Source of the DNA: Leptolyngbya sp. FACHB-8
GTDB taxonomy: Bacteria; Cyanobacteriota; Cyanobacteriia; Elainellales; Elainellaceae
Reading direction: 5' to 3'
DNA: 64,000 nt
NCBI RefSeq assembly: GCF_014695575.1
Contig: NZ_JACJOO010000084.1
Span: 124,001-188,000, forward strand
The notes under the pieces were generated by a model. That model searched no databases. It was not told where the DNA came from and saw only the letters and a list, made by a program, of their open reading frames with translations. The position numbers and the translations under genes are program-made. Below, one piece after another: positions 1 to 64,000 of this stretch (the first letter of the stretch is position 1; every line of letters starts with the position of its first letter).

Positions 1-395
1 CCAAGTAATGGCTTTTAGAATTTCAGACCTTGCGATCCCAAAAATACACGTATCGTAATGTTAGCTTAAGCTTGCAAAGAATGTCGCTTTCACCTCATAG
101 CAGTCTTTAGTTTGAGTTCCTAAACTCAACTATACAACTCAGGATAAGGGGTGGAACTGCCTTTAGAAGCAGCTTTGCAGAATTTACTCCATTGCAATAC
201 CTCTTAAGGCATATCTTCATTTTCTATATACTTTCATAGTTTCCATCAACGCCCTAAACCTAAATTCTGCCATTACAAAGTAGCAGCAGAATCAAGATTT
301 TGGCTGGAACTGGGGCGAGAGTTTTAGGGTCAGAAGGTGGAGACTTTGACCTCATTTTTGTTCTAATTTAGAGGACTTTAGCTGTTCTTATAGCT
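1..395. other. intergenic, no gene seen
   Basis: No convincing reading frame is visible in the first 395 bases. Around 264-296 lies a short inverted pair, ATTCTGC followed by GCAGAAT, that resembles a stretch at 38500-38545. It may be a copy of a small dispersed repeat. The sulfurtransferase that follows ends at 396 on the minus strand, so this is its downstream region. Confidence 0.6.
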
Positions 396-1268
396 TCACA
401 GAGGTGATATCAGGTAAGAACACCAATCACTCCAGCTGCCTGCATAAAGTCGGCCTTCTGGTCGTCCAGCCAACTGCAATGACAATAGATTGACGCAGGC
501 TGTAACCCCAGAACCACAGTACACAATCAGATCAGATTCCTCTGGTAGACCAGCCCAGCGTTGCTGTTGTTCCTCAGGCGATCGCCCATACCCCTGCTCA
601 TCGGTCACCTCTAACCAGGAATAGTTAACAGCGCCAGGGATATGCCCCGCAATTGGGTCAATCGGTTCAAATTCACCTCGGTAGCGATCGCCCGTCCGCG
701 AATCTACAAGCACGACTGAGGAGTGTGTCTGAGCCATTTGCACCTGCTCTCGATCCACCACCCAATCCTGCTGAATACGGGGTCGAAACTGCCCCACTGA
801 TGACGTCGGCAGGTCTGTCGTCATCGGGAATCCGGCTTTTTGCCACCCTTGAAATCCACCGTCCAACAAGGATACTCGCTCATGGCCGAGGTAACGCAAC
901 AGCCACCAGAACCGGGCTGCAAACGCGAACCGCGAGTCATCATAGACAACAACATGGCTGGGATGATCTGTGTCTTCTGAAGAAATGCCTGCGGCTGCAA
1001 GTTTATTAACCAAGTCTGCAAGATCGGGAAGGGGATGCCGGCCACCATGTTTTTGTGGCACGCTCGACAAATCCTGATTCAGGTCAAAATACACAGCACC
1101 CGGTATGTGACCCTCTTCATATTGAATTCTTCCTAGAGCAGGATTGTCCAAAGAAAAGCGGCAATCCACAATGATAAGGTTAGGTTCGCTGATATGGTCT
1201 TTCAACCAGGTCGCGGAAACAAGGGTTGACGTATCCCCTGGAAAGTAAGGTGTTGGACTGCTAGCCAT
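396..1268 (-). CDS. sseA: sulfurtransferase, two rhodanese domains
   Basis: Probable thiosulfate or 3-mercaptopyruvate sulfurtransferase, a cytoplasmic enzyme moving sulfane sulfur from a donor to an acceptor such as cyanide or a thiol. Two rhodanese domains are visible. The first, inactive one carries VVYDDSRFAFAARFWWLLRYLG. The second ends in the active loop CGSGVTA, whose cysteine is about residue 263 counted from the longest start. That loop is the 3-mercaptopyruvate sulfurtransferase type, but substrate cannot be assigned from it alone. The frame is open back to a GTG at 1304. ATG codons lie at 1289 and 1268, and I prefer 1268 because the conserved part begins just after it. The gene stands alone. 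Confidence 0.88.
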   Translation of the reverse strand: MASSPTPYFPGDTSTLVSATWLKDHISEPNLIIVDCRFSLDNPALGRIQYEEGHIPGAVYFDLNQDLSSVPQKHGGRHPLPDLADLVNKLAAAGISSEDTDHPSHVVVYDDSRFAFAARFWWLLRYLGHERVSLLDGGFQGWQKAGFPMTTDLPTSSVGQFRPRIQQDWVVDREQVQMAQTHSSVVLVDSRTGDRYRGEFEPIDPIAGHIPGAVNYSWLEVTDEQGYGRSPEEQQQRWAGLPEESDLIVYCGSGVTACVNLLSLQLAGRPEGRLYAGSWSDWCSYLISPL

Positions 1269-1710
1269 AACGAAACCTGACGATATCATTGAATTTAGAA
1301 ACACTTGAAGAACAGGAAGGATTTTATTCTTCTGTTCCTTCAGAAAATTTTGAAGCCCTCATTTATCAAACGCTGAGCGGAGTGAGCGCGGCTACTCAAC
1401 AAATCTCCGATCAGTAAACCTCCGAACGATTTCTCAGCTTAACAAAAGTGTAAAATACACGTTCGTTCAAAATATCTAACTGTGGGGAATACTACTTTAT
1501 AAGGAGTATCCCCGTAGATAAGACTTCGTTTTCTCATCCTAGCTCCGGGAAATAACCCAGTAAATCTCCGTAAAAAACCTGATTTCCGGAATCCCTTCCA
1601 TTGCAGATACTGAGAGAATCCATCCACGCCCTTCGTGAACCGACTGAATCGGTTTTGATATTCTCCAAACCAGCGTTAAGAACACAGTCGTTCGAGAGAG
1701 ACTTTTTCTA
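1269..1710. other. intergenic between divergent genes
   Basis: About 440 bases separate the divergent sulfurtransferase and HD-GYP genes. An imperfect inverted repeat at about 1483-1512 (GGGGAATACT against AGTATCCCC) could be a hairpin or an operator. Short open frames here lack ribosome sites and protein-like composition. Confidence 0.5.
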
Positions 1711-2736
1711 GTGAGCGGTCGAGACTCTGACAATCCTAAAGTTCTGGTTGTTGATGATCATCCCTCTAGCCGGATGACAGCGGTTGCCTTGCTTTCCGTT
1801 GAAGGTTATGACGTGCTAGAGGCCGAGAATGGTCTGGCAGCCCTGGAATCCGTCATTGAGATAAATCCAGACTTAATCCTGCTTGACGTTATGATGCCCG
1901 GGATGGACGGCTATGAAGTCTGTCGACGGCTCAAGCAGGATGAGCAAACACGGCTTATCCCCGTCGTGTTTGTCACCGCTCTGAACGATCGGAGAGCGCG
2001 ATTGCGAGGGATCGAAGCAGGCGGCGATGACTTCCTCTCCAAACCCTTTGACCAGCTTGAGCTGTCTGCCCGAGTTAAGTCTCTGGTCCGACAGAAGCGG
2101 CTCAACGAAGATTTGGACCACGCAGGGCAGGTCTTATTTTCCATTGCTCGCACGATTGAGAGCCGCGATCCCAATACAGGCGATCACTGCGAACGGTTGG
2201 TAAACCTGGGCCAATCCTTTGGGGAATTTCTCAACCTGTCGCGGGCCGAGATTCGCGATTTGGTCTGGGGAAGCTATCTTCACGACATCGGCAAAGTTGG
2301 CATTCCAGACCATGTTCTGCTGAAAACGGAGAAGCTGACACCGGAGGAGTGGGAGATCATGCGGCAGCACGTCCTGATTGGCGAGCGCATCTGCGAGCCA
2401 CTCCGCACGATGCGAGGGGTTGTGCCCATTATCCGTCACCATCACGAGCGATGGGATGGATCAGGCTATCCTGATGGGCTGTCAGGAAATAGTATTCCAT
2501 TCCTGGCTCAGGTATTCCAGATGATCGACATCTACGACGCTTTGACCAGCGAACGCCCCTATAAAGCTGCACTGGAACCGGCAGCCTCCCTTCAAGTCAT
2601 GCGGGAGGAAACCCAGCGGGGCTGGCGTAACCCTGAGTTGATGGAAAAATTTGCTGCCTTCATTCTGCAGGGCACACCACAATCTGCTACAGAACCAGCA
2701 CCACAGCCGAATTTGGTTGCTTCTACGCGGACATAG
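1711..2736 (+). CDS. response regulator with HD-GYP phosphodiesterase domain
   Basis: Two-domain signalling protein of 341 residues. Residues 9-125 are a receiver domain with acidic pair DD (15-16), phospho-acceptor Asp59 in LLDVMMPGMDG and the conserved lysine in LSKPF. Residues 140-320 are an HD-GYP domain: the HD pair lies in SYLHDIGKVGIPD, followed by HVLIGERI, and the GYP loop reads HHERWDGSGYPDGL. HD-GYP enzymes hydrolyse cyclic di-GMP, so phosphorylation from a cognate kinase would tune this second messenger. The start is GTG at 1711; no in-frame ATG precedes the receiver domain. No kinase is adjacent; the GAF kinase at 5000 is on the same strand beyond glmU. A strong palindrome follows the stop codon. 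Confidence 0.93.
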   Translation: MSGRDSDNPKVLVVDDHPSSRMTAVALLSVEGYDVLEAENGLAALESVIEINPDLILLDVMMPGMDGYEVCRRLKQDEQTRLIPVVFVTALNDRRARLRGIEAGGDDFLSKPFDQLELSARVKSLVRQKRLNEDLDHAGQVLFSIARTIESRDPNTGDHCERLVNLGQSFGEFLNLSRAEIRDLVWGSYLHDIGKVGIPDHVLLKTEKLTPEEWEIMRQHVLIGERICEPLRTMRGVVPIIRHHHERWDGSGYPDGLSGNSIPFLAQVFQMIDIYDALTSERPYKAALEPAASLQVMREETQRGWRNPELMEKFAAFILQGTPQSATEPAPQPNLVASTRT

Positions 2737-2756
2737 CGTTAAGTATGAGCTAAGCC

Positions 2757-2810
2757 AAATGGTTTTTGGCAAGGGGGTGGGGCAGCCTACTCTCTTGCCA
2801 AAAACCATTT
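2757..2810. terminator. 17-bp palindrome after HD-GYP gene
   Basis: Arms 2757-2773 and 2794-2810 are perfectly complementary (AAATGGTTTTTGGCAAG) around a 20-base G-rich loop. It lies 20 bases after the response regulator stop and before glmU, so it may stop or stabilise transcripts. There is no long T run, so intrinsic termination is uncertain. Confidence 0.55.
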
Positions 2811-2884
2811 CACAAATCGCGTAGGGACGCTATAGCGCAACCGGAAGCACGATATACTCCCCTTTGGAATCTTTGGAAGACAAC

Positions 2885-4246
2885 ATGGTAGCGGTAGCAA
2901 TTCTGGCGGCAGGGCGTGGAACTCGTATGAAGTCGCATCTGCCCAAGGTGCTCCATCCTCTGGGGGGGCGATCGCTGGTAGAACGGGTTTTAGAAAGCCT
3001 GGCCAGCATCCAACCGGAACGACGGTTATTGATTGTGGGGTTTGGGGCAGATCAGGTCAGGGAACGCCTGGGTGCAGACACCACATTAGAATTTGTTGAA
3101 CAAACGGAACAGTTGGGTACAGGCCATGCTGTTCAGCAGTTGCTCCCGGCCTTACAAGGATATGAGGGTGACCTGCTGGTGCTGAATGGCGACGTTCCAC
3201 TCCTGCGGCCTGAAACCCTGGCGAACCTACTGGAGACCCATCGGCAGGAAGGCAATGCAGTAACACTGCTCGCAGCTCACCTGCCCGATCCCAAGGGATA
3301 TGGCCGGATCTTCTGTGATGGTAACAATGTCGTCACCCAGATCGTAGAAGATCGCGATTGCACTGCGGCTCAGAAGCAAAATCGCCGCATTAATGCAGGG
3401 GTTTATTGTTTCCGTTGGGCAGATTTGGCTCAAGTATTGCCAAAACTCACTAACGACAACGATCAGAAAGAATATTACCTGACCGACGTGGTGCGGTTTA
3501 TGGAACCCGTCATGGCAGTTGATGTCGAGGATTACCAGGAAATTCTGGGGATCAACGATCGCCTCCAATTGGCAACCGCCTACGACATTTTGCAAGACCG
3601 TATTAAAGACCGTTGGATGACCGCGGGCGTAACCCTAGTGGATCCCGCCAGCATTACCATCGACAGCGAGGTGGTGTTGGAGCCCGATGTGATTATTGAG
3701 CCTCAGACCCATTTGCGAGGGCGATCGCTCATTCATACCGGCTCCCACATCGGTCCTGGCAGCTTAATTGAAAACAGCGAAATTGGCGACAACTCAACCG
3801 TTATGTTTTCAGTGGTTAGTGACAGCGTCGTCAAGGCGAATAGCCGAATTGGCCCTTACACCCACTTACGGGGTCATGTGGAAGTTGGCGAAGGGTGCCG
3901 CATCGGTAACTTTGTTGAGTTGAAGAATACGACCCTGGGCGATCGCGTCAACGTAGCACATCTGTCTTACCTGGGAGATGCCACTCTGGGGAATCGTGTC
4001 AACGTCGGTGCAGGAACCATCACAGCTAACTACGATGGGTATAAGAAGCATCGGACTGTGATTGGCGATCGGACCAAAACCGGCTCCAATAGTGTGCTGG
4101 TAGCTCCGGTTACGGTGGGGGCTGACGTCACTATCGCGGCTGGTTCGGTCATTACCGAGGATGTGCCCGATGATGCGTTGGCGATCGCTCGCGCCCGTCA
4201 AACCATCAAACCTGGGTGGCGGCTTCGCTCCGCTCCACTTCCCTAA
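2885..4246 (+). CDS. glmU: bifunctional UDP-GlcNAc pyrophosphorylase / glucosamine-1-phosphate acetyltransferase
   Basis: Makes UDP-N-acetylglucosamine for peptidoglycan and envelope glycans: the C-terminal half acetylates glucosamine-1-phosphate and the N-terminal half adds UMP. The N-terminal nucleotide-binding signature is LAAGRGTRM with a downstream PKVLHPLGG, then LGTGHAV and LNGDVPLL. The C-terminal half is a left-handed beta-helix of hexapeptide repeats with GNFVELKN and the [10 protein letters not shown] loop. At about 453 residues it is full length. The frame is open upstream to a TTG at 2864, but family proteins begin right at this signature, so ATG 2885 is the better start. The 3' flank is packed with palindromes. 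Confidence 0.96.
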
Positions 4247-4287
4247 TATCAGTAGAACTAGAGAGTGCTTTAAAGCTGGCTGAAAGG

Positions 4288-4322
4288 GTAATTTTTTGTG
4301 CACAAAGCGCACAAAAAATTAC
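4288..4322. repeat. palindrome, 14-bp arms
   Basis: Arms 4288-4301 and 4309-4322 (GTAATTTTTTGTGC) flank a 7-base loop. It is preceded at 4261-4285 by the block GAGAGTGCTTTAAAGCTGGC, which resembles blocks at about 36000 (+) and 32930 (-). Together they look like one dispersed repeat family. Confidence 0.7.
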
Positions 4323-4365
4323 TTTTAAAGTAAACCCGAATACTCGATGGCTTAAGTCGGCTCAT

Positions 4366-4396
4366 GAAGGTAGGGGTGCTTTGCACCCCTACCTTC
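4366..4396. repeat. palindrome, 13-bp arms
   Basis: Perfect inverted repeat GAAGGTAGGGGTG (4366-4378 against 4384-4396) with a 5-base loop, in the palindrome cluster after glmU. Confidence 0.7.
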
Positions 4397-4402
4397 AAAC
4401 AT

Positions 4403-4454
4403 ACCAATATGGGGAGGGTGGGGTGCGTACGCACTCCACCCTCCCCATATTGGT
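4403..4454. repeat. 52-bp near-perfect palindrome
   Basis: Arms of 19 bases (4403-4421 and 4436-4454, starting ACCAATATGGGGAGGG) surround a centre that is itself almost palindromic, GTGCGTACGCAC. It has virtually no loop, so cruciform extrusion or protein binding is as plausible as an RNA hairpin. Confidence 0.75.
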
Positions 4455-4565
4455 CGTTCAAATAGGCTCTAAGAAAGCGTTTTATAACGTAACGAAAATT
4501 TTAGATGTAGTGAGCTGAAAAACTAGCTTGATTCAGCCTCTCAGCTCACAAAACCCACTTCCATC

Positions 4566-4672
4566 TAAGGAGATTTCCAGTAATGAAATTACCCCCAGAA
4601 TGTTGGTGCTTTGCCCGCTTCGCGGGCAAAGCACCAACATTCTGGGTAAATTCTTATGCAGAAACCTCCTAA
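4566..4672. mobile_element. MITE-like palindromic element, copy 1
   Basis: This 107-bp element recurs almost base for base at 46474-46579; the only difference I see is one missing T. It has a 25-bp perfect inner stem (4594-4618 with 4622-4646, loop TTC). Its imperfect terminal inverted repeats are TAAGGAGATTTCC at the left and the complement of TTAGGAGGTTTCT at the right. No reading frame is inside. Near-identity of two copies 42 kb apart implies recent movement or duplication, and a full-length transposase would have to act in trans. Confidence 0.75.
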
Positions 4673-4999
4673 AGTCTCATTGGTGATGACCGACACCTTT
4701 TTTTGGGCATGATGAGGAGGTAGAAAAGCAGGGAAGTTACAGGAACACTTGCTACTAAGGGCATCATCCTGAACTTTAATCGAGTCAATCCCTCTCTAAC
4801 CTGTACTGACCCTTATGCTGGCCTGGCCATAGGGATGCTGATCCATGAGCACCCTCAGTGCCGGTTTGTGTTAACAACAGCTCCAGAGTTCCTATCAAGC
4901 TGCGTCTATCCTGGGTTTCCCTGATAAATCCAGAGTATTTTCCTTCTCACCAGTTCTGCGCGGCTCCCAGTTCCTCTGCTCCCCATCCGTTGAGTGTAT

Positions 5000-7231
5000 A
5001 TGGGTTATCCTGCCATAAGCCCTGTTCCCGAAGTGCCCGACGATGAGGCACCCTTGAGTGTTAGTGTTGCTGAAGCCGCCCTGCTTAAGGCTCAGGAGTT
5101 ACTGGCTGTGATTCCTCTAGCGGCTGTTTTATGCGATCGCCATACCACTCAGCTTTACCTCGGTAACACAGCCTTCTGGAATTTGGTTGACTGGCCAGAA
5201 GTAGGAGAGAGCGATCCTCCCTTACTGATGGAGTATTGCAAGACGCCAAAAGAACGTAAAAGACTTCAACGGCGAGTAAAAGAAGGGAAACATAGCCAAC
5301 AGGAGCAGTTCTGTTTGGAGCTAAAGATCGGGCTGACCGAAGTTTCCATTGCCTTTCAACCGATTAGTCCTGAACACGCGCTGCTGGTATTCTCCCAATT
5401 AACGCCCATCACAAAATCTCCACACCCCTCTGAGAACACTCTACCCGTTGCAATCTCGGCAGCGGAGATGGATAGGACGTTAAGCCAGTTTATCGAGGCT
5501 CTGCACCCAGCGGTTGATTTGAAAGTGCTTTTGAATCGAGGTGTTCAAGCGATCGCCCGGCACTTATCGGTTACCCGTGCTATTGTGCTGCACTACTCTT
5601 CAGTTCAAAAAACTTGGACGGTTGTAGCCATGGCAGGCCAGCAAGAAGGGTCAGGATGTATTTTTCCTCCCATCTTTGCGGACCCGGGCGATCGCCTGCA
5701 AGCCCGCCTTTCCACTACTCCTATTTCCCTGGAGAGCCTGAGTCTGAGCGAATTGGGGCTTCCAATCGATGGGGGCCGAGGGGAGTGGTTGGTGGGGTTA
5801 CCAGATAGCCCGGATGAAGCTGGAGGGACAGCTTTATGGGGTGCTTTATACGTGCAAACCCAGCGCAACCGAGAACTACCGAGGGACCTGCTCCACACGA
5901 TGGCACTGCATCTGGCGATTGCGATTCAAGAGGCTGAAGTTTGTCGTCAGCTTTACCGCCGCATTGCTGAGCTAGAACGGCAGGTGCAAGCCCACAGTGC
6001 GCAGTTGGAGTTAGCTGCCGATTTCGAAGCCACCCTTAAGCGCATCACCGACAAGGTACGAGACTCTCTGGATGAGCATCAAATTTTGCAAACGGCTGTG
6101 CAGGAGTTAGCGATCGCCCTGGGGGTTCAGTCTTGTAATGCAGCCCTTTATGATCTGGAACGGGGTACCTCAACCATTCGCTACGAGCACATTACCCTGG
6201 GAGTTCCGTTTGAAGGGCATGTGGCTGATATGCAGGCGTTTCCGGAGATTTATGGTCAGCTCTTAAACGGCCTTTGCTTTCAGTTTTGCTCAATCTTTCC
6301 TAACCCAGTACGGGGTCGGGTGGCGATGTTTGCCTGCCCCATTCAGGATGACCTGGGGGTATTGGGAGACCTCTGGCTCATTACTCAGCAGTACTCAACC
6401 TTCCGCGATCAGGACTTGCGGCTGGTGGAGCTGGTGTCTAATCAATGTGCGATCGCCCTGCGACAGTCCCGGTTGTTCCAAGCGGCTCAGGCTCAGGTGA
6501 TGCAACTGGAGCGCTTAAATCGATTGAAGGATGATTTTCTCAGCACAGTCAGCCACGAGTTACGCACCCCCATGGCCAGCATCAAGATGGCCATTCAAAT
6601 GCTGGGGATCAACCTGGAGCGCATGGGCTGCCTGGAGAGTGGCACTCCCATTCACCGCTACTTCGAAATTTTGAATACTCAATGCCAGCGGGAAACAAAT
6701 CTGATTAATGACTTGTTAGATTTATCCCAGCTTGAAACGGATCCAAAGCCGTTGCAGCGTACTGCCCTCGATCTCAACCTCTGGTTCCCCCAACTGGTAC
6801 AACCTTTCGCCGAGCGTGCCAAAACCGCAGGCCAGCAGTTCGACCTGCTACTCGCCGCGAAACTTCCCCCTTTGAACACAGATCTGCGAATTCTGGAGCG
6901 GATTGTATCGGAGTTGCTGGACAACGCCTGCAAATACACACCGGCCGATGGTGCGATCGCGGTTCGCGTGCAACCATTACTTGGGGCTGATTATCATCCC
7001 GTAGAAGTTGAGATCAGCATCGTCAATGTTGGGGTTGAAATACCTATAGGTGAGTTACCCCATATCTTTGACAAGTTTTATCGCTTACCGAATGAGAATC
7101 CCTGGCAACATAGCGGTACGGGCTTAGGGCTGGCTCTGGTACAAAAATTGACCCGGCGTCTAGGGGGAAGCCTCGCCGTCAATAGCAGGATGCAACAAAC
7201 CTGTTTTACCCTCAGCATCCCTGTTCTATAG
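5000..7231 (+). CDS. GAF-domain sensor histidine kinase
   Basis: Soluble sensor kinase of about 743 residues with no membrane segment. Two GAF-like regions lie around residues 170-300 and 345-500, joined by a coiled coil near 320-345. The dimerisation domain has H-box VSHELRTPM (His near residue 519). The ATPase domain has N-box SELLDNACKYTPADG, F-box IFDKFYR and G2 box GTGLGLALV. The G1 box is degenerate, reading VNVGVEIP where DxGxG is expected; I believe this variant occurs in other cyanobacterial GAF kinases, so loss of activity is not implied. GTG at 4994 or ATG at 5000 can serve as start. The ligand and partner regulator are unknown. Confidence 0.9.
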   Translation: MGYPAISPVPEVPDDEAPLSVSVAEAALLKAQELLAVIPLAAVLCDRHTTQLYLGNTAFWNLVDWPEVGESDPPLLMEYCKTPKERKRLQRRVKEGKHSQQEQFCLELKIGLTEVSIAFQPISPEHALLVFSQLTPITKSPHPSENTLPVAISAAEMDRTLSQFIEALHPAVDLKVLLNRGVQAIARHLSVTRAIVLHYSSVQKTWTVVAMAGQQEGSGCIFPPIFADPGDRLQARLSTTPISLESLSLSELGLPIDGGRGEWLVGLPDSPDEAGGTALWGALYVQTQRNRELPRDLLHTMALHLAIAIQEAEVCRQLYRRIAELERQVQAHSAQLELAADFEATLKRITDKVRDSLDEHQILQTAVQELAIALGVQSCNAALYDLERGTSTIRYEHITLGVPFEGHVADMQAFPEIYGQLLNGLCFQFCSIFPNPVRGRVAMFACPIQDDLGVLGDLWLITQQYSTFRDQDLRLVELVSNQCAIALRQSRLFQAAQAQVMQLERLNRLKDDFLSTVSHELRTPMASIKMAIQMLGINLERMGCLESGTPIHRYFEILNTQCQRETNLINDLLDLSQLETDPKPLQRTALDLNLWFPQLVQPFAERAKTAGQQFDLLLAAKLPPLNTDLRILERIVSELLDNACKYTPADGAIAVRVQPLLGADYHPVEVEISIVNVGVEIPIGELPHIFDKFYRLPNENPWQHSGTGLGLALVQKLTRRLGGSLAVNSRMQQTCFTLSIPVL

Positions 7232-7463
7232 CGCCTGACCTTGTTTCAGAACTGGACTTTGCTGCCGCCCAGCGACAAAGCTTCAGCTTTGAAAAATAGC
7301 AGATGTAATATCGGATACATCCGTCGATAGATGCATCCGTTGGTTGCTACAAGGCTGATGTTTCCCGAGTTTTTCCTGATTCTGCCTCTGCCGTTAGAAC
7401 AATAGGAAAGGTATAGAACTGACTGGCGATCGCAGGTACATCCTTCAGCTGGGGGCAACGGCT

Positions 7464-8807
7464 ATGGACGCGACCATTACAGAAGCGGAATTAAGGAGCC
7501 TGGGAAACCATTTAGAAACACTGCTTCAGGAGCGCAATATCCCTGTTGGCATTCGCTGCGGGTTTCAGGATGGCCGTCTCATCATTGTGGGATTTCACCC
7601 ACCAGAGGTCATTCTGGAACCCGTGCAGGTTTTGCAGTCGCTCCAGAATCTTGTCGCATCGTTTCGATTGGCCTTTACCCGGCGAGTGCGGCTTTACTTA
7701 CGAGTGCTGGGACGGCCCCTCCCCTACGCCCGTTGCCACTTCTTAGTTGATGACCAACGCGAGTTTGTTGTGCCTGAGGAGCTTACCGAGCCCGTGCAAA
7801 TCACCGCATGGCTGGAGGATATAGCCGCCGATAAGGCTACTCCCTTCAGTGAGGACTTGCAACCTCGGGGAGCATTATTAGCGCCTGAAATTCACGTTGT
7901 AGATTGGGAAGTCGTCCATAACCGGGGAAACTGGGCCTGGGTTAATGGTATTGAAAACTCCCTGGCAGTAACTGCCGTGATGGGCATGGCCCTGAGTGGT
8001 TATCTGGTGAGCCAACCTTGTGTAGGTGGCGCTTGCCCTCAGTTACAAACCGCTCAGACTCTGGGTCAAGAGTTCCAACAACGCTTAGCCGTAGCTCAAA
8101 ACTACGATGATCTCAAAGAAGCTCAGGACTATCTGACGGGAGCCGTGAGCTTGTTGGAGACCATTCCCCCATGGTCAGGGCGATCGCCCGAAGCTCGCAC
8201 GTTATCCGCGAACTACCGGGAACAGACCAAGCAGTTGGAGCAGGCTATGGCGGCGGCTAGGCTCGCTATTACCGCCTGGGATAAAAGCGAGAACTTTATC
8301 AACCAACTTGAGAGCTGGGCTACCATTCAGCTGCTGTGGCAGGATACCATCGACAAACTTGAGGCTATTCCCCCCGATAGCCCCCTGTACGCTTTTGCGG
8401 AACGAAAGCTCGAACTTTACCGCCCTAAATTAGCCCTCGCAAAAGAACAACGAGCCCTCGAAGCAGTTGGCCAGGAGGAATTGTTCATTGCGCGGCAAGA
8501 AATTCAGCAAGCCCAGAACAAGCATGCGAAAGCCGTTACAGCAACGGACTGGGAAAAGGTTTGGACAATCTGGGATACGGCCATTAATCGCCTGCACCAA
8601 ATTTCTCCCGAAACCCAAGCCGGGCTTGAGGCTCGACGCCTGTTAGCAGCTTATGGAGGAATTCCTCGGGAGTTGGGCGATCGCCTCCAAATCGGCATTC
8701 CCGATAACCCAGAGCCTCCTCCAGAACGGTCCTATCAAACTCCCGTTAACTGGGCAAATTTGAACATGGATGTTAACATCCCACCGCCCCCACTGATTCT
8801 CCGATAA
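7464..8807 (+). CDS. conserved cyanobacterial membrane protein, unknown function
   Basis: A 447-residue protein I recognise only as a cyanobacterial hypothetical type. Residues 1-150 form an alpha/beta region starting with a helix (TITEAELRSLGNHLETLLQE). One membrane segment follows at about 165-187, in SLAVTAVMGMALSGYLV. The rest (about 190-420) is helical, with tetratricopeptide-like or coiled-coil spacing (LKEAQDYLTGAVSLLETIPP, KWSEAQ-like repeats). The C-terminus is proline-rich. A cytoplasmic N-terminal domain with a helical repeat outside the membrane is plausible. The ATG at 7464 follows a 230-base leader. Two long palindromes lie just downstream. Confidence 0.8.
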   Translation: MDATITEAELRSLGNHLETLLQERNIPVGIRCGFQDGRLIIVGFHPPEVILEPVQVLQSLQNLVASFRLAFTRRVRLYLRVLGRPLPYARCHFLVDDQREFVVPEELTEPVQITAWLEDIAADKATPFSEDLQPRGALLAPEIHVVDWEVVHNRGNWAWVNGIENSLAVTAVMGMALSGYLVSQPCVGGACPQLQTAQTLGQEFQQRLAVAQNYDDLKEAQDYLTGAVSLLETIPPWSGRSPEARTLSANYREQTKQLEQAMAAARLAITAWDKSENFINQLESWATIQLLWQDTIDKLEAIPPDSPLYAFAERKLELYRPKLALAKEQRALEAVGQEELFIARQEIQQAQNKHAKAVTATDWEKVWTIWDTAINRLHQISPETQAGLEARRLLAAYGGIPRELGDRLQIGIPDNPEPPPERSYQTPVNWANLNMDVNIPPPPLILR

Positions 8808-8828
8808 TCTCACTTGGGCAGGACTTAC

Positions 8829-8879
8829 GCATTTGTGTTGTGGATGGTGTGCGAAGCACACCATCCACAACACAAATGC
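8829..8879. repeat. 24-bp perfect palindrome, loop GAA
   Basis: Arms 8829-8852 and 8856-8879 match without error around a GAA loop. It is preceded by GGACTTACGCA, a sequence I associate with dispersed elements in cyanobacteria. It begins about 20 bases after the 7464-8807 gene and may end its transcript. Confidence 0.75.
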
Positions 8880-8891
8880 TCTAGTTCCGAT

Positions 8892-8946
8892 AGCTCTTTG
8901 CAAAAAGGGATGGACGCTGAGCGCCCATCCCTTTTTGCAAAGAGCT
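8892..8946. repeat. 22-bp perfect palindrome
   Basis: Arms 8892-8913 and 8925-8946 (AGCTCTTTGCAAAAAGGG and on) are fully complementary around an 11-base centre. It lies between two convergent genes and could act as a two-way terminator. Confidence 0.75.
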
Positions 8947-8979
8947 TTATGATTTTGTCCACTCAATCGATTGAAGCAA

Positions 8980-11900
8980 TCAACCCGTATTCCGCATTCC
9001 CGCAGCAATACCGTTAATCGTGAGCAACGCTCCCCGCAGCAGCTCACCCCGGCTGTAACGCGAACGGATGACTCCAGAAGCTGCATTACTCTTATGTTGC
9101 CGCAAGCGCTTCAGTAGGGACACCTGCAAGAAACCGAGAGGTACGATGGTGCCATTTCGCAACTGAACCGAGCGTTGCAGATCGGGGTCACCATCCAGCA
9201 GTTTCTTATGGCCCGTAATCTTCAGGACTAACTCACGAGTCAGGTAATACTCACTCGAAATCTGCTCGAAGAGTTGTTGGAAGCGATCGCGCTGATCCCC
9301 CGGCGACAACTCTCGCACAAAGTGGTGAGCAATCTGCAAATCCACTTTAGCCAGAGTCATCTCGCACTTAGAAATCACCATCTTGAAGAAAGGCCACTTG
9401 TAGTAGAAGTAGCGCAGCAGCTTCAAGTTCTCCTCCGGTTCCTCGTCGAGGAATTCTTTCAAAGCCGTCCCCACTCCATACCAGGAGGGCAGCAGAAAGC
9501 GGGTTTGAGTCCAGCTAAACACCCAGGGGATGGCTCGCAGGCTGCTCAGGTCACGCTTACCGCCTCGACGAGCAGGACGAGAGCTGATCTGGAGTTGGCT
9601 AATTTCCTCAATTGGAGTGACATGGTGGAAAAATTCAACGAAATCTGGCTGTTCGTAAATCAGGGCACGGTAGTGGGCGCGCGATCGCGCCGCCAGCTCC
9701 TCCATAATCTCGTGCCAGGGCTGAATATCATCAAATCCATTCCGTAATAGGCTAGCCTGAATCACCGCAGTTGCAATGGTTTCCAGGTTATACAGCGCCA
9801 GTTCGGGCAGGTTGTACTTAGAAGCCAGCACCTCACCCTGCTCCGTAATCTTGATGCGGCCATCAATGCTACGTCCTGGCTGGGCTAGGATCGCCTCATA
9901 GGCAGGGCCGCCACCCCGACCGACCGAACCACCCCGACCGTGGAAGATCCGTAAGGCAATATCATAATCTTCACCAATCCGCTGCAGAGATTGCTGGGCT
10001 TTATGGATCTCCCAGTTGCTGCTGAGGAAGCCAGAATCCTTGTTGCTATCGGAGTAACCCAGCATAATTTCTTGCAGGCCAGGTACCAACGCCCCTTCGG
10101 TTTGGGTAGCTTCAACCATCGCAGCATAGCCCCCTGCCAGAAATGCCCGGTAAAGTGGCATTTCGAACAATTCTTTCATCACAGCAGGAGCCCGCAGCAA
10201 ATCCTCCACTGTCTCAAACAGCGGCACTACGTAAAGGCTACCGGCTCCAGTCGCAGGATCATAAAGCCCAGCCTCCTTCGCCAGCAGTAGCACCTCCAGC
10301 AGGTCACTCACGTGGTGGCTCATGCTGATGATGTAAGTCTGGCAGATAGAAGGGCCAAATTCCTGGTGCAGTTGCCGAACCATGCGGAATGTGGCAATAA
10401 TTTCGTTGGCCTTTTCTGAGAAGGGTAATTCTGTTGGGATCAGCGGACGGCGAGTCTTCAGCTCTGTCGACAGCCACGCAACCCGCTCCTCCTCAGACAT
10501 CTCGGCATAGGAAGTGGGTAGGAGTTGCAAATACTCTAGAATTTCGTTGATGGTGTCAGAGTGCCGCGAGCTTTCCTGACGAATGTCCAGTTGAGCCAGG
10601 TTAAAGCCATAGATCTCAACCTGACAGATCAGACTCTCCAGATCTCGGCATTCCAAGCCGGTCTCTTGCAAGCTCCGGCGAATCAGCTCTAATTCCCGCA
10701 GAAGATCTTGCCCAGAAGCATAGAGAATCGCCGGATTAATATCAGGAATTTCGCTCTGGAAGTAATCCCCCTCGTAAAGCTTGACGCTACGCTCCAGGGT
10801 ATTTTCCAAGCGCTTCTGGATGTAAGACAGCTTCAATCGGTATGGTTCCTGACGATAGCGAATCGCCAGTTGCTCATAGATGTCAGGCAGTTGGATCTGG
10901 TCTTGCTCCAGGGAGTCGAGCAACTCGGGCAGTACATCACTCCAGTGCAGGGAGAGGCTGAGTAGATTAGTCAAGTGCTTCACGGACTGGATGTACTTCT
11001 CCAGCACCATATTCCGCTGATAGCAGGCAGTCTTCCAGGTAATATCAGGGGTCACGGAGGGGTTGCCATCGCGATCTGAACCGACCCAGGAACCAAACTT
11101 GCAGAAGTTAAACTGGGGTGGCTTTAGGCTGGGAAAACTTCCTTGAAGCCCTTGCTGAAGACGCCGGTAGAGTTGAGGAGCCACATCAAACAGCCCCTCC
11201 TGGAAGTAATGCAAGGTGTACTCTACTTCATCCAGCACGGTGGGCTTGAACTGGTGAAGCTCATCGGTACGCCACCAGAGGCGAATTTCTTCCATCAGTT
11301 GCTCCCGCAACAACTGAGCTTCCAGAGAAGAGGAGATGCCAGGTTTCTCCATACCGTTATCTTCCAGTAAGTCCAGTTGGCGCAGGATACGGGCAATACG
11401 TCGCTGTTTGTGGCGGATGGTGTGCCGTACAATTTCCGTTGGGTGAGCCGTAAAAACCAGCCGGATGTCGAGTTTATTGATCAGACGTTGCACCTGCTGG
11501 GGTGGAACGTTAAGGTTAAGCAGCCAGGGGAACAACACCTGAAAGGTTTTGCTGCGGTTAAGGCTGGGAAAGTCGTTGAGGGTACGCTCCAGAAATGAGG
11601 TATGCAACCCATTGGCTGATTCACCTTCTGCCTGCTGGAGGGGGGAATCAACATTCACCTCTTCGTAAATAGCCCGGTACTGTTGCTGCTGCCCCCGTTG
11701 CTCGTAATGCTGCTCAACAATATTAATAAGTTGAAAATACAGCGCAAAAGCTCGGGCCGCTCGAATTGCTTCGTTTAAATCGAGCTTTTCGATGATGTCG
11801 ACAACAGCCAGATTCTCCGCTTCAGGAGCCTGCCCCTCTGGGGACGACATAGTACGTAGCTGCCGCAGCAGATCCACCAATTGCTGCCCACATTCCTGAT

Positions 11901-12054
11901 ACAAAACTGCCTCAAGCAGGTCCTCCACGATGCGGAGACGATGCCTCAGAAAGAGATCATTGGTGGATGCGATCGCCATTTCCGAGTTAGAGGTTGATTC
12001 AGTGGCCATAGGTCCACGGGGTGCATCATCAGATGAGTGGAGGATTGAACTCAT
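8980..12054 (-). CDS. ppc: phosphoenolpyruvate carboxylase
   Basis: Adds bicarbonate to phosphoenolpyruvate to give oxaloacetate, refilling the TCA cycle; in cyanobacteria it fixes a sizeable share of carbon. The protein is 1024 residues, typical of cyanobacterial enzymes. The catalytic histidine sits in [13 protein letters not shown], a second signature reads [10 protein letters not shown], and the mobile loop is [14 protein letters not shown]. The C-terminus ends MRNTG, the conserved terminal motif. A serine-rich N-terminal stretch precedes the core. ATG 12054 is the first start in frame. tldD lies upstream on the same strand after a 121-base gap with a small hairpin near 12090, so linked transcription is uncertain. 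Confidence 0.97.
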
Positions 12055-12175
12055 AATTTAGAGTCAGTCTTAAATTATTTGATAATTCTAGGGTTTTTTA
12101 CCCTAACTTCAGTACCGGGTGCGGCTTTTTGAGGGGAAGACAGGAAAATTTTGTCGGCAGCCCAGCTAAGCTCGC

Positions 12176-13612
12176 TTAACCACCACCAAAGACTTCCACT
12201 CCATCAAAAGCGCACACAGGAGAGCCATGACCCACACGAATGGCCTGGTTAGGTTCTCCTTTACCGCAGTAGGGCGTGCCATACATCTCCCACGTGTCGG
12301 GGCGACCAACTTTCATAAGACTGTGCCAAAACTCTGGTGTGGTTCCCCGATAGTTGGGATTGCGCAGTGGTTGCGTCAGCTTACCCTGTTCAATCTTACG
12401 GGCATACTCGCAACCAAATTGAAACTTGTAGCGCTGATCATCAATCGACCAGGAACGATTGGCTTCCATATATACCCCAGATTCAATGTTGCCAATCAAC
12501 TCTTCCAGGGATTCAGTTCCCGCTTCTAAATTCAAGTTAGCCATTCGATCAATCGGAGGTCGATTCCAGGAAGAAGCTCGGGCACAAGCTACACCAGGTA
12601 CCCCTAAACGCTGCTGGCTCTCCAGGCTACCCAACCCTCGCAGAAGCCGCCCTTCTTGAATCAAGTATTCCTTGCTAGCGGTAGCGCCCGTGTCATCAAA
12701 CCGGTAGCTGGCAAATTCTCCGGGCACATTGGGGTTAAAGGTGATGTTCATCAGGGGCGCGCCATAGGATAGAGAACCAAAATCCTCTGGCTTCACAAAG
12801 CTGCCTCCTGCGTAATTACGCTCATCCCCCAGGATGCGATCGAGTTCCAGCGGATGCCCAACACTCTCATGGATTTGCAGCATCATCTGATCGGGAGCCA
12901 GCACCAGGGTGGTACGCTCGGTGGGACATTCTTCAGCAGTGAGCAATTCTACTGCCTGTTCCCCAATCTGATGGGCGCGATCCCATAAATGTTGGGTTAG
13001 AAACAGTTCCCATCCCCCCTGATAGCAATGGGCCAGAGGGCCATTGTCGGTGCGCTGTTGAACAACAGCACCATCCTGGGCAGTGGCACCATAATGCGTT
13101 TGTAGCAGCACCAACTTTTGGTAAGCATCAGAGCCATTACTGCTAACAAACCAGGTTTCAACCTCTTCGGTCGTAGCCATAGCAGAGGTTTGAACAATGC
13201 GATCGTCCACCTTCAAGGTGTTGCAAAGCCGCACCAGAATATCGTTAATATCGCCCACAGACAGCACATCTAACGGCTTCTCAACCGGCGAAACATACTG
13301 CCCAACCACGGGAGGCCGCACCGATGGGGTCAGAGAATGAATGGCCCAGGCTTGAGCTGCGATCGCCTGCTCATAGGCAATCCTAGCGGCCTCCTGAATC
13401 GCATCCGGGTCGAGAGAGTTGACCGCACCATACCCAATCTGGCCACCTGCCATGACCTCCACCATGGCTCCCTGATTCAAGGAGCGGCTATTTCCCTGAG
13501 GGAGACCATCTCGCACTGATCGGTAAGTAGACTGCTGGCGCACGGCCCGAATTCCAACCCAATCGGCGGGTAGAGTAACAGCAGAGAGCGCACGTTGGAG
13601 GTCTGAAATCAT
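12176..13612 (-). CDS. tldD: TldD/PmbA-family metallopeptidase
   Basis: Member of the TldD/PmbA (U62) family of cytosolic zinc peptidases, which trim unfolded or ribosomally made peptides. The metal motif HExxxH is seen as HESVGHPLELDR. The N-terminal substrate-tunnel domain and the C-terminal beta-rich domain are both present, so the 478-residue protein looks complete. The frame is open to 13690, but the family begins at MISDLQRALSAV, so ATG 13612 fits better. No PmbA partner lies next to it. A neighbouring alpha/beta hydrolase shares the strand. Confidence 0.92.
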   Translation of the reverse strand: MISDLQRALSAVTLPADWVGIRAVRQQSTYRSVRDGLPQGNSRSLNQGAMVEVMAGGQIGYGAVNSLDPDAIQEAARIAYEQAIAAQAWAIHSLTPSVRPPVVGQYVSPVEKPLDVLSVGDINDILVRLCNTLKVDDRIVQTSAMATTEEVETWFVSSNGSDAYQKLVLLQTHYGATAQDGAVVQQRTDNGPLAHCYQGGWELFLTQHLWDRAHQIGEQAVELLTAEECPTERTTLVLAPDQMMLQIHESVGHPLELDRILGDERNYAGGSFVKPEDFGSLSYGAPLMNITFNPNVPGEFASYRFDDTGATASKEYLIQEGRLLRGLGSLESQQRLGVPGVACARASSWNRPPIDRMANLNLEAGTESLEELIGNIESGVYMEANRSWSIDDQRYKFQFGCEYARKIEQGKLTQPLRNPNYRGTTPEFWHSLMKVGRPDTWEMYGTPYCGKGEPNQAIRVGHGSPVCAFDGVEVFGGG

Positions 13613-13688
13613 TGGATTCCACAAAACGCTAATGCGACGATAGTAACGGAAATTCTTCCACTTCAGTGTTTCGGGGCAAGTTTGCACC

Positions 13689-13725
13689 ACTTTTGAGGGC
13701 AGCGTTTCATCCTGCCCTCAAAAGT
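13689..13725. terminator. 13-bp hairpin between hydrolase and tldD
   Basis: Arms ACTTTTGAGGGCA (13689-13701) and 13713-13725 pair perfectly around 11 bases, six bases after the hydrolase stop codon. No T run follows on the minus strand, so its strength as an intrinsic terminator is unclear. Confidence 0.55.
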
Positions 13726-13730
13726 TATTT

Positions 13731-14660
13731 TTAATCTGAACGGGCCGTAATGAATTGGTGAATTTGGTTGGCGGTAAAGTGAGGTTGTTCCAGGTGGGGG
13801 ACGTGACCAGAAGCGTCAACCCAGACCAGACGGCTGTGAGCGATCGCCCCTGCAAACTTCTCAGCGTCTCGAATCCCTAGAATGCGATCAGAGCGGCCCC
13901 AAAGGATCAGGGTAGGTTGCTTCAGTTCTGCCAGACGAGTTCGGTAGGAGCGGTAACCCCCGCTGCGGGTGAACGAAATAAGAGCTTGCTGCCATCCGGG
14001 GGCTGACAGGTGCAGGGCGGCACAACGGGCGGCGTCTTCGGAGGCCCAAACCGGATCGTGATAAGCCTTTACAGCAATGTCCTGGCGAACTTTAGGGCTC
14101 CGGAGAAACGCTGTAGCCCAGTTCTCCAGGGGTGGCATCAAAAACTGACCCAGAGCCGGGCCTACGGTGTAGCCAGCACTATCTAGAAGGACTAATTTTG
14201 AAACGGCTTCGGGGTGGTTGAGAGCAAAGGCGATCGCCGCTGCCCCACCCATCGAGGCCCCAACCAGCACGGCAGGCTGAGCAATCAACGTTTTCCAAAA
14301 AGCATAGAGATGTTGATTGATAGCCTCCGGGGTAATCGGCACATCGGATTTACGTTCGGTGAAGCCAAAACCCAACAGATCAACAGCCCAGGTAGTATGC
14401 TGCGCTGCAAGTTGGGGGATTAAGCGGCGAAACTCGAACACCGAGCTATCAAAGCCGTGGAGTAGTAGCACTGGTACGGAGCCCTGCCCCTGACGGATAA
14501 AAGTCGTGGCGATTGGATTCGGGTGAAGTGGGGTGAGCAGAGAAACCCGCTGAAGTTGTTGGGCGATCGCCATTGAAGTCGGCTCTGATAGACCCTCAAC
14601 GGGCAATGGACATGACTCAAATTCTTGTAACGGTGCTTCAGTTTCCATACCTGCGTCCAA
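13731..14660 (-). CDS. alpha/beta hydrolase
   Basis: Soluble alpha/beta-hydrolase of about 280-309 residues, substrate unknown. The oxyanion region reads LLLHGFDSS, the nucleophile elbow is GASMGGAAA, the acid lies near LILWGRSDRI and the histidine in GHVPHLEQP, so the Ser-Asp-His triad is complete. The first 30 residues are not part of the fold; MAIAQQLQRV at residue 30 is an alternative start. Such proteins can be esterases, haloperoxidase-like or C-C hydrolases, and nothing nearby decides between them. Confidence 0.85.
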   Translation of the reverse strand: MDAGMETEAPLQEFESCPLPVEGLSEPTSMAIAQQLQRVSLLTPLHPNPIATTFIRQGQGSVPVLLLHGFDSSVFEFRRLIPQLAAQHTTWAVDLLGFGFTERKSDVPITPEAINQHLYAFWKTLIAQPAVLVGASMGGAAAIAFALNHPEAVSKLVLLDSAGYTVGPALGQFLMPPLENWATAFLRSPKVRQDIAVKAYHDPVWASEDAARCAALHLSAPGWQQALISFTRSGGYRSYRTRLAELKQPTLILWGRSDRILGIRDAEKFAGAIAHSRLVWVDASGHVPHLEQPHFTANQIHQFITARSD

Positions 14661-14934
14661 TGAATCTTCGCTCTTGTGTCGGGCGATCGTCTGTAGCTAC
14701 CCCCTGGGTAAAACGCCAGCAGGTAGGTACAGGTTGTCAAAACAAGACGATTTTATCGTCTTACCCGAAGCCATAGGGTTATAGCACCTGGGCAGTCTGG
14801 CTTGAACTTGAATGAAGCCCTATCAAAGGACTGTTTCACCTTTATGGCTTATCCGAAAAACTGTCTCACTCGATCTTTCGTAAATTACCTGAGATTGCTA
14901 TATGATTAGTGATTGTGAGTTTTGAAAAGTAGCC

Positions 14935-15297
14935 ATGAAAGCCGAGGAAATCATCCGCTCTATCGAGGCGGAGCAGTTAAAGACGGATCTGCCAGTCATC
15001 TACGTAGGTGACACCGTAAAGGTTGGCGTGGTGATTCAGGAAGGCGGCAAAGAGCGGGTTCAGCCCTACGAGGGGACGGTCATTGCCATGCGCAATGGTG
15101 GGATCAATGAAACTATCACCGTTCGTCGAATCTTCCAGGGTGTTGGAGTTGAGCGGGTCTTCCTACTTCACTCTCCCCGAGTTGCCAGCATCCAAGTTCT
15201 CCGCCGAGGCAAAGCCCGTCGCGCCAAGCTTTACTACCTGCGCGACCGCGTGGGCAAGGCAACCCGCCTGAAGCAGCGCTTCGACCGCGCCCTCTAA
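14935..15297 (+). CDS. rplS: 50S ribosomal protein L19
   Basis: L19 sits at the interface of the 50S and 30S subunits. The 120-residue length and the signatures [23 protein letters not shown] and the basic C-terminal [14 protein letters not shown] are diagnostic. The gene is followed 95 bases later by tRNA-Trp, an order common in cyanobacteria, where secE and nusG usually come next. Here a mobile element interrupts that order. Confidence 0.97.
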
Positions 15298-15392
15298 TGC
15301 GACTAGGAACGTGCAAAGCCTTCGGGTATTTTTTAGAAAACTTCCAGAAGGCTGCACTTACCTGGTACACTACATAAAGTTCGGTTACGCAG

Positions 15393-15465
15393 GCGCTCTT
15401 AGTTCAGTTGGTAGAACGCAGGTCTCCAAAACCTGATGTCGGGGGTTCGAGTCCTCCAGGGCGCG
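15393..15465 (+). tRNA. trnW: tRNA-Trp (anticodon CCA)
   Basis: A 73-base cloverleaf: acceptor arms GCGCTCT and AGGGCGC pair over seven bases with one G-T, the D arm holds AGTTCAGTTGGTAGAA, the anticodon loop is CTCCAAA with CCA, and the T arm contains GGTTCGAGTCC. No CCA end is encoded. The 3' half is the integration target of the element that follows, and integration leaves the tRNA intact. Confidence 0.96.
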
Positions 15466-15466
15466 T
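15424..15466 (+). other. attL, 43-bp core inside tRNA-Trp
   Basis: Begins CTCCAAAACCTGATGTCGGG and ends CAGGGCGCGT. It covers the anticodon loop, anticodon 3' stem, T arm and acceptor 3' strand and is identical to 29628-29670. CAGG also matches just upstream, with one mismatch in between. Confidence 0.92.
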
Positions 15467-15475
15467 TTAGATTAC

Positions 15476-15530
15476 AGCTATTCCATCTTGATTCTAAAGG
15501 GATTCAAGCATGGGATAGCTTTTGTTTTTT
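15476..15530 (+). terminator. terminator after tRNA-Trp
   Basis: An imperfect stem, AGCTATTCCATCTTGATTC against GATTCAAGCATGGGATAGCT, is followed by TTTGTTTTTT. It lies on the element side of attL, so the element appears to supply its own stop for the tRNA transcript. Confidence 0.7.
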
Positions 15531-15621
15531 GGCGCGTTTTAGAACGGGTTGGGTCATTTCCTGTGAGAAATAAGTGAGACGGGAACCATCACGGCGAATT
15601 AATCGCTAAGAGGTTTCTGTG

Positions 15622-16800
15622 ATGACCTACAAAGTTAAAAAGCCAAAACGGCGGGGTAATGTTTCCGTTGGGGCCAACAAGGGAGTTCTACGAATTACCT
15701 TTACCCGCCAGGAAGTAAGCCCATCAGGCGGGCTGTATCATCGCCGCTACTGGCTCCAATGTGGAATGCAAGACACACTCCACAATCGGCGGAAAGCGGA
15801 AAGGGTAGCCGAGCGGATTCAACGGGATTTGGCTTACCAGGAGTTTGATCCAACCCTTCAGATTTATAAGCTACTACTGGCAGGGGTAACACCGGAGGAA
15901 GTGGAGCGGGTAAAACGCCGCCAACTACCCGAACTGGCTGCCCTTTGGGAGGAATACACCCATTTCAAAGCGAAGACCCTGGAGGCATCCACCATCCAGC
16001 GGGATTATGGGCGGATCGCTCGAATCCTGGCAAAAATACCCGTTGAAGTGGATACGCCCCGTGAGGTTGAATTATGGCTTCTGGAGAACTACAGCACAGA
16101 GATTTCAAAACGAGTTCTAGAAGCTCTCTCTGGTTGTTTCAAGTGGGCTGTATCACGGGAACTGGCGGGTTTTAATCCGTTTCAAGCGATCGCCCAATCC
16201 ATTAAGCCAACCAAACGGGAAAGCGCTCGAACTCAACAGGCTTTCACCAACAGAGAACGGGCGGCGATCATGACAGCTTTTCGGGAACATCACCCAAAGT
16301 ATGCTCCTATGATCGAGTTTGCTTTTCTAACAGGATGCCGCCCTGAAGAACTGGCGGGGCTTCAGTGGAAACATATCACTGAAAAGCACATCCATTTCTG
16401 TGAAGCGTTACCTTCGGATCTGCGGATTCGGAAAAGCATTAAGACTCATACGCCCCGCCGTTTTCCAATTAATGGACAGCTATCCGCCGTTATTGCGGAG
16501 ATTCGGGGCGATCGCACACCCAACCCGGAAAGCCCGGTTTTCAGCTTCAAGTTAGGAACCGCCATTAATACCGCTAATTTCAATCGGCGGGTGTGGAACC
16601 CAGTTCTTCGAGATCTAATGAAGCGGAGTGAAATATCGCGGGTGTTGCCCTTAAATAACATTCGCCACACCACATGGACAGCCCTTCGAGAATCGGGCTT
16701 GCCTCCAGATGATATTGCTCGTTTGTTAGGCCATGATGCAGCCGTGGGATTGAAGCATTACCACGGCGATCGCCCTCTACCGGAGGTGCCAGAGCTATGA
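15622..16800 (+). CDS. int: tyrosine recombinase (integrase)
   Basis: Site-specific integrase of 392 residues that would catalyse recombination between the tRNA-Trp attB and the element. An N-terminal basic arm-binding region (KVKKPKRRGN) precedes a SAM-like core-binding domain near 110-190 and the catalytic domain. Catalytic Arg lies in FLTGCRPEELAGL, the beta-hairpin Lys in SIKTHTPRRF, the second Arg in NNIRHTTW, His in LLGHDAAV and the tyrosine in LKHYHGD. The first His of the HxxR box is Asn here. ATG 15622 has AGAGG eight bases upstream; GTG 15619 is possible. It begins 156 bases after the tRNA. Confidence 0.95.
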   Translation: MTYKVKKPKRRGNVSVGANKGVLRITFTRQEVSPSGGLYHRRYWLQCGMQDTLHNRRKAERVAERIQRDLAYQEFDPTLQIYKLLLAGVTPEEVERVKRRQLPELAALWEEYTHFKAKTLEASTIQRDYGRIARILAKIPVEVDTPREVELWLLENYSTEISKRVLEALSGCFKWAVSRELAGFNPFQAIAQSIKPTKRESARTQQAFTNRERAAIMTAFREHHPKYAPMIEFAFLTGCRPEELAGLQWKHITEKHIHFCEALPSDLRIRKSIKTHTPRRFPINGQLSAVIAEIRGDRTPNPESPVFSFKLGTAINTANFNRRVWNPVLRDLMKRSEISRVLPLNNIRHTTWTALRESGLPPDDIARLLGHDAAVGLKHYHGDRPLPEVPEL

Positions 16801-17043
16801 ACAGCAATTGCAGCTTTGGTCATTCTCTTTCAGTTCTTCAAACGTTCAGTAACTGCACGTTTGCGTTACCTAGCTTTAAAGGTTTCCGGCAATCGTTTCT
16901 TGCTGGAGGTGGCGGAGCTAAAAACAAGCATTACACCTCTGGTAATGCTACTTCGATTGTTCAAACTTCCAATTATTGGAAACTTCCGTTACCTAGCTTT
17001 ATAGGCTTTCAGCGATCGCCTTCTACCAGAGGTGCCAAAGCTA
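16765..17043 (+). repeat. degenerate tandem copies of the int 3' end
   Basis: The last 36 bases of int (16765-16800) recur in diverged form at 16888-16920 and 17010-17043, with the block CGATCGC..CTACC.GAGGTG.CA.AGCTA. The flanking CGTTACCTAGCTTTA also recurs (16864 and 16987), giving a period of about 122 bases. No conserved protein spans it, so it reads as decayed tandem duplication between int and the next gene. Confidence 0.7.
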
Positions 17044-17258
17044 TAAATACGGCGATCGCTCTCTTTCAAATATTTAGAAAGGTGTGGAACCTAAATAGTC
17101 AACGATTGACTATTTCCCATTTGCACGTTGGAGCAATTGAGTTGTGTGAAGCAAATTCTAACTTAGTTAGAAACTTCAAATCTCTATTACTACCAATTCT
17201 CAACCGTCTAGTTCTAACCCGTGGGAACCCTCCCCTCGCCAAATTGAGGGATTTCCCC

Positions 17259-17498
17259 ATGAGATTTATCAAGACCAAACAAGCGGCGGCCCTGGCGGGG
17301 GTTAGTCGAGAAACCCTTAAGCGGTTACGGCTGGAGGGGGAACTGATCGAGGGAGTTCACTGGCGGCGGTTGGGTTCCCGTGTCGTGCTTTTCGATCAAG
17401 ACCTTTTTGAACACTGGCTTGCTACTCGCAACTGCCCAGAATTGCACGAAGCCCGGATCGATGAATACCTGAAAAATCTCGAAATCAAGGGAGCCTAG
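17259..17498 (+). CDS. AlpA/MerR-like helix-turn-helix protein, probable excisionase
   Basis: A 79-residue DNA-binding protein. Residues 5-25 (TKQAAALAGVSRETLKRLR) form a winged-helix recognition unit of the AlpA/excisionase type, followed by the wing GVHWRRLGSRVVLFDQ. Such proteins direct excision or activate int in tRNA-linked islands. The frame is open upstream to 16797, but that stretch is repeat-derived (16765-17043) and looks non-coding, so ATG 17259 is chosen. It ends four bases before the primase gene, implying co-transcription. Confidence 0.75.
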   Translation: MRFIKTKQAAALAGVSRETLKRLRLEGELIEGVHWRRLGSRVVLFDQDLFEHWLATRNCPELHEARIDEYLKNLEIKGA

Positions 17499-17502
17499 CC
17501 CC

Positions 17503-20500
17503 ATGCCCACACAAAACAAAACCGCCCTGGCGGGGGCGGTCAACTCAAAGAATGAAAAATCTCTTGATTTAAGTGTATCCCGCCCTGCTGTTATTCCTCA
17601 AGATTCAAGTGTTCTGCCAATTGATTTGGAACAAGCCCGTATCCAACTGAAGCTTTTAGGTTACTCGGATGATGAAACGGTCTTTTTGCGGAAGCTCAAA
17701 CGGAAGCGAATGACGGATACACGAGCAAAAGAATTAGGGGTATATCCTCAGAATCTTGAGGCAACGATCAGTACCTTGCCATCCATTCAAGACCCTTACA
17801 GAGGCATCTACTTTGTTGTAAACGGCGGCGGCCACAGTAAAAAAGATGTGGCTCATCCGAAAGCTGTTTTCTTTGAGTTTGACGATCGCCCACCTGAAGA
17901 TCAATTTCTAGTTTGGAGGGAATTTGGCTTGCCAGAACCCTCCTTACAGATCAAAACTCGGCATTCTGTCCATACCTTCTATGCGTTGGATGGTAGTTGT
18001 GATCCAAAGGATTGGGAGGATTTCCAGGAAGACCTTAATGCTTATCTTGGTTCTGACCAAACTATTAAGGAACCGTGCCGATTAATGCGGTTGGCTGGAA
18101 GTTGGCATTTAGAGGAAGGTTTAGAGCCTACACGCTGTGACATCTTCCACCAATCTGAAGCCCGCTATCGTTTTGAGGAATTGCGATCGCTCATTCCAGC
18201 ACGGACAACCATAGAAACGGCAACTGCCCATCATCCTAAAACGCATCTATCGCAAATGTTACGGGAACAAATTCTTCCCCGCTTATCCCCTGAACAGGCG
18301 TTTACCTGGAGCGGCCACAACTGGCAAGGTGATAAGGCTAAAGGCAAGCTTCGAGGTTGTTGCCCGTGGCATGAATCTAAATCAGGAACCGCTTTTTACA
18401 CAGATCTGAAAGACGGCATTTGGGTGTGGCGTTGCCCGTCCTGTGGGTTCGGCGGTACTGCCCTGGAGTATCGCGATCGCATTCAAGCTGGTGATGGAAA
18501 GCCACGGGGGCCGAAATTCGTTGCTTTAGTTGAGGAATTAGCCAGGGATGCGGGGGTTAGTCTCCCAGACCACGCGCCGCCAGGTGCTAACCAGAATACT
18601 GGGGAAGATGAAGGCGATCGCCCTGAATCCAAGGAACATGAATCTGTCAATGGGAAAGCCCCGCCAGTAGCGAACCTTTTGATAGACCTGGCTACCTGTG
18701 CAGAGTATTGGGTTTCTCCTGATCGAACTGTTTACGCTGATGTGCTGATCCGTGATGTTCGGCAAACGTTACCAATCCGAAAAAAGCCTTTCAAAACCTG
18801 GCTTTTAGGTTCTTTGTATGACACACACAAGCGGGTAGTTGGTTCAGAAACCTTGAATCAGGTGTTATCGGTGCTGGAGTGGAAAGCTATCTCGAAGGGC
18901 GATCACCGTGAGGTTGCTTTGAGATTGGCTAAACACGAAGGGCTAATTTACTTTGACTTGGGGCGGTCGGATTGGAAAACCGTAGAAATTAGCCCTGGCG
19001 GCTGGGGGCTAATTGACTCAAAGGATTGCCCCGTGCGATTTATTCGCCCCGATACCCTGCTGGAATGCCCAATTCCTGAACGGGGCGGGAACCTGGAGGA
19101 ATTGCGGGAATTTTTAGGGTTAGAGGGGGAACCGTGGGTGCTGGTTGCCTCATGGCTCTTATATGCCTACTTCCCCCTTTACTCTCACCCAATCCTGATC
19201 TGTCATGGGGAACAGGGAGCAGGAAAAACTAGCACCGCCAAATTTTTGAAGCGTCTTGTGGATCCCGGAAAAGCTCCCCTCATGCCGAAGATTGCAGATT
19301 TACGGGATCTGGCTATCCAATGTCGAAACCGTTGGGTGCTGGCATTCGATAACCTAAGTGGCCTATCGCCTGAAAGCTCGGATGCCCTTTGTCGTATTGC
19401 TACGGGGGGCGGCTTTTCTACCCGAACCCTTTACGCTGACGACGAAGAAACCGTTTCCGAATTCCTACGCCCACTAATTCTGACTGGGATTGATTCCTTA
19501 GCCAACCGTCCAGACCTACTCGATCGCTCCCTATTGGTGAACTTACCTCGTATCTCTGAGGAGCGGCGGCAAACAGAGGAAGAGAGGGAGAAGGCGATCG
19601 CCGCTGCTCTACCCCGTTTGTTAGGTGCTGTCTTCACGGCCCTTTCCCAAACATTGGGGCGGTTGCCTTCCATATCCCTAGAGCGGTTGCCCCGAATGGC
19701 AGATTTTGCTCGTTTTGCTGTGGCTGCTGAACCTGCATTGGGGCTGGAGCCAGGTTCTTTTCTAAAGGCGTATCAAGGCAATCAGAATGAAGCGACAGAG
19801 CTATCGCTGGAAGCGTCGCCAGTAGCCACGGCGATCCGGGAACTGATGGATGGACGTGATAAATGGTACGGGTTAGCGAAAGACCTATTTAAGGAACTGG
19901 CGGGTGATGGAAGTAAAGTAGGTTTTCCGAAAGCGGCTCACGTTCTCAGCCGTAGTCTCCCCCGTTATACACCCGCCCTTAGAGACGCGGGAATTGAGGT
20001 TGTGTCACATCCCAAAATTGGGAAAGGCCGCCCGATAGAGATTCGCTGGATAGACGGAAAGGGAAAAGTAGCGTCACAAGCGTCACAAGCGTCACCAAAG
20101 GGTAAAAATGCTTGCCCTGAAAGCGTTTCTGCTAGTGATGCTAATTCCCGGAGTAGTGATGCTATTTCTTCCGCCCCCCCTGAAGCGTCACCCAACGGTG
20201 ACTCTATTTCTCAGCCACTTATCGAAGCGTCACCTAATCCGGAAATAGCATCACAACTTGGAATCCTCTCTGAGCAAGGGTTTCAAGAGGTTAATGATGC
20301 TAGTGACGCTTATGATGCTTCAAAAGCTACCCAGTCTAGGCCGCTTTATGAGGTTGGGGAATATGTCATAACCCCATCAGGTTTTGGAGTCATAGCAGAT
20401 CTTCTAGAGGATGACAGGGCAGCCGTTCATCTGGAGCGCCATAACGAAATCCGTCCTATCCCCATCCGAATGTTGAGAAAAGCCGATAGGGATAAGCCAA

Positions 20501-20514
20501 CCTTACCCTGCTGA
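17503..20514 (+). CDS. primase-helicase replication protein
   Basis: A 1003-residue replication protein. Residues about 85-210 look like an archaeo-eukaryotic-type or RepB-like primase region (KTRHSVHTFYALDG, CRLMRLAGSWH). About 285-330 is a CHC2-type zinc finger with cysteines in GCCPWHES and RCPSCGFGG. About 560-720 is a helicase P-loop module: Walker A GEQGAGKTSTAKF and Walker B LAFDNLSGL. The C-terminal 150 residues are a low-complexity Ala-Ser-Pro-Asp linker and a short beta domain (VGEYVITPSGFGVI). It should let the element replicate autonomously after excision. The linker DNA holds iteron-like octamers. Confidence 0.85.
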   Translation: MPTQNKTALAGAVNSKNEKSLDLSVSRPAVIPQDSSVLPIDLEQARIQLKLLGYSDDETVFLRKLKRKRMTDTRAKELGVYPQNLEATISTLPSIQDPYRGIYFVVNGGGHSKKDVAHPKAVFFEFDDRPPEDQFLVWREFGLPEPSLQIKTRHSVHTFYALDGSCDPKDWEDFQEDLNAYLGSDQTIKEPCRLMRLAGSWHLEEGLEPTRCDIFHQSEARYRFEELRSLIPARTTIETATAHHPKTHLSQMLREQILPRLSPEQAFTWSGHNWQGDKAKGKLRGCCPWHESKSGTAFYTDLKDGIWVWRCPSCGFGGTALEYRDRIQAGDGKPRGPKFVALVEELARDAGVSLPDHAPPGANQNTGEDEGDRPESKEHESVNGKAPPVANLLIDLATCAEYWVSPDRTVYADVLIRDVRQTLPIRKKPFKTWLLGSLYDTHKRVVGSETLNQVLSVLEWKAISKGDHREVALRLAKHEGLIYFDLGRSDWKTVEISPGGWGLIDSKDCPVRFIRPDTLLECPIPERGGNLEELREFLGLEGEPWVLVASWLLYAYFPLYSHPILICHGEQGAGKTSTAKFLKRLVDPGKAPLMPKIADLRDLAIQCRNRWVLAFDNLSGLSPESSDALCRIATGGGFSTRTLYADDEETVSEFLRPLILTGIDSLANRPDLLDRSLLVNLPRISEERRQTEEEREKAIAAALPRLLGAVFTALSQTLGRLPSISLERLPRMADFARFAVAAEPALGLEPGSFLKAYQGNQNEATELSLEASPVATAIRELMDGRDKWYGLAKDLFKELAGDGSKVGFPKAAHVLSRSLPRYTPALRDAGIEVVSHPKIGKGRPIEIRWIDGKGKVASQASQASPKGKNACPESVSASDANSRSSDAISSAPPEASPNGDSISQPLIEASPNPEIASQLGILSEQGFQEVNDASDAYDASKATQSRPLYEVGEYVITPSGFGVIADLLEDDRAAVHLERHNEIRPIPIRMLRKADRDKPTLPC
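20070..20310 (+). repeat. iteron-like octamer cluster inside the primase gene
   Basis: AGCGTCAC occurs at 20070, 20079 and 20088 (9-base period), 20184 and 20226, with variant AGCATCAC at 20247. The reverse complement form GTGAYGCT occurs at 20135, 20156 and 20303. Both orientations encode different residues (Ala-Ser against Ser-Asp-Ala), so the motif is kept at DNA level. This suits a replication origin next to its own initiator gene. A low-complexity protein linker is the alternative. Confidence 0.5.
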
Positions 20515-20601
20515 TTTCTCTAACCTCTTGGCGGTGGTTCAACCAGTGTTCTGGATGTTACCGCCGCCAGTTACCCAACGAACAAAAAGAGAGGATCACC
20601 T

Positions 20602-21519
20602 ATGACCGATCGTGCTGAAATTAGCCGCCGCAATGGAGCATTATCCTGTGGCCCCGTGACAGAACGGGGAAAGATGATTGCCTCAAAAAATGCCACGACT
20701 CATGGGTTATTAGCCCGTAAACCGCCGCTATTGGTAACGGAAGACCTATCCAGCTTTGAAGGATTGGTTCAGGGCTTGGTAGACCACTATCAGCCAGAAA
20801 GCCCAATCGAGCATTTTTTGATTCAGCAAACAGCAATGGGGATGTTGAAGCAGCATCGCTTGTGGGCTGTAGAAGCGGCGATCGCTAACATCGAAATTCT
20901 AAAAGCTCAAAAGGCTTTACAGTTTCCTGATCACGTTACTTCTCCAGATGTGGATCTCTCAGCAGATTTAGCTGCTTTCTCAGAGAAGCGCACACCCATC
21001 AATGTTGTGTTGCGGAAGGAAGCTAACACCCTGGCAAGGTTGATTAAGGCTTTGAGCAATGCCCTGGAGGAAAGCGAGAAATTAGGGGAGAAAAAGACCC
21101 TGGCAGCTTTTCGGGAATCTCTTAAATACAACTACTTCCACGAGGATCGGGCGGCAGCGGTCTGGAGCTATCAGGACTCCTTTGAAGCATGGTTAGAAAA
21201 TGCTTGGAACCAGAAGCGGAATGGTCGTGTTGCAGATTTTCAGGAAGCGATCGCCCGTGCTACCCGATTGGTCGAACTGGCACGGGTGCGAATCTCTGAG
21301 ATTTTGCAACGGTTGAAAGACCTAGCGGCTTTAGAAGAGGGCATTCAGCAGGCACAAACAATGAGCCAGGGCATCCAGAACCCGAACCTGTATCTTCGAT
21401 ACCAGCAGGCTATTAACCGGGATCTGTACGAGGCTATTGATCGACTGGATGAACTTCAGGAACGGAAAAATAAGGGTTTTCTGGGTTCGTTTGGTAAAAT
21501 TGCCCCTTCTGAGAACTAG
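20602..21519 (+). CDS. element-encoded helical protein of unknown function
   Basis: A 305-residue, mostly helical, soluble protein. Its N-terminus carries RRNGALSCGPVTERGK and NATTHGLLA, matching a motif (NAxxSTGPxTxxGKxxSxxNAxxHGL) seen at the start of many phage and mobile-element proteins of unknown role. The remainder is long helices rich in Ala, Glu, Arg and Gln, coiled-coil-like. GAGAGGATC precedes the ATG. It follows the primase by 87 bases on the same strand. I cannot assign a function; a replication accessory or DNA-binding role is guesswork. Confidence 0.7.
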   Translation: MTDRAEISRRNGALSCGPVTERGKMIASKNATTHGLLARKPPLLVTEDLSSFEGLVQGLVDHYQPESPIEHFLIQQTAMGMLKQHRLWAVEAAIANIEILKAQKALQFPDHVTSPDVDLSADLAAFSEKRTPINVVLRKEANTLARLIKALSNALEESEKLGEKKTLAAFRESLKYNYFHEDRAAAVWSYQDSFEAWLENAWNQKRNGRVADFQEAIARATRLVELARVRISEILQRLKDLAALEEGIQQAQTMSQGIQNPNLYLRYQQAINRDLYEAIDRLDELQERKNKGFLGSFGKIAPSEN

Positions 21520-21548
21520 AGGTTGGTGAATCAAGGGGGCGATCGCTG

Positions 21549-21944
21549 TCAGTGAATTTCATTTACTTGCGAGCGATAACGTTGGGCAACCACTACACCT
21601 TCAGGTGTAAGCCGAATTTTTTTATATCTAAAGCCAGGAGGGGAAGAACCCTTGCCCCAGAACGAGGAAGGCGTGTCTAAAGCGTAGCGTGGCTCTATCA
21701 ACCCTTCTTTTTCAAGCTTTCTGATTGCACGGTGTAGGGAGATATTCTCAGAACGAGTAATTTCCAGACCAAACACATACTCTCCTACATCTCGGAAATC
21801 ATGCCATTCTGGATAGTGGAAAAGAACTTGATCAGGCTGCCCCGGTTCCTGGAACACAAAAGCTTCTCCCTTAAACCATTTCTCGTGGTTGTCACCCATA
21901 AACTCCAGCACCTTACGCTGGAGTTTTCCATGCCCTTTACTCAT
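21549..21944 (-). CDS. small winged-helix regulator-like protein
   Basis: A 131-residue basic protein. ISLHRAIRKLEKEGLIEPR has the form of a recognition helix and turn of a winged helix, followed by a wing-like KKIRLTPEGVVVAQRY. The N-terminus (KLQRKVLEFM) is a plausible first helix. It is antisense to the replication genes, and its start codon lies inside a 17-bp palindrome (21943-21982), a typical layout for an autoregulated repressor. Inference: it controls itself and perhaps the genes to its right. Family not identified. Confidence 0.65.
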   Translation of the reverse strand: MSKGHGKLQRKVLEFMGDNHEKWFKGEAFVFQEPGQPDQVLFHYPEWHDFRDVGEYVFGLEITRSENISLHRAIRKLEKEGLIEPRYALDTPSSFWGKGSSPPGFRYKKIRLTPEGVVVAQRYRSQVNEIH

Positions 21945-21982
21945 AAGTGTTGAAAAGTCTAGCGGGACTTTTCAACACTTAT
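21943..21982. promoter_or_regulatory. 17-bp palindrome over a start codon, candidate operator
   Basis: Arms 21943-21959 and 21966-21982 (ATAAGTGTTGAAAAGTC) match perfectly around TAGCGG. The left arm overlaps the ATG of the winged-helix gene, so binding there or an RNA hairpin there would shut off that gene. Confidence 0.55.
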
Positions 21983-22083
21983 AACCTGAAAAATCTCAAC
22001 TTACGTAGGCAGAGCGACAAAAGGGGGAAAATCAGCAGACCTCGTTTTGATGCTGCAAGCTCTAGCCAGTCTCATCTATTGAC

Positions 22084-22129
22084 GTGTTGTGTCAGCAAAA
22101 ACCATACTTGAAAAGTAGTGACACAACAC
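22084..22129. promoter_or_regulatory. 11-bp inverted repeat upstream of a small gene
   Basis: GTGTTGTGTCA (22084-22094) and its complement (22119-22129) flank 24 bases and end 10 bases before the ATG at 22140. The position suits an operator or a leader hairpin that hides the ribosome site. Confidence 0.45.
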
Positions 22130-22139
22130 TCTGATCCTT

Positions 22140-22499
22140 ATGGATTACGCCACCGCCGCTGCCCGAAAAGCTGAGTTAGAGGGAGCGATCGCAACTTTTA
22201 AGCAAGACCTGGAGCAATACAACGGGGAAGCCTACCGTGGGTGCTGGCTGGATTCTGTGAAGGATCGGGCGGGCAAAAGGAGCTACAGCCGCCTACGGTG
22301 GTTTAAGCCCGGTGAAGGTGGCAAAAAGGGCTGTAAGACCTTACGGGGGGAGCAAGTAGCGGAAGCAACGGCGGCGATCGTCCTCTGGCAAGACCTGGAG
22401 CAGAAGGAATCGGAATTATTGGAGGTTAATTGTCACTTAGCAGATCTACGGTTGTTGGCCGCTCGTTACGGGTTAGAAGTTCCCCTAAAACAAGCTTGA
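22140..22499 (+). CDS. small helical element protein
   Basis: A 119-residue protein with two long helices (residues 3-30 and 75-110) around a basic, Gly- and Lys-rich middle (RLRWFKPGEGGKKGCKTLRG). The pattern resembles small cyanobacterial proteins with a basic loop between coiled coils, possibly binding nucleic acid. No motif is diagnostic. An inverted repeat lies directly upstream. It converges on the endonuclease gene at 22524. Confidence 0.6.
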   Translation: MDYATAAARKAELEGAIATFKQDLEQYNGEAYRGCWLDSVKDRAGKRSYSRLRWFKPGEGGKKGCKTLRGEQVAEATAAIVLWQDLEQKESELLEVNCHLADLRLLAARYGLEVPLKQA

Positions 22500-22523
22500 T
22501 AAGCTACAAATAAGAATTTTGCA

Positions 22524-23561
22524 TTATGCATCATCATCTATAAGATGCACACAAACTCTCAACGTATCCCTCCCCATCTGTTTAAGTTGTTTCAAAAACT
22601 CTATAAATCTCACGACTTCCCACTTCTTAACAGGCTGGAAATTTAATTCCTCTACTACCTCTACCTCTCCCTTTTCTATTTGTTCAACTAATTGCATAGC
22701 AAATTCATAGCCATAATCATTGTAAACTCCCATCCAATGCTCAATTTGATCAAGTTTTAAGCGAAAATGTCCCTTCCTCAGATTCTTCGCATTTTCTGCA
22801 AGTTCTCTCTGAATTTGTTGATGAATAATTTCAGATCTATTCGCCAGATAGTAGTCTAATTTTTCATTGACTTCAGGACGGTTTAATCCCCTCAATGAAG
22901 CTATTATGTATTCCTCATTATCCCGCTCTGTATAAGGAATACAAATCAAATCAATACCGTGCTTTTTACAGATTTCATATTTAAGAGCATCATTAAGTTG
23001 AACTTCCTCAAGTGTTCTATGTTTGTGATGAATTTCGACTTCCTGATAGTGATATTCACCTTGATACTCAAACGCAAGCAGTAGCTCTTTACTGTATCCA
23101 TCTAATTCAAGCCTATTACCTTCTACTACCAGCCATTTTGGTCTAGATGTGCTAAATTTTTCACCCAAAATTCTCTCAAAAGTTTTACGAACCTCGTTTT
23201 CTGATTTCTTTTTACCCTTTTTGATGTCAGTTCTTGCCCATCCAAGATGCTCAAGTGTGCAGTTATAAGCATTAGAGGGTTTAGGTGGAAATCTGGAAGG
23301 AAGTTGTCCAGTTTCCAGTAATTCCTGATACTGTTTAAGGCTGGTTATTCCATGCTTTTTACAATATTCTTTAAAGTCCGGAACTGATACCCACAGTATT
23401 TCACCCCATGTTGTTCCTAAAGCTTGAGAAGGTTTCGCAGGAAAATTTTTAGGAAGCTTGCCATCCTTAAATGCTTTTTCATAGCTTTCCCTTAAGAGCA
23501 AATTATGCTTATGGCAAAAATCAGAAATTTCGTCCTTTGTTGCCCATTCTTTCTTAGCCAT
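22524..23561 (-). CDS. PD-(D/E)XK endonuclease with N-terminal repeats
   Basis: A 345-residue nuclease-like protein. Residues 1-110 hold about two copies of a 45-50-residue repeat with WxxILWVSVPDFKEYCKKHG and LPSRFPPKPSNAY, like the repeats of phage and mobile proteins that recognise DNA. From about 118 a restriction-fold domain is seen: helix SENEVRKTFERILG, then ELDGY, AFEYQGEYHY and NDALKYEICKKHGIDLICIPY, giving the E, D, ExQ and later Lys positions of Vsr-like or homing-type nucleases. It is AT-richer than its neighbours, which hints at separate acquisition. A role as homing or element-defence nuclease is inferred. Confidence 0.75.
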   Translation of the reverse strand: MAKKEWATKDEISDFCHKHNLLLRESYEKAFKDGKLPKNFPAKPSQALGTTWGEILWVSVPDFKEYCKKHGITSLKQYQELLETGQLPSRFPPKPSNAYNCTLEHLGWARTDIKKGKKKSENEVRKTFERILGEKFSTSRPKWLVVEGNRLELDGYSKELLLAFEYQGEYHYQEVEIHHKHRTLEEVQLNDALKYEICKKHGIDLICIPYTERDNEEYIIASLRGLNRPEVNEKLDYYLANRSEIIHQQIQRELAENAKNLRKGHFRLKLDQIEHWMGVYNDYGYEFAMQLVEQIEKGEVEVVEELNFQPVKKWEVVRFIEFLKQLKQMGRDTLRVCVHLIDDDA

Positions 23562-23682
23562 TGGGTTTTACGGAGAATGTTTTAAGTTTGATGTTGAGAG
23601 ATTTCCTAAACCAATAGATTTTCCGCTTCTACTGATTACACACTGCACCTACTTGCAGTCAACTTCCGGACTGATCCGTAGT

Positions 23683-23958
23683 ATGCCCCCAAATACCCTC
23701 GCGGCGATCGCCCTCCATGAATATCGCAGCAAAGAACTGGAGCAAAAGCAGTGGAGTATCATCTAACTCTACAACGCCTATCTTTATGAGCCAGCAAGCC
23801 AACTTTACAAACTTCATAAGAAGCTGGATGACCTTGTGATGCAAGCCTACGGCTTTACCTCTCAAGCCGACGTTATTGAAAAGCTTCTTGCCTTAAACTT
23901 GGAACTAGCGGCTAAAGAAGGACTTGAGGAACTTGTTGTTGGCCCGTGGGCACCGTAG
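23683..23958 (+). pseudogene. C-terminal remnant of a class I DNA methylase
   Basis: A 92-codon frame starts at ATG 23683 and is interrupted by TAA at 23764-23766. Its tail reads NAYLYEPASQLYKLHKKLD, VMQAYGF and LLALNLELAAKEG then VVGPWAP. I recognise this as the C-terminal end of large cyanobacterial type IIG-like adenine-specific methylases or restriction enzymes. Everything N-terminal, including the NPPY and SAM motifs, is missing. The element therefore once carried, or landed beside, a restriction-modification gene. Confidence 0.7.
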
Positions 23959-23967
23959 ATGCTAGTT

Positions 23968-24675
23968 TCAGCTTATATCCCCTTTGTTTAGAAAAGAGTC
24001 AAAAACTCGCTTGTCGTAAATACTAACTGATTCAATTTCGGAAGTAGGAAGAACAACCTGAAAATCATCAATACTAATGCCTTCAAATTGCTCAGGATTT
24101 TCTTCAATTTGTTTATATACAGAGGTATACTCTGTCGTTATTTCAAGTTGTTTAGTTTCTACTTTCCGATAGCCAGAAAACTGAGGCCAAATTAGTATAA
24201 ATTCTTCCTGATCTTGGCTATCATTCAGTTTTGTTACAAAGCCAATATAGACTTTTCCACTACGTAAAGTAATAGACACTTGTTTGGTTTCAATAAATGC
24301 TTTGGCTAAGAGAACCTGGAGCGGGCCGCCAAACTTCCTAGCATAGTCAATGGCTAAAGATTCCTTATCAGTTTGAAAGACGTTTAAGATTCTGCCACAT
24401 ACACTACCTAGCAAAAAAGCTAATAGTGAAACATTCAAATATGGATAACTAGACAATGGGCTAGCATCGAGTAATTGTTGAATAGGTGGGAAGGCAAGTT
24501 TTATCGATTGAGCCAAAAAAATAGCTACTGCAAGCAAAACAATTCCTGCAATAGCTGAGTTAAAAAATAGACGATAGCCCGACCATTGCCGAGCTAAGTA
24601 TCGGGTGACGAACCATTGAGTTACAAGGATGTAACCTCCCAACAAGGGCAAAAATAGTTCATTTAGCCCAAGCAC
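23968..24675 (-). CDS. membrane protein of unknown function with cytoplasmic beta domain
   Basis: A 235-residue protein with three likely membrane segments at about 8-26, 38-58 and 80-98 (LFLPLLGGYILVTQWFV, AGIVLLAVAIFLA, LLAFLLGSVCGRIL). A soluble C-terminal half follows, with RSGKVYIGFVTKLNDSQDQEEF and FSGYRKVETKQLEITTEY. It resembles a family of bacterial membrane proteins sometimes grouped as DUF6338, but I am not certain. It forms a two-gene minus-strand unit with the 62-residue protein upstream (10-base gap), which suggests joint function as element cargo. Confidence 0.7.
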   Translation of the reverse strand: MLGLNELFLPLLGGYILVTQWFVTRYLARQWSGYRLFFNSAIAGIVLLAVAIFLAQSIKLAFPPIQQLLDASPLSSYPYLNVSLLAFLLGSVCGRILNVFQTDKESLAIDYARKFGGPLQVLLAKAFIETKQVSITLRSGKVYIGFVTKLNDSQDQEEFILIWPQFSGYRKVETKQLEITTEYTSVYKQIEENPEQFEGISIDDFQVVLPTSEIESVSIYDKRVFDSFLNKGDIS

Positions 24676-24685
24676 CTAGCTTCCT

Positions 24686-24874
24686 CTACTTATCACGCAA
24701 ATTTTTCTTGATTTCGGACTGTCCAGCTTGACTTCTATAGATGTCTACTGGCCGCATATAAGGGGTTCCGTTATACGTAACTCTAATTTGAGGTTTAGAA
24801 GGGTTATGTTTTTCAGGCTCCCTACGGCTCTTATCAGAGCTACTAGAACCTTTATCAGATGGGACTTTGTCCAT
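24686..24874 (-). CDS. small hydrophilic protein paired with the membrane protein
   Basis: A 62-residue Ser-, Lys- and Pro-rich protein; the first 25 residues look disordered and the C-terminal part reads VTYNGTPYMRPVDIYRSQAG. It lies 10 bases upstream of the membrane protein gene on the same strand. The ordered tail and tight spacing support a real gene, but no homologous family is known to me. Confidence 0.6.
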   Translation of the reverse strand: MDKVPSDKGSSSSDKSRREPEKHNPSKPQIRVTYNGTPYMRPVDIYRSQAGQSEIKKNLRDK

Positions 24875-25191
24875 CGTTTTAGAAAGTTAAGGGAATATCC
24901 CTATATTAGGACAAGACATTCTCTGTCCCTCAGAGAAAAAATAAGATGCACAAAGCCTTTACAAAAAACAGCTAGCCATCTCGCCTAGCTTGCCTGGTTA
25001 CTCATTAGCGATCAAGAAAAATCCCTAGAAGCTTTGTAGGTAAAGCTTCTAGGGATTTTAGGTTAAATATCATCTAGCTCAGAAAATAACGAGATTTTAT
25101 GGGTTTCAATCTATCCGAGCTGACACATCCCACGTACAGTTAAGTCTCCTTCTATGCCGCTGCTGTAGTATGCCATTTGTCAATGGCCCTA
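24875..25191. other. intergenic inside the element
   Basis: About 320 bases without a gene, holding a strong hairpin at 25020-25057. The rest shows no further structure. Confidence 0.5.
25020..25057. terminator. bidirectional terminator hairpin
   Basis: AATCCCTAGAAGCTTT (25020-25035) pairs with 25042-25057 around a 6-base loop. T-rich tails follow on both strands, the longer one on minus, so it likely ends the minus-strand RHH gene transcript. Confidence 0.65.
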
Positions 25192-25398
25192 TCACTCCTT
25201 CCCCTTTTCGGGGTTCTCTGAAGGCAATTCCCCGCTAGCTTCCGCCCGTGCGATCTCTTCGGCCAATACGGCTTCAACAAGGTTGGACAAGCTCCTGAAC
25301 CGTAGATCGGCCAACCTCTCCAGCTTTTGCTTCATTTCCTGGCTGCAATAGGCCACAATTCGGGCTTTGTCCGTTGCCACGTCGCCAAATACGCTCAT
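25192..25398 (-). CDS. ribbon-helix-helix DNA-binding protein
   Basis: A 68-residue protein: the beta strand ARIVAYCS is followed by helices EMKQKLERLADLR and LSNLVEAVLAEEIARA, the layout of CopG/Arc-type repressors, with an acidic tail. ATG 25398 is chosen because the ribbon begins soon after; an upstream in-frame start at 25431 adds a non-conserved stretch. It is divergent from the 25583 operon. The 185-base gap contains a 19-bp palindrome (25527-25545) and GTGTGCACAC (25489-25498), which suggests it represses one or both promoters. Confidence 0.8.
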   Translation of the reverse strand: MSVFGDVATDKARIVAYCSQEMKQKLERLADLRFRSLSNLVEAVLAEEIARAEASGELPSENPEKGKE

Positions 25399-25526
25399 AA
25401 CAATACCTCTCAGGGTAAACGATAGGGCCATTCCTACCCCTAAGTGTTCCCATAGTAGTTTTATTCCAGTAATTTAGTGTTGCTAAAGTGTGCACACCTT
25501 GACTATGATGTGCCCACGTACGAAGC

Positions 25527-25545
25527 CGCTATGAAATTCATAGCG
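25527..25545. promoter_or_regulatory. 19-bp palindrome, candidate RHH operator
   Basis: CGCTATGAA-A-TTCATAGCG is perfect over nine bases per arm and lies between the divergent RHH gene and the ATPase operon. Three ACGAA-containing direct repeats surround it (near 25518, 25553 and 25563). Confidence 0.5.
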
Positions 25546-25582
25546 ATCGCCATACGAACCACATACGAAGGAGCTACAAGCT

Positions 25583-26182
25583 ATGCGGAATCACACATTT
25601 CGGTCAATCTCGGAAAGCATGGGGCGGGATAAGCGTACCGTCCAAGCCTGGTATCAGCGGGCAAAAGACGAGCATGGAGAACTGGGAGAACTCATCAGTG
25701 GAACTCGGTTCTTCGACGATGGGGAGCGAAAAAAGCTGATTGCCTATGCAGGAGAAAAGCCCCTTCGGGCAACCAACCCCGCCCCCCGCTTCACCGTCGA
25801 AATGGGCAACCATGCCGCCGAAAAAACGCTCCAGGTTGGAGCAACATCCACAAGCCTGGAGCAATTCCGAACCGATCGCATCCGTCAACAACTGGCGAAC
25901 CCTAAAGAATTTATGACCAACCTGAACGGGTTCCTGGATCAAATCGAAACGGGTATTGATGCCGCCGAAAAAGCCCAGGAAGCGGAATTGCTCCAGACCC
26001 GTGAAATTAAACAGACAGCCCAAAAGCGGTTGGGGCAATTCCGCCGCCGTGTAGACGAGTACCGAATCAAATCCGATTTAATGGCGCTTCTCCAAAACGC
26101 TGACCTGGAGGAAGTAGAAGACATCGCCGCCGAACTCAACACCTTGGGAAAGCCCGCTGTCGAACCATCGCCGCAATCCTGA
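25583..26182 (+). CDS. helix-turn-helix protein with possible -1 frameshifted membrane tail
   Basis: First gene of the right-hand operon. Residues 1-25 (RNHTFRSISESMGRDKRTVQ) read as a helix-turn-helix of the Trp-repressor/resolvase tail type. The centre is helical and the C-terminal half a coiled coil (about 115-190). The zero-frame product is 199 residues. At codons 189-190 the DNA reads ttG-GGA-AAG (26146-26152), the classic -1 slippery heptamer. A slip would swap the last nine residues for 40 others, including a membrane segment, and stop at 26272-26274 immediately before the next ATG. The role is unknown; a DNA-linked, membrane-tethered form is an inference. Confidence 0.7.
   Translation: MRNHTFRSISESMGRDKRTVQAWYQRAKDEHGELGELISGTRFFDDGERKKLIAYAGEKPLRATNPAPRFTVEMGNHAAEKTLQVGATSTSLEQFRTDRIRQQLANPKEFMTNLNGFLDQIETGIDAAEKAQEAELLQTREIKQTAQKRLGQFRRRVDEYRIKSDLMALLQNADLEEVEDIAAELNTLGKPAVEPSPQS
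26146..26152 (+). promoter_or_regulatory. candidate -1 ribosomal frameshift site GGGAAAG
   Basis: GGGAAAG sits as X-XXY-YYZ relative to the 25583 reading frame, the same heptamer used in phage lambda gpG/gpGT. The -1 frame is then open from 26152 to the TAA at 26272, with no start codon of its own, and encodes TIAAILIALLTLGAIAALA then a Pro-rich tail. A possible stem (GATCGCCC at 26181 against GGGCGATC near 26200) lies about 30 bases downstream, further away than usual. Confidence 0.5.
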
Positions 26183-26274
26183 TCGCCCTGCTGACCTTGG
26201 GGGCGATCGCCGCCCTTGCCACGTTCCCGCCCCAACCTATACACCCCACACCCACAAAGGAGGGCATAGGCTAA

Positions 26275-26502
26275 ATGTCCCAAGAATTCACCCATTACCC
26301 TGCCCACGAGGATCAAACCGCTCCCTTCGGCTGGAAAGCGGAAAGCGGTTTATACTTCCGCCCCGATTGGGGCGATCGTCTAATCGAGATCAACGGGGTT
26401 CCCCATATCGCCGTTAGCAGATTTCTGGAGGGAGCCATCGAAGACACAACCGCCCGCCCCGAATTTCTCACCCTGGCGGATTTGCAAACCTTGGGAACCT
26501 GA
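26275..26502 (+). CDS. small element protein, 75 residues
   Basis: Starts with ATG directly after the TAA of the -1 frame of the preceding gene. AAAGGAGGG lies about 12 bases upstream, so translation is probably coupled. The sequence (GLYFRPDWGDRLIEINGVPH, RFLEGAIED) suggests a compact alpha/beta protein. No family recognised. Part of the element operon. Confidence 0.65.
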   Translation: MSQEFTHYPAHEDQTAPFGWKAESGLYFRPDWGDRLIEINGVPHIAVSRFLEGAIEDTTARPEFLTLADLQTLGT

Positions 26503-26602
26503 ACCAGATTCCTGCTGAAAAAAATTGATAGGGCGGCGATCGCTCGAAGTTGGTAGCCACGGCGATCGCCCCTTGTCCCCCACATAAGGAGACATCACAA
26601 TC

Positions 26603-27127
26603 ATGCAACAAACGGACGGAAAAACGATCCAACCAGACCTAACCACCGACCAAAAGGGCGGTGAAATTGTCCTTAGTTCCGAAGAATCGATCCAGCTTGC
26701 CAGAGAAACCTATGAACTGATACCCGTGGGCGATCGCTACCCCGAACTATTCCAGGAGCTTCAAGACCTGGCGGAGGGGGGCGAATATGAAACCCTGCTG
26801 GAGGTGCAAAACCTGTATCTGGTTCAGGTCACAGATAACCGGGTAGACAACAGCACCCACACCACAACCCTGAACTATCAGCCCTTCACTTTCATCGACA
26901 ATTCCCAGCACACCAACATTTTCATTACGGACTCCAGCACCCATAACAGCCACAATCGCAAACACCACACCAGCACCCAAACCACAGGGGGAAGCGGCGA
27001 TGAAGACCTGATCCTAAAAGTCTCAATCGCCCTCTTTACGGCTGTCTTTATCACCGCCCTCTACAGCTATTGGGTAGAACGCTTTTCGCTACCGCCCCGC
27101 CCCATGCAGCAATACCAGCAGTTTTAA
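26603..27127 (+). CDS. tail-anchored Asn/Thr/His-rich protein
   Basis: A 174-residue protein preceded by AAGGAGA. Residues 25-80 are helical (ESIQLARETYELIPVGDRY). Residues 85-130 are strikingly rich in Asn, Thr and His (DNSTHTTTLN, SSTHNSHNRKHHTS), and a single membrane segment lies near the C-terminus (LKVSIALFTAVFITALYSYW). It sits 10 bases before the ATPase gene, so the two products may interact at the membrane. No family recognised. Confidence 0.7.
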   Translation: MQQTDGKTIQPDLTTDQKGGEIVLSSEESIQLARETYELIPVGDRYPELFQELQDLAEGGEYETLLEVQNLYLVQVTDNRVDNSTHTTTLNYQPFTFIDNSQHTNIFITDSSTHNSHNRKHHTSTQTTGGSGDEDLILKVSIALFTAVFITALYSYWVERFSLPPRPMQQYQQF

Positions 27128-27137
27128 GGGGGGAGCC

Positions 27138-28472
27138 ATGAAAGACTTTAATGTTCCGCTCCTGATTCGGGATGCGGCGATCGGCTTCGGTATTGGGGTT
27201 CTAATCATGCTTGCATGGGAAAACATTACCCAACCCCGCCCCGTTGCCGTTCCGCCACTACCGCCCCCCGGTGCTATCCTCCAACCATCAGGGCAAGGGC
27301 CACAACAACCCGCCGCCCCCATCCAACCGCCTGCCTATCAGCCGATGAACACGGGCTTCAACCCTGGAGATTATCTGGTGTGGGCGATCGCTAGTGTGGC
27401 CGCCTACCTTGGGATCCGCCATGATCTTAAGAAACTGGAGCCAGCCACCGCCGCCAATGTGGCCGCTCTCCTGCCACCCGTTCCCCCTTCCTCTGGATCT
27501 GTTGTGTCAGCATCTAACACACAACCCAATCAACTGACAAAACAAAAGGCTAAAGGATCCACCCTCACGGCGATCGCCCCGTGGGAAGAGCGAAAAGCCG
27601 CCCTCTGGCAACTGCTGGAGGAAGAACTACCCGCTGTGCTGCAACTGCTGGAGGCAACCCCGATCCTGGCGGTTGGCCCACAAAGGAGCGGGAAAACATC
27701 CTTTGCCGTGGCCCTGGCACTCACCCGCCAGGTGCTATTGGGCTATGGAGCGGAAGTGGCAACCCCACACCAGCACGATACATTCCCACCCTCCTTTGGA
27801 GTATGGCGGGAACTAGAGGGAGTACAGGATCGGATCCATGCTTATTTTGACCGCATAGGGCAGGGCGATCGCTCCCCCATATCCCTGCTTTTCGATGAAC
27901 TCACCAGCTATGCCGCCGCCGAACTGGAGGGAGCCGATCGCCTTATGCTGTCTTTCCTCAGTGAGAGCCAAAAGCACGAAAAGTTTGTGATTGGCTTATC
28001 CCACGGCATCACAAACGCCACATTAGGCGGGGCGAATGGAACCGCCCAAATGAGACAGCAGGGGCTAATTATTGTCGAGAGATCTTGTCAAATGAGCAAG
28101 ACAGGGCGGCGATCGCCTAACCCGCTCATTCGGATCACCGGACTATCAGAAGCCCCGCTTGAATTCGTCTTACCCGATTGGTTTCATGCCGATCATCTCC
28201 TGGAATTTTTTCCAGAGCTACAGGAAGGGCGATCGCCTTCACCAGATGCCAGTTCTCCAGAATTCCCCCGTGAAGTTTTAGAAGCGGTCTACACCGCCGC
28301 TAAAAAAAGAAATCGCCCCGTATCTGCCCGTGATATTCAACAGGCAAGATTACCTGACCTGGATGGATATAGCGCTGACCAAATTCGAGCGGTATTTCTA
28401 AGTCTTGAACGGATGGGGCGAGGCAAAACGGATGGGTTAGGAAGCGGCATCACCTACGCCCCCAACCCCTAA
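27138..28472 (+). CDS. membrane-anchored P-loop ATPase
   Basis: A 444-residue ATPase. An N-terminal hydrophobic helix at about 12-27 and a second at about 85-100 flank a Pro-rich segment. The ATPase core has Walker A VGPQRSGKTSFAVALAL near 175 and Walker B SLLFDELTSYAA near 250. A C-terminal winged-helix-like part ends it (EVLEAVYTAAKK, VSARDIQQA). The layout recalls FtsK/HerA/TraD-type DNA-moving ATPases or plasmid ATPases, but no relaxase is present. It may move or segregate element DNA; that is inference. Confidence 0.75.
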   Translation: MKDFNVPLLIRDAAIGFGIGVLIMLAWENITQPRPVAVPPLPPPGAILQPSGQGPQQPAAPIQPPAYQPMNTGFNPGDYLVWAIASVAAYLGIRHDLKKLEPATAANVAALLPPVPPSSGSVVSASNTQPNQLTKQKAKGSTLTAIAPWEERKAALWQLLEEELPAVLQLLEATPILAVGPQRSGKTSFAVALALTRQVLLGYGAEVATPHQHDTFPPSFGVWRELEGVQDRIHAYFDRIGQGDRSPISLLFDELTSYAAAELEGADRLMLSFLSESQKHEKFVIGLSHGITNATLGGANGTAQMRQQGLIIVERSCQMSKTGRRSPNPLIRITGLSEAPLEFVLPDWFHADHLLEFFPELQEGRSPSPDASSPEFPREVLEAVYTAAKKRNRPVSARDIQQARLPDLDGYSADQIRAVFLSLERMGRGKTDGLGSGITYAPNP

Positions 28473-28493
28473 AAACTCAACACCCAACAAAAC

Positions 28494-28526
28494 GCCCCCA
28501 ACCTCTACCCAACAAAGGTTGGGGGC
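28494..28526. terminator. hairpin in a CCAAC-rich spacer
   Basis: GCCCCCAACCT (28494-28504) pairs with 28516-28526. The whole 28473-28634 spacer repeats ACCCAACA- and TTGGG-type words many times. It could be a terminator or attenuator, or a protein-binding array. Confidence 0.5.
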
Positions 28527-28634
28527 CATCCAACACCCGTTGGGCTGTTGGGGCGATCGGGGCATCCACCAACCAGACATCCACCAGATACCCAACGGTC
28601 TACCCAACAACTTTCCAACCTGGAGTAATGACCT

Positions 28635-29258
28635 ATGACGCTATTAAGAACCCCGCCCGAAAAGGTTAGAGCTTTAGCCTATGCTTGTGTCGGTATTGGC
28701 TTTTTCTTGTCAGCAGTAAATGTCTACTTCACTGAAAGGTATTTTGCACAACAAATACAGGGAACGGCGGGTAATGCTGCCTATCTTGGAACATGGGCAA
28801 TTTCTATTCTGATAGCGGTCTATGAATCTGCTTTGATTAGCATCTTGTTAAGCCCGGACGAATTACCCCTAACTTTTCTTCCTTCTCAACTGGAGCCGCC
28901 ACCAGGGTTCCCCCGATGGGTGCCTACAGCTATAAAATGGGTTCTCCTAATCGGGGCTTTTTTGCTTACATGGTTCATCTACCGAACCGATTGGATCAGT
29001 ACTACGGGAGCACTAGGAATTGCTAATCCTGAACCCCGCCGCATAGCTACCGTGGCCCTTGTCTTCGGCGGCGAAATTTCTGCCGTGTTGGCCCACTTAC
29101 TCCACGCGATCGGCAAAACTGGACAGCTCAACACCCGAGTTTTTTGGGAAGGGCTTCGGAGTGCTGAGAAACAAACTCCAGCGATCGCCGCCAGTAACCC
29201 CGCCGCTTCCCCCGTATCCTCCAAACTTCGAGACACCCTAAAGGCGAAAAAGAAATGA
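28635..29258 (+). CDS. four-helix membrane protein
   Basis: A 207-residue integral membrane protein with likely helices at about 12-30, 48-70, 98-116 and 135-155 (YACVGIGFFLSAVNVYF, AISILIAVYESALISILL, WVLLIGAFLLTWFIY) and a basic C-terminus. It overlaps the next gene by four bases (ATGA), indicating translational coupling. The same type recurs in cyanobacterial mobile elements as far as I can tell, but I cannot name a family. Confidence 0.7.
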   Translation: MTLLRTPPEKVRALAYACVGIGFFLSAVNVYFTERYFAQQIQGTAGNAAYLGTWAISILIAVYESALISILLSPDELPLTFLPSQLEPPPGFPRWVPTAIKWVLLIGAFLLTWFIYRTDWISTTGALGIANPEPRRIATVALVFGGEISAVLAHLLHAIGKTGQLNTRVFWEGLRSAEKQTPAIAASNPAASPVSSKLRDTLKAKKK

Positions 29259-29500
29259 AGCGGATACCAGAGGATGAGTTGAACACGTTAGAGGTTCCCC
29301 TATGGAGAATGGCGATCGCCTTCATGGGTACAATCGCCCGCTCCCCCTACTCCCCTATCATGGGTGCCCTTCTGGCGGGGTTGGGTGTGGTGTTACCTTT
29401 TCTGGCAGATATATTAGGTTGGCTCCTACTGGCGGCGGGTACATTAATCTTTACAATTGGTCTGATCGGGAAAGCCTACCGACTGACCGGAGGGCGATAG
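29255..29500 (+). CDS. small two-helix membrane protein
   Basis: An 81-residue protein with two hydrophobic helices at about 35-52 and 55-72 (GALLAGLGVVLPFLADILGW, LLAAGTLIFTIGLIG). Its start overlaps the stop of the preceding membrane protein. It is the last gene of the element; attR lies 128 bases downstream. Confidence 0.7.
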   Translation: MKRIPEDELNTLEVPLWRMAIAFMGTIARSPYSPIMGALLAGLGVVLPFLADILGWLLLAAGTLIFTIGLIGKAYRLTGGR

Positions 29501-29627
29501 CAGATCCCCATCCAAACTGCCCAAAAAGCCAAAAATTGACATTCTCTGAGAGTTAAGTGAGAATCGCTTCATAACCAATCGCTAGGATCCTGTCTCTATC
29601 GTGTTTCTCGCTATCCAGTCTACAGGA

Positions 29628-29670
29628 CTCCAAAACCTGATGTCGGGGGTTCGAGTCCTCCAGGGCGCGT
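29628..29670 (+). other. attR, 43-bp tRNA-Trp 3' copy
   Basis: Identical to 15424-15466. No acceptor 5' strand or D arm precedes it, so it is not a second tRNA gene. It marks the right end of the element. Confidence 0.92.
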
Positions 29671-29703
29671 ACAAAATTCAGCCATCCTGTACTAATTTGT
29701 GAG

Positions 29704-29742
29704 AGAAGAGAGGCGGGGTTTCACTCCGCCTCTCTTCTTTTG
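29704..29742 (+). terminator. terminator beyond attR
   Basis: AGAAGAGAGGCGG (29704-29716) pairs with 29726-29738 and is followed by TTTT. It is probably the original tRNA-Trp terminator. A near copy of the stem is found at 30562-30602. Confidence 0.7.
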
Positions 29743-29863
29743 GTACAAACTACCCCGCAGCGGCTATACGTACGACAAATCCTTAGTCCAACCCCAAGTA
29801 TAAAATTGCGCTGTGTCGCAATCGCCACACCCTTAAATTCATCGCTATGCATCTAGCGCGCAT

Positions 29864-30079
29864 CTATTGATACCGTTCTATTAATAAGCCTGCAGCTTGG
29901 CGTGATGCTTTGATCGTTTGAATTTTGATAGCTAGTCCTTGGGCCTCGCTCCAACCTCTCATATAAGCTTCGTCCTGAGGAAGCCGAGGCTCTGCACTGA
30001 GAGCGATATCATAGTCAACGAATCCAACTGCCTCTCGTCCTTCAGGAGGCAGCACAATCAGCCACAACAACTCTTCCAT
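29864..30079 (-). CDS. small conserved protein, paralogue A
   Basis: A 71-residue protein starting MEELLWLIVLPPEGREAVG, with PRLPQDEAYMRGWSEA in the middle. A closely related protein is encoded at 36696-36914, which shows that both are real genes despite their size. No known domain recognised. The two loci frame the gene-poor region and each has a copy of an RNA-like element in the same half. Confidence 0.75.
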   Translation of the reverse strand: MEELLWLIVLPPEGREAVGFVDYDIALSAEPRLPQDEAYMRGWSEAQGLAIKIQTIKASRQAAGLLIERYQ

Positions 30080-30173
30080 CGCAGGGTATAAATTTTAACG
30101 ATAGTTCAAGCATAGTTTTTACTTAGTAGATCTTGAAACTGTAGATTTTTGTAGTCTTCGAAGAATAGGCATA

Positions 30174-30281
30174 ATGTATCAAAAAAAACAACTATACTTT
30201 TTCGTAGATTCTTCACAGCCGTTACCTATGCTGCGAGTTGGATCAACTTTGCTTTTTGCCTGCATTATCTTGGGAATGTAG
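30174..30281 (+). CDS. possible 35-residue membrane peptide
   Basis: The frame encodes a polar start (MYQKKQLYFFVDSS) and a hydrophobic end (LRVGSTLLFACIILGM). There is no clear ribosome site. Only composition supports it. Confidence 0.25.
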   Translation: MYQKKQLYFFVDSSQPLPMLRVGSTLLFACIILGM

Positions 30282-30298
30282 ATTCTTCGCGGCCTCAT

Positions 30299-30454
30299 TC
30301 AGCCATACTTCAAGCTTCTGAGGGCCTCTGCTGCTTCTCTAACAGCCTTGCTTAAGGTTGCCAGTGTTTCAGGTGGCAGTTTCTCTGAGATTGCTTCATC
30401 CAAGCGTTTTTGGAGAGCTTTAACTATCTGTTCCTGTTCTTTTTCAAGGGACAT
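30299..30454 (-). CDS. possible 51-residue charged helical protein
   Basis: The frame starts MSLEKEQEQIVKALQKRL and continues with LPPETLATLSKAVREAAEAL, an amphipathic Lys-, Glu- and Ala-rich helix pair unlike random translation. No strong ribosome site is visible, so the call rests on composition. Confidence 0.45.
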   Translation of the reverse strand: MSLEKEQEQIVKALQKRLDEAISEKLPPETLATLSKAVREAAEALRSLKYG

Positions 30455-30561
30455 GGAAATTTTTCAGGCTAAGAGCGCATCCATTATCTACTAAAAAGGT
30501 AAAATTACTGTGAAGGTTGTCTTTCTATGACTTCTACAGTTATCACCACAAAGCTCATCTT

Positions 30562-30602
30562 AAAAGGAGAGAGGCGGGGCGAAACCCTGCCTCTCTCCTT
30601 TT
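30562..30602. terminator. 18-bp hairpin, terminator-like
   Basis: Left arm 30562-30579 and right arm 30585-30602 pair with one G-T. A and T runs at the ends allow termination in both directions. Its core AGAGAGGCGGGG matches the terminator at 29704. Confidence 0.65.
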
Positions 30603-30717
30603 GAGATAAGTGCCTCCTGCTGCAGCTTATTGCAAACGGCTTGTGGATGTGCTGGCTATGTTAACTGCAGGCTGTCAAAGCATTTTTTTGAGCAGTTCAG
30701 ACCTGGCGCTGCTGGTG

Positions 30718-30876
30718 TTAGCGATCGCCCTTTTGCGGCTCCATCCCTAATAAGGTTCCGGTAATGCTGCCTACAAGCAACACGACAGGCAGCCAGATTG
30801 GAGCATGCGCAAGAATCATCGTGAATGCTCCAATCCGAAAGGATAAAGCTGTTCTTTGAGCAATGGATCTGTCCAT
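30718..30876 (-). CDS. 52-residue single-span membrane protein
   Basis: ATG at 30874-30876 is preceded by a strong ribosome site (GGAGGTG, eight bases upstream). The product starts MDRSIAQRTALSFRIGAF and has one membrane segment (PIWLPVVLLVGSITGTLLG) before a short charged tail. The ribosome site and protein composition argue for a real gene. Function unknown. Confidence 0.65.
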   Translation of the reverse strand: MDRSIAQRTALSFRIGAFTMILAHAPIWLPVVLLVGSITGTLLGMEPQKGDR

Positions 30877-31009
30877 TCGCGGGCACCTCCACGCGTTTTT
30901 TGCTGGCAGGCTGTTTTGCTACCAGTAGCATCCACGGGTCTGTCGTTCTAGACAGCGCTCATAATATTAGACGCCGCTCCATATTGAAAAGATATTAGCC
31001 GCGCATACG

Positions 31010-31140
31010 TTTTTCTTCAGGCACATTGGCAGGACAGTGAGGGCGATCGCTGCAAGACTGCTTATACAACACAATGTCAGTCTTAACCAATCACTGCATT
31101 CCTTTTTTTGCCACCCGCGATATCGCTTTGGGTGGTTTTC
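31010..31140 (+). ncRNA. RNA-like element, copy A
   Basis: About 130 bases matching 36955-37078 with small insertions and deletions that break every reading frame. Shared blocks include CACATTGGCA, ACACAATGT and ACTGCATTCCT. The 3' end is a hairpin, CCACCC against GGGTGG, followed by TTTTC. In copy B the A-T pair is replaced by G-C, so pairing is kept. This suggests an RNA with a terminator. No known family recognised. Confidence 0.5.
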
Positions 31141-31200
31141 TATGGTTGATACCACACTGCTCAACACCCCGCTTTCTGTAGCGCTGCGTGCTTAGAACCA

Positions 31201-31255
31201 GACAGTATATTTTTTAGAAGCTGCACTCTGGGCAGCTTCTAAAAAATATACTGTC
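31201..31255. repeat. 24-bp perfect palindrome
   Basis: Arms 31201-31224 and 31232-31255 (GACAGTATATTTTTTAGAAG and on) match with no error around a 7-base loop, and no gene abuts it. Confidence 0.75.
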
Positions 31256-31483
31256 CTAATCAGATTCTGTAAGGTCATGGTATAAAATTTGGATCGTCTG
31301 CTCAAAAGACTATTTCTGCGCCTGAAGCGCACAACTAGCTAAAAAAAGCTGCCCTGATCAGGGTTGCCTATGACGACTATCGCTATCAAGAGTTCCCCTT
31401 CTGTTTGGGGATCGTATTGCTGGGGAAGGAACTCGTTCATGAACCTGAGTATGACACTCCGCAACGTAAGAGCCTTTTATATA

Positions 31484-31600
31484 CAGCGCTTTTTAAGCGC
31501 TTAAAATCTGGTTGTTTTTTGAGAGCGCGGAGCACAGCTCTCACAAAAACAACTGTGGCTGATTCAAGCGCAAAGCGCTGTAACACTGCATGTTTCGAAG
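31484..31600. repeat. nested inverted repeats, dispersed family
   Basis: Outer arms of the AAGCGC/GCGCTT type enclose GTTGTTTTTTGAGAGC and its near complement GCTCTCACAAAAACAAC. The block GTGGCTGATTCAAGCGCAAAG (31554 onward) recurs in reverse near 37085-37115. It reads as one dispersed element that includes several hairpins. Confidence 0.5.
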
Positions 31601-31859
31601 CAGGAAAGTTAGTTTTGGGAAGCCTCATGGAGGAAAGCGTTCCAAAACTGGTCTGACCTCGTGCGAGTAAGCTCAACTCTTAGTTTCTGTTGCGATCGCT
31701 CATCCGCAACTCCCCTGATTTATGCCATCGGTCGCGACTATTTGTTTTGGCAATTCTGCTGTGGAGTACCAGGAGATTGAGTGGGAATATAAGTTCAAGT
31801 TGATTCAAGTCTTTCCTGACTTATCCCACGCCTACAGCATTAATAACAGCAATTAGAGG

Positions 31860-31971
31860 TCGGGTACCCGATTGCGGTTTGGAGATTGCTCCTACGGCTC
31901 CCACCTCAACCGATTTCATGGAAACATGATTCTCTCCTGTTGACCCGCTCTGGTATCCAGAGCGGGTTTTT
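31860..31971 (+). ncRNA. possible Yfr2-like small RNA
   Basis: A small hairpin TCATG-GAAA-CATGA exposes GGAAACA, the motif that defines the cyanobacterial Yfr2 RNAs. It is followed 15 bases later by a strong terminator, CCCGCTCTGG-TAT-CCAGAGCGGG with TTTTT (31944-31971). Order and spacing suit Yfr2. The 5' end is a guess, and only one GGAAACA is present. Confidence 0.4.
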
Positions 31972-32018
31972 CCGTGTACAGGATACAGATGGCTAAAAGG
32001 GTCAAATTTTTTGTTAGT

Positions 32019-32142
32019 AACCTCAGTTCGGGATAAGCTGAAGTGCTCATTTTGGCGTGCGCAAAGCGCACGCCAAAATGAGCGTTTTCGAGTGCCGCGC
32101 AATGCGCGGCACTCGAAAACGCCCTTCACTCAAACTGAGGTT
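32019..32142. mobile_element. MITE-like element with two internal hairpins
   Basis: Ends AACCTCAGTT (32019-32028) and AACTGAGGTT (32133-32142) are exact inverted repeats. Inside are two perfect 17-bp hairpins (32045-32083 and 32084-32120). The second shares TTCGAGTGCCRCGC and GCGGCACTC with a hairpin at 56080-56124, and both follow TTCGGG-TAAG. No reading frame inside. Confidence 0.6.
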
Positions 32143-32289
32143 TAGTAGGGTGAAACCCTACTAAAAAAAATTGGGTTTTCCATACAGCTTCTAGGCTGAG
32201 ATGTTCTCGTGTTACACAACAGTCGGAAGATGGATTAAATTGCAACCACAGACATAAATGTAGTGAGAAATGTAGAGCTTGCCTTAGGG

Positions 32290-32380
32290 TAGAATGCTCA
32301 CTTTCCCCTACATGGCATGATTTTTTTGAACTACGTCCGTCAACTTTCCCTGCATCTTCCTCGACCGATGCAGGGTTTTT
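32290..32380 (+). ncRNA. possible small RNA with terminator
   Basis: A TAGAAT box (32290-32295) precedes about 50 bases without a gene and a classic terminator, CCCTGCATC against GATGCAGGG with TTTTT (32348-32380). A similar terminator ends at 33220. The RNA is inferred from promoter-like and terminator-like signals only. Confidence 0.3.
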
Positions 32381-32641
32381 CCTTTGACGTCACACCCTCG
32401 ATAGACTCATCGCTAGAGCTTCCCGTGGCAGAATACCAGCGACTAGCATTTAACCCGCCTTGCACTCACTGCAATGCGGTTTTTTCTATTTTAACAAACT
32501 GAATAAACAGCCCTAGATAGGTTTTGAAAGTTGAAAAGGGCGTAGTGTTGGAAGGGTCGTGCTATAGGGTGAAGCCGCGATCGCACAAAAATCCTACGGT
32601 AATAAGAGAAAAACATTTGCGGCGAATATGCCAACAGAATT

Positions 32642-32743
32642 ATGAGTCCACCGCCAGTTGCCTATATCCTGCTAGCTGCCGTCCTTATTTTCTTTACCAT
32701 TGTTGGTGGCTATGGCTTCTATGCCTTGCATCATTCATACTAG
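32642..32743 (+). CDS. possible 33-residue membrane peptide
   Basis: The frame encodes one clean membrane helix, VAYILLAAVLIFFTIVGGYG, after MSPPP and before FYALHHSY. Small single-helix proteins are common in cyanobacterial photosystems and NDH complexes, but this sequence matches none I know. No strong ribosome site precedes the ATG. Confidence 0.45.
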   Translation: MSPPPVAYILLAAVLIFFTIVGGYGFYALHHSY

Positions 32744-32765
32744 TACGCTGAGGCAGAAATCCATC

Positions 32766-32812
32766 ACCTATGTTTTGTGTGGGGTGCGAAGCACCCCACA
32801 CAAAACATAGGT
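32766..32812. repeat. 22-bp perfect palindrome, loop GAA
   Basis: Arms 32766-32787 and 32791-32812 match perfectly with a GAA loop. Adjacent bases 32830-32935 carry a reverse copy of the AGAGCATGTTT-AAAGCTG repeat also seen at 36000. Confidence 0.75.
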
Positions 32813-33244
32813 TGCGAACTTAGGCCGCAGCCTACTAGAAGCTGTTTCAAAGATTATTTTTCCTGCGTACTTCGTGCCCGAAACAATAATTTTTCCAGGC
32901 AGCTTTCAAACATGCTCTGGAGATGTCTAATACTCTTCCCATCAAGCTCATGCCTTCACTCCTGGTAGGGTTAGATGTTGATGGGATAAGGGGCTGCACT
33001 TCTTCAGTCTTTGTCGATCGCCTCTATTCCAAGACCCGGCTTCGTTCCAAGTTTTTTTCTTACTCTCCAGGATAGATTCTAAAAGTCGCAGGAGGCAGAA
33101 AGTGCTAGGACTCATGAGCTCACCACCCTTGATGGAACCGTAGGTCTACTCACAAATTGCAAAATCTGAACATTGCAAACCTCCTCCCCCTGCATCTAGC
33201 CGCATTGGATGCGGGTTTTTGTCTGGGGTCATGTTGCAAGTGTT

Positions 33245-33297
33245 GGATGAGATGTGGTGAAAGGAGCACTTCGTACCCCTTTCACCACATCTTATCC
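33245..33297. repeat. 20-bp inverted repeat
   Basis: 33245-33264 pairs with 33278-33297 with one mismatch; the stem includes GATGTGGTGAAAGG. The loop contains CACTTCGTA. Confidence 0.6.
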
Positions 33298-34055
33298 ATA
33301 CGTCTGAAAACTACCTGAGTTTGAGGACCGCTCTGGAATAGAAATAAAAAGCCAGAGGCTAACCTCTGGCTTGTGTTGGTTTTTCTTTGACCATTTGAGT
33401 CCGTGAGGAGAAGTGCGATTTTCAGGAGCCGATACTGGACACTATGGCGGGCGAGAGTTTCTTGAAGGCATCCCGCCAAGAACAATGGGGGTGAAGTTTT
33501 CCCTGCGCACGATTGCAAGGTCAAGGAGACCTGGTTAGACAGTTGCAATGTATCGAGGGAGAACTCTGTAGGAAGTACTGGTGTAGGAAAGCGTATGAAA
33601 CTTTAGGTTTAGGGGGAGGGGGCAGGCAAGTCAATTGAGTGTTGTCATGGGTACCGCAATGTTTAAGGGAACGATCCTGGGGAAGCAGGTGGGTAGACAA
33701 CGCCACGGTAGGGCAGGTTCATCGGTTCATCCTTGGTAACAGTAACAGTGAGTGGGGCTTGTTGGTTTGGCCTGTGGTCGACTGTACTCATAATCCCAGG
33801 TTCGCTTGATAAGCCTTGTGATTTACCTACCCAGGATTAAGTGAATCTCATCACATAATGTTGTGATCGCTATCACCGTTTCCGATCGCTTCTAAAGCAA
33901 TGAGAACAAGTGCGCCGCATCTATTCTCCCTTTTTGTTCTAACTCGATTGGCTGTGAATCTACCACTGCAAGGTAACCAGGGATAGACGTCGATGTAGAT
34001 GGTCTCTTTTAGGCTAGAGAAACTGAATAGCAGCCGTGATCCACGGCTTTTAACA

Positions 34056-34274
34056 ATGGACTTCAAGTACCGATGGAAAAATGGTGCGCCTCCCAGTCGT
34101 GACCAAGCTGCCCAGGATGGCAATCTACTGGATGAAAGCCAGTTTGCAACTTCGGAAGATCATCGAATGGCTGAAGATATGGCAAGAAAGCATCTTAACG
34201 TTCCTGTTCAAACAGCCGATGCTGATATCCCACCTCTGCCACACGCTGCTCCGCCAGAAGAAGAGATTGGCTAA
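34056..34274 (+). CDS. possible small acidic protein
   Basis: A 72-residue frame starting MDFKYRWKNGAPPSRDQAAQ, then HRMAEDMARKHLNVPVQTAD and an acidic, Pro-rich tail. Composition is protein-like and codon use fits the genome. There is no clear ribosome site; the upstream sequence is a small hairpin. No family recognised. Confidence 0.4.
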   Translation: MDFKYRWKNGAPPSRDQAAQDGNLLDESQFATSEDHRMAEDMARKHLNVPVQTADADIPPLPHAAPPEEEIG

Positions 34275-34919
34275 CTTCGTAAACACCTATTAGCACCAAA
34301 GCCTAAAGCTCAATTTGCTATCGCTACAGAGCGGAAAGAAAGAGTTCTAATTTCCAGGTTTGGGTAGGTCTACTAAACGAGTATGTTCAGTTTTGCAAGT
34401 TCCCAAAGGGGGGTTTGAGCTTTTTGTGAAAACATAAGCCGAACTCTACTTTTAGGAAGATGTTTTGGTTGGGCGATCGCTGCGACACTACAGACATCGT
34501 CAGCTTAAGAGCGTACTAATGCCGCAGTTCGTCCTGCGGTTTTTTATTGGCGTCACATCAAGTGCTGCAATGTTGGCGATCGCGCTACATTACAACCTAA
34601 ATATAACTGCTTCACATCCATTATGAAATCCTTTCCCTCCCCCTCTACAGCGGGGAGAGCATTTAGGCATTAAAGTATAAATGCCCGTCCTCAAACAAGG
34701 ACGAGCATTTTGAGAAAATATATAGCCAGGATCTTTATGGGCGACCCTGTGATAGTCATAAGCAGCCTCTACATTTCTAGTATTGCTTATTGATGCTGTG
34801 CCCGCTTCAGCCACAAGGGATATCCTCTAAGTGCCAAAAGAGATAAGCAAGCTGTGCTTTAGGAAATAGCGTGGCACAATGCGTTTTAATATCCCATATT
34901 TCAGTGATTCACTTGGATG

Positions 34920-35279
34920 TTACTTCAAGTCAATGTTGATTTTTAGAACTACCTTTCCATCTTGAAACCAAATCAGAGCATGGGAACCACTACCATTTTG
35001 CCACTGAAATATTCGCAGATTGGAGATACCTGGAGCCGACGGATCTCGCTTCTCTAACTCGCCTCCAGGCTCCCCAACAATCGTATCCACCTGATTTACT
35101 GTCATCCCTGATTGAATACGGTTGTACTCATTTAGAGTAATGATTGGGTGTTTACCCGGAAACAAAAGAAAACTTGTAGTGGCAATAAGAGGCAGGAGCA
35201 GAAGCTTGATAAGACCAATATCCCAAAACCGAACGTTGATAGGGGCTATTTGAGAAGATGGTTTATCGTCGCTCTCCAT
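34920..35279 (-). CDS. membrane-anchored BamE/SmpA-like small protein
   Basis: A 119-residue protein with one membrane helix at about 26-42 (LIKLLLLPLIATTSFLLF). A periplasmic domain follows, with YNRIQSGMTVNQVDTIVGEPGGE and WQNGSGSHALIWFQDGKVV, the helix-helix-strand pattern of the SmpA/OmlA/DUF3862 fold. That fold often binds other envelope proteins. The gene stands alone in the repeat-rich region, with no partner to suggest a pathway. Confidence 0.75.
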   Translation of the reverse strand: MESDDKPSSQIAPINVRFWDIGLIKLLLLPLIATTSFLLFPGKHPIITLNEYNRIQSGMTVNQVDTIVGEPGGELEKRDPSAPGISNLRIFQWQNGSGSHALIWFQDGKVVLKINIDLK

Positions 35280-35438
35280 AATGCGAACCCTTACCTATTT
35301 GTTCAGGAGCACTTTGAGCCGAATGATTGAACTGTGCACAAAAGGTACTGTTCAATCCTCCATCTTTTGGTCTGCTGTCTAGGGGCTTAAGCTTGTTTTG
35401 AAAATTGAACGGTTAGGAGAAGGTTATTCCATTTGGTT

Positions 35439-35651
35439 TCACGTTATAACCTCTAGCTCCTTGAGCAAATTTTTACTAGGGGGAAAGATGAACAGCTCTT
35501 GCCCCAAGGATTTTGCTTTCTGGTGCAACTCAATAGCAGCACTCAAAGGGTAAAACATGATTGGGATCCATCTGCCACTGTAGAAACAGACAACTACTAA
35601 ATGAGTTGTGTATTTTTCAGATGGGAGAGGGTTATGCCATAAAGAAACCAC
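35439..35651 (-). CDS. possible 70-residue protein, unknown
   Basis: GTG-started frame with a plausible alpha/beta sequence: THLVVVCFYSGRWIPIMFYP and AAIELHQKAKSLGQELFIFPP. It might be a small complete domain or a fragment of a larger gene. The start and the reality of the gene rest on composition only. Confidence 0.4.
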   Translation of the reverse strand: MVSLWHNPLPSEKYTTHLVVVCFYSGRWIPIMFYPLSAAIELHQKAKSLGQELFIFPPSKNLLKELEVIT

Positions 35652-35853
35652 AGTTTAAGTTTTATTTGTTTTTAGAAGGACAAAGATAAAAATCCCTACC
35701 TCACAATATCTGTTTTTTTGTAATAGCTTTTACACCATTTGGCATAAAAGCAACTGCTCTTCAAATTAGCGCATAGCTCATTTTCTTGTTCATCCACACA
35801 AGATCCTCACAGCTTGCGACCTAGAATTACTGCATTGCAATTCCAGGTAACCT

Positions 35854-36000
35854 ATGAGCCGCGATCGCCTTCCCGCTACTGAGTATGTATGGAGCATCAT
35901 TCCGGGTATACTTCAAAACCCGTTGAAGTTAAAGCAACCCACCCCTCACTCTAATCCGTTAGATCGCTCTAAATTTACAGCATCCGTTCCACTGTCCTAG
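35854..36000 (+). CDS. possible 48-residue peptide
   Basis: Frame MSRDRLPATEYVWSIIPGIL, preceded by AGG eight bases before the ATG. Polar, no domain. Weak. Confidence 0.25.
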   Translation: MSRDRLPATEYVWSIIPGILQNPLKLKQPTPHSNPLDRSKFTASVPLS

Positions 36001-36065
36001 AGCATGTTTTAAAGCTGGCTATAAAAGTTGTTTTTATGTGCTTCACACACACAAAAGAACAACTA
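36001..36065 (+). repeat. dispersed repeat copy with hairpin
   Basis: AGAGCATGTTTTAAAGCTGG is followed by a T-rich arm, a GTGC-TTC-acac loop and the complementary A-rich arm. Related copies lie at 4258-4322 (+) and 32830-32935 (-), with more distant ones near 36113 and 47937. Confidence 0.55.
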
Positions 36066-36245
36066 AAACAGGATCTATCTGTAAAGCCACAATTTCAATT
36101 TCTACAGCTACATCTCTAGTGAATGTTTGAAATGGTAGTTTTTCGTGTTTACTACACGTGAAAATTTACATCTCAACCAGTGCCTTATCGATGCTGTTGC
36201 TCCTTCAACGCAGCCCGTCTTGTGGTCCCATGAAAATGCAAACTC

Positions 36246-36422
36246 ATGAATCGTTTTCAACACACTCAGCGTATTGCCTTAGTGCGATAGTTTAATCGGC
36301 ATTACGAGGCTTCCACTGCGATCGCCCGCTATGTTGCCCACCAGCCGACGCATGACCCTCACCTACAAAAACTCATTGGTTCCTGGCAATCTATCCAGCA
36401 GGAACGGATGCAGAGAAATTAA
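36246..36422 (+). pseudogene. possible decayed small gene
   Basis: A 59-codon frame from ATG 36246 has one internal TAG at codon 15. The parts on either side read MNRFQHTQRIALVR and FNRHYEASTAIARYVAHQP then LQKLIGSWQSIQQERMQRN, which look like one continuous helical protein. The parent family is unknown. Confidence 0.35.
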
Positions 36423-36695
36423 ATCAATTTGAATGGGTACAACCCACTCGTTTCAGGGCTTACAGAAATCTGTTCTATCGAGTGCGTTCCTGTTAAACGG
36501 GTGTGTTTTACCACTCTTACCAAACAATAATGGTAAATCTGAATGTGTCGAAAGCGACCTCAAAAATATACCTCTTAAGACGTAACATAGAGGTTTTTCA
36601 CTAGATTAAGATTCATGCATAGATATCATTCAGGTTTTTCGCTTTGTGATGGTGTTTCAAGCTTTGTCCCTTCTTTACTGTCTAGGAGTTGGACT

Positions 36696-36914
36696 GTGGA
36701 AGATCTGATGTGGTTGATTGTTTTGCCTCCCGCAGCTCGAGAAGCTGTTGGATATGTCGACTTTGATTTAATTTTGAGTGATACCCCCCGTCTTCCAAAT
36801 GATGATGCTTACATGAGGGGATGGAATGAAGCGAAGGAGATTTCAATCACGACTCAATTTCGCAAACGCCAAATTTCTTGTGATCAGGAAGTAAGCATTG
36901 ATGGCGGTAATTGA
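36696..36914 (+). CDS. small conserved protein, paralogue B
   Basis: A 72-residue protein starting at GTG 36696, seven bases after AGGAG. This start is chosen because it aligns exactly with the start of paralogue A (29864-30079): VEDLMWLIVLPPAAREAVG against MEELLWLIVLPPEGREAVG, then PRLPNDDAYMRGWNEA. The frame is open further upstream but that part is not conserved. An RNA-like element (copy B) starts 40 bases after the stop, possibly as its 3' UTR. Confidence 0.75.
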   Translation: MEDLMWLIVLPPAAREAVGYVDFDLILSDTPRLPNDDAYMRGWNEAKEISITTQFRKRQISCDQEVSIDGGN

Positions 36915-36954
36915 GGCGATCGCCCTTCTAACAGAATTACGGTTGTATCTGCCA

Positions 36955-37078
36955 TTTTTCTCTGGGCACATTGGCAAGACAGACAGGGTGATCACTGCAA
37001 AACTGTGGGTAACACAATGTTAGTCGTAGCCAAGCTACTGCATTCCTGCCGCCTTTGCTGTTGCCTGGGCGGCTTTCC
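36955..37078 (+). ncRNA. RNA-like element, copy B
   Basis: Diverged copy of 31010-31140, on the same strand. The terminal stem is GCCGCC against GGGCGGC, where copy A has CCACCC and GGGTGG, a compensatory change. It begins 40 bases after the small protein gene. It may be an independent RNA or that gene's terminator region. Confidence 0.5.
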
Positions 37079-37498
37079 GTTGCTTCTTCACCTGTTTAAA
37101 GCACTTTGTGCTTGAATCAGCCACGCTTGTACCTTTCTCAGAACGGATTGAGACAATTGTTTTTGGAACTAAAAGCAAAAAGTAACGTCCCGAGATTCAG
37201 CGGCTTAATCGAACATCCAGTAGTGTTCTAGATAGGCGAAGGGAGTGTGGCAGAAGAGGCACGAAGTGACTATGTTCGAAACATGACCGGATATCCGTAG
37301 TACGGATGTAGAGGTTCGTTACAGTGCGATCGCCTCTCTCCGCAAGCTCACCGAGGGACTGAGGCAGTACTAAATAACTACCGTGTTCCTGCTGTTGGGG
37401 TAAACAAGACCTCGATGCGAGGATGTGAACAACCTTCACGGGAAGGCCAAGCACACCTGTTAAGACCATGATTTTTAGCGATGAGGAGGGAAAAGGTG

Positions 37499-37753
37499 AT
37501 GTCAAATCTTGTTTTATCTGATTTACATAAGGCCTTATTATCCCGTTGCGACCTATGCAAAACTGAATCCACCCTCATGATTGATGCCCCGACTCAAGAA
37601 GTTGCAGATGGCTTGCTCGCCCTGCGCAACGAATGGATGGCATCGGGTTCCCAGTGTCGGGTTTTCTATCTTTACGTAAAAGGGAATTTAATGAGCGAGT
37701 TCAGCTTTATGAATAGGGGTATGAAGCCTTCTCCTATGGCCGCTGGCGTATAA
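37499..37753 (+). CDS. 84-residue protein, unknown function
   Basis: ATG 37499 follows GAGGAGGG at a good distance. The product is helical and then beta (SDLHKALLSRCDLCKTES, APTQEVADGLLALRNEWMAS, CRVFYLYVKGN). Two cysteines three apart (CDLC) could bind a metal, but no second pair exists within the chain. No family recognised. Confidence 0.6.
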   Translation: MSNLVLSDLHKALLSRCDLCKTESTLMIDAPTQEVADGLLALRNEWMASGSQCRVFYLYVKGNLMSEFSFMNRGMKPSPMAAGV

Positions 37754-37810
37754 ATATTTGCTAACAAGAAACTCAAATCTTGTACCAAAACCTTCCTGAT
37801 GGAAGGAAAT

Positions 37811-37847
37811 TAGAATGGGCGGAAAGCTATGCTTTCCGCCCATTCTA
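37811..37847. repeat. 17-bp perfect palindrome
   Basis: TAGAATGGGCGGAAAGC (37811-37827) and its complement (37831-37847), loop TAT. It could terminate the 37499 gene. A weaker inverted repeat follows at 37884-37916. Confidence 0.7.
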
Positions 37848-37952
37848 TACGTCCATTTGATATGAAATAGCGTTCCTATATTAGAACGTACGCGGTGCTC
37901 TGCATCGCGCACGTTCCGTGTTTAGGCTTGAGGGCTCAAGCCGAGTTTATGA

Positions 37953-38249
37953 TTAGTAGTTCGTGCGATTAGGGTCGCGAGAAGTGGTTACAGTGGGCTC
38001 ACGATAAACAGAGGTATCGTTGTCATGCTTCTTCTTACCAGCTAAACCAGCCAAACCGGCCAAACCCAGTAGACCCAGCCAATCCCAGGCTCCATCATTA
38101 TCGTCGGTATCGGTATCTACAGTAGTTGTGGTATCTGCATCGGGAGCAGCTGCTTTCGCATTCAGGGCAGGAAGGGTTACTGCGCCAGCAGTAACGCTCA
38201 GGGCAATTACACCTACACTCAAAAACTTACGCAAATTCGTGGATTTCAT
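37953..38249 (-). CDS. WGxxGxxG-family secreted or anchored protein
   Basis: A 98-residue exported protein. Residues 1-33 are a signal peptide (LSVGVIALSVTAGAVTLPAL, cleavage after AKA). A short Asp- and Thr-rich linker follows, then the hallmark WDWLGLLGLAGLAGLAGKKK, a glycine-rich hydrophobic segment ended by lysines, and a polar tail. Members of this type are common in cyanobacteria and thought to be envelope-anchored; function is unknown. The 440 bases upstream are non-coding apart from a large palindrome. Confidence 0.85.
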   Translation of the reverse strand: MKSTNLRKFLSVGVIALSVTAGAVTLPALNAKAAAPDADTTTTVDTDTDDNDGAWDWLGLLGLAGLAGLAGKKKHDNDTSVYREPTVTTSRDPNRTNY

Positions 38250-38586
38250 AGTCGGCTCCTTCTATTTGAATCGCTACTTGAATCGCTACTATCAAACTGG
38301 ATCAGCCATGGCTGCATCAGCCAAAGCTAAACGGGCGATCGATGTCTTATAGGTTTGTTATATTCCGAATGCACCGCTTCTTTAATCCTGCTAAGGTTCA
38401 TATCCTTCTGCTCACTAAGGCAGAGCTACGCTAAGTTCTAGGTACTTACTTCAGGAACATAGGGACATAAAACCCAGTTGAGCCGTGATGTTTCTCCTAT
38501 TTCCAGAATTCTGATACTGCCTCAAAGCAACAGCAGAATCAGGATTCTAAGTTTTGAGTCGTGTTCTGGATATAGTTCATTAGTTC

Positions 38587-38661
38587 GGACAGTTTTTCTG
38601 AAACCTTTGATTTTACGTGCGCTTCGCGCACGCAAAATCAAAGGTTTCAGAAAAACTGTCC
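38587..38661. repeat. 36-bp palindrome, loop TTC
   Basis: Left arm 38587-38622 and right arm 38626-38661 pair with a single mismatch. This is the longest stem in the window. It lies just after the P-loop kinase-like gene on the minus strand. Confidence 0.8.
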
Positions 38662-38688
38662 AGAGTATTGATGGTTGTTGTGAGAGAA

Positions 38689-39165
38689 CTAGAGCAGGGT
38701 TTGTATAGCGGCCAAAATTGCGTCTTCAGTTGCTGGTACGTCGTTATTAATCTCTAGGTCCCAGTCGTATACAACATTTGCAGCAATGCGGTTGTACTGT
38801 TCAACCTTGTCATCTGAAACTGGGATGTGATCCGCGCTATCACGATTTTTAACTCGTGTGAGACAGGTTTCAAGATCTGCATAAATCCGAATCATTTTGA
38901 GTGTATATTTCTTTGCCAGGACAGTGCGGAACCTTTCAAATTCTTCACCTGCTCCCAGGCTCTCAATCATCACTTGAGGATAATTCTTGAATGTCTCATC
39001 AATGATTTGTGCAACCTTCTGCCATCCATTCTCACCGGGTTGTAAACTTAGCCAGATAGGTTCAACCCGAATAAATTGAATTGTCGTACATCGACCAATG
39101 AGCGTTCCAATGTATGTTTTTCCTGCGCCTTTCGGGCCGATTAGCATATATAGAATTTGGCTCAT
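38689..39165 (-). CDS. P-loop kinase-like NTPase
   Basis: A 158-residue single-domain protein with Walker A LIGPKGAGKTYIG near residue 8, followed by a lid-type region (CLTRVKNRDSADHIP) and alternating strands and helices. It resembles adenylate/shikimate-kinase-fold enzymes, especially stand-alone AAA-type small kinases. The substrate is not predictable. The C-terminus is short, suggesting a minimal domain. Palindromes lie on both sides. Confidence 0.75.
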   Translation of the reverse strand: MSQILYMLIGPKGAGKTYIGTLIGRCTTIQFIRVEPIWLSLQPGENGWQKVAQIIDETFKNYPQVMIESLGAGEEFERFRTVLAKKYTLKMIRIYADLETCLTRVKNRDSADHIPVSDDKVEQYNRIAANVVYDWDLEINNDVPATEDAILAAIQTLL

Positions 39166-39254
39166 AAGTTCTGCCTCCGATACCAGTGTTTACCTGGCCT
39201 GGAAAATTTCTGTAATAGCACGCTCAGTTTAAACCAGTCGTTATGTCCCACCTC

Positions 39255-39287
39255 AGAAGTCGCAGTTCCACAAGAACTGCGACTTCT
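39255..39287. terminator. 14-bp hairpin downstream of TPR gene
   Basis: AGAAGTCGCAGTTC (39255-39268) pairs with 39274-39287 around 5 bases, 28 bases after the TPR gene stop. No strong T run on the minus strand. Confidence 0.5.
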
Positions 39288-39314
39288 TGTCACCCACTAG
39301 AGTTAGGCAAACGA

Positions 39315-41021
39315 TTAACGTGAAGCCGTTAATGAGATATCGGCGTAGCGCCAAGCCTGCTCAAATTGAGCTTGCGCTTCTCGGGCCTCTTGGGTTCTGC
39401 CCTGAGCCTGTAAGCTTTGCGTCAAACCATACAGCGACCAACCATTGTCGGGATACTTCACTAAATCCTCCCGATAGACTTGTTCCGCTTCCATAGGGCG
39501 ATTCGCTTGGAGTAGCACTGAGCCTAGAATTTGCCGCACAGGAGCATACCAGGGAGAAGGTTCATCGTACTTGAGGTTATCTTCCAACTCAATGCCCTGT
39601 TGGAGATGGGCGATCGCCCCCTCATAATCCCCCTGCTTAGCAGCCAGTTCTCCTGCTAATACAGCAGAACCAATCTGCAGAAGATGAGCGGTGGTGTTGA
39701 TGTCCCAAATGGTGATGCCGTCCAGAGTGGGGTTAGTGGCGATCGCCTGCACAGTTTCCAATTCTTGAGCCGCTTCTTGAAGCTGACCTTTTGCGGTCAA
39801 AGCCATACCTCGAGCAAAATGCCAGACACCAGTAACGTAAGCCAGATCAGTGGCGGGAGCAGGGGTGGCAAGAATTTCATCCCACATTTCAAACCGGACA
39901 TAGGTGTAGAGCGGAATTGCTGAATAGTGCTGCAAGGTACCAAATCCCGGCTGCCGCAGCAAATCTTGATTGACCAGAGCCGCTGTATCTTGAGCCGCTT
40001 GCAAAGCTACATCCCGCTGGCCTGACATGACAGCCGCATACCAGAGGAAGTGGTGGTTGTGGGGCACATAGGTAAAGGGATAAGCACTATCGGGATTGTG
40101 TTGTTGCACGTATGCGGCATCCGCAGCTGCAGCCAATTGATTAGCAACTACCGCGTCGTTATAGCGCCCAACACGGATGTAAATGTGCCCAGGCATGTGA
40201 ATCAAGTGCCCCGTGTTGATGTTCAGATCTCGCAGGCGATCGGCCGCATCAGCAGCAAGGTCAGGACGTTTGGACTCCACTGCATGAATGTAGAGGTGGA
40301 GGGCTCCTGCATGGTCAGGATACCGCTGTAGAAGAGACTCCAGGGTAGCGATGATTTCAGCGCCTTCAGGCTTAGGCTCCCCATCTTCCTGCCAGTAATC
40401 CCAGGGCATTGTGTCCATGAGGGCTTCAGCAAATAGGGTTACGGCCTCGGGGTCATGGGGATAGCGCTGGGCTACTTGCCGCATGGCGTTGGCGTAGGCC
40501 AGGTTCAGGGCTGTGCGATCGCCCACCGGTTCAGGAGTATAGCGTTGAGCCAGGGCTTCAATGTAAGCATTCTCCTGCTCACTGGCGTAGGGGCTTCGCT
40601 CACGAGCCGCCTGGAGTGCTTCCCAGGCCGTTGGCACAGCACCGTCCTCCATGGCCGCGTTGATATTCGGTCCCAGAACATAAGCCATACCCCAATAGCA
40701 CATCGCGCAGGTTGGATCGAGCTCAGCCGCCTGCTGAAAGGAGCGGAACGCTTCAGCGTGGTTAAAGCCATAGGCCAGCATCAGCCCCTGATCAAAATAG
40801 CGCTGGGTTAGAGGGTTGCGAGCCGAAATGGGATGGCTGTAGTTGCCGAGGTTATCGAATAGAGGGACTGTGGGCGTGGTGGATTGGGAAGCATCGGCTG
40901 CCGTTAAGGCTGCCTCAGTTGAGGTGGATGGTGTATGAGCCAGGGTTGTTCCTGACCATGCTGTGGTCGTGAATAGGGTTGCTGCGAGTAACAGGGGATA
41001 GAGCTTGGATGAATAGATCAT
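39315..41021 (-). CDS. secreted tetratricopeptide repeat protein
   Basis: A 568-residue protein. The first 30 residues are a signal peptide (KLYPLLLAATLFTTTAW). TPR-like helix pairs follow: AFRSFQQAAELDPTCAMCYW near 90, and C-terminal units ELAAKQGDYEGAIAHLQQGI and PDNGWSLYGLTQSLQAQGR. Conserved blocks such as WGMAYVLGPNINA and HMPGHIYIRVGRY, with buried histidines, recur in a family of bacterial exported TPR proteins of unknown role. Location in periplasm or envelope is inferred. It is the downstream member of a minus-strand run. Confidence 0.85.
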   Translation of the reverse strand: MIYSSKLYPLLLAATLFTTTAWSGTTLAHTPSTSTEAALTAADASQSTTPTVPLFDNLGNYSHPISARNPLTQRYFDQGLMLAYGFNHAEAFRSFQQAAELDPTCAMCYWGMAYVLGPNINAAMEDGAVPTAWEALQAARERSPYASEQENAYIEALAQRYTPEPVGDRTALNLAYANAMRQVAQRYPHDPEAVTLFAEALMDTMPWDYWQEDGEPKPEGAEIIATLESLLQRYPDHAGALHLYIHAVESKRPDLAADAADRLRDLNINTGHLIHMPGHIYIRVGRYNDAVVANQLAAAADAAYVQQHNPDSAYPFTYVPHNHHFLWYAAVMSGQRDVALQAAQDTAALVNQDLLRQPGFGTLQHYSAIPLYTYVRFEMWDEILATPAPATDLAYVTGVWHFARGMALTAKGQLQEAAQELETVQAIATNPTLDGITIWDINTTAHLLQIGSAVLAGELAAKQGDYEGAIAHLQQGIELEDNLKYDEPSPWYAPVRQILGSVLLQANRPMEAEQVYREDLVKYPDNGWSLYGLTQSLQAQGRTQEAREAQAQFEQAWRYADISLTASR

Positions 41022-41203
41022 GGGGGTTGTCCTCTAACGCATTAAGAAATGATGGGATTGGGGGGCAGAGGAAGCGATCGAAACGGGATGGCTTCCTCTG
41101 CGGGCAATGTCATGAATGTAGATAAGATGGCGCTTCTAAAGCGTTCCGTAATCGTTCTTGAATTGGCAAAGGAAAGGGGGCGATCGCCTGATAGTTGGCG
41201 TAA

Positions 41204-42682
41204 CTAAACCACGACGGGAACGTTGACACCCGCCACCAAAAGCGTCGACATGGTCTTGAAGTCAGGGGTGTTCAGCTGAGAAACGCTGACGCCTTGTAGC
41301 AGGGCAAGCTGTTGACCATTGGCTTGAATCACTGTGCTGTTGCCTTGCTGAACAAATTGCAAGGCACCAAGGGAGAGGTTCCCTCTAAGCCCAATAAAGT
41401 CCTGCCCGTTGCGAAAATCCGTGATGATGTCAAAGCCATTACCCAGAACAAAGGTGTCACTGCCAATACCACCTGTCAGGCGATCGCGTCCCGCACCACC
41501 ATCGAGCAAATCAGCCCCCGCATTACCCAATAGGCGATCGTTACCGACGCCACCAATCAGAATGTCATCTCCGGTTCCGCCCAGGAGCACGTCTCCACCC
41601 GCGCCACCGTCGATAATGTCATCCCCTGCACCACCGTTGGCGCGATCGCGGCCACCTTGTGCTATCAAAATTCCATTTTTGGCACCACCCTGCATTGGGT
41701 CGTTGCCGTTGCTGCCACGCACGACAGGAATGTCATTGGCCCGCAGAATAGCAGATTGATTACCCCGAATTTGGGGAGCGGCGGCAAACGTGTCATAGCT
41801 GACGCGGATGCCATTGTGGGTACCTTCTCCGTCATCACGAATGGTTTGACGAATGACCGCATTTTCTTTGCCAAAGAACCCGAAGCCCGTCTCTCCACGC
41901 ACATCACGGGTGAGAGTATCGTAAGTGAATTCCAGGGCTGTGGTGCCGGTTTTACGGCTCAAGTCGAGGGGCGATCGCTCTTCATTGGGTAACACTTTGA
42001 ACGCTGTTAATTTCACATCTACATTGCGCTGATCTGGGTCGACAGCAGCACTCAGGAAGATACCCTGATTGGGAGTGGGGCTAAAGGGGCGCGTTTCTTG
42101 AACTTGCCCATCGATCTCAGCCTGCACAATGATGGTGCCAGAGCTATTGAGGGGAATAATGCGCTCAATTTCAATGGTCAATCGGGCACTATTAATCACA
42201 GAGGCTTTGGGAATCAGCGTGTAGTCGATCGCCGAGGTATCAACCCGTTTAACAACTTCCAGGAAATAGGTACCTGGTTCCAGACGATCAAACTGGATGT
42301 CATCCGCCCCAGGCTCAAATGAGGAGCTGAGCAAATCATCAATACTGGCTCCTGCATTGATAGCTGAATTCGTCCGGCCATCATTATTGAAATCACGGAT
42401 TAGACGAAATGATATGTTCTGTTCATTGTTAGATAGCATTCGGGCATCAAACCGCATTGGGCGATCGACTGTGAACGAGAATACATCGATTCCATCATTT
42501 GGGTTGATGTTGTTCGTACCGTTAACTCTGCCGACAATACCAACATTGCCATTAGGGTTATTACCAAGTAATGCTTCTGCGGTTCTCAAAGAACCATTGC
42601 GAGTTGATAGAACATTGTTTTGTTCCCGTTCACGAACTGTGGTTTGGGGATTCAGCAGTGCATCAAGAATTGCATTGGCCAT
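41204..42682 (-). CDS. RTX calcium-binding protein
   Basis: A 492-residue protein without signal peptide, typical of type I secretion substrates. The N-terminal part resembles a PPC-type beta domain ([26 protein letters not shown]). Residues about 345-435 are RTX nonapeptides of the GGAGxDxLxG type, which bind calcium: [20 protein letters not shown]. The C-terminal part ([20 protein letters not shown]) is the usual RTX end. Export through a HlyBD-like system elsewhere is likely; the ABC half-transporter at 60391 lacks a peptidase domain and is no proven partner. Confidence 0.88.
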
Positions 42683-42884
42683 GATTCAATTTCTCCTGGA
42701 GTTGTGAATAGTAAAGTGATAAGCCCGTGGAAAAGGCACGAGAAAACTATTGTTAAAGCAGCCTCTGCGGTCAGATACATCCGAAAGGCACGCTTGTACA
42801 AAGACTGTGCGCAGGGCACGATGCCGTAAGTGGGAAGACATGGGAAGGAAAGCCCTTACAGGACGAATGAGCGGGGGCTCAGCA

Positions 42885-43862
42885 TCAAAAGGTGCAAATA
42901 GATGGGGGCTGTAGGGGGCACGTGCGATCGCGTAGCGGATTCGATGCCAGGTTTAGTTGAACCAGATTGCGTAATGCGGCGAGGGCGCTGGCATCACGAA
43001 TTTGATTCGCTTCAAGATTGAGCCCTTTTAGATTGATTAAGGTCGTTAGGGGACGCACATCTACAATGCGATTGCGATTGAGACCCAGATCAATCAGGTG
43101 CGTTAGAGAAGATAATCCTTTCACATCCTGAATCTGGTTATCGTCTAAGCGCAGATAGGCCAGATTTGTCAGTGCGGATAGAAACAGGATATGACGCAGG
43201 TGTAGCTGTGACAGATCGAGGTACGTCAAACCGGTAAGAGTTGCCAGGGGCCGAAGATCGCGCAGGGGGTTATCGGCTAAGTCGAGACGGGTCAGGTGGG
43301 GCAACGCTGTGAGGGGAGCGATCGCACTCACACGAGCGCTATACAGGCTGAGGGTTTCTAACTGGGTTAAGGAGGCCAGGGGACGCAGGTCAGCGATGGG
43401 TTGTTCACTCAAAGCTAAAAGCTTTAGATGAGATAGCCCTGCCAGAGGGCGAATGTCACAAATGCGGTTGTAGCTGAGAAAGAGCGTTTCGAGCTGGGTT
43501 AAGGCTGCCAGTGGACGCAAATTTTCAATCAGATTGCCGTTTAAATTAAGAACAACCAGGTTGGGCAAGGTGGAGAGTGGCTGGATATCCTCTACGTCAC
43601 GATTGCTGAGATCCAGTTCTGTTAGATGGACCAGAATATCGTTAGCTTGAGTGCAATTTGAAGTTCTAGCCCCAATATCTAATAGCAACTCAACAGTATG
43701 TCTTGCTGGCGGGGAGAGGATGTCTTTGCGAAGGCACCATTGTTCAAAAGTCGTAGGGCGTATTCCTGCCTCTGGAACAGCCCGCGAGCGATCGGCATTG
43801 GCAAGCATGATTATGAGCGTCAGAGTAATAGCCAGAAGCCCCAGAAATCGATGGAACTTCAT
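42885..43862 (-). CDS. leucine-rich repeat protein, exported
   Basis: A 325-residue protein with an N-terminal signal peptide (LLAITLTLIIMLANADRSRA). About ten 22-residue internalin-type leucine-rich repeats (LTxLDLSxNxIxDIRPLAxL) run from about 85 to 310. Two cysteines near the start (WCLRKD, TSNCTQ) and two at the end may cap the solenoid. Such proteins mediate protein contacts at the cell surface. It lies 17 bases from the lipoprotein gene upstream on the same strand, suggesting co-transcription. Confidence 0.87.
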   Translation of the reverse strand: MKFHRFLGLLAITLTLIIMLANADRSRAVPEAGIRPTTFEQWCLRKDILSPPARHTVELLLDIGARTSNCTQANDILVHLTELDLSNRDVEDIQPLSTLPNLVVLNLNGNLIENLRPLAALTQLETLFLSYNRICDIRPLAGLSHLKLLALSEQPIADLRPLASLTQLETLSLYSARVSAIAPLTALPHLTRLDLADNPLRDLRPLATLTGLTYLDLSQLHLRHILFLSALTNLAYLRLDDNQIQDVKGLSSLTHLIDLGLNRNRIVDVRPLTTLINLKGLNLEANQIRDASALAALRNLVQLNLASNPLRDRTCPLQPPSICTF

Positions 43863-43878
43863 GATAAGTTGGTCTGAA

Positions 43879-44469
43879 TTACTGGGTTGATACCGTTTCT
43901 TGTGCTTCCTGTAAGCTTTGAATAATGTGCTCTACTTCAGCTTCATGCTCGACAAAGGTCTGTTCGGGACCCGCTACAAAAATGCCATGGTAATAGCCAG
44001 GCGTTTCCACGGATAACGAATAGGTTGCTAAGCGTTGCCCCGAGACTGTACCGACAGTGCGGTAAAGAACAGCCGGATGACCATTCACGGTAATTTGCTT
44101 ACCATTCTCAAGAATTTCGGGTTCCGAGAAGGGGGCTGTGCCTGCGGTCAGGGCTGCTTGTGCATGGGCTTCAGGGGTAATGGCGGGGAAATCGGCTTTG
44201 GCGATCGATCGCACGCCCAGTTGCAAAAGCTCCGAACGTTTGCCGACCAGCAGCGACCACTGTTCCTTGTCTGCCTCTGTCCAAATATCTTGCCAGCCAT
44301 CAGGTACGGTGAGTTTCACAACTCCATCCTTACTGGTCTGGATTGTGGTTCTGGCTTCGGCTGTCGCACTTGAACCCAAGCCTCCATCAGTAGAGGACAG
44401 ACTTCCGGAGCAACCCGCTAACAGAAGGGTAAGAACAAGAAAATGGGTAGCAACATAGTGCAGTTTCAT
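43879..44469 (-). CDS. putative lipoprotein
   Basis: A 196-residue lipoprotein: signal sequence FLVLTLLLAGCSGS with lipobox LAGC. A soluble domain follows, with VVKLTVPDGWQDIW, GKQITVNGHPAVLYRTVG and YYHGIFVAG, like domains found in bacterial proteins that bind hydrophobic ligands, but no family is certain. The frame extends upstream to 44526; ATG 44469 is preferred because the signal peptide starts there. Probably in one operon with the LRR protein. Confidence 0.78.
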   Translation of the reverse strand: MKLHYVATHFLVLTLLLAGCSGSLSSTDGGLGSSATAEARTTIQTSKDGVVKLTVPDGWQDIWTEADKEQWSLLVGKRSELLQLGVRSIAKADFPAITPEAHAQAALTAGTAPFSEPEILENGKQITVNGHPAVLYRTVGTVSGQRLATYSLSVETPGYYHGIFVAGPEQTFVEHEAEVEHIIQSLQEAQETVSTQ

Positions 44470-44863
44470 GATGAATCTCCTGGGAAAATGGAAAAGTTTG
44501 TCGGGGATGGGATGGCAAAACATCATCCGTGAAGAATCACCATCGTTTTGTCACAACAAGAGCGGCTAAATTGCTGAAGCTTAGGAACCCGGTTTTTCAG
44601 AAACACTGGGTTTCTGGACTTGTGCTTCAACAAATGAAGTTGGGCAATGAAGCTGGGCATATTACAAAAGCCTGCTTTTGGATTGGGAACCAGTCAAGAA
44701 ATCGGAACCGATGACAGTAGGCGTTGATGCAGATGAAGCCTGAGCTTGATCCTGTACCCGAGCAGAAAATTTTTGAGTTGAGAAGAGAGACAAGGAATCT
44801 CTGTCAGCACGCTGTAATCGTGCTGCAAGCGAACATAACGTACACATGAGTTTATGCCTGGGA

Positions 44864-45110
44864 TTAAGCTTGAGTTGGAGCTTCCATCAGTAAAATATCG
44901 CCTGTGTAATGAATGAGTGGATGGGGAACAACCTGAGCCGATCCATCACGATAAATCCATGACGGAGATATAAGTTAAGTGCCCTTGTATTTTGCCAAAA
45001 CACAATCAACTCAGTTTTGAGAAATCACTTTCTACAACTTGTTAATGAGCGATCGCATAATCATCGCCAAGCGCTGCTGGACGAAATACCACTTTCATTA
45101 CAACGGTCAT
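44864..45110 (-). pseudogene. decayed GNAT acetyltransferase
   Basis: Remains of a GNAT gene. The start reads MTVVMKVVFRPAALGDDYAI (N-terminal strand and helix), then hits a stop. The C-terminal part resumes as ELIVFWQNTRALNLYLRHGF, the acetyl-CoA-binding end typical of the family. A frameshift separates the last piece (DGSAQVVPHPLIHYTGDIL, then MEAP). The middle is deleted. It begins 15 bases after the stop of the methyltransferase gene on the same strand. Confidence 0.65.
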
Positions 45111-45124
45111 CTTTTTACCTTCGT

Positions 45125-46213
45125 TTAGGATTTCCGAATGATGTAGTAATCGTTCTGAAAGTCATGAGCAAGCTGTTTAATTTCAACGTGCTTAAAACCA
45201 GCATCTGCCAACATTTGCAGGGCTTTTTCTGTACCCCACATCGTCCCTAAGCCCATACCTCCATAGGCTAGAGAAACCGTCATACAATGCATACAAGAAA
45301 TGGTATAAAGCAGGGGAGCGATCGGATGTTCCAGATTCCCGGCAACATCTGTAGATGCGTGAATATCCTGCATCAGGTAAACGCCATCGGGACGCAGGGC
45401 TTTGCAGATGTTTTGCAGTACCACATCAGGTTTTGCCTGGTCATGAATAGCATCGAACGTCGTGATCCAATCGTAGCGATCGCACTCCTCCAGGGCTGCT
45501 GCATCTTTGACTTGAAACTGAATATTGTTCAGCTTCCGCATTCGTGCTTCGGCATTGGCCGTGGCGATCGCTTCCCCTGAAAAGTCGTAACCCGTGAAGC
45601 GGCTATTGGGAAATACTTCCGCAAGTTTGTTTAATGCCCGTCCGCAACCGCAACCCAGATCGAGCACATCAATGCCCCGATGCAACGCTTCAGTAAGGCC
45701 GGGAATCAGCGGTAATACATGATCAAAGAGAGCAGATACGACGCTTTGTCCACTGTCCTCTGCCATGACTGCATGGAAGCGCTTGTACTCCGAGTAGGGA
45801 ACACCACCACCTTTGTAGAAACAGTCAATAATTTGTTCTTCTACGCCTCCTAACAGGGGGATGTACTGGGCAAAAACCGCCACATTGTCAGAGGCGACTG
45901 CACGGGTCAGGAAAGCGGCATGTTCGGCGGGTAGGCTGTAGGTTTTAGCGATCGCATCATATTCCACCATCCGACCGGTCACCATGGCACCAAGCCACTC
46001 CCGCACGTAGCGTTCGTTCAGCCCGGCAGCATCAGCGATTTGCTGGCTGGTCGAGGGTGGCAGCTCTGCCATCGTGTCGAATAGCTCGGTGCGGTGTCCG
46101 ATGGAGACCATCAGGGCAAGCGCACCACTGTTGAGAATGCTCAGCATTTGTTCAGCAAATGCCTCAGCTTTACTAGAGTCGAATTCAGTTGGGTTAATCA
46201 TTTGAGCTGTCAT
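45125..46213 (-). CDS. class I SAM methyltransferase with winged-helix N-terminus
   Basis: A 362-residue protein. Residues 20-95 form a winged helix (TSQQIADAAGLNERYVREWL, TGRMVEYD), as in the Rv2258c-like methyltransferases. The Rossmann domain starts near 165 with motif I DLGCGCGRALNKLAEVFP, then FTGYDFSGEAIATA and YDWITTFDAIHD. It should methylate a small molecule using SAM. Substrate unknown. The downstream neighbour is the GNAT remnant. Confidence 0.87.
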   Translation of the reverse strand: MTAQMINPTEFDSSKAEAFAEQMLSILNSGALALMVSIGHRTELFDTMAELPPSTSQQIADAAGLNERYVREWLGAMVTGRMVEYDAIAKTYSLPAEHAAFLTRAVASDNVAVFAQYIPLLGGVEEQIIDCFYKGGGVPYSEYKRFHAVMAEDSGQSVVSALFDHVLPLIPGLTEALHRGIDVLDLGCGCGRALNKLAEVFPNSRFTGYDFSGEAIATANAEARMRKLNNIQFQVKDAAALEECDRYDWITTFDAIHDQAKPDVVLQNICKALRPDGVYLMQDIHASTDVAGNLEHPIAPLLYTISCMHCMTVSLAYGGMGLGTMWGTEKALQMLADAGFKHVEIKQLAHDFQNDYYIIRKS

Positions 46214-46473
46214 GGCTTCTCCTAAGTCGTAGATCCTGGTTGGTTTTCTGGTATCTGTCCTTAAGTTAGCGATCGCCCCGTTCCTAAACCGTTCCCGAAC
46301 CGTTCCTGAACATTCCAGAGTTTTGCAGGTAAGGTATGGACTGAGCCAAGAACTAAAATCCTGAGAAGGGGAGTACAGGCGAATCTCACCTCCCCCTCCA
46401 CAAGATTTTGTTTGACATCAGGCATTCCAACCTGTTTAGTTGAGTCGGGTGACTAATGTGTTTCTTCGAGGAT

Positions 46474-46579
46474 TAAGGAGATTTCCAGTAATGAAATACC
46501 CCCAGAATGTTGGTGCTTTGCCCGCTTCGCGGGCAAAGCACCAACATTCTGGGTAAATTCTTATGCAGAAACCTCCTAA
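46474..46579. mobile_element. MITE-like palindromic element, copy 2
   Basis: 106 bases, one T shorter than copy 1 (4566-4672) and otherwise the same. The inner stem is 46501-46525 with 46529-46553. Its right end overlaps the stop codon of the MFS gene (46576-46578), so insertion may have set the end of that protein. Confidence 0.75.
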
Positions 46580-47766
46580 CTTAAAGGCGATCGGTACCAA
46601 CTCAGCAGGGCAACAGTAACGAGCAGACTTCCTGTTAGCAAAAGTGCGGTCTCGATTGACAGCAATTCAGTGAGCATTCCCATAAGCAGCAATCCAACTG
46701 GCCCAGCGGCGAAGTGGATCGCACTCATAGCTGTGAAGACTTGTCCTGCGATCGCCGCTGGCGTTTCTATTTGTAAAACCGTTTGCTCCAAAGGATTACC
46801 TACCCCCAGCAACAATCCTGCTAATGCCGTGAGAAGAACTACCTGATAGGGGTGGGTTGCAAAAGCACACAGAAGAATAGAACTGCCCGTCAGTAGCCAA
46901 CCACCATAATAGATAACGGAATAGGAGCATCGCCGAGAAAGCCAGGAGAACGCCATAGCACTTAGGGTTGCGGTTAATCCAAAAACGGATAGAGCAATAC
47001 CTAATAAGGGAATATTGTTGAGTTTTTGAGTGGCCAAAACGGGTAGCAATAGACTCAGAAAAGGTAAAAGCGCAGCATTTGTGACGATGCCTACAATGGC
47101 AAGAGACTTAAGTTGAGGATGCCCGAAAATAAATGCAATACCGGGCCAGGGAGATACTTCCGGGTGTTTTTGAGATGTCGTGCGGATGTGGGGGACTGCG
47201 ATCGCAAATATAGCTGCACACCCGAGAAAGGTAACAGCATTCACAAGGAATGCAGGAACAATTCCTGTCAGGCTGATAACACCAACGCCAAGGATAGGCC
47301 CGATGAAATCTGCTGCATTTTCTAGGGTGCCACGCCAAGCATTAACCCGTTCGAGAGAGCGTTCAGATATCGCTGCTACGTTGACCACTAATGTTTGTCG
47401 TGCTGCCACTCCCGTCGGATCAAACAGCGCTCCCAACAGGACTAGCAGAAAAATTAAGGCGGGAGAAACGCGATCAAACGTCGTAAATACGAATGGCAAT
47501 GCCAGCGTTGAAACGAAACTGAGCAAATCGGCTACAACACTCATTCGCCATGCTCCCAAGCGGTCAATGAATCGTCCTCCTACCACGGCCGCCAGGATGA
47601 TTGGAATAATACTGGCAGTGCTGGCAATACCCGTCACCCAAGGGGAATGGGTGAATTGCAGCACCAGAATAGGAATGGCTACCGCTGCAATTTGATTCCC
47701 CAACAGGGACAGGAATTCTGCCACCATCAAACCCACTATGGGCATTGATTGAATTGTGAGTTTCAT
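46576..47766 (-). CDS. MFS transporter
   Basis: A 396-residue major facilitator protein with about 12 membrane helices and the usual loop signature GRFIDRLGAWR after helix 2. It belongs to the enterobactin-exporter/macrolide-efflux-like branch that often handles drugs or siderophores; substrate is inferred only. The TAG stop lies within the MITE-like repeat, and the last residues (SPLS) may be element-derived. The start is followed by a normal first helix (PIVGLMVAEFLSLLG). Confidence 0.87.
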   Translation of the reverse strand: MKLTIQSMPIVGLMVAEFLSLLGNQIAAVAIPILVLQFTHSPWVTGIASTASIIPIILAAVVGGRFIDRLGAWRMSVVADLLSFVSTLALPFVFTTFDRVSPALIFLLVLLGALFDPTGVAARQTLVVNVAAISERSLERVNAWRGTLENAADFIGPILGVGVISLTGIVPAFLVNAVTFLGCAAIFAIAVPHIRTTSQKHPEVSPWPGIAFIFGHPQLKSLAIVGIVTNAALLPFLSLLLPVLATQKLNNIPLLGIALSVFGLTATLSAMAFSWLSRRCSYSVIYYGGWLLTGSSILLCAFATHPYQVVLLTALAGLLLGVGNPLEQTVLQIETPAAIAGQVFTAMSAIHFAAGPVGLLLMGMLTELLSIETALLLTGSLLVTVALLSWYRSPLS

Positions 47767-48081
47767 GGCTGCCCTGAAAGGGTTCTCAAGTGCCCTAATT
47801 GCGTCGAGCCTATATTAACCTGGCAATTCAAGAAGGCACAGCATTTTGTTTTTTATATGAGATTTGTATACGATCGCATTACAACAACTAAGCATGTGTT
47901 ATGACATTTTAAAGAAGCTTTTTCTTATAGCTAGGATGTGTTTTAGAACTGATTAAAATAGTTGTTCTTTCAGGCTCGAAACGTACAAAAAAGCTTTAGA
48001 ACAGACCCCAGCGAAAATTACCTGTTGAGCCCCTTCTTGCTGCTTCATAACTGAAAAATACAAACGACTCGTACTTGCATC
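47767..48081. other. intergenic between divergent genes
   Basis: 315 bases between the MFS and lipoprotein genes, AT-rich. A diverged copy of the AGCATGTTT-family repeat may lie at 47937-48003. Promoters of both genes must be here; none is unambiguous. Confidence 0.45.
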
Positions 48082-49224
48082 ATGATGTTCAAGATACAAA
48101 GGACTATTTTCTTAGCATTACTATTATTTCTTCCCGGATGCTCTGTCGTACACTACATGAATGAGGTGTCTATTGTCAGAACGGGTATTGCATCGGGTAT
48201 TCCAGCTGCAACCATACCCTGTGTTGAAGTTCCAAGTTCTAACCAATTGGAAATGACTATTCGCTTAGAGATTGCCTCGGAAGTAGCGAATGCTCTCGCA
48301 GCAGGCGACTTTAAGACTTTAGAGGATTATTACAGCTTATACAGACAAAGGACAAGCCGAACCCCAGGGGGGCGATGGAAACTACAGATGTTTTATGCAG
48401 GTACGGACTTTGATCACCCTGACAACAAAAAAGATATCGCAGCGTTTGAAGCACAGTTATTGCAGTGGATGCAGGCATATCCTCAGTCGCCTGCTTCCCA
48501 TATTGCTTATAGTCGGTTTCTACTAGATCGCGCCTGGCAGTTTAGAGGGGGCGGATATGCTCGTGAAGTTCCTCGTGAAGCGTGGGCTCCTTTTTATAAA
48601 AATGTTGAATTGGCGAGAGTTCATCTACAGCAAACTAGAGAGTTTGCAAGTGCCGATCCCCAATGGTATGTCAGTATGTTCAAAGTCGCTCAAGCCGAGT
48701 CTTGGAGCCGACTAGAAGTCAAAAAGCTATTACGAGAGGCATTATCTAAAGAGCCTTATTATCAGGAAACCTATCAAGCAGTATTTGATAATCTATCCCC
48801 TAAGTGGGGTGGCAGCTATCAGGAAGCTGAAACTTTCGCAGATGATGCTGTGACTATAACCAGTCAATGCGAAGGACAAGGAATGTATACGCGCATTTAC
48901 TGGAGAGCGATTGATTCCAACACTGATTTTATAGACAATCCATTCGGAAGTTCGCGTGTGAGTTGGGAAAAGATGAAGCTGGGTTTTGAGGATATTATTG
49001 CCCGCTATCCTAGCGCATGGAATATCAATAATTTTGCTAGATTTGCATGTTTAGCCGGAGATCAGGAAACAACGAGACGATTGATCAATCAAATAGGCGA
49101 TAAACCCATCTTAGAAGCATGGACGCAGAAAACTACGTTTGCAGATTGTCAAGCATGGGCATCTCAGTCTTCGCAGATTGCTAAGCATATAAGCCCTTTC
49201 GATCTGGCGAGGTACGAGAGATAG
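48082..49224 (+). CDS. lipoprotein, DUF4034-like
   Basis: A 380-residue lipoprotein with signal sequence TIFLALLLFLPGCS (lipobox LPGC). A helical solenoid-like domain follows, with SRFLLDRAWQFRGGGYA and WYVSMFKVAQAESW, resembling DUF4034. Function unknown. Two ATG codons (48082 and 48085) can start it. The end of the gene is part of an inverted repeat that forms its terminator. Confidence 0.78.
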   Translation: MMFKIQRTIFLALLLFLPGCSVVHYMNEVSIVRTGIASGIPAATIPCVEVPSSNQLEMTIRLEIASEVANALAAGDFKTLEDYYSLYRQRTSRTPGGRWKLQMFYAGTDFDHPDNKKDIAAFEAQLLQWMQAYPQSPASHIAYSRFLLDRAWQFRGGGYAREVPREAWAPFYKNVELARVHLQQTREFASADPQWYVSMFKVAQAESWSRLEVKKLLREALSKEPYYQETYQAVFDNLSPKWGGSYQEAETFADDAVTITSQCEGQGMYTRIYWRAIDSNTDFIDNPFGSSRVSWEKMKLGFEDIIARYPSAWNINNFARFACLAGDQETTRRLINQIGDKPILEAWTQKTTFADCQAWASQSSQIAKHISPFDLARYER

Positions 49225-49261
49225 ATGTGGGACAGGGTTCCATATCTGTCTCTCGTACCTC
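49209..49261 (+). terminator. 18-bp imperfect hairpin over a stop codon
   Basis: 49209-49226 pairs with 49244-49261 with one mismatch (GAGGTACGAGAG core). The lipoprotein stop codon lies in the left arm. Lacks a strong T run. Confidence 0.5.
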
Positions 49262-49451
49262 ACCAAATTAAATACTGCAAGCCATAGATCATGCTTAACC
49301 TACGTTCCAAGCCATGCATCGCACCCAATAGGCACCGCTTTCAATAGCTTCCGTTCTGACTCACCAGGCGATGGCAATAAACAGTATGAGTAGAGCACAA
49401 AGGCTCGTTTGCGCTCTACTGGCTAAACCGTGACAGTATCGGGCCTATTTT

Positions 49452-51161
49452 CTAGAACAGGAAATAACGCTGGGCCATGGGTAGGACGCTAGCAGGCTCA
49501 CAGGTAAGCAGTTCCCCATCGGCACGAACCTCGTAAGTTTCGGGATCTACTTCGATGTGGGGAGTTGCATCGTTCAGCTTCATGTCCTTCTTTGTAAGCT
49601 GCCGGATGTTAGAAACTGGAAGCGCTTGCCGTTTGAGCTTGAGCTGTTGGGGCACATCGTTTTCCATGGCCGCTTTGGAGAGGAAGGTGAACGAGGTGTG
49701 ATGAATAGCACTGCCATAGCTAGCAAACATAGGCCGCATGTGTACGGGCTGCGGAGTTGGAATACTCGCGTTTGCATCTCCCATCTGCGCCCAGGCAATC
49801 AAACCGCCCTTCAACACCAGTTCCGGTTTGACCCCAAAGAAGGCCGGCCGCCAGAGGCAGAGATCTGCAAATTTGCCCACTTCTACAGAGCCAACATACT
49901 GAGAGATACCGTGAGTAATAGCGGGGTTGATGGTGTACTTGGCGACGTAACGTTTGGCACGGGTGTTATCGTTGCGATCGCTATCCCCTGCCAGCGCTCC
50001 CCGCTGCACCTTCATCTTGTGCCCCGTCTGCCAGGTACGAATAATCACTTCCCCAATTCGTCCCATGGCCTGAGAGTCCGAAGAGATAATACTAAAGGCT
50101 CCCAGGTCATGCAGGATATCCTCAGCGGCGATTGTCTCCCTCCGAATCCGCGACTCTGCGAAGGCCACATCTTCCGGGATGCTGCGATCGAGGTGGTGGC
50201 AGACCATCAGCATATCCAGGTGTTCTTCCAGGGTGTTGATAGTGTAGGGGCGAGTGGGGTTGGTAGAGGAAGGCAAGACGTTTAGTTCACCGCAGACTTT
50301 GATAATGTCCGGAGCGTGACCACCACCTGCCCCTTCCGTATGGTAAGTGTGGATACAACGGCCTTTGAATGCAGCGATGGTATCCTCCACAAACCCTGCT
50401 TCGTTCAGGGTATCAGTGTGAATTGCAACCTGCACATCGTATTGATCCGCAACGGTGAGACAGGTATCGATCGCTGCTGGAGTTGTCCCCCAGTCTTCGT
50501 GGAGCTTGAGGCCGATCGCCCCCGCTTCCACCTGCTCGTTCAGTCCTTTCTCCTGGCTGCTGTTGCCCTTACCCAAAAAGCCAATGTTCATCGGGAAGGC
50601 TTCCGCCGCTTCCAGCATGCGATAAATGTTCCAGGCTCCGGGGGTACAGGTCGTTGCGTTGGTACCTGCCGCTGGCCCGGTGCCGCCGCCGATCATGGTG
50701 GTAATACCGGAGGCGATCGCCACCTCAATCTGCTGCGGGCAAATGAAGTGAATGTGGGTATCCAGGCCACCCGCCGTGAGGATCATGCCTTCCCCGGCGA
50801 TCGCCTCGGTACTCGGCCCAATAATAATATTTACGTTGTCTTGAATCTGGGGATTTCCGGCTTTACCGATCGCTGCAATCTTACCGTCCTTAATCCCCAC
50901 ATCCGCTTTAACGATGCCCCACCAATCCAGAATCAGCGCATTGGTAATGACCAGATCCACCGCACCATCTTCACGGGAAATGGGTGACTGCCCCATGCCA
51001 TCACGGATCACCTTGCCGCCGCCAAACTTTACCTCATCCCCGTAGGTGGTGTAGTCCTGCTCTACCTCAATGATTAGAGCCGTGTCAGCCAGGCGGATGC
51101 GATCGCCCACCGTAGGGCCAAAGGTGTCGGCATAGGCGCGTCGATCCATGCGATAGCTCAT
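49452..51161 (-). CDS. ureC: urease alpha subunit
   Basis: Catalytic subunit of nickel urease, hydrolysing urea to ammonia and carbamate. Of 569 residues, the nickel-binding histidines lie in [10 protein letters not shown], the carbamylated lysine in GLKLHEDWG, further ligands in HTDTLNE and GGGHAPDI, the flap His in [13 protein letters not shown] and the Asp in SSDSQAMGR; all key residues are present. ATG 51161 ([20 protein letters not shown]) is the family start; the frame opens to 51182. ureA, ureB and the accessory genes are not in this window, so the urease genes are dispersed, as known in several cyanobacteria. Confidence 0.97.
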
Positions 51162-51401
51162 CGTCAATCTCCCTTCCGTCAAGTCTTAAGCGGGTTGTTT
51201 GGCAACCAACCGCAAATTGTCGCAGGCAACGGCCCCATCAACGGTGCGATAGATAACCAACGCAAAGCGTATCACAGGGCTTTCGCAAAGCTTCCAGACT
51301 TTCGGGAAATTTAGCGATTGGGCTGGGATTCGGTTTGTAGCTTCCCTAAAATGGAATCAATACCTGCTGATGCCCCAAAAGCAGGGATGCATGAGGAACC
51401 T

Positions 51402-52043
51402 ATGGCTCAGGTGTTTGCTGTTACGGATGCGGTCAAAAGTCTTGCGGAGGCTGAAGCCAAGCTCAACTTGAGTCGTGCGGAAGAATCGTTTTTCGAGGAG
51501 TGGTGTTCAGCCTTACCGCCTATCAGCGCAACTGAGCAGACTGCCTTAGACACCATACGCCGCCGATTGCTATATCACAGAGCCGATGGAGAACTGTTGG
51601 AGGGGGCTGTAACTCTACTGGTTGCATCACCGCTTTTGGAGCTAGCAGGTTTTTATGACCCGCCATTCAAGATGAAGGCGGAAGCTGCGATTGAAATTGC
51701 CCTCAGCGATGGAGAAGAAATTCTACGGGGACGGATTGACATTTTGATTTTGCAGCAGCAACTTTGGGTGATGGTGCTGGAATCGAAGAAGACTATGATT
51801 TCAACGCGCTCAGCTCTGCCGCAAGCACTGGTTTATATGATGGCAAACCCTAATGCTGAGAAACCTAGATTTGGTGTGCTCACAAATGGTGATGACATTG
51901 TGTTCATCAAACTTGTGACGCGACCAACACCTCAGTACGCTTTGTCGCGGGCTTTTTCGATCTATACAGTCGCAAGTGAATTGCAAGCAGCATTTCAAGT
52001 GTTGAAGCGGTTGGGAGAGGCGATCGCAAACACCGCTGCATAA
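51402..52043 (+). CDS. PD-(D/E)XK-type protein, restriction-like
   Basis: A 213-residue protein starting MAQVFAVTDAVKSLAEAEAK. The core reads LRGRIDILILQQQLWVMVLESKK, giving the D and ExK residues of the restriction fold, then LPQALVYMMAN and RFGVLTNGDDIVFIKL. It resembles a cyanobacterial family annotated as restriction endonuclease subunit R-like. The frame extends upstream to 51318, but conserved sequence starts at ATG 51402. It converges on the NACHT gene with a 66-base gap, which could make a small defence cluster. Confidence 0.75.
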   Translation: MAQVFAVTDAVKSLAEAEAKLNLSRAEESFFEEWCSALPPISATEQTALDTIRRRLLYHRADGELLEGAVTLLVASPLLELAGFYDPPFKMKAEAAIEIALSDGEEILRGRIDILILQQQLWVMVLESKKTMISTRSALPQALVYMMANPNAEKPRFGVLTNGDDIVFIKLVTRPTPQYALSRAFSIYTVASELQAAFQVLKRLGEAIANTAA

Positions 52044-52109
52044 ATCTGGGCTGATTTAGGAAGTAAGGTTGTGGGGAGGGCGATCGCCATTGAAATAACT
52101 ACCCAGATT

Positions 52110-54482
52110 TCAATGGGTACGTTTCTTAATTTCAGCGATCGGCAGCAATAAGGTTTCCTCGATCTCTTCCCGCACACCCCGGCTGACATAACAATCGCTA
52201 TTGAGGCAAGCCACTAACAGTTTGTTGGCCTCGTAATACTGCTTCAGTTGTTGCTTCTGAGCATCACTAAAATGCCAGTCATAGCCAATATTGCGGTGTT
52301 CAATCATTACGGCTTGTAGTTGACTGGCCCATGCTTGTATATTCTGTAGACACCACTCCACTGTAATATCACTTATCTGTTTAGGATCTGGTAGCTGAGC
52401 AAGTAGGTTTTCTAGATGAGTTAGGAGTACGTACTCCTGCTTACTGTTTAACTGGCGTAGGAAATAACAGGCACGAGAAAAGTCGTAATTACAAACGATA
52501 GTGCGGACAATAGCATAGGTATAGGCAACTTCGGTAGATTCGTTAATCTTGTCATAGGCAAGGGCAACGGAAAGAGCACGGTTAAGAGCACGGTCAAAAT
52601 CAATATCAAAATTGAGAACAAGGGTATAGCTGAGGGTAAGATCACGAGTGAGGGCACAGTCAAGGGCATTATCAAGGGCACAGTCATAGCCACGCAGATT
52701 GTAATTGTAGTCACGTTCAAAACTGAGGGTGAAATAGAAGGCACGAACAGCCGCAGATTTGTAAGAAGTATGGGTAGACAATGATTTTTCAAAAACCCAG
52801 CTTAAAAATCCTTGAAGGCCTAGATCTTTAGCTAACAAATCATCCGTAGCCTGTTTGAGTTGTCGCAACAACTCGTCTGCTGGGAGTACCATTCCCACCG
52901 TCAGTAAGACGACTTCCCGCCATCGTTTCTCAGTCAAATTTTGGGTCAAGGGCTGAAAGTTTGCCTTTTCTTTGATGTCTCGCGCCGCAAAGTACTCATG
53001 AAAAGTGAGATGAGAAAAGGAATAAATGCCACGGGCACATTCTACAAACAAACCATGCTGAGCTTCGATGGATTTCAACACAGCTTCGCTGTCTAGTTCC
53101 AAGGTTTGCCCGTCCCTGCTGGCTTCGGGCAGATGCGCAATAAACTCCCGAATTTGCTGTTCCAGGTCTTTTTGCTTAAAAAAGTAACTGCCAGCTTCAA
53201 AAGTGTGATAGGCAATGTGACTGAGTAGGTTTTCCTTGCCTGGCAGAGACAGCTTTTTGTAAACCTGATCACGCTCAATATTGCGCTTCACATCCCACTT
53301 TTTTAGCAGCACATCCACGCCCCTCTTGTAGAATTCAGCGCGGTTTACCGGAAACTCACTGGAGTCTTCAAATGCTAGGCAAAGCAGCATCAACAACAAG
53401 GGGCTACTGGCTAATTCGCGAATCGGCGGATGAGCTTTTAGCGCCGCCAAAAACCGTTCTGCTCTGACCTCATCCTGTTTACAGCGAAACCATTTTCCAG
53501 CAATATCCGCAATCTGGTCATTATCAAAATCTGCGACTTCCACCTCCGTAAATCGTTCAAAGATGTACTCATGGGCAGCAATCCGGCAGGTGATAACAAA
53601 GGCATTACGGGCATAATATTCAGAAAACTGTTGGATTTGGCGCAACACTCGCGAGGCATCCGTTTCGCGCACTTCATCCAATCCATCCAGGAGAATGAGG
53701 GCGCGTCCTTCTCTCAGAAGTGTCTGTAAAGATTCAACACCTACAACCGTTTTGGACAGGGCTGGTTGCCCCTCTCCCGCTGCTGAAATCAAGGTACTCA
53801 AGTAGGCCAACACATTTGGTTGCTCCTCTGCTTCTGCAAAATCCTTGAGGGTCACAAACAGGGGCACGCGATCGGCCTGAAACTGGCCTCCGATACACTG
53901 GATCGCCAGGTGCTTTAGAAACGTGGTTTTCCCGGCTCCCGGCTTACCCAAAATCATCAGCTTGTTGTGCTGCTCGACAGCTTCCAATCCCGGAACCCGC
54001 TTTTCTGCGACCCCTCCCAGGCTAAACCGCTCAAAGTCTTCTGGTGAGACTTGTGCCAACAATTGCTCTAGATTCAACCCTCTACGCGCGGTGATTTTTT
54101 CCAAAATGTTGGCGTGGGTATAGATCTCGCCCAGACCGATCGGTTGCGCCATATCCAACACGCGCATCGTCCCACACCGTTCTTGAATAAGAGGGCGAAT
54201 GCGATCGCGCATCTCCCGCACCATCTCATCCATATCAGGCTTTTCTGAGGATGGCTCAACCTCTAAAACCGCCACATCCTCAACCCTCACCCCCAATAGC
54301 TGACAAAGCTCCTCAAACGTAACCCGCTCAATCGCTTCTCCCCGAAGCAACCGGGTAATTGGCTGACGGGTTTTCAAACCAAGCTCGTCTTTCAGCTCAT
54401 CCTGCTTCCAACCATCCCGCTTGATTGCCTTGCGGATGATTTGAATGCCCTCTGCGGATGCTCGAAGCGATCGCCCAGTCAT
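52110..54482 (-). CDS. HTH-NACHT NTPase, NLR-like (candidate antiphage defence)
   Basis: A 790-residue STAND NTPase. Residues 12-75 are an XRE-like helix-turn-helix (WKQDELKDELGLKTRQPITR). The NACHT module from about 165 has Walker A LGKPGAGKTTFLKH and Walker B ALILLDGLDEVRE, with sensor-like FVITCRIAAHEY and the C-terminal FSHLTFHEYFAAR. A stretch near 590-650 is a run of ALDxAL-type units (YDCALDNALDCALTRDL), then a helical C-terminal domain. Bacterial NACHT proteins of this kind are known antiphage sensors. Here the DNA-binding N-terminus replaces a nuclease or other effector, so its output is unclear. Confidence 0.88.
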   Translation of the reverse strand: MTGRSLRASAEGIQIIRKAIKRDGWKQDELKDELGLKTRQPITRLLRGEAIERVTFEELCQLLGVRVEDVAVLEVEPSSEKPDMDEMVREMRDRIRPLIQERCGTMRVLDMAQPIGLGEIYTHANILEKITARRGLNLEQLLAQVSPEDFERFSLGGVAEKRVPGLEAVEQHNKLMILGKPGAGKTTFLKHLAIQCIGGQFQADRVPLFVTLKDFAEAEEQPNVLAYLSTLISAAGEGQPALSKTVVGVESLQTLLREGRALILLDGLDEVRETDASRVLRQIQQFSEYYARNAFVITCRIAAHEYIFERFTEVEVADFDNDQIADIAGKWFRCKQDEVRAERFLAALKAHPPIRELASSPLLLMLLCLAFEDSSEFPVNRAEFYKRGVDVLLKKWDVKRNIERDQVYKKLSLPGKENLLSHIAYHTFEAGSYFFKQKDLEQQIREFIAHLPEASRDGQTLELDSEAVLKSIEAQHGLFVECARGIYSFSHLTFHEYFAARDIKEKANFQPLTQNLTEKRWREVVLLTVGMVLPADELLRQLKQATDDLLAKDLGLQGFLSWVFEKSLSTHTSYKSAAVRAFYFTLSFERDYNYNLRGYDCALDNALDCALTRDLTLSYTLVLNFDIDFDRALNRALSVALAYDKINESTEVAYTYAIVRTIVCNYDFSRACYFLRQLNSKQEYVLLTHLENLLAQLPDPKQISDITVEWCLQNIQAWASQLQAVMIEHRNIGYDWHFSDAQKQQLKQYYEANKLLVACLNSDCYVSRGVREEIEETLLLPIAEIKKRTH

Positions 54483-54605
54483 AGAAAACCAAAAATTTCA
54501 AAAATTTTGCTGTTCTAGTTTTAGCTCATGCAACTCATACAACTCACGCATCAGATCTCACGCACACACTGACGATGCTAGTGGAGTCGATTTGCAGAGG
54601 CTCCT

Positions 54606-54779
54606 ATGAACAAGAAACAGTGGATTAAATTAATCGGATTCGTGGTCGTGAGTGGTGCTACCTGGCTCAATCCCAGTGCTGGCTTTCTGATCTTTCTACT
54701 CAAGCTGTGCTTTCACATCCTTAAGGCATTGCAGGAGAAGCCGCAGAACCACCCACGCCAAAATCCTGAAATTGGATGA
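54606..54779 (+). CDS. small membrane protein, 57 residues
   Basis: The frame starts MNKKQWIKLIGFVVVSGA and has one long hydrophobic region (residues about 8-43, IGFVVVSGATWLNP then AGFLIFLLKLCFHILKAL) that may form a hairpin, followed by a polar tail. It sits divergent from the NACHT gene start, 124 bases away, which makes a functional link possible but unproven. A genuine small gene by composition. Confidence 0.55.
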   Translation: MNKKQWIKLIGFVVVSGATWLNPSAGFLIFLLKLCFHILKALQEKPQNHPRQNPEIG

Positions 54780-54924
54780 GGTGATTAGGGCAATAACTTC
54801 TCAGAATGGGGAGTGTCAAAGGGTGGAATGTGAGTGAAGGCGATCGCACCACTCAGCGCAGAACTCCTCCAGCATAGGAACCTGCCAACCCTTGATCGCC
54901 CCTTCTGGTTATCAGGTCAAATCT

Positions 54925-55917
54925 ATGCAAATGAAAACGACGTACACCAACCCCGTCTACAGCCAGTACTTCGCAGACCCTTTCGTTTGGCAGCATGAAG
55001 GGATTTATTACGCAATCGGTACAGGGCCAGCGGAAGCCGCCGGAGAGGTGGATGAAGTTGGTCAGCGATATGTTTTCCCACTACTGCAATCGGAAGATTT
55101 GATCAACTGGCATGAGGCCGGAAAGGCACTTCAGCGGCCTGATCCAGCTCTAGGAGACAACTTTTGGGCTCCGGAGATGGCCTACTGCGATGGGCGTTTC
55201 TACCTCTACTATTCCGTTGGGCATGAGGATAAGAACCATCAGTTACGGGTGGCAACGAGCGATCGCCCCCTTGGCCCCTACAAAGACTGCGGTGTAACCC
55301 TGGTCGATCCCAAAACCACACCTTTTGCCATCGACCCCCACGCTTTTCAGGATGATGACGGGCAGTGGTATTTGTTCTATGCCCAGGATTTTCTGGATGC
55401 TGAAGGCGGCATTCGGGCAGGCACAGCGTTAATGGTCGATCGCCTGGAAAGCATGACCAAATTGGCAGGTGAGGGTAGGGTTGTACTGCGGGCACGTTCT
55501 GACTGGCAGCGGTTTCTGCGCGATCGCCCCATGTATGGCGGCATCTACGATTGGCACACGTTAGAAGGCCCCTGCGTTCGCAAACATGAGGGGCGCTATT
55601 ACTGCTTTTACAGTGGTGGACGGTGGGAAACCGACAGCTACGGTGTTGATTATGGAGTAGCAGATCACGTTATGGGGCCATATTCCGATGCAGGCAATGA
55701 GGAGGGGCCACGGGTGTTGCGATCGCATCCCGGCTATGTTCTCGGCCCCGGCCACAACTCCATTACCCTTGGCCCCGATCGTCAAACCGAGTACATCATC
55801 TATCATGCCTGGGATGTCAACATGGAAGCCCGCCGCATGTGCATTGACCCGTTGCAATGGACAGCGGAAGGCCCCCGCTGTCCCGGCCCCACCTGGACAC
55901 CACAGGAATTACGCTAA
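54925..55917 (+). CDS. glycoside hydrolase family 43 protein
   Basis: A 330-residue five-bladed beta-propeller glycosidase. The catalytic base Asp is in SQYFADPFVWQ, the pKa-modulating Asp in AIDPHAFQDDDG and the acid Glu in THTLEGPCVRKHEG-like sequence (YDWHTLEGPCV). Family members cleave arabinan, xylan or related side chains; substrate is not predictable. The frame is open to a TTG at 54892, but ATG 54925 begins the fold (MQMKTTYTNPVYS). No signal peptide is visible, so it may act in the cytoplasm on imported oligosaccharides. Confidence 0.85.
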   Translation: MQMKTTYTNPVYSQYFADPFVWQHEGIYYAIGTGPAEAAGEVDEVGQRYVFPLLQSEDLINWHEAGKALQRPDPALGDNFWAPEMAYCDGRFYLYYSVGHEDKNHQLRVATSDRPLGPYKDCGVTLVDPKTTPFAIDPHAFQDDDGQWYLFYAQDFLDAEGGIRAGTALMVDRLESMTKLAGEGRVVLRARSDWQRFLRDRPMYGGIYDWHTLEGPCVRKHEGRYYCFYSGGRWETDSYGVDYGVADHVMGPYSDAGNEEGPRVLRSHPGYVLGPGHNSITLGPDRQTEYIIYHAWDVNMEARRMCIDPLQWTAEGPRCPGPTWTPQELR

Positions 55918-55999
55918 TTTCCGCCACTCCCACTATTTTGAGTGTCGCTCCTGATACTCGAACTAATCGGGTGTATCCCACTTTTGCAAATTTGGAAAT

Positions 56000-56048
56000 C
56001 CACTTTTGTAGGTGAAGCGGGCTTCGTCCGCTTCACCTACAAAAGTGG
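56000..56048. repeat. 21-bp perfect palindrome
   Basis: Arms 56000-56020 and 56028-56048 (CCACTTTTGTAGGTGAAGCG core) with a GCTTCGT loop. Confidence 0.75.
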
Positions 56049-56079
56049 GATGCACCCAACTAATCTGGGTTCGGGTTAA

Positions 56080-56124
56080 GGAAATTTTCGAGTGCCACGC
56101 AGCATGCGGCACTCAAAAATTTCC
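56080..56124. repeat. 19-bp imperfect hairpin, MITE-related
   Basis: 56080-56098 pairs with 56106-56124 with two mismatches. It shares TTCGAGTGCCRCGC with 32084-32120, and both lie after TTCGGG-TAAG. Confidence 0.6.
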
Positions 56125-56181
56125 ATTTTGGTTTACCCCAAATTAAGGTTAATGAACGTGACCAAGGCTATAGATGATAGA

Positions 56182-56216
56182 AAAAGATGCTTGGCGCTAA
56201 GCGCCAAGCATCTTTT
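56182..56216. repeat. 16-bp perfect palindrome
   Basis: AAAAGATGCTTGGCGC (56182-56197) and its complement (56201-56216), loop TAA, with terminal A and T runs. Probably a terminator for the DUF4347 gene on the minus strand. Confidence 0.65.
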
Positions 56217-56242
56217 GAGTTCTCTCAATTACATTTCAGCTT

Positions 56243-58867
56243 CTAACCAAAGTAATTCAATACAGGTAGCGTGGAGGCTGTTGTATCAGCCAAGGGCATC
56301 TTAATTCCTGTCACATCTACAATCAAATCTGTAGCGGCCTGGAATCCTGCCTGCGTATCGTTCACCCCGATGTACTGACGTTGCTGCCAGATAAACATCA
56401 CGGCCTCTGAGGCCCCCAGGGTCTGACTCCCCGCTAAAGCTAAATCTTTATCGGCAAAAGCCACCTGAGATGCGGCTGCAAGTGTGGTACCGCTGACAGT
56501 TCCGAGATTAAACATGGCCTGGGGCACATTAGGAGTTCCCAGATTGTTATCGTAGTCAAGGCGAATGCGATCGGCTGCTGTCGGCGCAAAATCCGTGATT
56601 CGATCGGGGGCAGCGACCAGAGATTGTTGCAACGCCCCCGCTAAGGATGTACTTGAGTAGATGAAGCGATCGCTTCCTAGCCCTCCTGTTAGGGTATCGC
56701 CACCCTTACCACCTAGCAGCACATCAATGCCATCCCCACCGGAAATGACATCAGCACCATCGGTCCCATTCAGGCGATCGGCTCCCGCGGTGCCCTGAAT
56801 AACATTGGAGGTGCTGGGGCTAGGGCTAGGGCTAGAGCTAGGACTAGCAATAAACTCTTCAGCACCGACATCAATCTGAGCATCACGGGTGGTACCGCTT
56901 TGGTCGATATTAGGGGCACCAGTAAGAACCCCGGTGTTGATGGCGGCACTACCAGAGAGGAGTGCATGGCTCAGCAAGAAAGTATGGCCATTGGTCGCCA
57001 ATGCCGCCAGCTTCGCATCTACAAAACGGATGTTTTGTACAGCCACATCATCATTAGCCCGTCCTGTCTGAATATTGCCACCACCGTTAGTCAGGGGTCG
57101 GTTTGTGTGTTGCTGAATATTCCAGGTATTGCCTCCATTGCCAGCAGTATTGCGGTAGAAGATGGTGTTGCGTGCGGTCACGGTATAGCCGCTTGCAGCA
57201 AGAATGCCCCCACCTACCCAGCCAGCATAGTTGTTGGCAATGGTGCTATTCACAATGGTGGTATTGCCACGCAACACCATCCCGCCCCCCAGGCGATTGT
57301 AGTCGTTACCATTGGCTCGGTTTGCCGAAAAGGTGCTGTTTGTGATAGCTGTTGGTGCATTCATCATCCACAGGCCACCCCCCTGGTTTGAAGCAATATT
57401 GCTGACAAAGGAAGTGCGGTTGAGATTTAACCCTCGGTTCACCTCGTTGCTCATCAGCACTAAAGCGCCCCCATTGCCAGCACTGCCACCGCCCGTCAAA
57501 GCCCGCACCGAGTTGTTCTGGAACAACGTTGTACCAATATCTACGCGATCCTGTCCAGCCGTGTAGATGTAGGCAGCTCCCCCTTCTCCCTGGCCCTGGT
57601 TTCCTTGAAAAACGGTGCCGTTAATGTTCACAAAGCCGGAGGTCTGGGTCGTAGAACTGGCTCGATCTACATATAGAGCACCGCCATACCCTCGCAGGAA
57701 ATCATTGGGCTGACCCGAGTCAAATCGGCCCGAGAGGGTGTTGTTATTGACAAAGCGACTGTTGGTAATGGTGAGTTTACCGTTCAGGCTATTCACTGCA
57801 CCACCATTGATCCCTGTGTTGCCGGTGAAGGAGGTGTTTTCAATGGTGAGAGCGCCAGGGCTAGCAAAGGCGATCGCTCCCGCTCCCCGCTCATTATTTC
57901 CCGCGACGGCCCGGTTATTTTCAAAACGGCTACCCGATACCCGAAGATTATTTTCCCAGGGGCTGTAAATCGCTCCACCTGCTTCGTTAGCCACGTTTCG
58001 CAAGAAGCTGACACTTTGCACAATGATAGAAGCTCGATGTTCTCCCCGAATAGCGCCGCCGTTCTCAGCGGTGAACCCATCCACCAGGGAAAGGTTCTTG
58101 ATGGTAAAGGTGGTGGGAAGGCTCTGATTGGATTGGACGTGGAAGATGCGGGTGACGCGGTTGCCACTGATGCCGACATTAGTAACGCCAGTGCCATCAA
58201 TGGTGATATTGCGGCCCGCCGGGATGGTGATTTCGCTACTGAGGGTAATGACCTGATTTGCAAGGCTTGGGTCAAAGTTAATCACAGTGCCAGAGACGGC
58301 ACGGGAGACCGCATCCCGCAACGACCCGGCCCCGCTATTAGCCGTATTGGTAACTGTAATAACGTTGAGCGTACCTGTGTAACCCGCAACTTGAGTAACC
58401 TGGGTTTCAATTTTTCCGGTTACAACTTCCAAATCCCAGTCGCCCCCAGCTCCGGTCAGGTCATTGGAGGCCGCTACGTCAGCTCCAGTTAGCTCGCTGA
58501 GCCGTTGAATGAAGGCGTTACCTTCAGCCGCCACATCGCAGCCATAGAGCAGAATATCAGCCGTTTCTGTGAGGGCATTGGCCCATTGGCTAATCTGGCC
58601 TGCCGAATCATTCAAATGGCCCACAGTGACCTGGCTTCCCCCCAATTGCAGCAATCCCGCGCTGCCATGGGAGAAGATTTCGATGCTCCCAACCCCCGAT
58701 CGCCCAGCCAAAGCCTGAGAAATCTGCATCAGCCCATCCTGCTCAGAATTGAGCAGAATAACTTCTGTACCAGGTTTCAAGCCGCTGATAAGCCCACTCT
58801 TATCGGTCAGAGAAGCATCAATGAAGGCGATCGCCCGCCCGGTAGATCCAGCAGTCAGGTTAGCCAT
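56243..58867 (-). CDS. DUF4347/beta-helix/RTX exoprotein
   Basis: An 874-residue secreted or surface protein. Residues 10-165 are a DUF4347 domain (SHGSAGLLQLGG, LLYGCDVAAEGNAFI, TGAGGDWDLE). About 200-650 is a right-handed beta-helix of PbH1-type repeats (ITNSRFVNNNT, NGGAVNSL, GGGMVLRGN). The last 170 residues have RTX repeats (GADVISGGDGIDVLLGGKGG) and a typical C-terminal RTX end. Absence of a signal peptide with RTX suggests type I secretion. ATG 58867 (MANLTAGSTG) is preferred over the upstream start at 58960. Confidence 0.88.
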   Translation of the reverse strand: MANLTAGSTGRAIAFIDASLTDKSGLISGLKPGTEVILLNSEQDGLMQISQALAGRSGVGSIEIFSHGSAGLLQLGGSQVTVGHLNDSAGQISQWANALTETADILLYGCDVAAEGNAFIQRLSELTGADVAASNDLTGAGGDWDLEVVTGKIETQVTQVAGYTGTLNVITVTNTANSGAGSLRDAVSRAVSGTVINFDPSLANQVITLSSEITIPAGRNITIDGTGVTNVGISGNRVTRIFHVQSNQSLPTTFTIKNLSLVDGFTAENGGAIRGEHRASIIVQSVSFLRNVANEAGGAIYSPWENNLRVSGSRFENNRAVAGNNERGAGAIAFASPGALTIENTSFTGNTGINGGAVNSLNGKLTITNSRFVNNNTLSGRFDSGQPNDFLRGYGGALYVDRASSTTQTSGFVNINGTVFQGNQGQGEGGAAYIYTAGQDRVDIGTTLFQNNSVRALTGGGSAGNGGALVLMSNEVNRGLNLNRTSFVSNIASNQGGGLWMMNAPTAITNSTFSANRANGNDYNRLGGGMVLRGNTTIVNSTIANNYAGWVGGGILAASGYTVTARNTIFYRNTAGNGGNTWNIQQHTNRPLTNGGGNIQTGRANDDVAVQNIRFVDAKLAALATNGHTFLLSHALLSGSAAINTGVLTGAPNIDQSGTTRDAQIDVGAEEFIASPSSSPSPSPSTSNVIQGTAGADRLNGTDGADVISGGDGIDVLLGGKGGDTLTGGLGSDRFIYSSTSLAGALQQSLVAAPDRITDFAPTAADRIRLDYDNNLGTPNVPQAMFNLGTVSGTTLAAASQVAFADKDLALAGSQTLGASEAVMFIWQQRQYIGVNDTQAGFQAATDLIVDVTGIKMPLADTTASTLPVLNYFG

Positions 58868-60390
58868 AATCCAATTCCTCTGAAATAGTGTGAATAGGTT
58901 GGTCGTGCAAAGTGACGAACAGGAATGCAATTGCAGCCCCTCTCTAGGGCGGCGATGCAATGTCGATGCCCAGGATGCTCAGTTCCGTAGAAGCAGATAG
59001 AGACGATCTGCCTGCGGAAAAGCATTTGAACACGTTTGACGATGAATGTGCAGACTCAGCCGCACCCTTTCAGCGAACGGCACGCAACGTTCGAAGTCGT
59101 CTACGGCCGAAGGGTGAGCACAAAACAGGGAAGTGAGATCGACAGGAACATCCAGGAAGCGTTTTAGACGCTAAAAATCGAAGTCAGCCTTTGGCTGCCA
59201 TGAGCCAAAGTCAGACCTCATCCGCGGTAAGAGCACGCCTCTACAGCCTAGTGATAACCGCCCCAGTGATGATTCGTGTTTCGTGAGATTACGGAAACTT
59301 GTATTGCAGAATTTCAGTGAAATGCCCGTAAATCCTCGCGTTTGCAAAAAGTTCCTGGAATAGCGATTTAATTCACCAGGCAAATTTCAAGCTTTCTTGG
59401 AATATAAACCCCTATTACTTCCGCAAAAATACGGGAACCTATTTCACAGTCCCTTGAGCATGGGTGACACGAATATACGGTAAAATCTACCGCCTATGGC
59501 ATAGGCCATCTATTCACAAAGGCAGTATATTCCATCTGAAGAAATATTTATTTGACGCGAGGTCACAGATTTAATACGAGGTTACGACTGCGATCGCAAA
59601 TCAAGAGGTCATCCAAAAAATATTGTGAAGATTAGATAGTTGACATTAAAAACAAATATGTGCTTTTTCTTAATCAGTCTAGATGTCATTTATTACCTGG
59701 AGCAAGTGAATAAACGGGCACAATTACTGCGACAGAGATTGCAGCAATACTAATATATAAGCAACTCAAGTATTATTGACGCATTACATAAGCTAAACGA
59801 ATTAGAAACCAACACCAAAATTTATTCTCTTTTACGTGAAACTACATTGATCAGCAAACAGATATAAAACAACAATAATTACACGTACACTACAAGTTAC
59901 TTTTGATACATCATGCTGGCCGAGGAATAAACAACCTTTATCATGAAAGGTAAGCAGGAATTATAAATTGGATAAGTTGTGAATTGAGCAGGAATATCGA
60001 ATTAAATAAGTACAATAACCGTTATACAAGAATTACAGTTTATTTAACTCACCTTTCAAAGGTAGAAAAACATTTGAAGAGAACACGTAGACATGCAAGT
60101 ATCAATGAAACGTATAGAGTTATAAAATCTACTCCTATATTTGGCTCAAACGTAAGTGTTACGATCGAGCGAACAAGTAGCCATGCCACATCTTAGAACG
60201 TTGTAATCGTGTTCTTGGCAAGGATTAGAGCTATTTTTGGGTAGCCTAAGCTTATAAACAGATAACTGGTAGAGACAAAATAAAACACACTTTCCTCATT
60301 TATCTATCTGTCCAAAGGTAGAGGATACGCGGATGACCGGGGGTTCCTTGCTAGCTGAGACTTTGCTATAGATGTAACGCAAAGATTGAG
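58868..60390. other. gene-free, AT-rich stretch
   Basis: About 1.5 kb without a convincing gene. From about 59400 to 60300 the base composition turns AT-rich and HIP1 octamers nearly vanish (one at about 59590), unlike the flanks. A hairpin lies near 59190-59215 (CTTTGGCT against AGCCAAAG). The one long frame (59984-60196) has poor protein composition. It may be a regulatory region or foreign remnant. Confidence 0.5.
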
Positions 60391-62220
60391 ATGGCAAGTA
60401 TTCGAGATATTGCAGGGTACTATCGCCCTTACTGGGCGGTAGCGTTGCTCAGTACTGTAGGAATCAGCACCTTTCAACTTATTGATTTGGTCGCTCCCTA
60501 CACGATGGGGCAATTACTCAATGCCCTATCCGACCAACCTGTTGATGAAATTGTGCAGAGACTGGTCAACACGGTGGCGCGGTTCACACAGAAGCCGAGC
60601 GATCGCACCCTCACCCTCAGCGTGCTGCTCGGTATTATTTTCATGACAACCGTAGTCCGCGCGCCTATCCAGCCCTGGATTAGTTCCTGGCTCAGTTGGA
60701 GTACAGCATTGCGGGCGCGACGAGATAACTTTCGAAAGTCTCTAGAAAAACTATTAACGTTACCTGTTGCCTTTTACGACGAGAATAATTCGGGGCGTAT
60801 ATCAGGGCGTATTACGAGTGGAATCACTCACCATACCTGGGCCTTTGGCGAAGTCGCTGGACAACTCATTCCAAAACTCTGTCGGTTGTTTGGCATTTTC
60901 ATTATTGTCAGCTTTATCGAGTGGCGAATCGCTGTTGTCTTGCTAGTTTCCTTTGTATTGATCCTGAGTATTAACTTGAAGGGATTGCGACAATTGGTGC
61001 AACAGGAAAAACGTGTTGAACGTTACCGCGAGGATACCGATAGCCGTACTGCTGAAATTGTCAACAACATCAAGACAGTCAAGGCATTTGCTACCGAAGC
61101 TACCGAGCTAAAACGCCAGGCAGAGCGGCTGGAGCGCGAATACAAAGTTCTGCATCATCGCATACATACAGGTTATGTCAAGCTTACCTGTCGGCAAAAT
61201 ACACTGGTGCAATGTTGCGTCTTCTCAGTGTTGTCTTTTACGCTGCTCGCAGCGGCTCAGCATCGGATTTCTTTAGGGCACTTCATCACCACCTTCACGA
61301 TCGCCAACATGGCCTATGCAGAATTAACTCCCATTCATAACCTCACTGAAACCCTGGCGAAACGTTACATTCCCATGCTGCGATTCCATGAGTTGATGCA
61401 GCAGCCTGCTGGAAGTGACGCTCCGACGGAAATTGCAACATTGCCGTGCGATCGCCAGCAATATCGTTTCACGGGAAAAGTCCACTTTTCAAACCTATCC
61501 TTCGGTTACAACCCTGAACGTGGGGTACTGCACAACATTAATTTGCTGATTGAACCCTGCCAAACGGTCGCACTCGTTGGCCGTTCCGGTTCCGGTAAAT
61601 CGACGCTAGTGAAACTGCTGTTCCGCTACTTTGAGCCTGAGTACGGTCGCATCCTGATTGACGGAGAGGACATCCGCAAGCTAGATGTTGCCTCATTCCG
61701 TCGCCGCTTGGCTATCGTTCATCAAGACGTAGATTTATTTAACGGAACGCTGTTAGAAAACCTTCTCTATGGCAATCCCACAGCAACAATGGAACAGGTG
61801 CGGGAAGCGTGTCGTATCGCCCAGGCTGAAGATTTCATTGAACAATTGCCCGAAGGCTATCACACAACGGTTGGTGAGCGTGGGGTACGGCTGTCAGGTG
61901 GACAACGACAGCGGCTGGGTATCGCTCGTGCACTGCTGGTTGATCCTGACGTGCTAGTGTTTGACGAAGCCACCTCTAGCCTGGATTACGAATCAGAGCG
62001 AGCAATTCAGCAAGCGATGCAGTCTATTTTAGGAACCCGTACGACTATCATCATTGCCCATCGGCTGAGTACCATTCGCGATGCTGACAAGATCGTGGTG
62101 CTGGATCAAGGTACCATTGCCGAGGTTGGCCGACACGATGAATTATTTAATAGGCAAGGTGTTTATCATCGGCTACACACATTGCAAGAAGCATCCATTG
62201 ATGCCCCAGTAACGGCATGA
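60391..62220 (+). CDS. ABC transporter, fused permease-ATPase (exporter)
   Basis: A 609-residue half-transporter of the MsbA/LmrA type. The membrane domain spans residues about 15-320 (six helices), with the coupling region in the loops. The ATPase domain has Walker A LVGRSGSGKSTLVK, Q-loop HQDVDLFN, signature LSGGQRQRL, Walker B VLVFDEATSSLD and the H-loop IIAHRLS. It likely works as a homodimer exporting a lipid or hydrophobic compound. There is no peptidase domain, so it is not a bacteriocin-type RTX exporter. No partner gene is nearby. Confidence 0.92.
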   Translation: MASIRDIAGYYRPYWAVALLSTVGISTFQLIDLVAPYTMGQLLNALSDQPVDEIVQRLVNTVARFTQKPSDRTLTLSVLLGIIFMTTVVRAPIQPWISSWLSWSTALRARRDNFRKSLEKLLTLPVAFYDENNSGRISGRITSGITHHTWAFGEVAGQLIPKLCRLFGIFIIVSFIEWRIAVVLLVSFVLILSINLKGLRQLVQQEKRVERYREDTDSRTAEIVNNIKTVKAFATEATELKRQAERLEREYKVLHHRIHTGYVKLTCRQNTLVQCCVFSVLSFTLLAAAQHRISLGHFITTFTIANMAYAELTPIHNLTETLAKRYIPMLRFHELMQQPAGSDAPTEIATLPCDRQQYRFTGKVHFSNLSFGYNPERGVLHNINLLIEPCQTVALVGRSGSGKSTLVKLLFRYFEPEYGRILIDGEDIRKLDVASFRRRLAIVHQDVDLFNGTLLENLLYGNPTATMEQVREACRIAQAEDFIEQLPEGYHTTVGERGVRLSGGQRQRLGIARALLVDPDVLVFDEATSSLDYESERAIQQAMQSILGTRTTIIIAHRLSTIRDADKIVVLDQGTIAEVGRHDELFNRQGVYHRLHTLQEASIDAPVTA

Positions 62221-62365
62221 CAGTAGTCTGGATACTTCTTCTGAACGTGTTGATTTTGCCTACATAATGTGTACACAGAATCAAGACTCTTAGAAGGTTG
62301 AACTCATGGCGCGGTAAGCTCCATTGTACCTGACAACTGAAGTTTTCCTCTCAAGCAATCTCAAC

Positions 62366-62399
62366 ATGGACTGTGCATAGGGTATCTCGCACAGTCCAT
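62366..62399 (+). terminator. 11-bp hairpin after ABC transporter
   Basis: ATGGACTGTGC (62366-62376) pairs with 62389-62399 and is followed by ATTTTCAT. Probably the transporter terminator. Confidence 0.6.
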
Positions 62400-62655
62400 A
62401 TTTTCATATTTGAATTCTTTAAATCTGGTTGGCATTAAAAACAGCTTTCAATCAATAATCCAACCTCATCAATAGGAATTGAATTTAGTGGTCGTAGCTA
62501 ATACTGTCAGTAGGTAGAAATACGATCGCTAATATTGAAATAAAAGTATTTCATTCGACAGTTCAGATATAAAACGTGCTTCTTTAAGCTACGTAAAGAT
62601 TGAATCCTCTCGCATGCTAGTTCATGCGATTACTTGTTGAATTCAGGAATCCTCC

Positions 62656-63123
62656 ATGACTTTTACAACAGATAATCCAACGATCAACCGCCCCCTCGAA
62701 ATGTTTCAGAGTTTCGATGCCGATACCAAGCTGGCTCTGCTTTGGTATGGATGGTTGGATATCAAAAATGAATTGAATCCTGACCCCACTTATCAGACTG
62801 AAACACTGACTCAAGCGCTGGTTGATCAAGTATTAGCCCTTCCTCGCGAGGAGCAGTTACAGGCTCAGCGAGATGTCGTGAATGGGGTTGATACTCCCAT
62901 TAGCCGCAGCTATGGCACCTTCTTCAGCAGTGTCCGACTCGACTTTTGGTTGTTATTAGCTCGGGCCATCGAAGAGGGTACTGTAATTGGTGTTCCCGAG
63001 AACTATCAGTTACCTGAGAATACGCGCGAGTTTGCCGATCAAATCAAAAAATTGAGTCTGGAAGATCGCATTACATTTACCCGTAGTGCTGTTTCCCGCA
63101 TGGGCTACCACGTTCACGAATAA
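62656..63123 (+). CDS. helical carotenoid protein (OCP N-terminal domain homologue)
   Basis: A 155-residue stand-alone N-terminal-domain homologue of the orange carotenoid protein. These proteins bind a ketocarotenoid and quench singlet oxygen, and one clade quenches phycobilisomes. Family blocks are FDADTKLALLWYGWLD, DTPISRSYGTF, LDFWLLLARAIEEGTV and ENYQLPENTREFADQIKKL, then RITFTRSAVSRMGY. No C-terminal NTF2-like domain is present, so light regulation must come from a partner or be absent. The clade cannot be settled from the sequence alone. GGAATCC precedes the ATG. Confidence 0.87.
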   Translation: MTFTTDNPTINRPLEMFQSFDADTKLALLWYGWLDIKNELNPDPTYQTETLTQALVDQVLALPREEQLQAQRDVVNGVDTPISRSYGTFFSSVRLDFWLLLARAIEEGTVIGVPENYQLPENTREFADQIKKLSLEDRITFTRSAVSRMGYHVHE

Positions 63124-63177
63124 GCCATAAGCTGGGCAGTCTTTAGTGCCTCGCACTATCACTTTCCCGTTTCTTAT

Positions 63178-63209
63178 CCCTTACACTGTTCTCCGCAACA
63201 GTGTAAGGG
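63178..63209 (+). terminator. terminator of the carotenoid protein gene
   Basis: CCCTTACACTGTT (63178-63190) pairs with 63197-63209, loop CTCCGC, followed by TGTCTATTTTT. Confidence 0.75.
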
Positions 63210-63257
63210 TGTCTATTTTTCTGAAAGGTGAATCATCCAATCAACTCCTGTGTAGCG

Positions 63258-64000
63258 CTATAGAAGGTGAGCAGCTAGACCCATTAGCCCACCCGCTAAC
63301 ACCAGCCAGGCAGAATTAATTTTTAATCGAAAAACAGCGATCGCACTCAACACCGCCAGAGTAATCGTTAGCCAATCAACTAACGCTGCCGCTCCCAGAG
63401 TGTAGGTCACTCCAGCCATTAGCCCCAGAGAAGCAGCATTTATACCATCTAGAAAACCGCTCGTCCAGGAAGACTGGCGCAGTTTTGGCACCCAGGGATT
63501 AACAACCCATACGAATACAAAAGCAGGGAGAAAAATACCAAGGGTTCCAGCGATCGCACCTGCATTTCCCGCAATCAAATAACCAACAAAGGTAGCCGTC
63601 GTAAAGACAGGGCCAGGGGTAAATTGGCCGATCGCAACGGCATCTAAAAGCTGCTGAGAGGTCAGCCATTGGTTTTGCTCCACCAGCCCCCGTTGCAAAA
63701 ATGCCAGCAGCACATACCCGCTGCCATACAGGACGCATCCAATTTTTAGAAAAAACAGGAAAACACTGCCCCAACTAGCCGATGCCACCGTTGTGCTCCC
63801 GACCTGGGCTATCGTCCCCGTTAAAGGCAGCAGAAAAGCACCTGCAATGTTGCCACTGGTTCGGCGATTCTTAACGAGCATGACCACTGCACCCAGCAGC
63901 ACCAGCAGCACGATTTCGTTGAAGCCTGCAAAGTAGCCTACGATCGCGGCCCCCACCGCCACTGCAGTCGGCGTATCTTTGATAGACTTTTGCCCTAGCT
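63258..64000 (-). CDS. chrA: chromate transporter, C-terminal part (cut by window edge)
   Basis: Membrane protein of the CHR family, which exports chromate or sulfate. The second half shows the hallmark FTPGPVFTTATFVGYLIAG and about six membrane helices. The frame has no stop up to base 64000 and remains coding upstream of the GTG at 63962 (KSIKDTPTAVAVG). The gene therefore continues beyond the window, and the visible part is the C-terminal half of a two-domain protein of about 390 residues. Confidence 0.85.
   Translation of the reverse strand, partial: LGQKSIKDTPTAVAVGAAIVGYFAGFNEIVLLVLLGAVVMLVKNRRTSGNIAGAFLLPLTGTIAQVGSTTVASASWGSVFLFFLKIGCVLYGSGYVLLAFLQRGLVEQNQWLTSQQLLDAVAIGQFTPGPVFTTATFVGYLIAGNAGAIAGTLGIFLPAFVFVWVVNPWVPKLRQSSWTSGFLDGINAASLGLMAGVTYTLGAAALVDWLTITLAVLSAIAVFRLKINSAWLVLAGGLMGLAAHLL

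Follow-up and report, generated by a model that had tools for sequence, protein, structure and literature searches.

A plasmid-like integrative element with a membrane ATPase operon at a cyanobacterial tRNA-Trp gene

Introduction

Actinobacterial AICEs move double-stranded DNA with a single FtsK-like protein and are known so far only from Actinomycetales (PMC3218068). PICMI satellites combine an integrase, an HTH_17 regulator, and a primase, and have a cargo slot after the primase (PMC10803314). Of 424 cyanobacterial plasmids surveyed, 88% were predicted to be immobile under the current model (PMC8600333).

The window described here, a stretch of 64,000 nucleotides from Leptolyngbya sp. FACHB-8, contains an element inserted at a tRNA-Trp gene (trnW). 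In the best reading, the layout of the element resembles that of actinobacterial AICEs, whereas the element itself would not be an AICE. Its nearest kin are plasmids, not phage satellites. It is probably an integrative plasmid-like element, with an ATPase operon as a candidate module for DNA translocation. The plasmid-like identity is indicated by the plasmid-type replication genes and by a motor family that is common on cyanobacterial plasmids. The broader result is the ATPase operon, which extends beyond the element itself.

Boundaries of the element at the tRNA-Trp gene

The element at trnW is real and is bounded by two copies of the 3' part of the gene. The tRNA-Trp (CCA) attachment gene (15393–15465, plus strand; ARAGORN; Rfam RF00005, 67 bits) is intact and is the single tRNA-Trp gene detected in the region by ARAGORN and Rfam. 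Its 3' part constitutes the direct repeat attL (15424–15466, plus strand), which recurs exactly as attR (29628–29670, plus strand) with 43/43 identity, and the element therefore spans this interval. When extended from positions 15419 and 29623, the match covers 48 bp with one mismatch. The start-to-start spacing of the repeats is 14,204 bp, and no other direct repeat longer than 17 bp was found at a comparable spacing in the region searched. The chance of 43 matching bases within ~16 kb is negligible. The repeat reaches from the anticodon loop to the 3' end of the tRNA, which is the usual class of site for tyrosine integrases. An earlier note on this DNA had proposed a tRNA-Trp integrative element with identical 43-bp tRNA 3' copies at both ends, a tyrosine integrase next to the tRNA, a primase-helicase, and a membrane-ATPase operon, and all of these were confirmed.

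The element is present as a single copy in the host genome. The rplS-trnW arrangement is kept in the sister species G035, where trnW is unoccupied and not followed by an integrase. The comparison with an empty rplS-trnW site that the earlier note had suggested thus provides an unoccupied trnW, but not an exact empty site, because similarity and synteny with G035 stop at the tRNA and leave no alignable junction. The right flank of the element has no syntenic match within the order. In genome G020, trnW is also occupied, by an element with phage-like genes.

Integration and replication genes

The left half of the element begins with a tyrosine integrase of 393 amino acids (15619–16800, plus strand; PF00589, 1.1e-14; phrog_1, 1.3e-36), which starts 153 bp past attL. 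It is followed by an Xis/AlpA-like helix-turn-helix (HTH) protein (16797–17498, plus strand) with matches to HTH_17 (1.2e-5) and to the excisionase family phrog_66 (8e-7). The HTH_17 score of 25.8 bits is slightly below the Pfam cut-off of 27. The true start of this reading frame is probably internal, since the domain is located at residues ~153–222. Homologues of the HTH protein adjoin the integrase at the equivalent place in genomes G061, G058, and G094.

The replicase (17503–20514, plus strand; 1003 amino acids) is composed of an AEP primase domain, a CHC2-like zinc motif, which is weak, and a helicase. The AEP domain matches the S-2L PrimPol (6zp9) at 1.7e-14, and the replicase has no match to PF09250 in Pfam. 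In its helicase half, the protein shares 40% identity with a protein of the Methanothrix plasmid pH6Ac, 32–40% with Stanieria and Methylobacterium plasmid proteins, and 49% with the replicase of G061. A 9-bp triplet at 20070–20095 falls in a coding linker. Downstream of the replicase lies its conserved partner o305 (20602–21519, plus strand), with homologues in G061 (5.4e-37), on a plasmid of Picosynechococcus PCC 8807, and on pAQ3. The earlier note had suggested that the element could be a replicating one, and the att repeats, integrase, Xis-like HTH protein, and AEP primase/helicase support this.

Plasmids and tRNA elements that share the core

The complete genome G061, from another family, contains an element at a tRNA-Thr gene with 68-bp repeats 14.7 kb apart. 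Its gene order, integrase-xis-replicase-o305, is that of the window element. The cargo of the G061 element consists of the Type I restriction genes HsdR, HsdM, and HsdS, together with Fic and a PIN/DUF433 pair. The membrane ATPase operon is absent from this sister element, indicating that the operon is dispensable for integration or replication. Similar integrase-xis-primase blocks are positioned beside tRNA-Gly and tRNA-Thr genes in G058 and G094.

Two free plasmids, an 18.4-kb plasmid of Picosynechococcus PCC 8807 and pAQ3, likewise have the replicase gene next to o305. The PCC 8807 plasmid additionally carries a DUF433 pair of the G061 type and Type I restriction genes. In the host, the plasmid-like contig C47 encodes ParA, ParM, an o305 homologue (38%), two homologues of the small protein o75, and a parallel TM/ATPase operon, and contig C27 encodes an o305 homologue (40%) and a primase. 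The same core in plasmids and tRNA elements with differing cargo implies that the core is common to both and that the cargo slot is exchangeable. Sequence comparisons place the replicase-o305 half and the ATPase-operon half of the window element each in cyanobacterial plasmid gene families.

The earlier note had named the occurrence of the same interior genes apart from tRNA repeats as an argument against the element. This applies in part, because related genes do occur in this way on plasmids; however, other tRNA-bounded copies exist, and the finding therefore speaks for plasmid kinship and not for a false element.

Cargo and cis features of the middle region

The middle region starts with a hypothetical protein of 131 amino acids, o131 (21549–21944, minus strand; phrog_13846, 0.0026), with a perfect 17-bp hairpin upstream (21943–21982). 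A reading frame of 119 amino acids without a family match (22140–22499, plus strand) precedes two genes assigned as cargo: a homing-type endonuclease of 345 amino acids (22524–23561, minus strand; phrog_559, 6.6e-17; phrog_9084, 2.6e-9) and a protein of 235 amino acids with about three transmembrane (TM) helices (23968–24675, minus strand), which matches phrog_3630 (1.2e-29), a family whose function is not annotated. Next are a 62-amino-acid reading frame (24686–24874, minus strand), a perfect 18-bp hairpin between the divergent gene blocks (25018–25059), which may be a terminator or other cis site, and a CopG/Arc-like RHH regulator (25192–25431, minus strand; RHH_1, 0.0059; phrog_3431, 0.0037).

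Searches of the element with Pfam, PHROGs, NCBIfam, and PADLOC gave no hit to a relaxase or to a terminase, capsid, or tail gene, in agreement with the earlier note, which had reported neither structural phage genes nor a relaxase. The Pfam and PHROGs scans likewise found no capsid-remodelling or packaging gene. Among the element proteins, there was no Pfam match to T4SS genes, VirB4, VirD4, Fis (PF02954), or a DUF3987/DUF5906 primase, and clustered clt-like short repeats were not found in the element. The element has no partition genes and no peptidoglycan hydrolase.

The membrane ATPase operon

The operon of the right half, entirely on the plus strand, begins with o199 (25583–26182), a protein with weak HTH matches and a coil. 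HTH-coil genes occupy the equivalent position on C47 and on contig L273. Downstream are o75 (26275–26502), whose C47 homologues match at 7.5e-12 and 1.1e-9, and o174 (26603–27127), which has one C-terminal TM helix. The membrane ATPase (27138–28472; 444 amino acids), assigned from models, fold matches, and family relatives, is followed by o207 (28635–29258) with four TM helices and o81 (29255–29500) with two.

In the full structure model, the ATPase consists of two TM helices (residues 6–31 and 76–100), a confident RecA-fold motor (149–357), and a C-terminal winged helix (~378–440). The motor-plus-wing part modelled alone has a pLDDT of 83. The protein does not match PF01580 or any other Pfam family. 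The motor model resembles FtsK (2iut; Z 14.1, 4.0 Å, 205 residues aligned), the conjugation coupling protein TcpA (6o1x; Z 13.7, 3.7 Å, 194 aligned), EccC (4nh0; Z 13.4, 3.2 Å, 202 aligned), and RecA (2zrf; Z 13.5, 3.5 Å, 177 aligned). FtsK, TcpA, and EccC give the longest alignments, and RecA is equal on Z. In profile comparisons by hhalign, the ATPase reached 1% with FtsK and 50% with VirD4-type proteins, versus 70% for FtsK with VirD4. An FtsK/TcpA-like motor, which would belong to the FtsK-HerA superfamily, is the favoured reading of the model, but not a firm one, since RecA is equal on Z and the profile comparison does not decide. An assignment as a Zot protein of filamentous phages or a protein of tailless phages was considered for the weak BFVD fold matches to Zot and A32-type ATPases, and was dropped because there is no capsid gene and there are no phage sequence relatives.

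In three related operons, the ATPase is directly followed by peptidoglycan hydrolases: muramidase-like and M23 on C47, M23 as well as SLT with trypsin in G026, and GH108 in G247. A peptidoglycan hydrolase beside the ATPase, which the window element does not have, would suit the needs of an envelope-crossing machine.

Distribution of the ATPase family

Relatives of the ATPase were found on 24 PLSDB plasmids when the window sequence was used as the query and on 40 when a Nostoc member was used. Almost all of these plasmids belong to Nostocales. They are typed as mobilizable or non-mobilizable, and none as conjugative. Mobilizable plasmids make up 25 of the 40, a proportion that lacks a fair cyanobacterial baseline since the ParA control is dominated by other phyla. 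The ATPase is present in 21 of the 386 sampled cyanobacterial genomes, including that of the window. No relatives of the ATPase or o305 were found in 50,697 phage records. The search of mobile-element sets with the primase and ATPase, which the earlier note had advised, therefore yielded plasmid and tRNA-element relatives, but no ATPase relative among phage records. In IMG/VR, single-sequence scans with the ATPase, primase, integrase, and o305 gave no matches, and an alignment of Nostocales ATPases matched two contigs.

In the phylogenetic tree, the window ATPase groups with those of a tRNA-Leu element of G094, a 344-kb contig of G023, and an IMG/VR contig (support 100/98; long branches). The operon is preserved in nearly all of 44 loci, and its order in Nostocales is an HTH protein, two helical proteins, a three-TM protein, and the ATPase. 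Many of the relatives are near ParM-like genes. At the tRNA-Leu gene of G094, the element measures 18.3 kb, its repeat (~150 bp) is broken, and it carries a primase of its own as well as a ParM-like gene. The G026 operon is enclosed by tRNA-Val repeats at a distance of 59.3 kb, in a region that also has terminase, portal, capsid, and tail-sheath genes and is a prophage or composite. A protein-identical ATPase copy is located on a 26-kb contig of the same genome. For the G026 contigs C6 and C8, an interpretation as a single plasmid in its integrated and its free state was rejected, as only ~5.7 kb is common to them and C6 carries phage genes. The ATPase operon is a widespread plasmid module with no named function in the libraries searched.

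Possible mechanism and alternative explanations

The integrase and Xis would excise the element by recombination of attL with attR, leaving an intact trnW. The excised circle could replicate with its own primase-helicase and re-enter at trnW. The ATPase operon would most likely act as a DNA-translocation module, in which the FtsK/TcpA-like motor is anchored by its two TM helices, the winged helix could read a DNA site, and the small TM proteins may assist the motor. The endonuclease and the 235-amino-acid TM protein would be cargo, in the slot that holds the Type I restriction system in the G061 element. A T4SS of the host is unlikely to move the element, because neither a PF01580 match nor a coupling protein of full length is present in the host genome. 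The operon could constitute an undescribed DNA-transfer system, made up of the FtsK/TcpA-like motor and small TM proteins as partners, to which some copies add peptidoglycan hydrolases; this is a tentative and unlikely extension. If it is true, "immobile" cyanobacterial plasmids and the relaxase-free window element could pass between cells.

In a stronger form of the integrative plasmid-like explanation, the element would be a self-transmissible, relaxase-free conjugative element of the AICE type, with double-stranded DNA moved by one FtsK-like motor. The integrase, Xis, PrimPol-type replicase, winged-helix membrane motor, and small TM proteins correspond to AICE modules (PMC3218068). However, this form is rather unlikely, given that PF01580 is unmatched, that clt-like repeats were not found in the element, that AICEs have until now been restricted to Actinomycetales (PMC3218068), and that transfer would have to cross a Gram-negative envelope. 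It is doubtful that the element is a phage satellite; the earlier note had offered satellite-like as one possibility. A helper phage would then induce excision through the AlpA-like HTH protein, the primase would amplify the element, and helper capsids would package it, as in PICMIs. A resemblance to PICMIs is seen in the order of integrase, HTH_17, and primase and in the defence-like cargo slot that follows (PMC10803314), the trnW of G020 holds an element with phage-like genes, and the ATPase family occurs in the 59-kb tRNA-Val prophage or composite of G026. Against this stand the absence of capsid-remodelling, packaging, Fis, and DUF3987/DUF5906 matches and of ATPase or o305 relatives from the 50,697 phage records. 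Both halves have their closest carriers among plasmids, and the label satellite-like is not supported.

The element might instead be a non-mobile chromosomal island: an old integration that is retained because of its cargo and whose ATPase operon would serve partition, membrane anchoring, or defence and not transfer. Many ATPase relatives are near ParM-like genes, which makes a maintenance role possible; moreover, none of the transfer genes matches a curated family, and the element is present in a single genomic copy. The intact reading frames of the integrase, HTH protein, and replicase and the identical 43-bp att repeats nevertheless argue for recent activity, and peptidoglycan hydrolases beside related ATPases would be unexpected for partition. 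An island of this kind is improbable.

With the integrative plasmid-like element as the preferred explanation, a conserved membrane-motor operon on plasmids predicted to be immobile and on tRNA elements offers a concrete candidate for movement or maintenance. The findings show that replication genes of plasmid type, along with defence cargo, move back and forth between circular plasmids and tRNA sites, and, if the transfer function is true, a relaxase-free AICE-like layout would exist outside Actinobacteria.

Comparison with known systems

T4SS-type ICEs and mobilizable elements are set apart from the window element, which has no match to a relaxase, VirB4, or VirD4. AICEs of the pSAM2 type, whose integrase is a tyrosine or serine enzyme, share with it the small size, tRNA site, integrase (PF00589, 1.1e-14), xis, and winged-helix membrane motor. 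Their replicase is RepSA, RepAM, or Prim-Pol (PF09250); that of the window element may be of PrimPol type, with an AEP domain related to the S-2L PrimPol but no PF09250 match. In contrast to the AICE transfer protein FtsK/SpoIIIE (PF01580), the motor is outside that family, with no Pfam match and a likeness to FtsK at the level of the fold; no clt site was found, and the carriers of the same genes, both genomes and plasmids, are cyanobacterial and not Actinomycetales. The element is not classed as an AICE because of its motor profile and host range.

PICMI-type satellites have the integrase, recognized by Pfam, a primase, and the cargo slot in common with the element, and possibly also the AlpA-type regulator (PF05930/PF12728), for which the HTH_17 score of the element is just below the cut-off; it has neither the Fis nor the DUF3987/DUF5906 primase matches in Pfam scans, nor phage kin. 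Tycheposons of Prochlorococcus, which are also characterized by spread in vesicles or capsids, are likewise bounded by tRNA sequences and carry a tyrosine recombinase and a core with exchangeable cargo. The earlier suggestion that the element could be tycheposon-like holds for this layout only; its core has plasmid kinship.

The tRNA-Thr element of G061 is like the window element in size, tRNA site, gene order, and its 49% identical helicase, and differs in its Type I restriction-modification, Fic, and PIN/DUF433 cargo, another primase N-terminus, and the absence of the membrane ATPase. The small cyanobacterial plasmids pAQ3, PCC 8807, C47, and C27 share the replicase and o305 and defence cargo, and C47 also the o75/TM/ATPase operon, whereas they possess ParA or ParM partition genes and no tRNA att repeats. 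The window element combines att repeats and an integrase with its own plasmid-type replicase, as expected of an integrative plasmid-like element.

Repeats and hairpins in and around the element

The reading frame of the replicase, the AEP primase/helicase of the trnW element, contains three copies of the 9-bp sequence AGCGTCACA (window 20070–20095). By eye, the triplet resembles iterons, yet it is coding and specifies the SQASQAS linker of the replicase. Immediately beyond attR, the right-hand 43-bp repeat, and thus outside the element, lies a pair of GC-rich long hairpins of the AGGAGAGAGGCGGGG type (29704–29742 and 30565–30603), which are 79% identical to each other and spaced 861 bp apart. 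The hairpins are terminator-like. Further to the right, a partly palindromic repeat of about 130 bp (32017–32148) has at least seven additional copies elsewhere in the host genome, with identities of 94–96%, and related sequences occur in other genera within the family of the host. The repeat looks like a MITE or a similar dispersed repeat. By visual inspection, a 790-aa protein encoded outside the element (52110–54482) has an N-terminal HTH and an apparent NACHT-type ATPase region.

Related sites, operons, and elements in cyanobacterial genomes

In the related genome G020, trnW is followed by a different integrase (L110:1941), and a second copy of the trnW site, matching at 42 of 43 positions, is located on another contig after a row of phage-like genes (L111:8319), indicating that the same tRNA serves a different element.

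The ParM–ATPase–M23–SLT operon is present in a 59-kb region at tRNA-Val of genome G026 (C6 2606325–2665673; loci L278, L045–L047, and L276), which is either a prophage or a composite. About 5.7 kb of this region matches a 26-kb contig of G026 at 82–96% identity, indicating a recent move of the block between replicons. On the host's own plasmid-like contig C47, a TM-anchored muramidase-like and M23 protein (L189:8184–11240) adjoins a membrane ATPase.

The small-genome cyanobacterium G273 harbors a small tRNA-Pro element (L171) with 48-bp repeats 8.9 kb apart, an AEP primase, and two integrase-type genes nearby. This element is a possible relative of satellite or tycheposon type.
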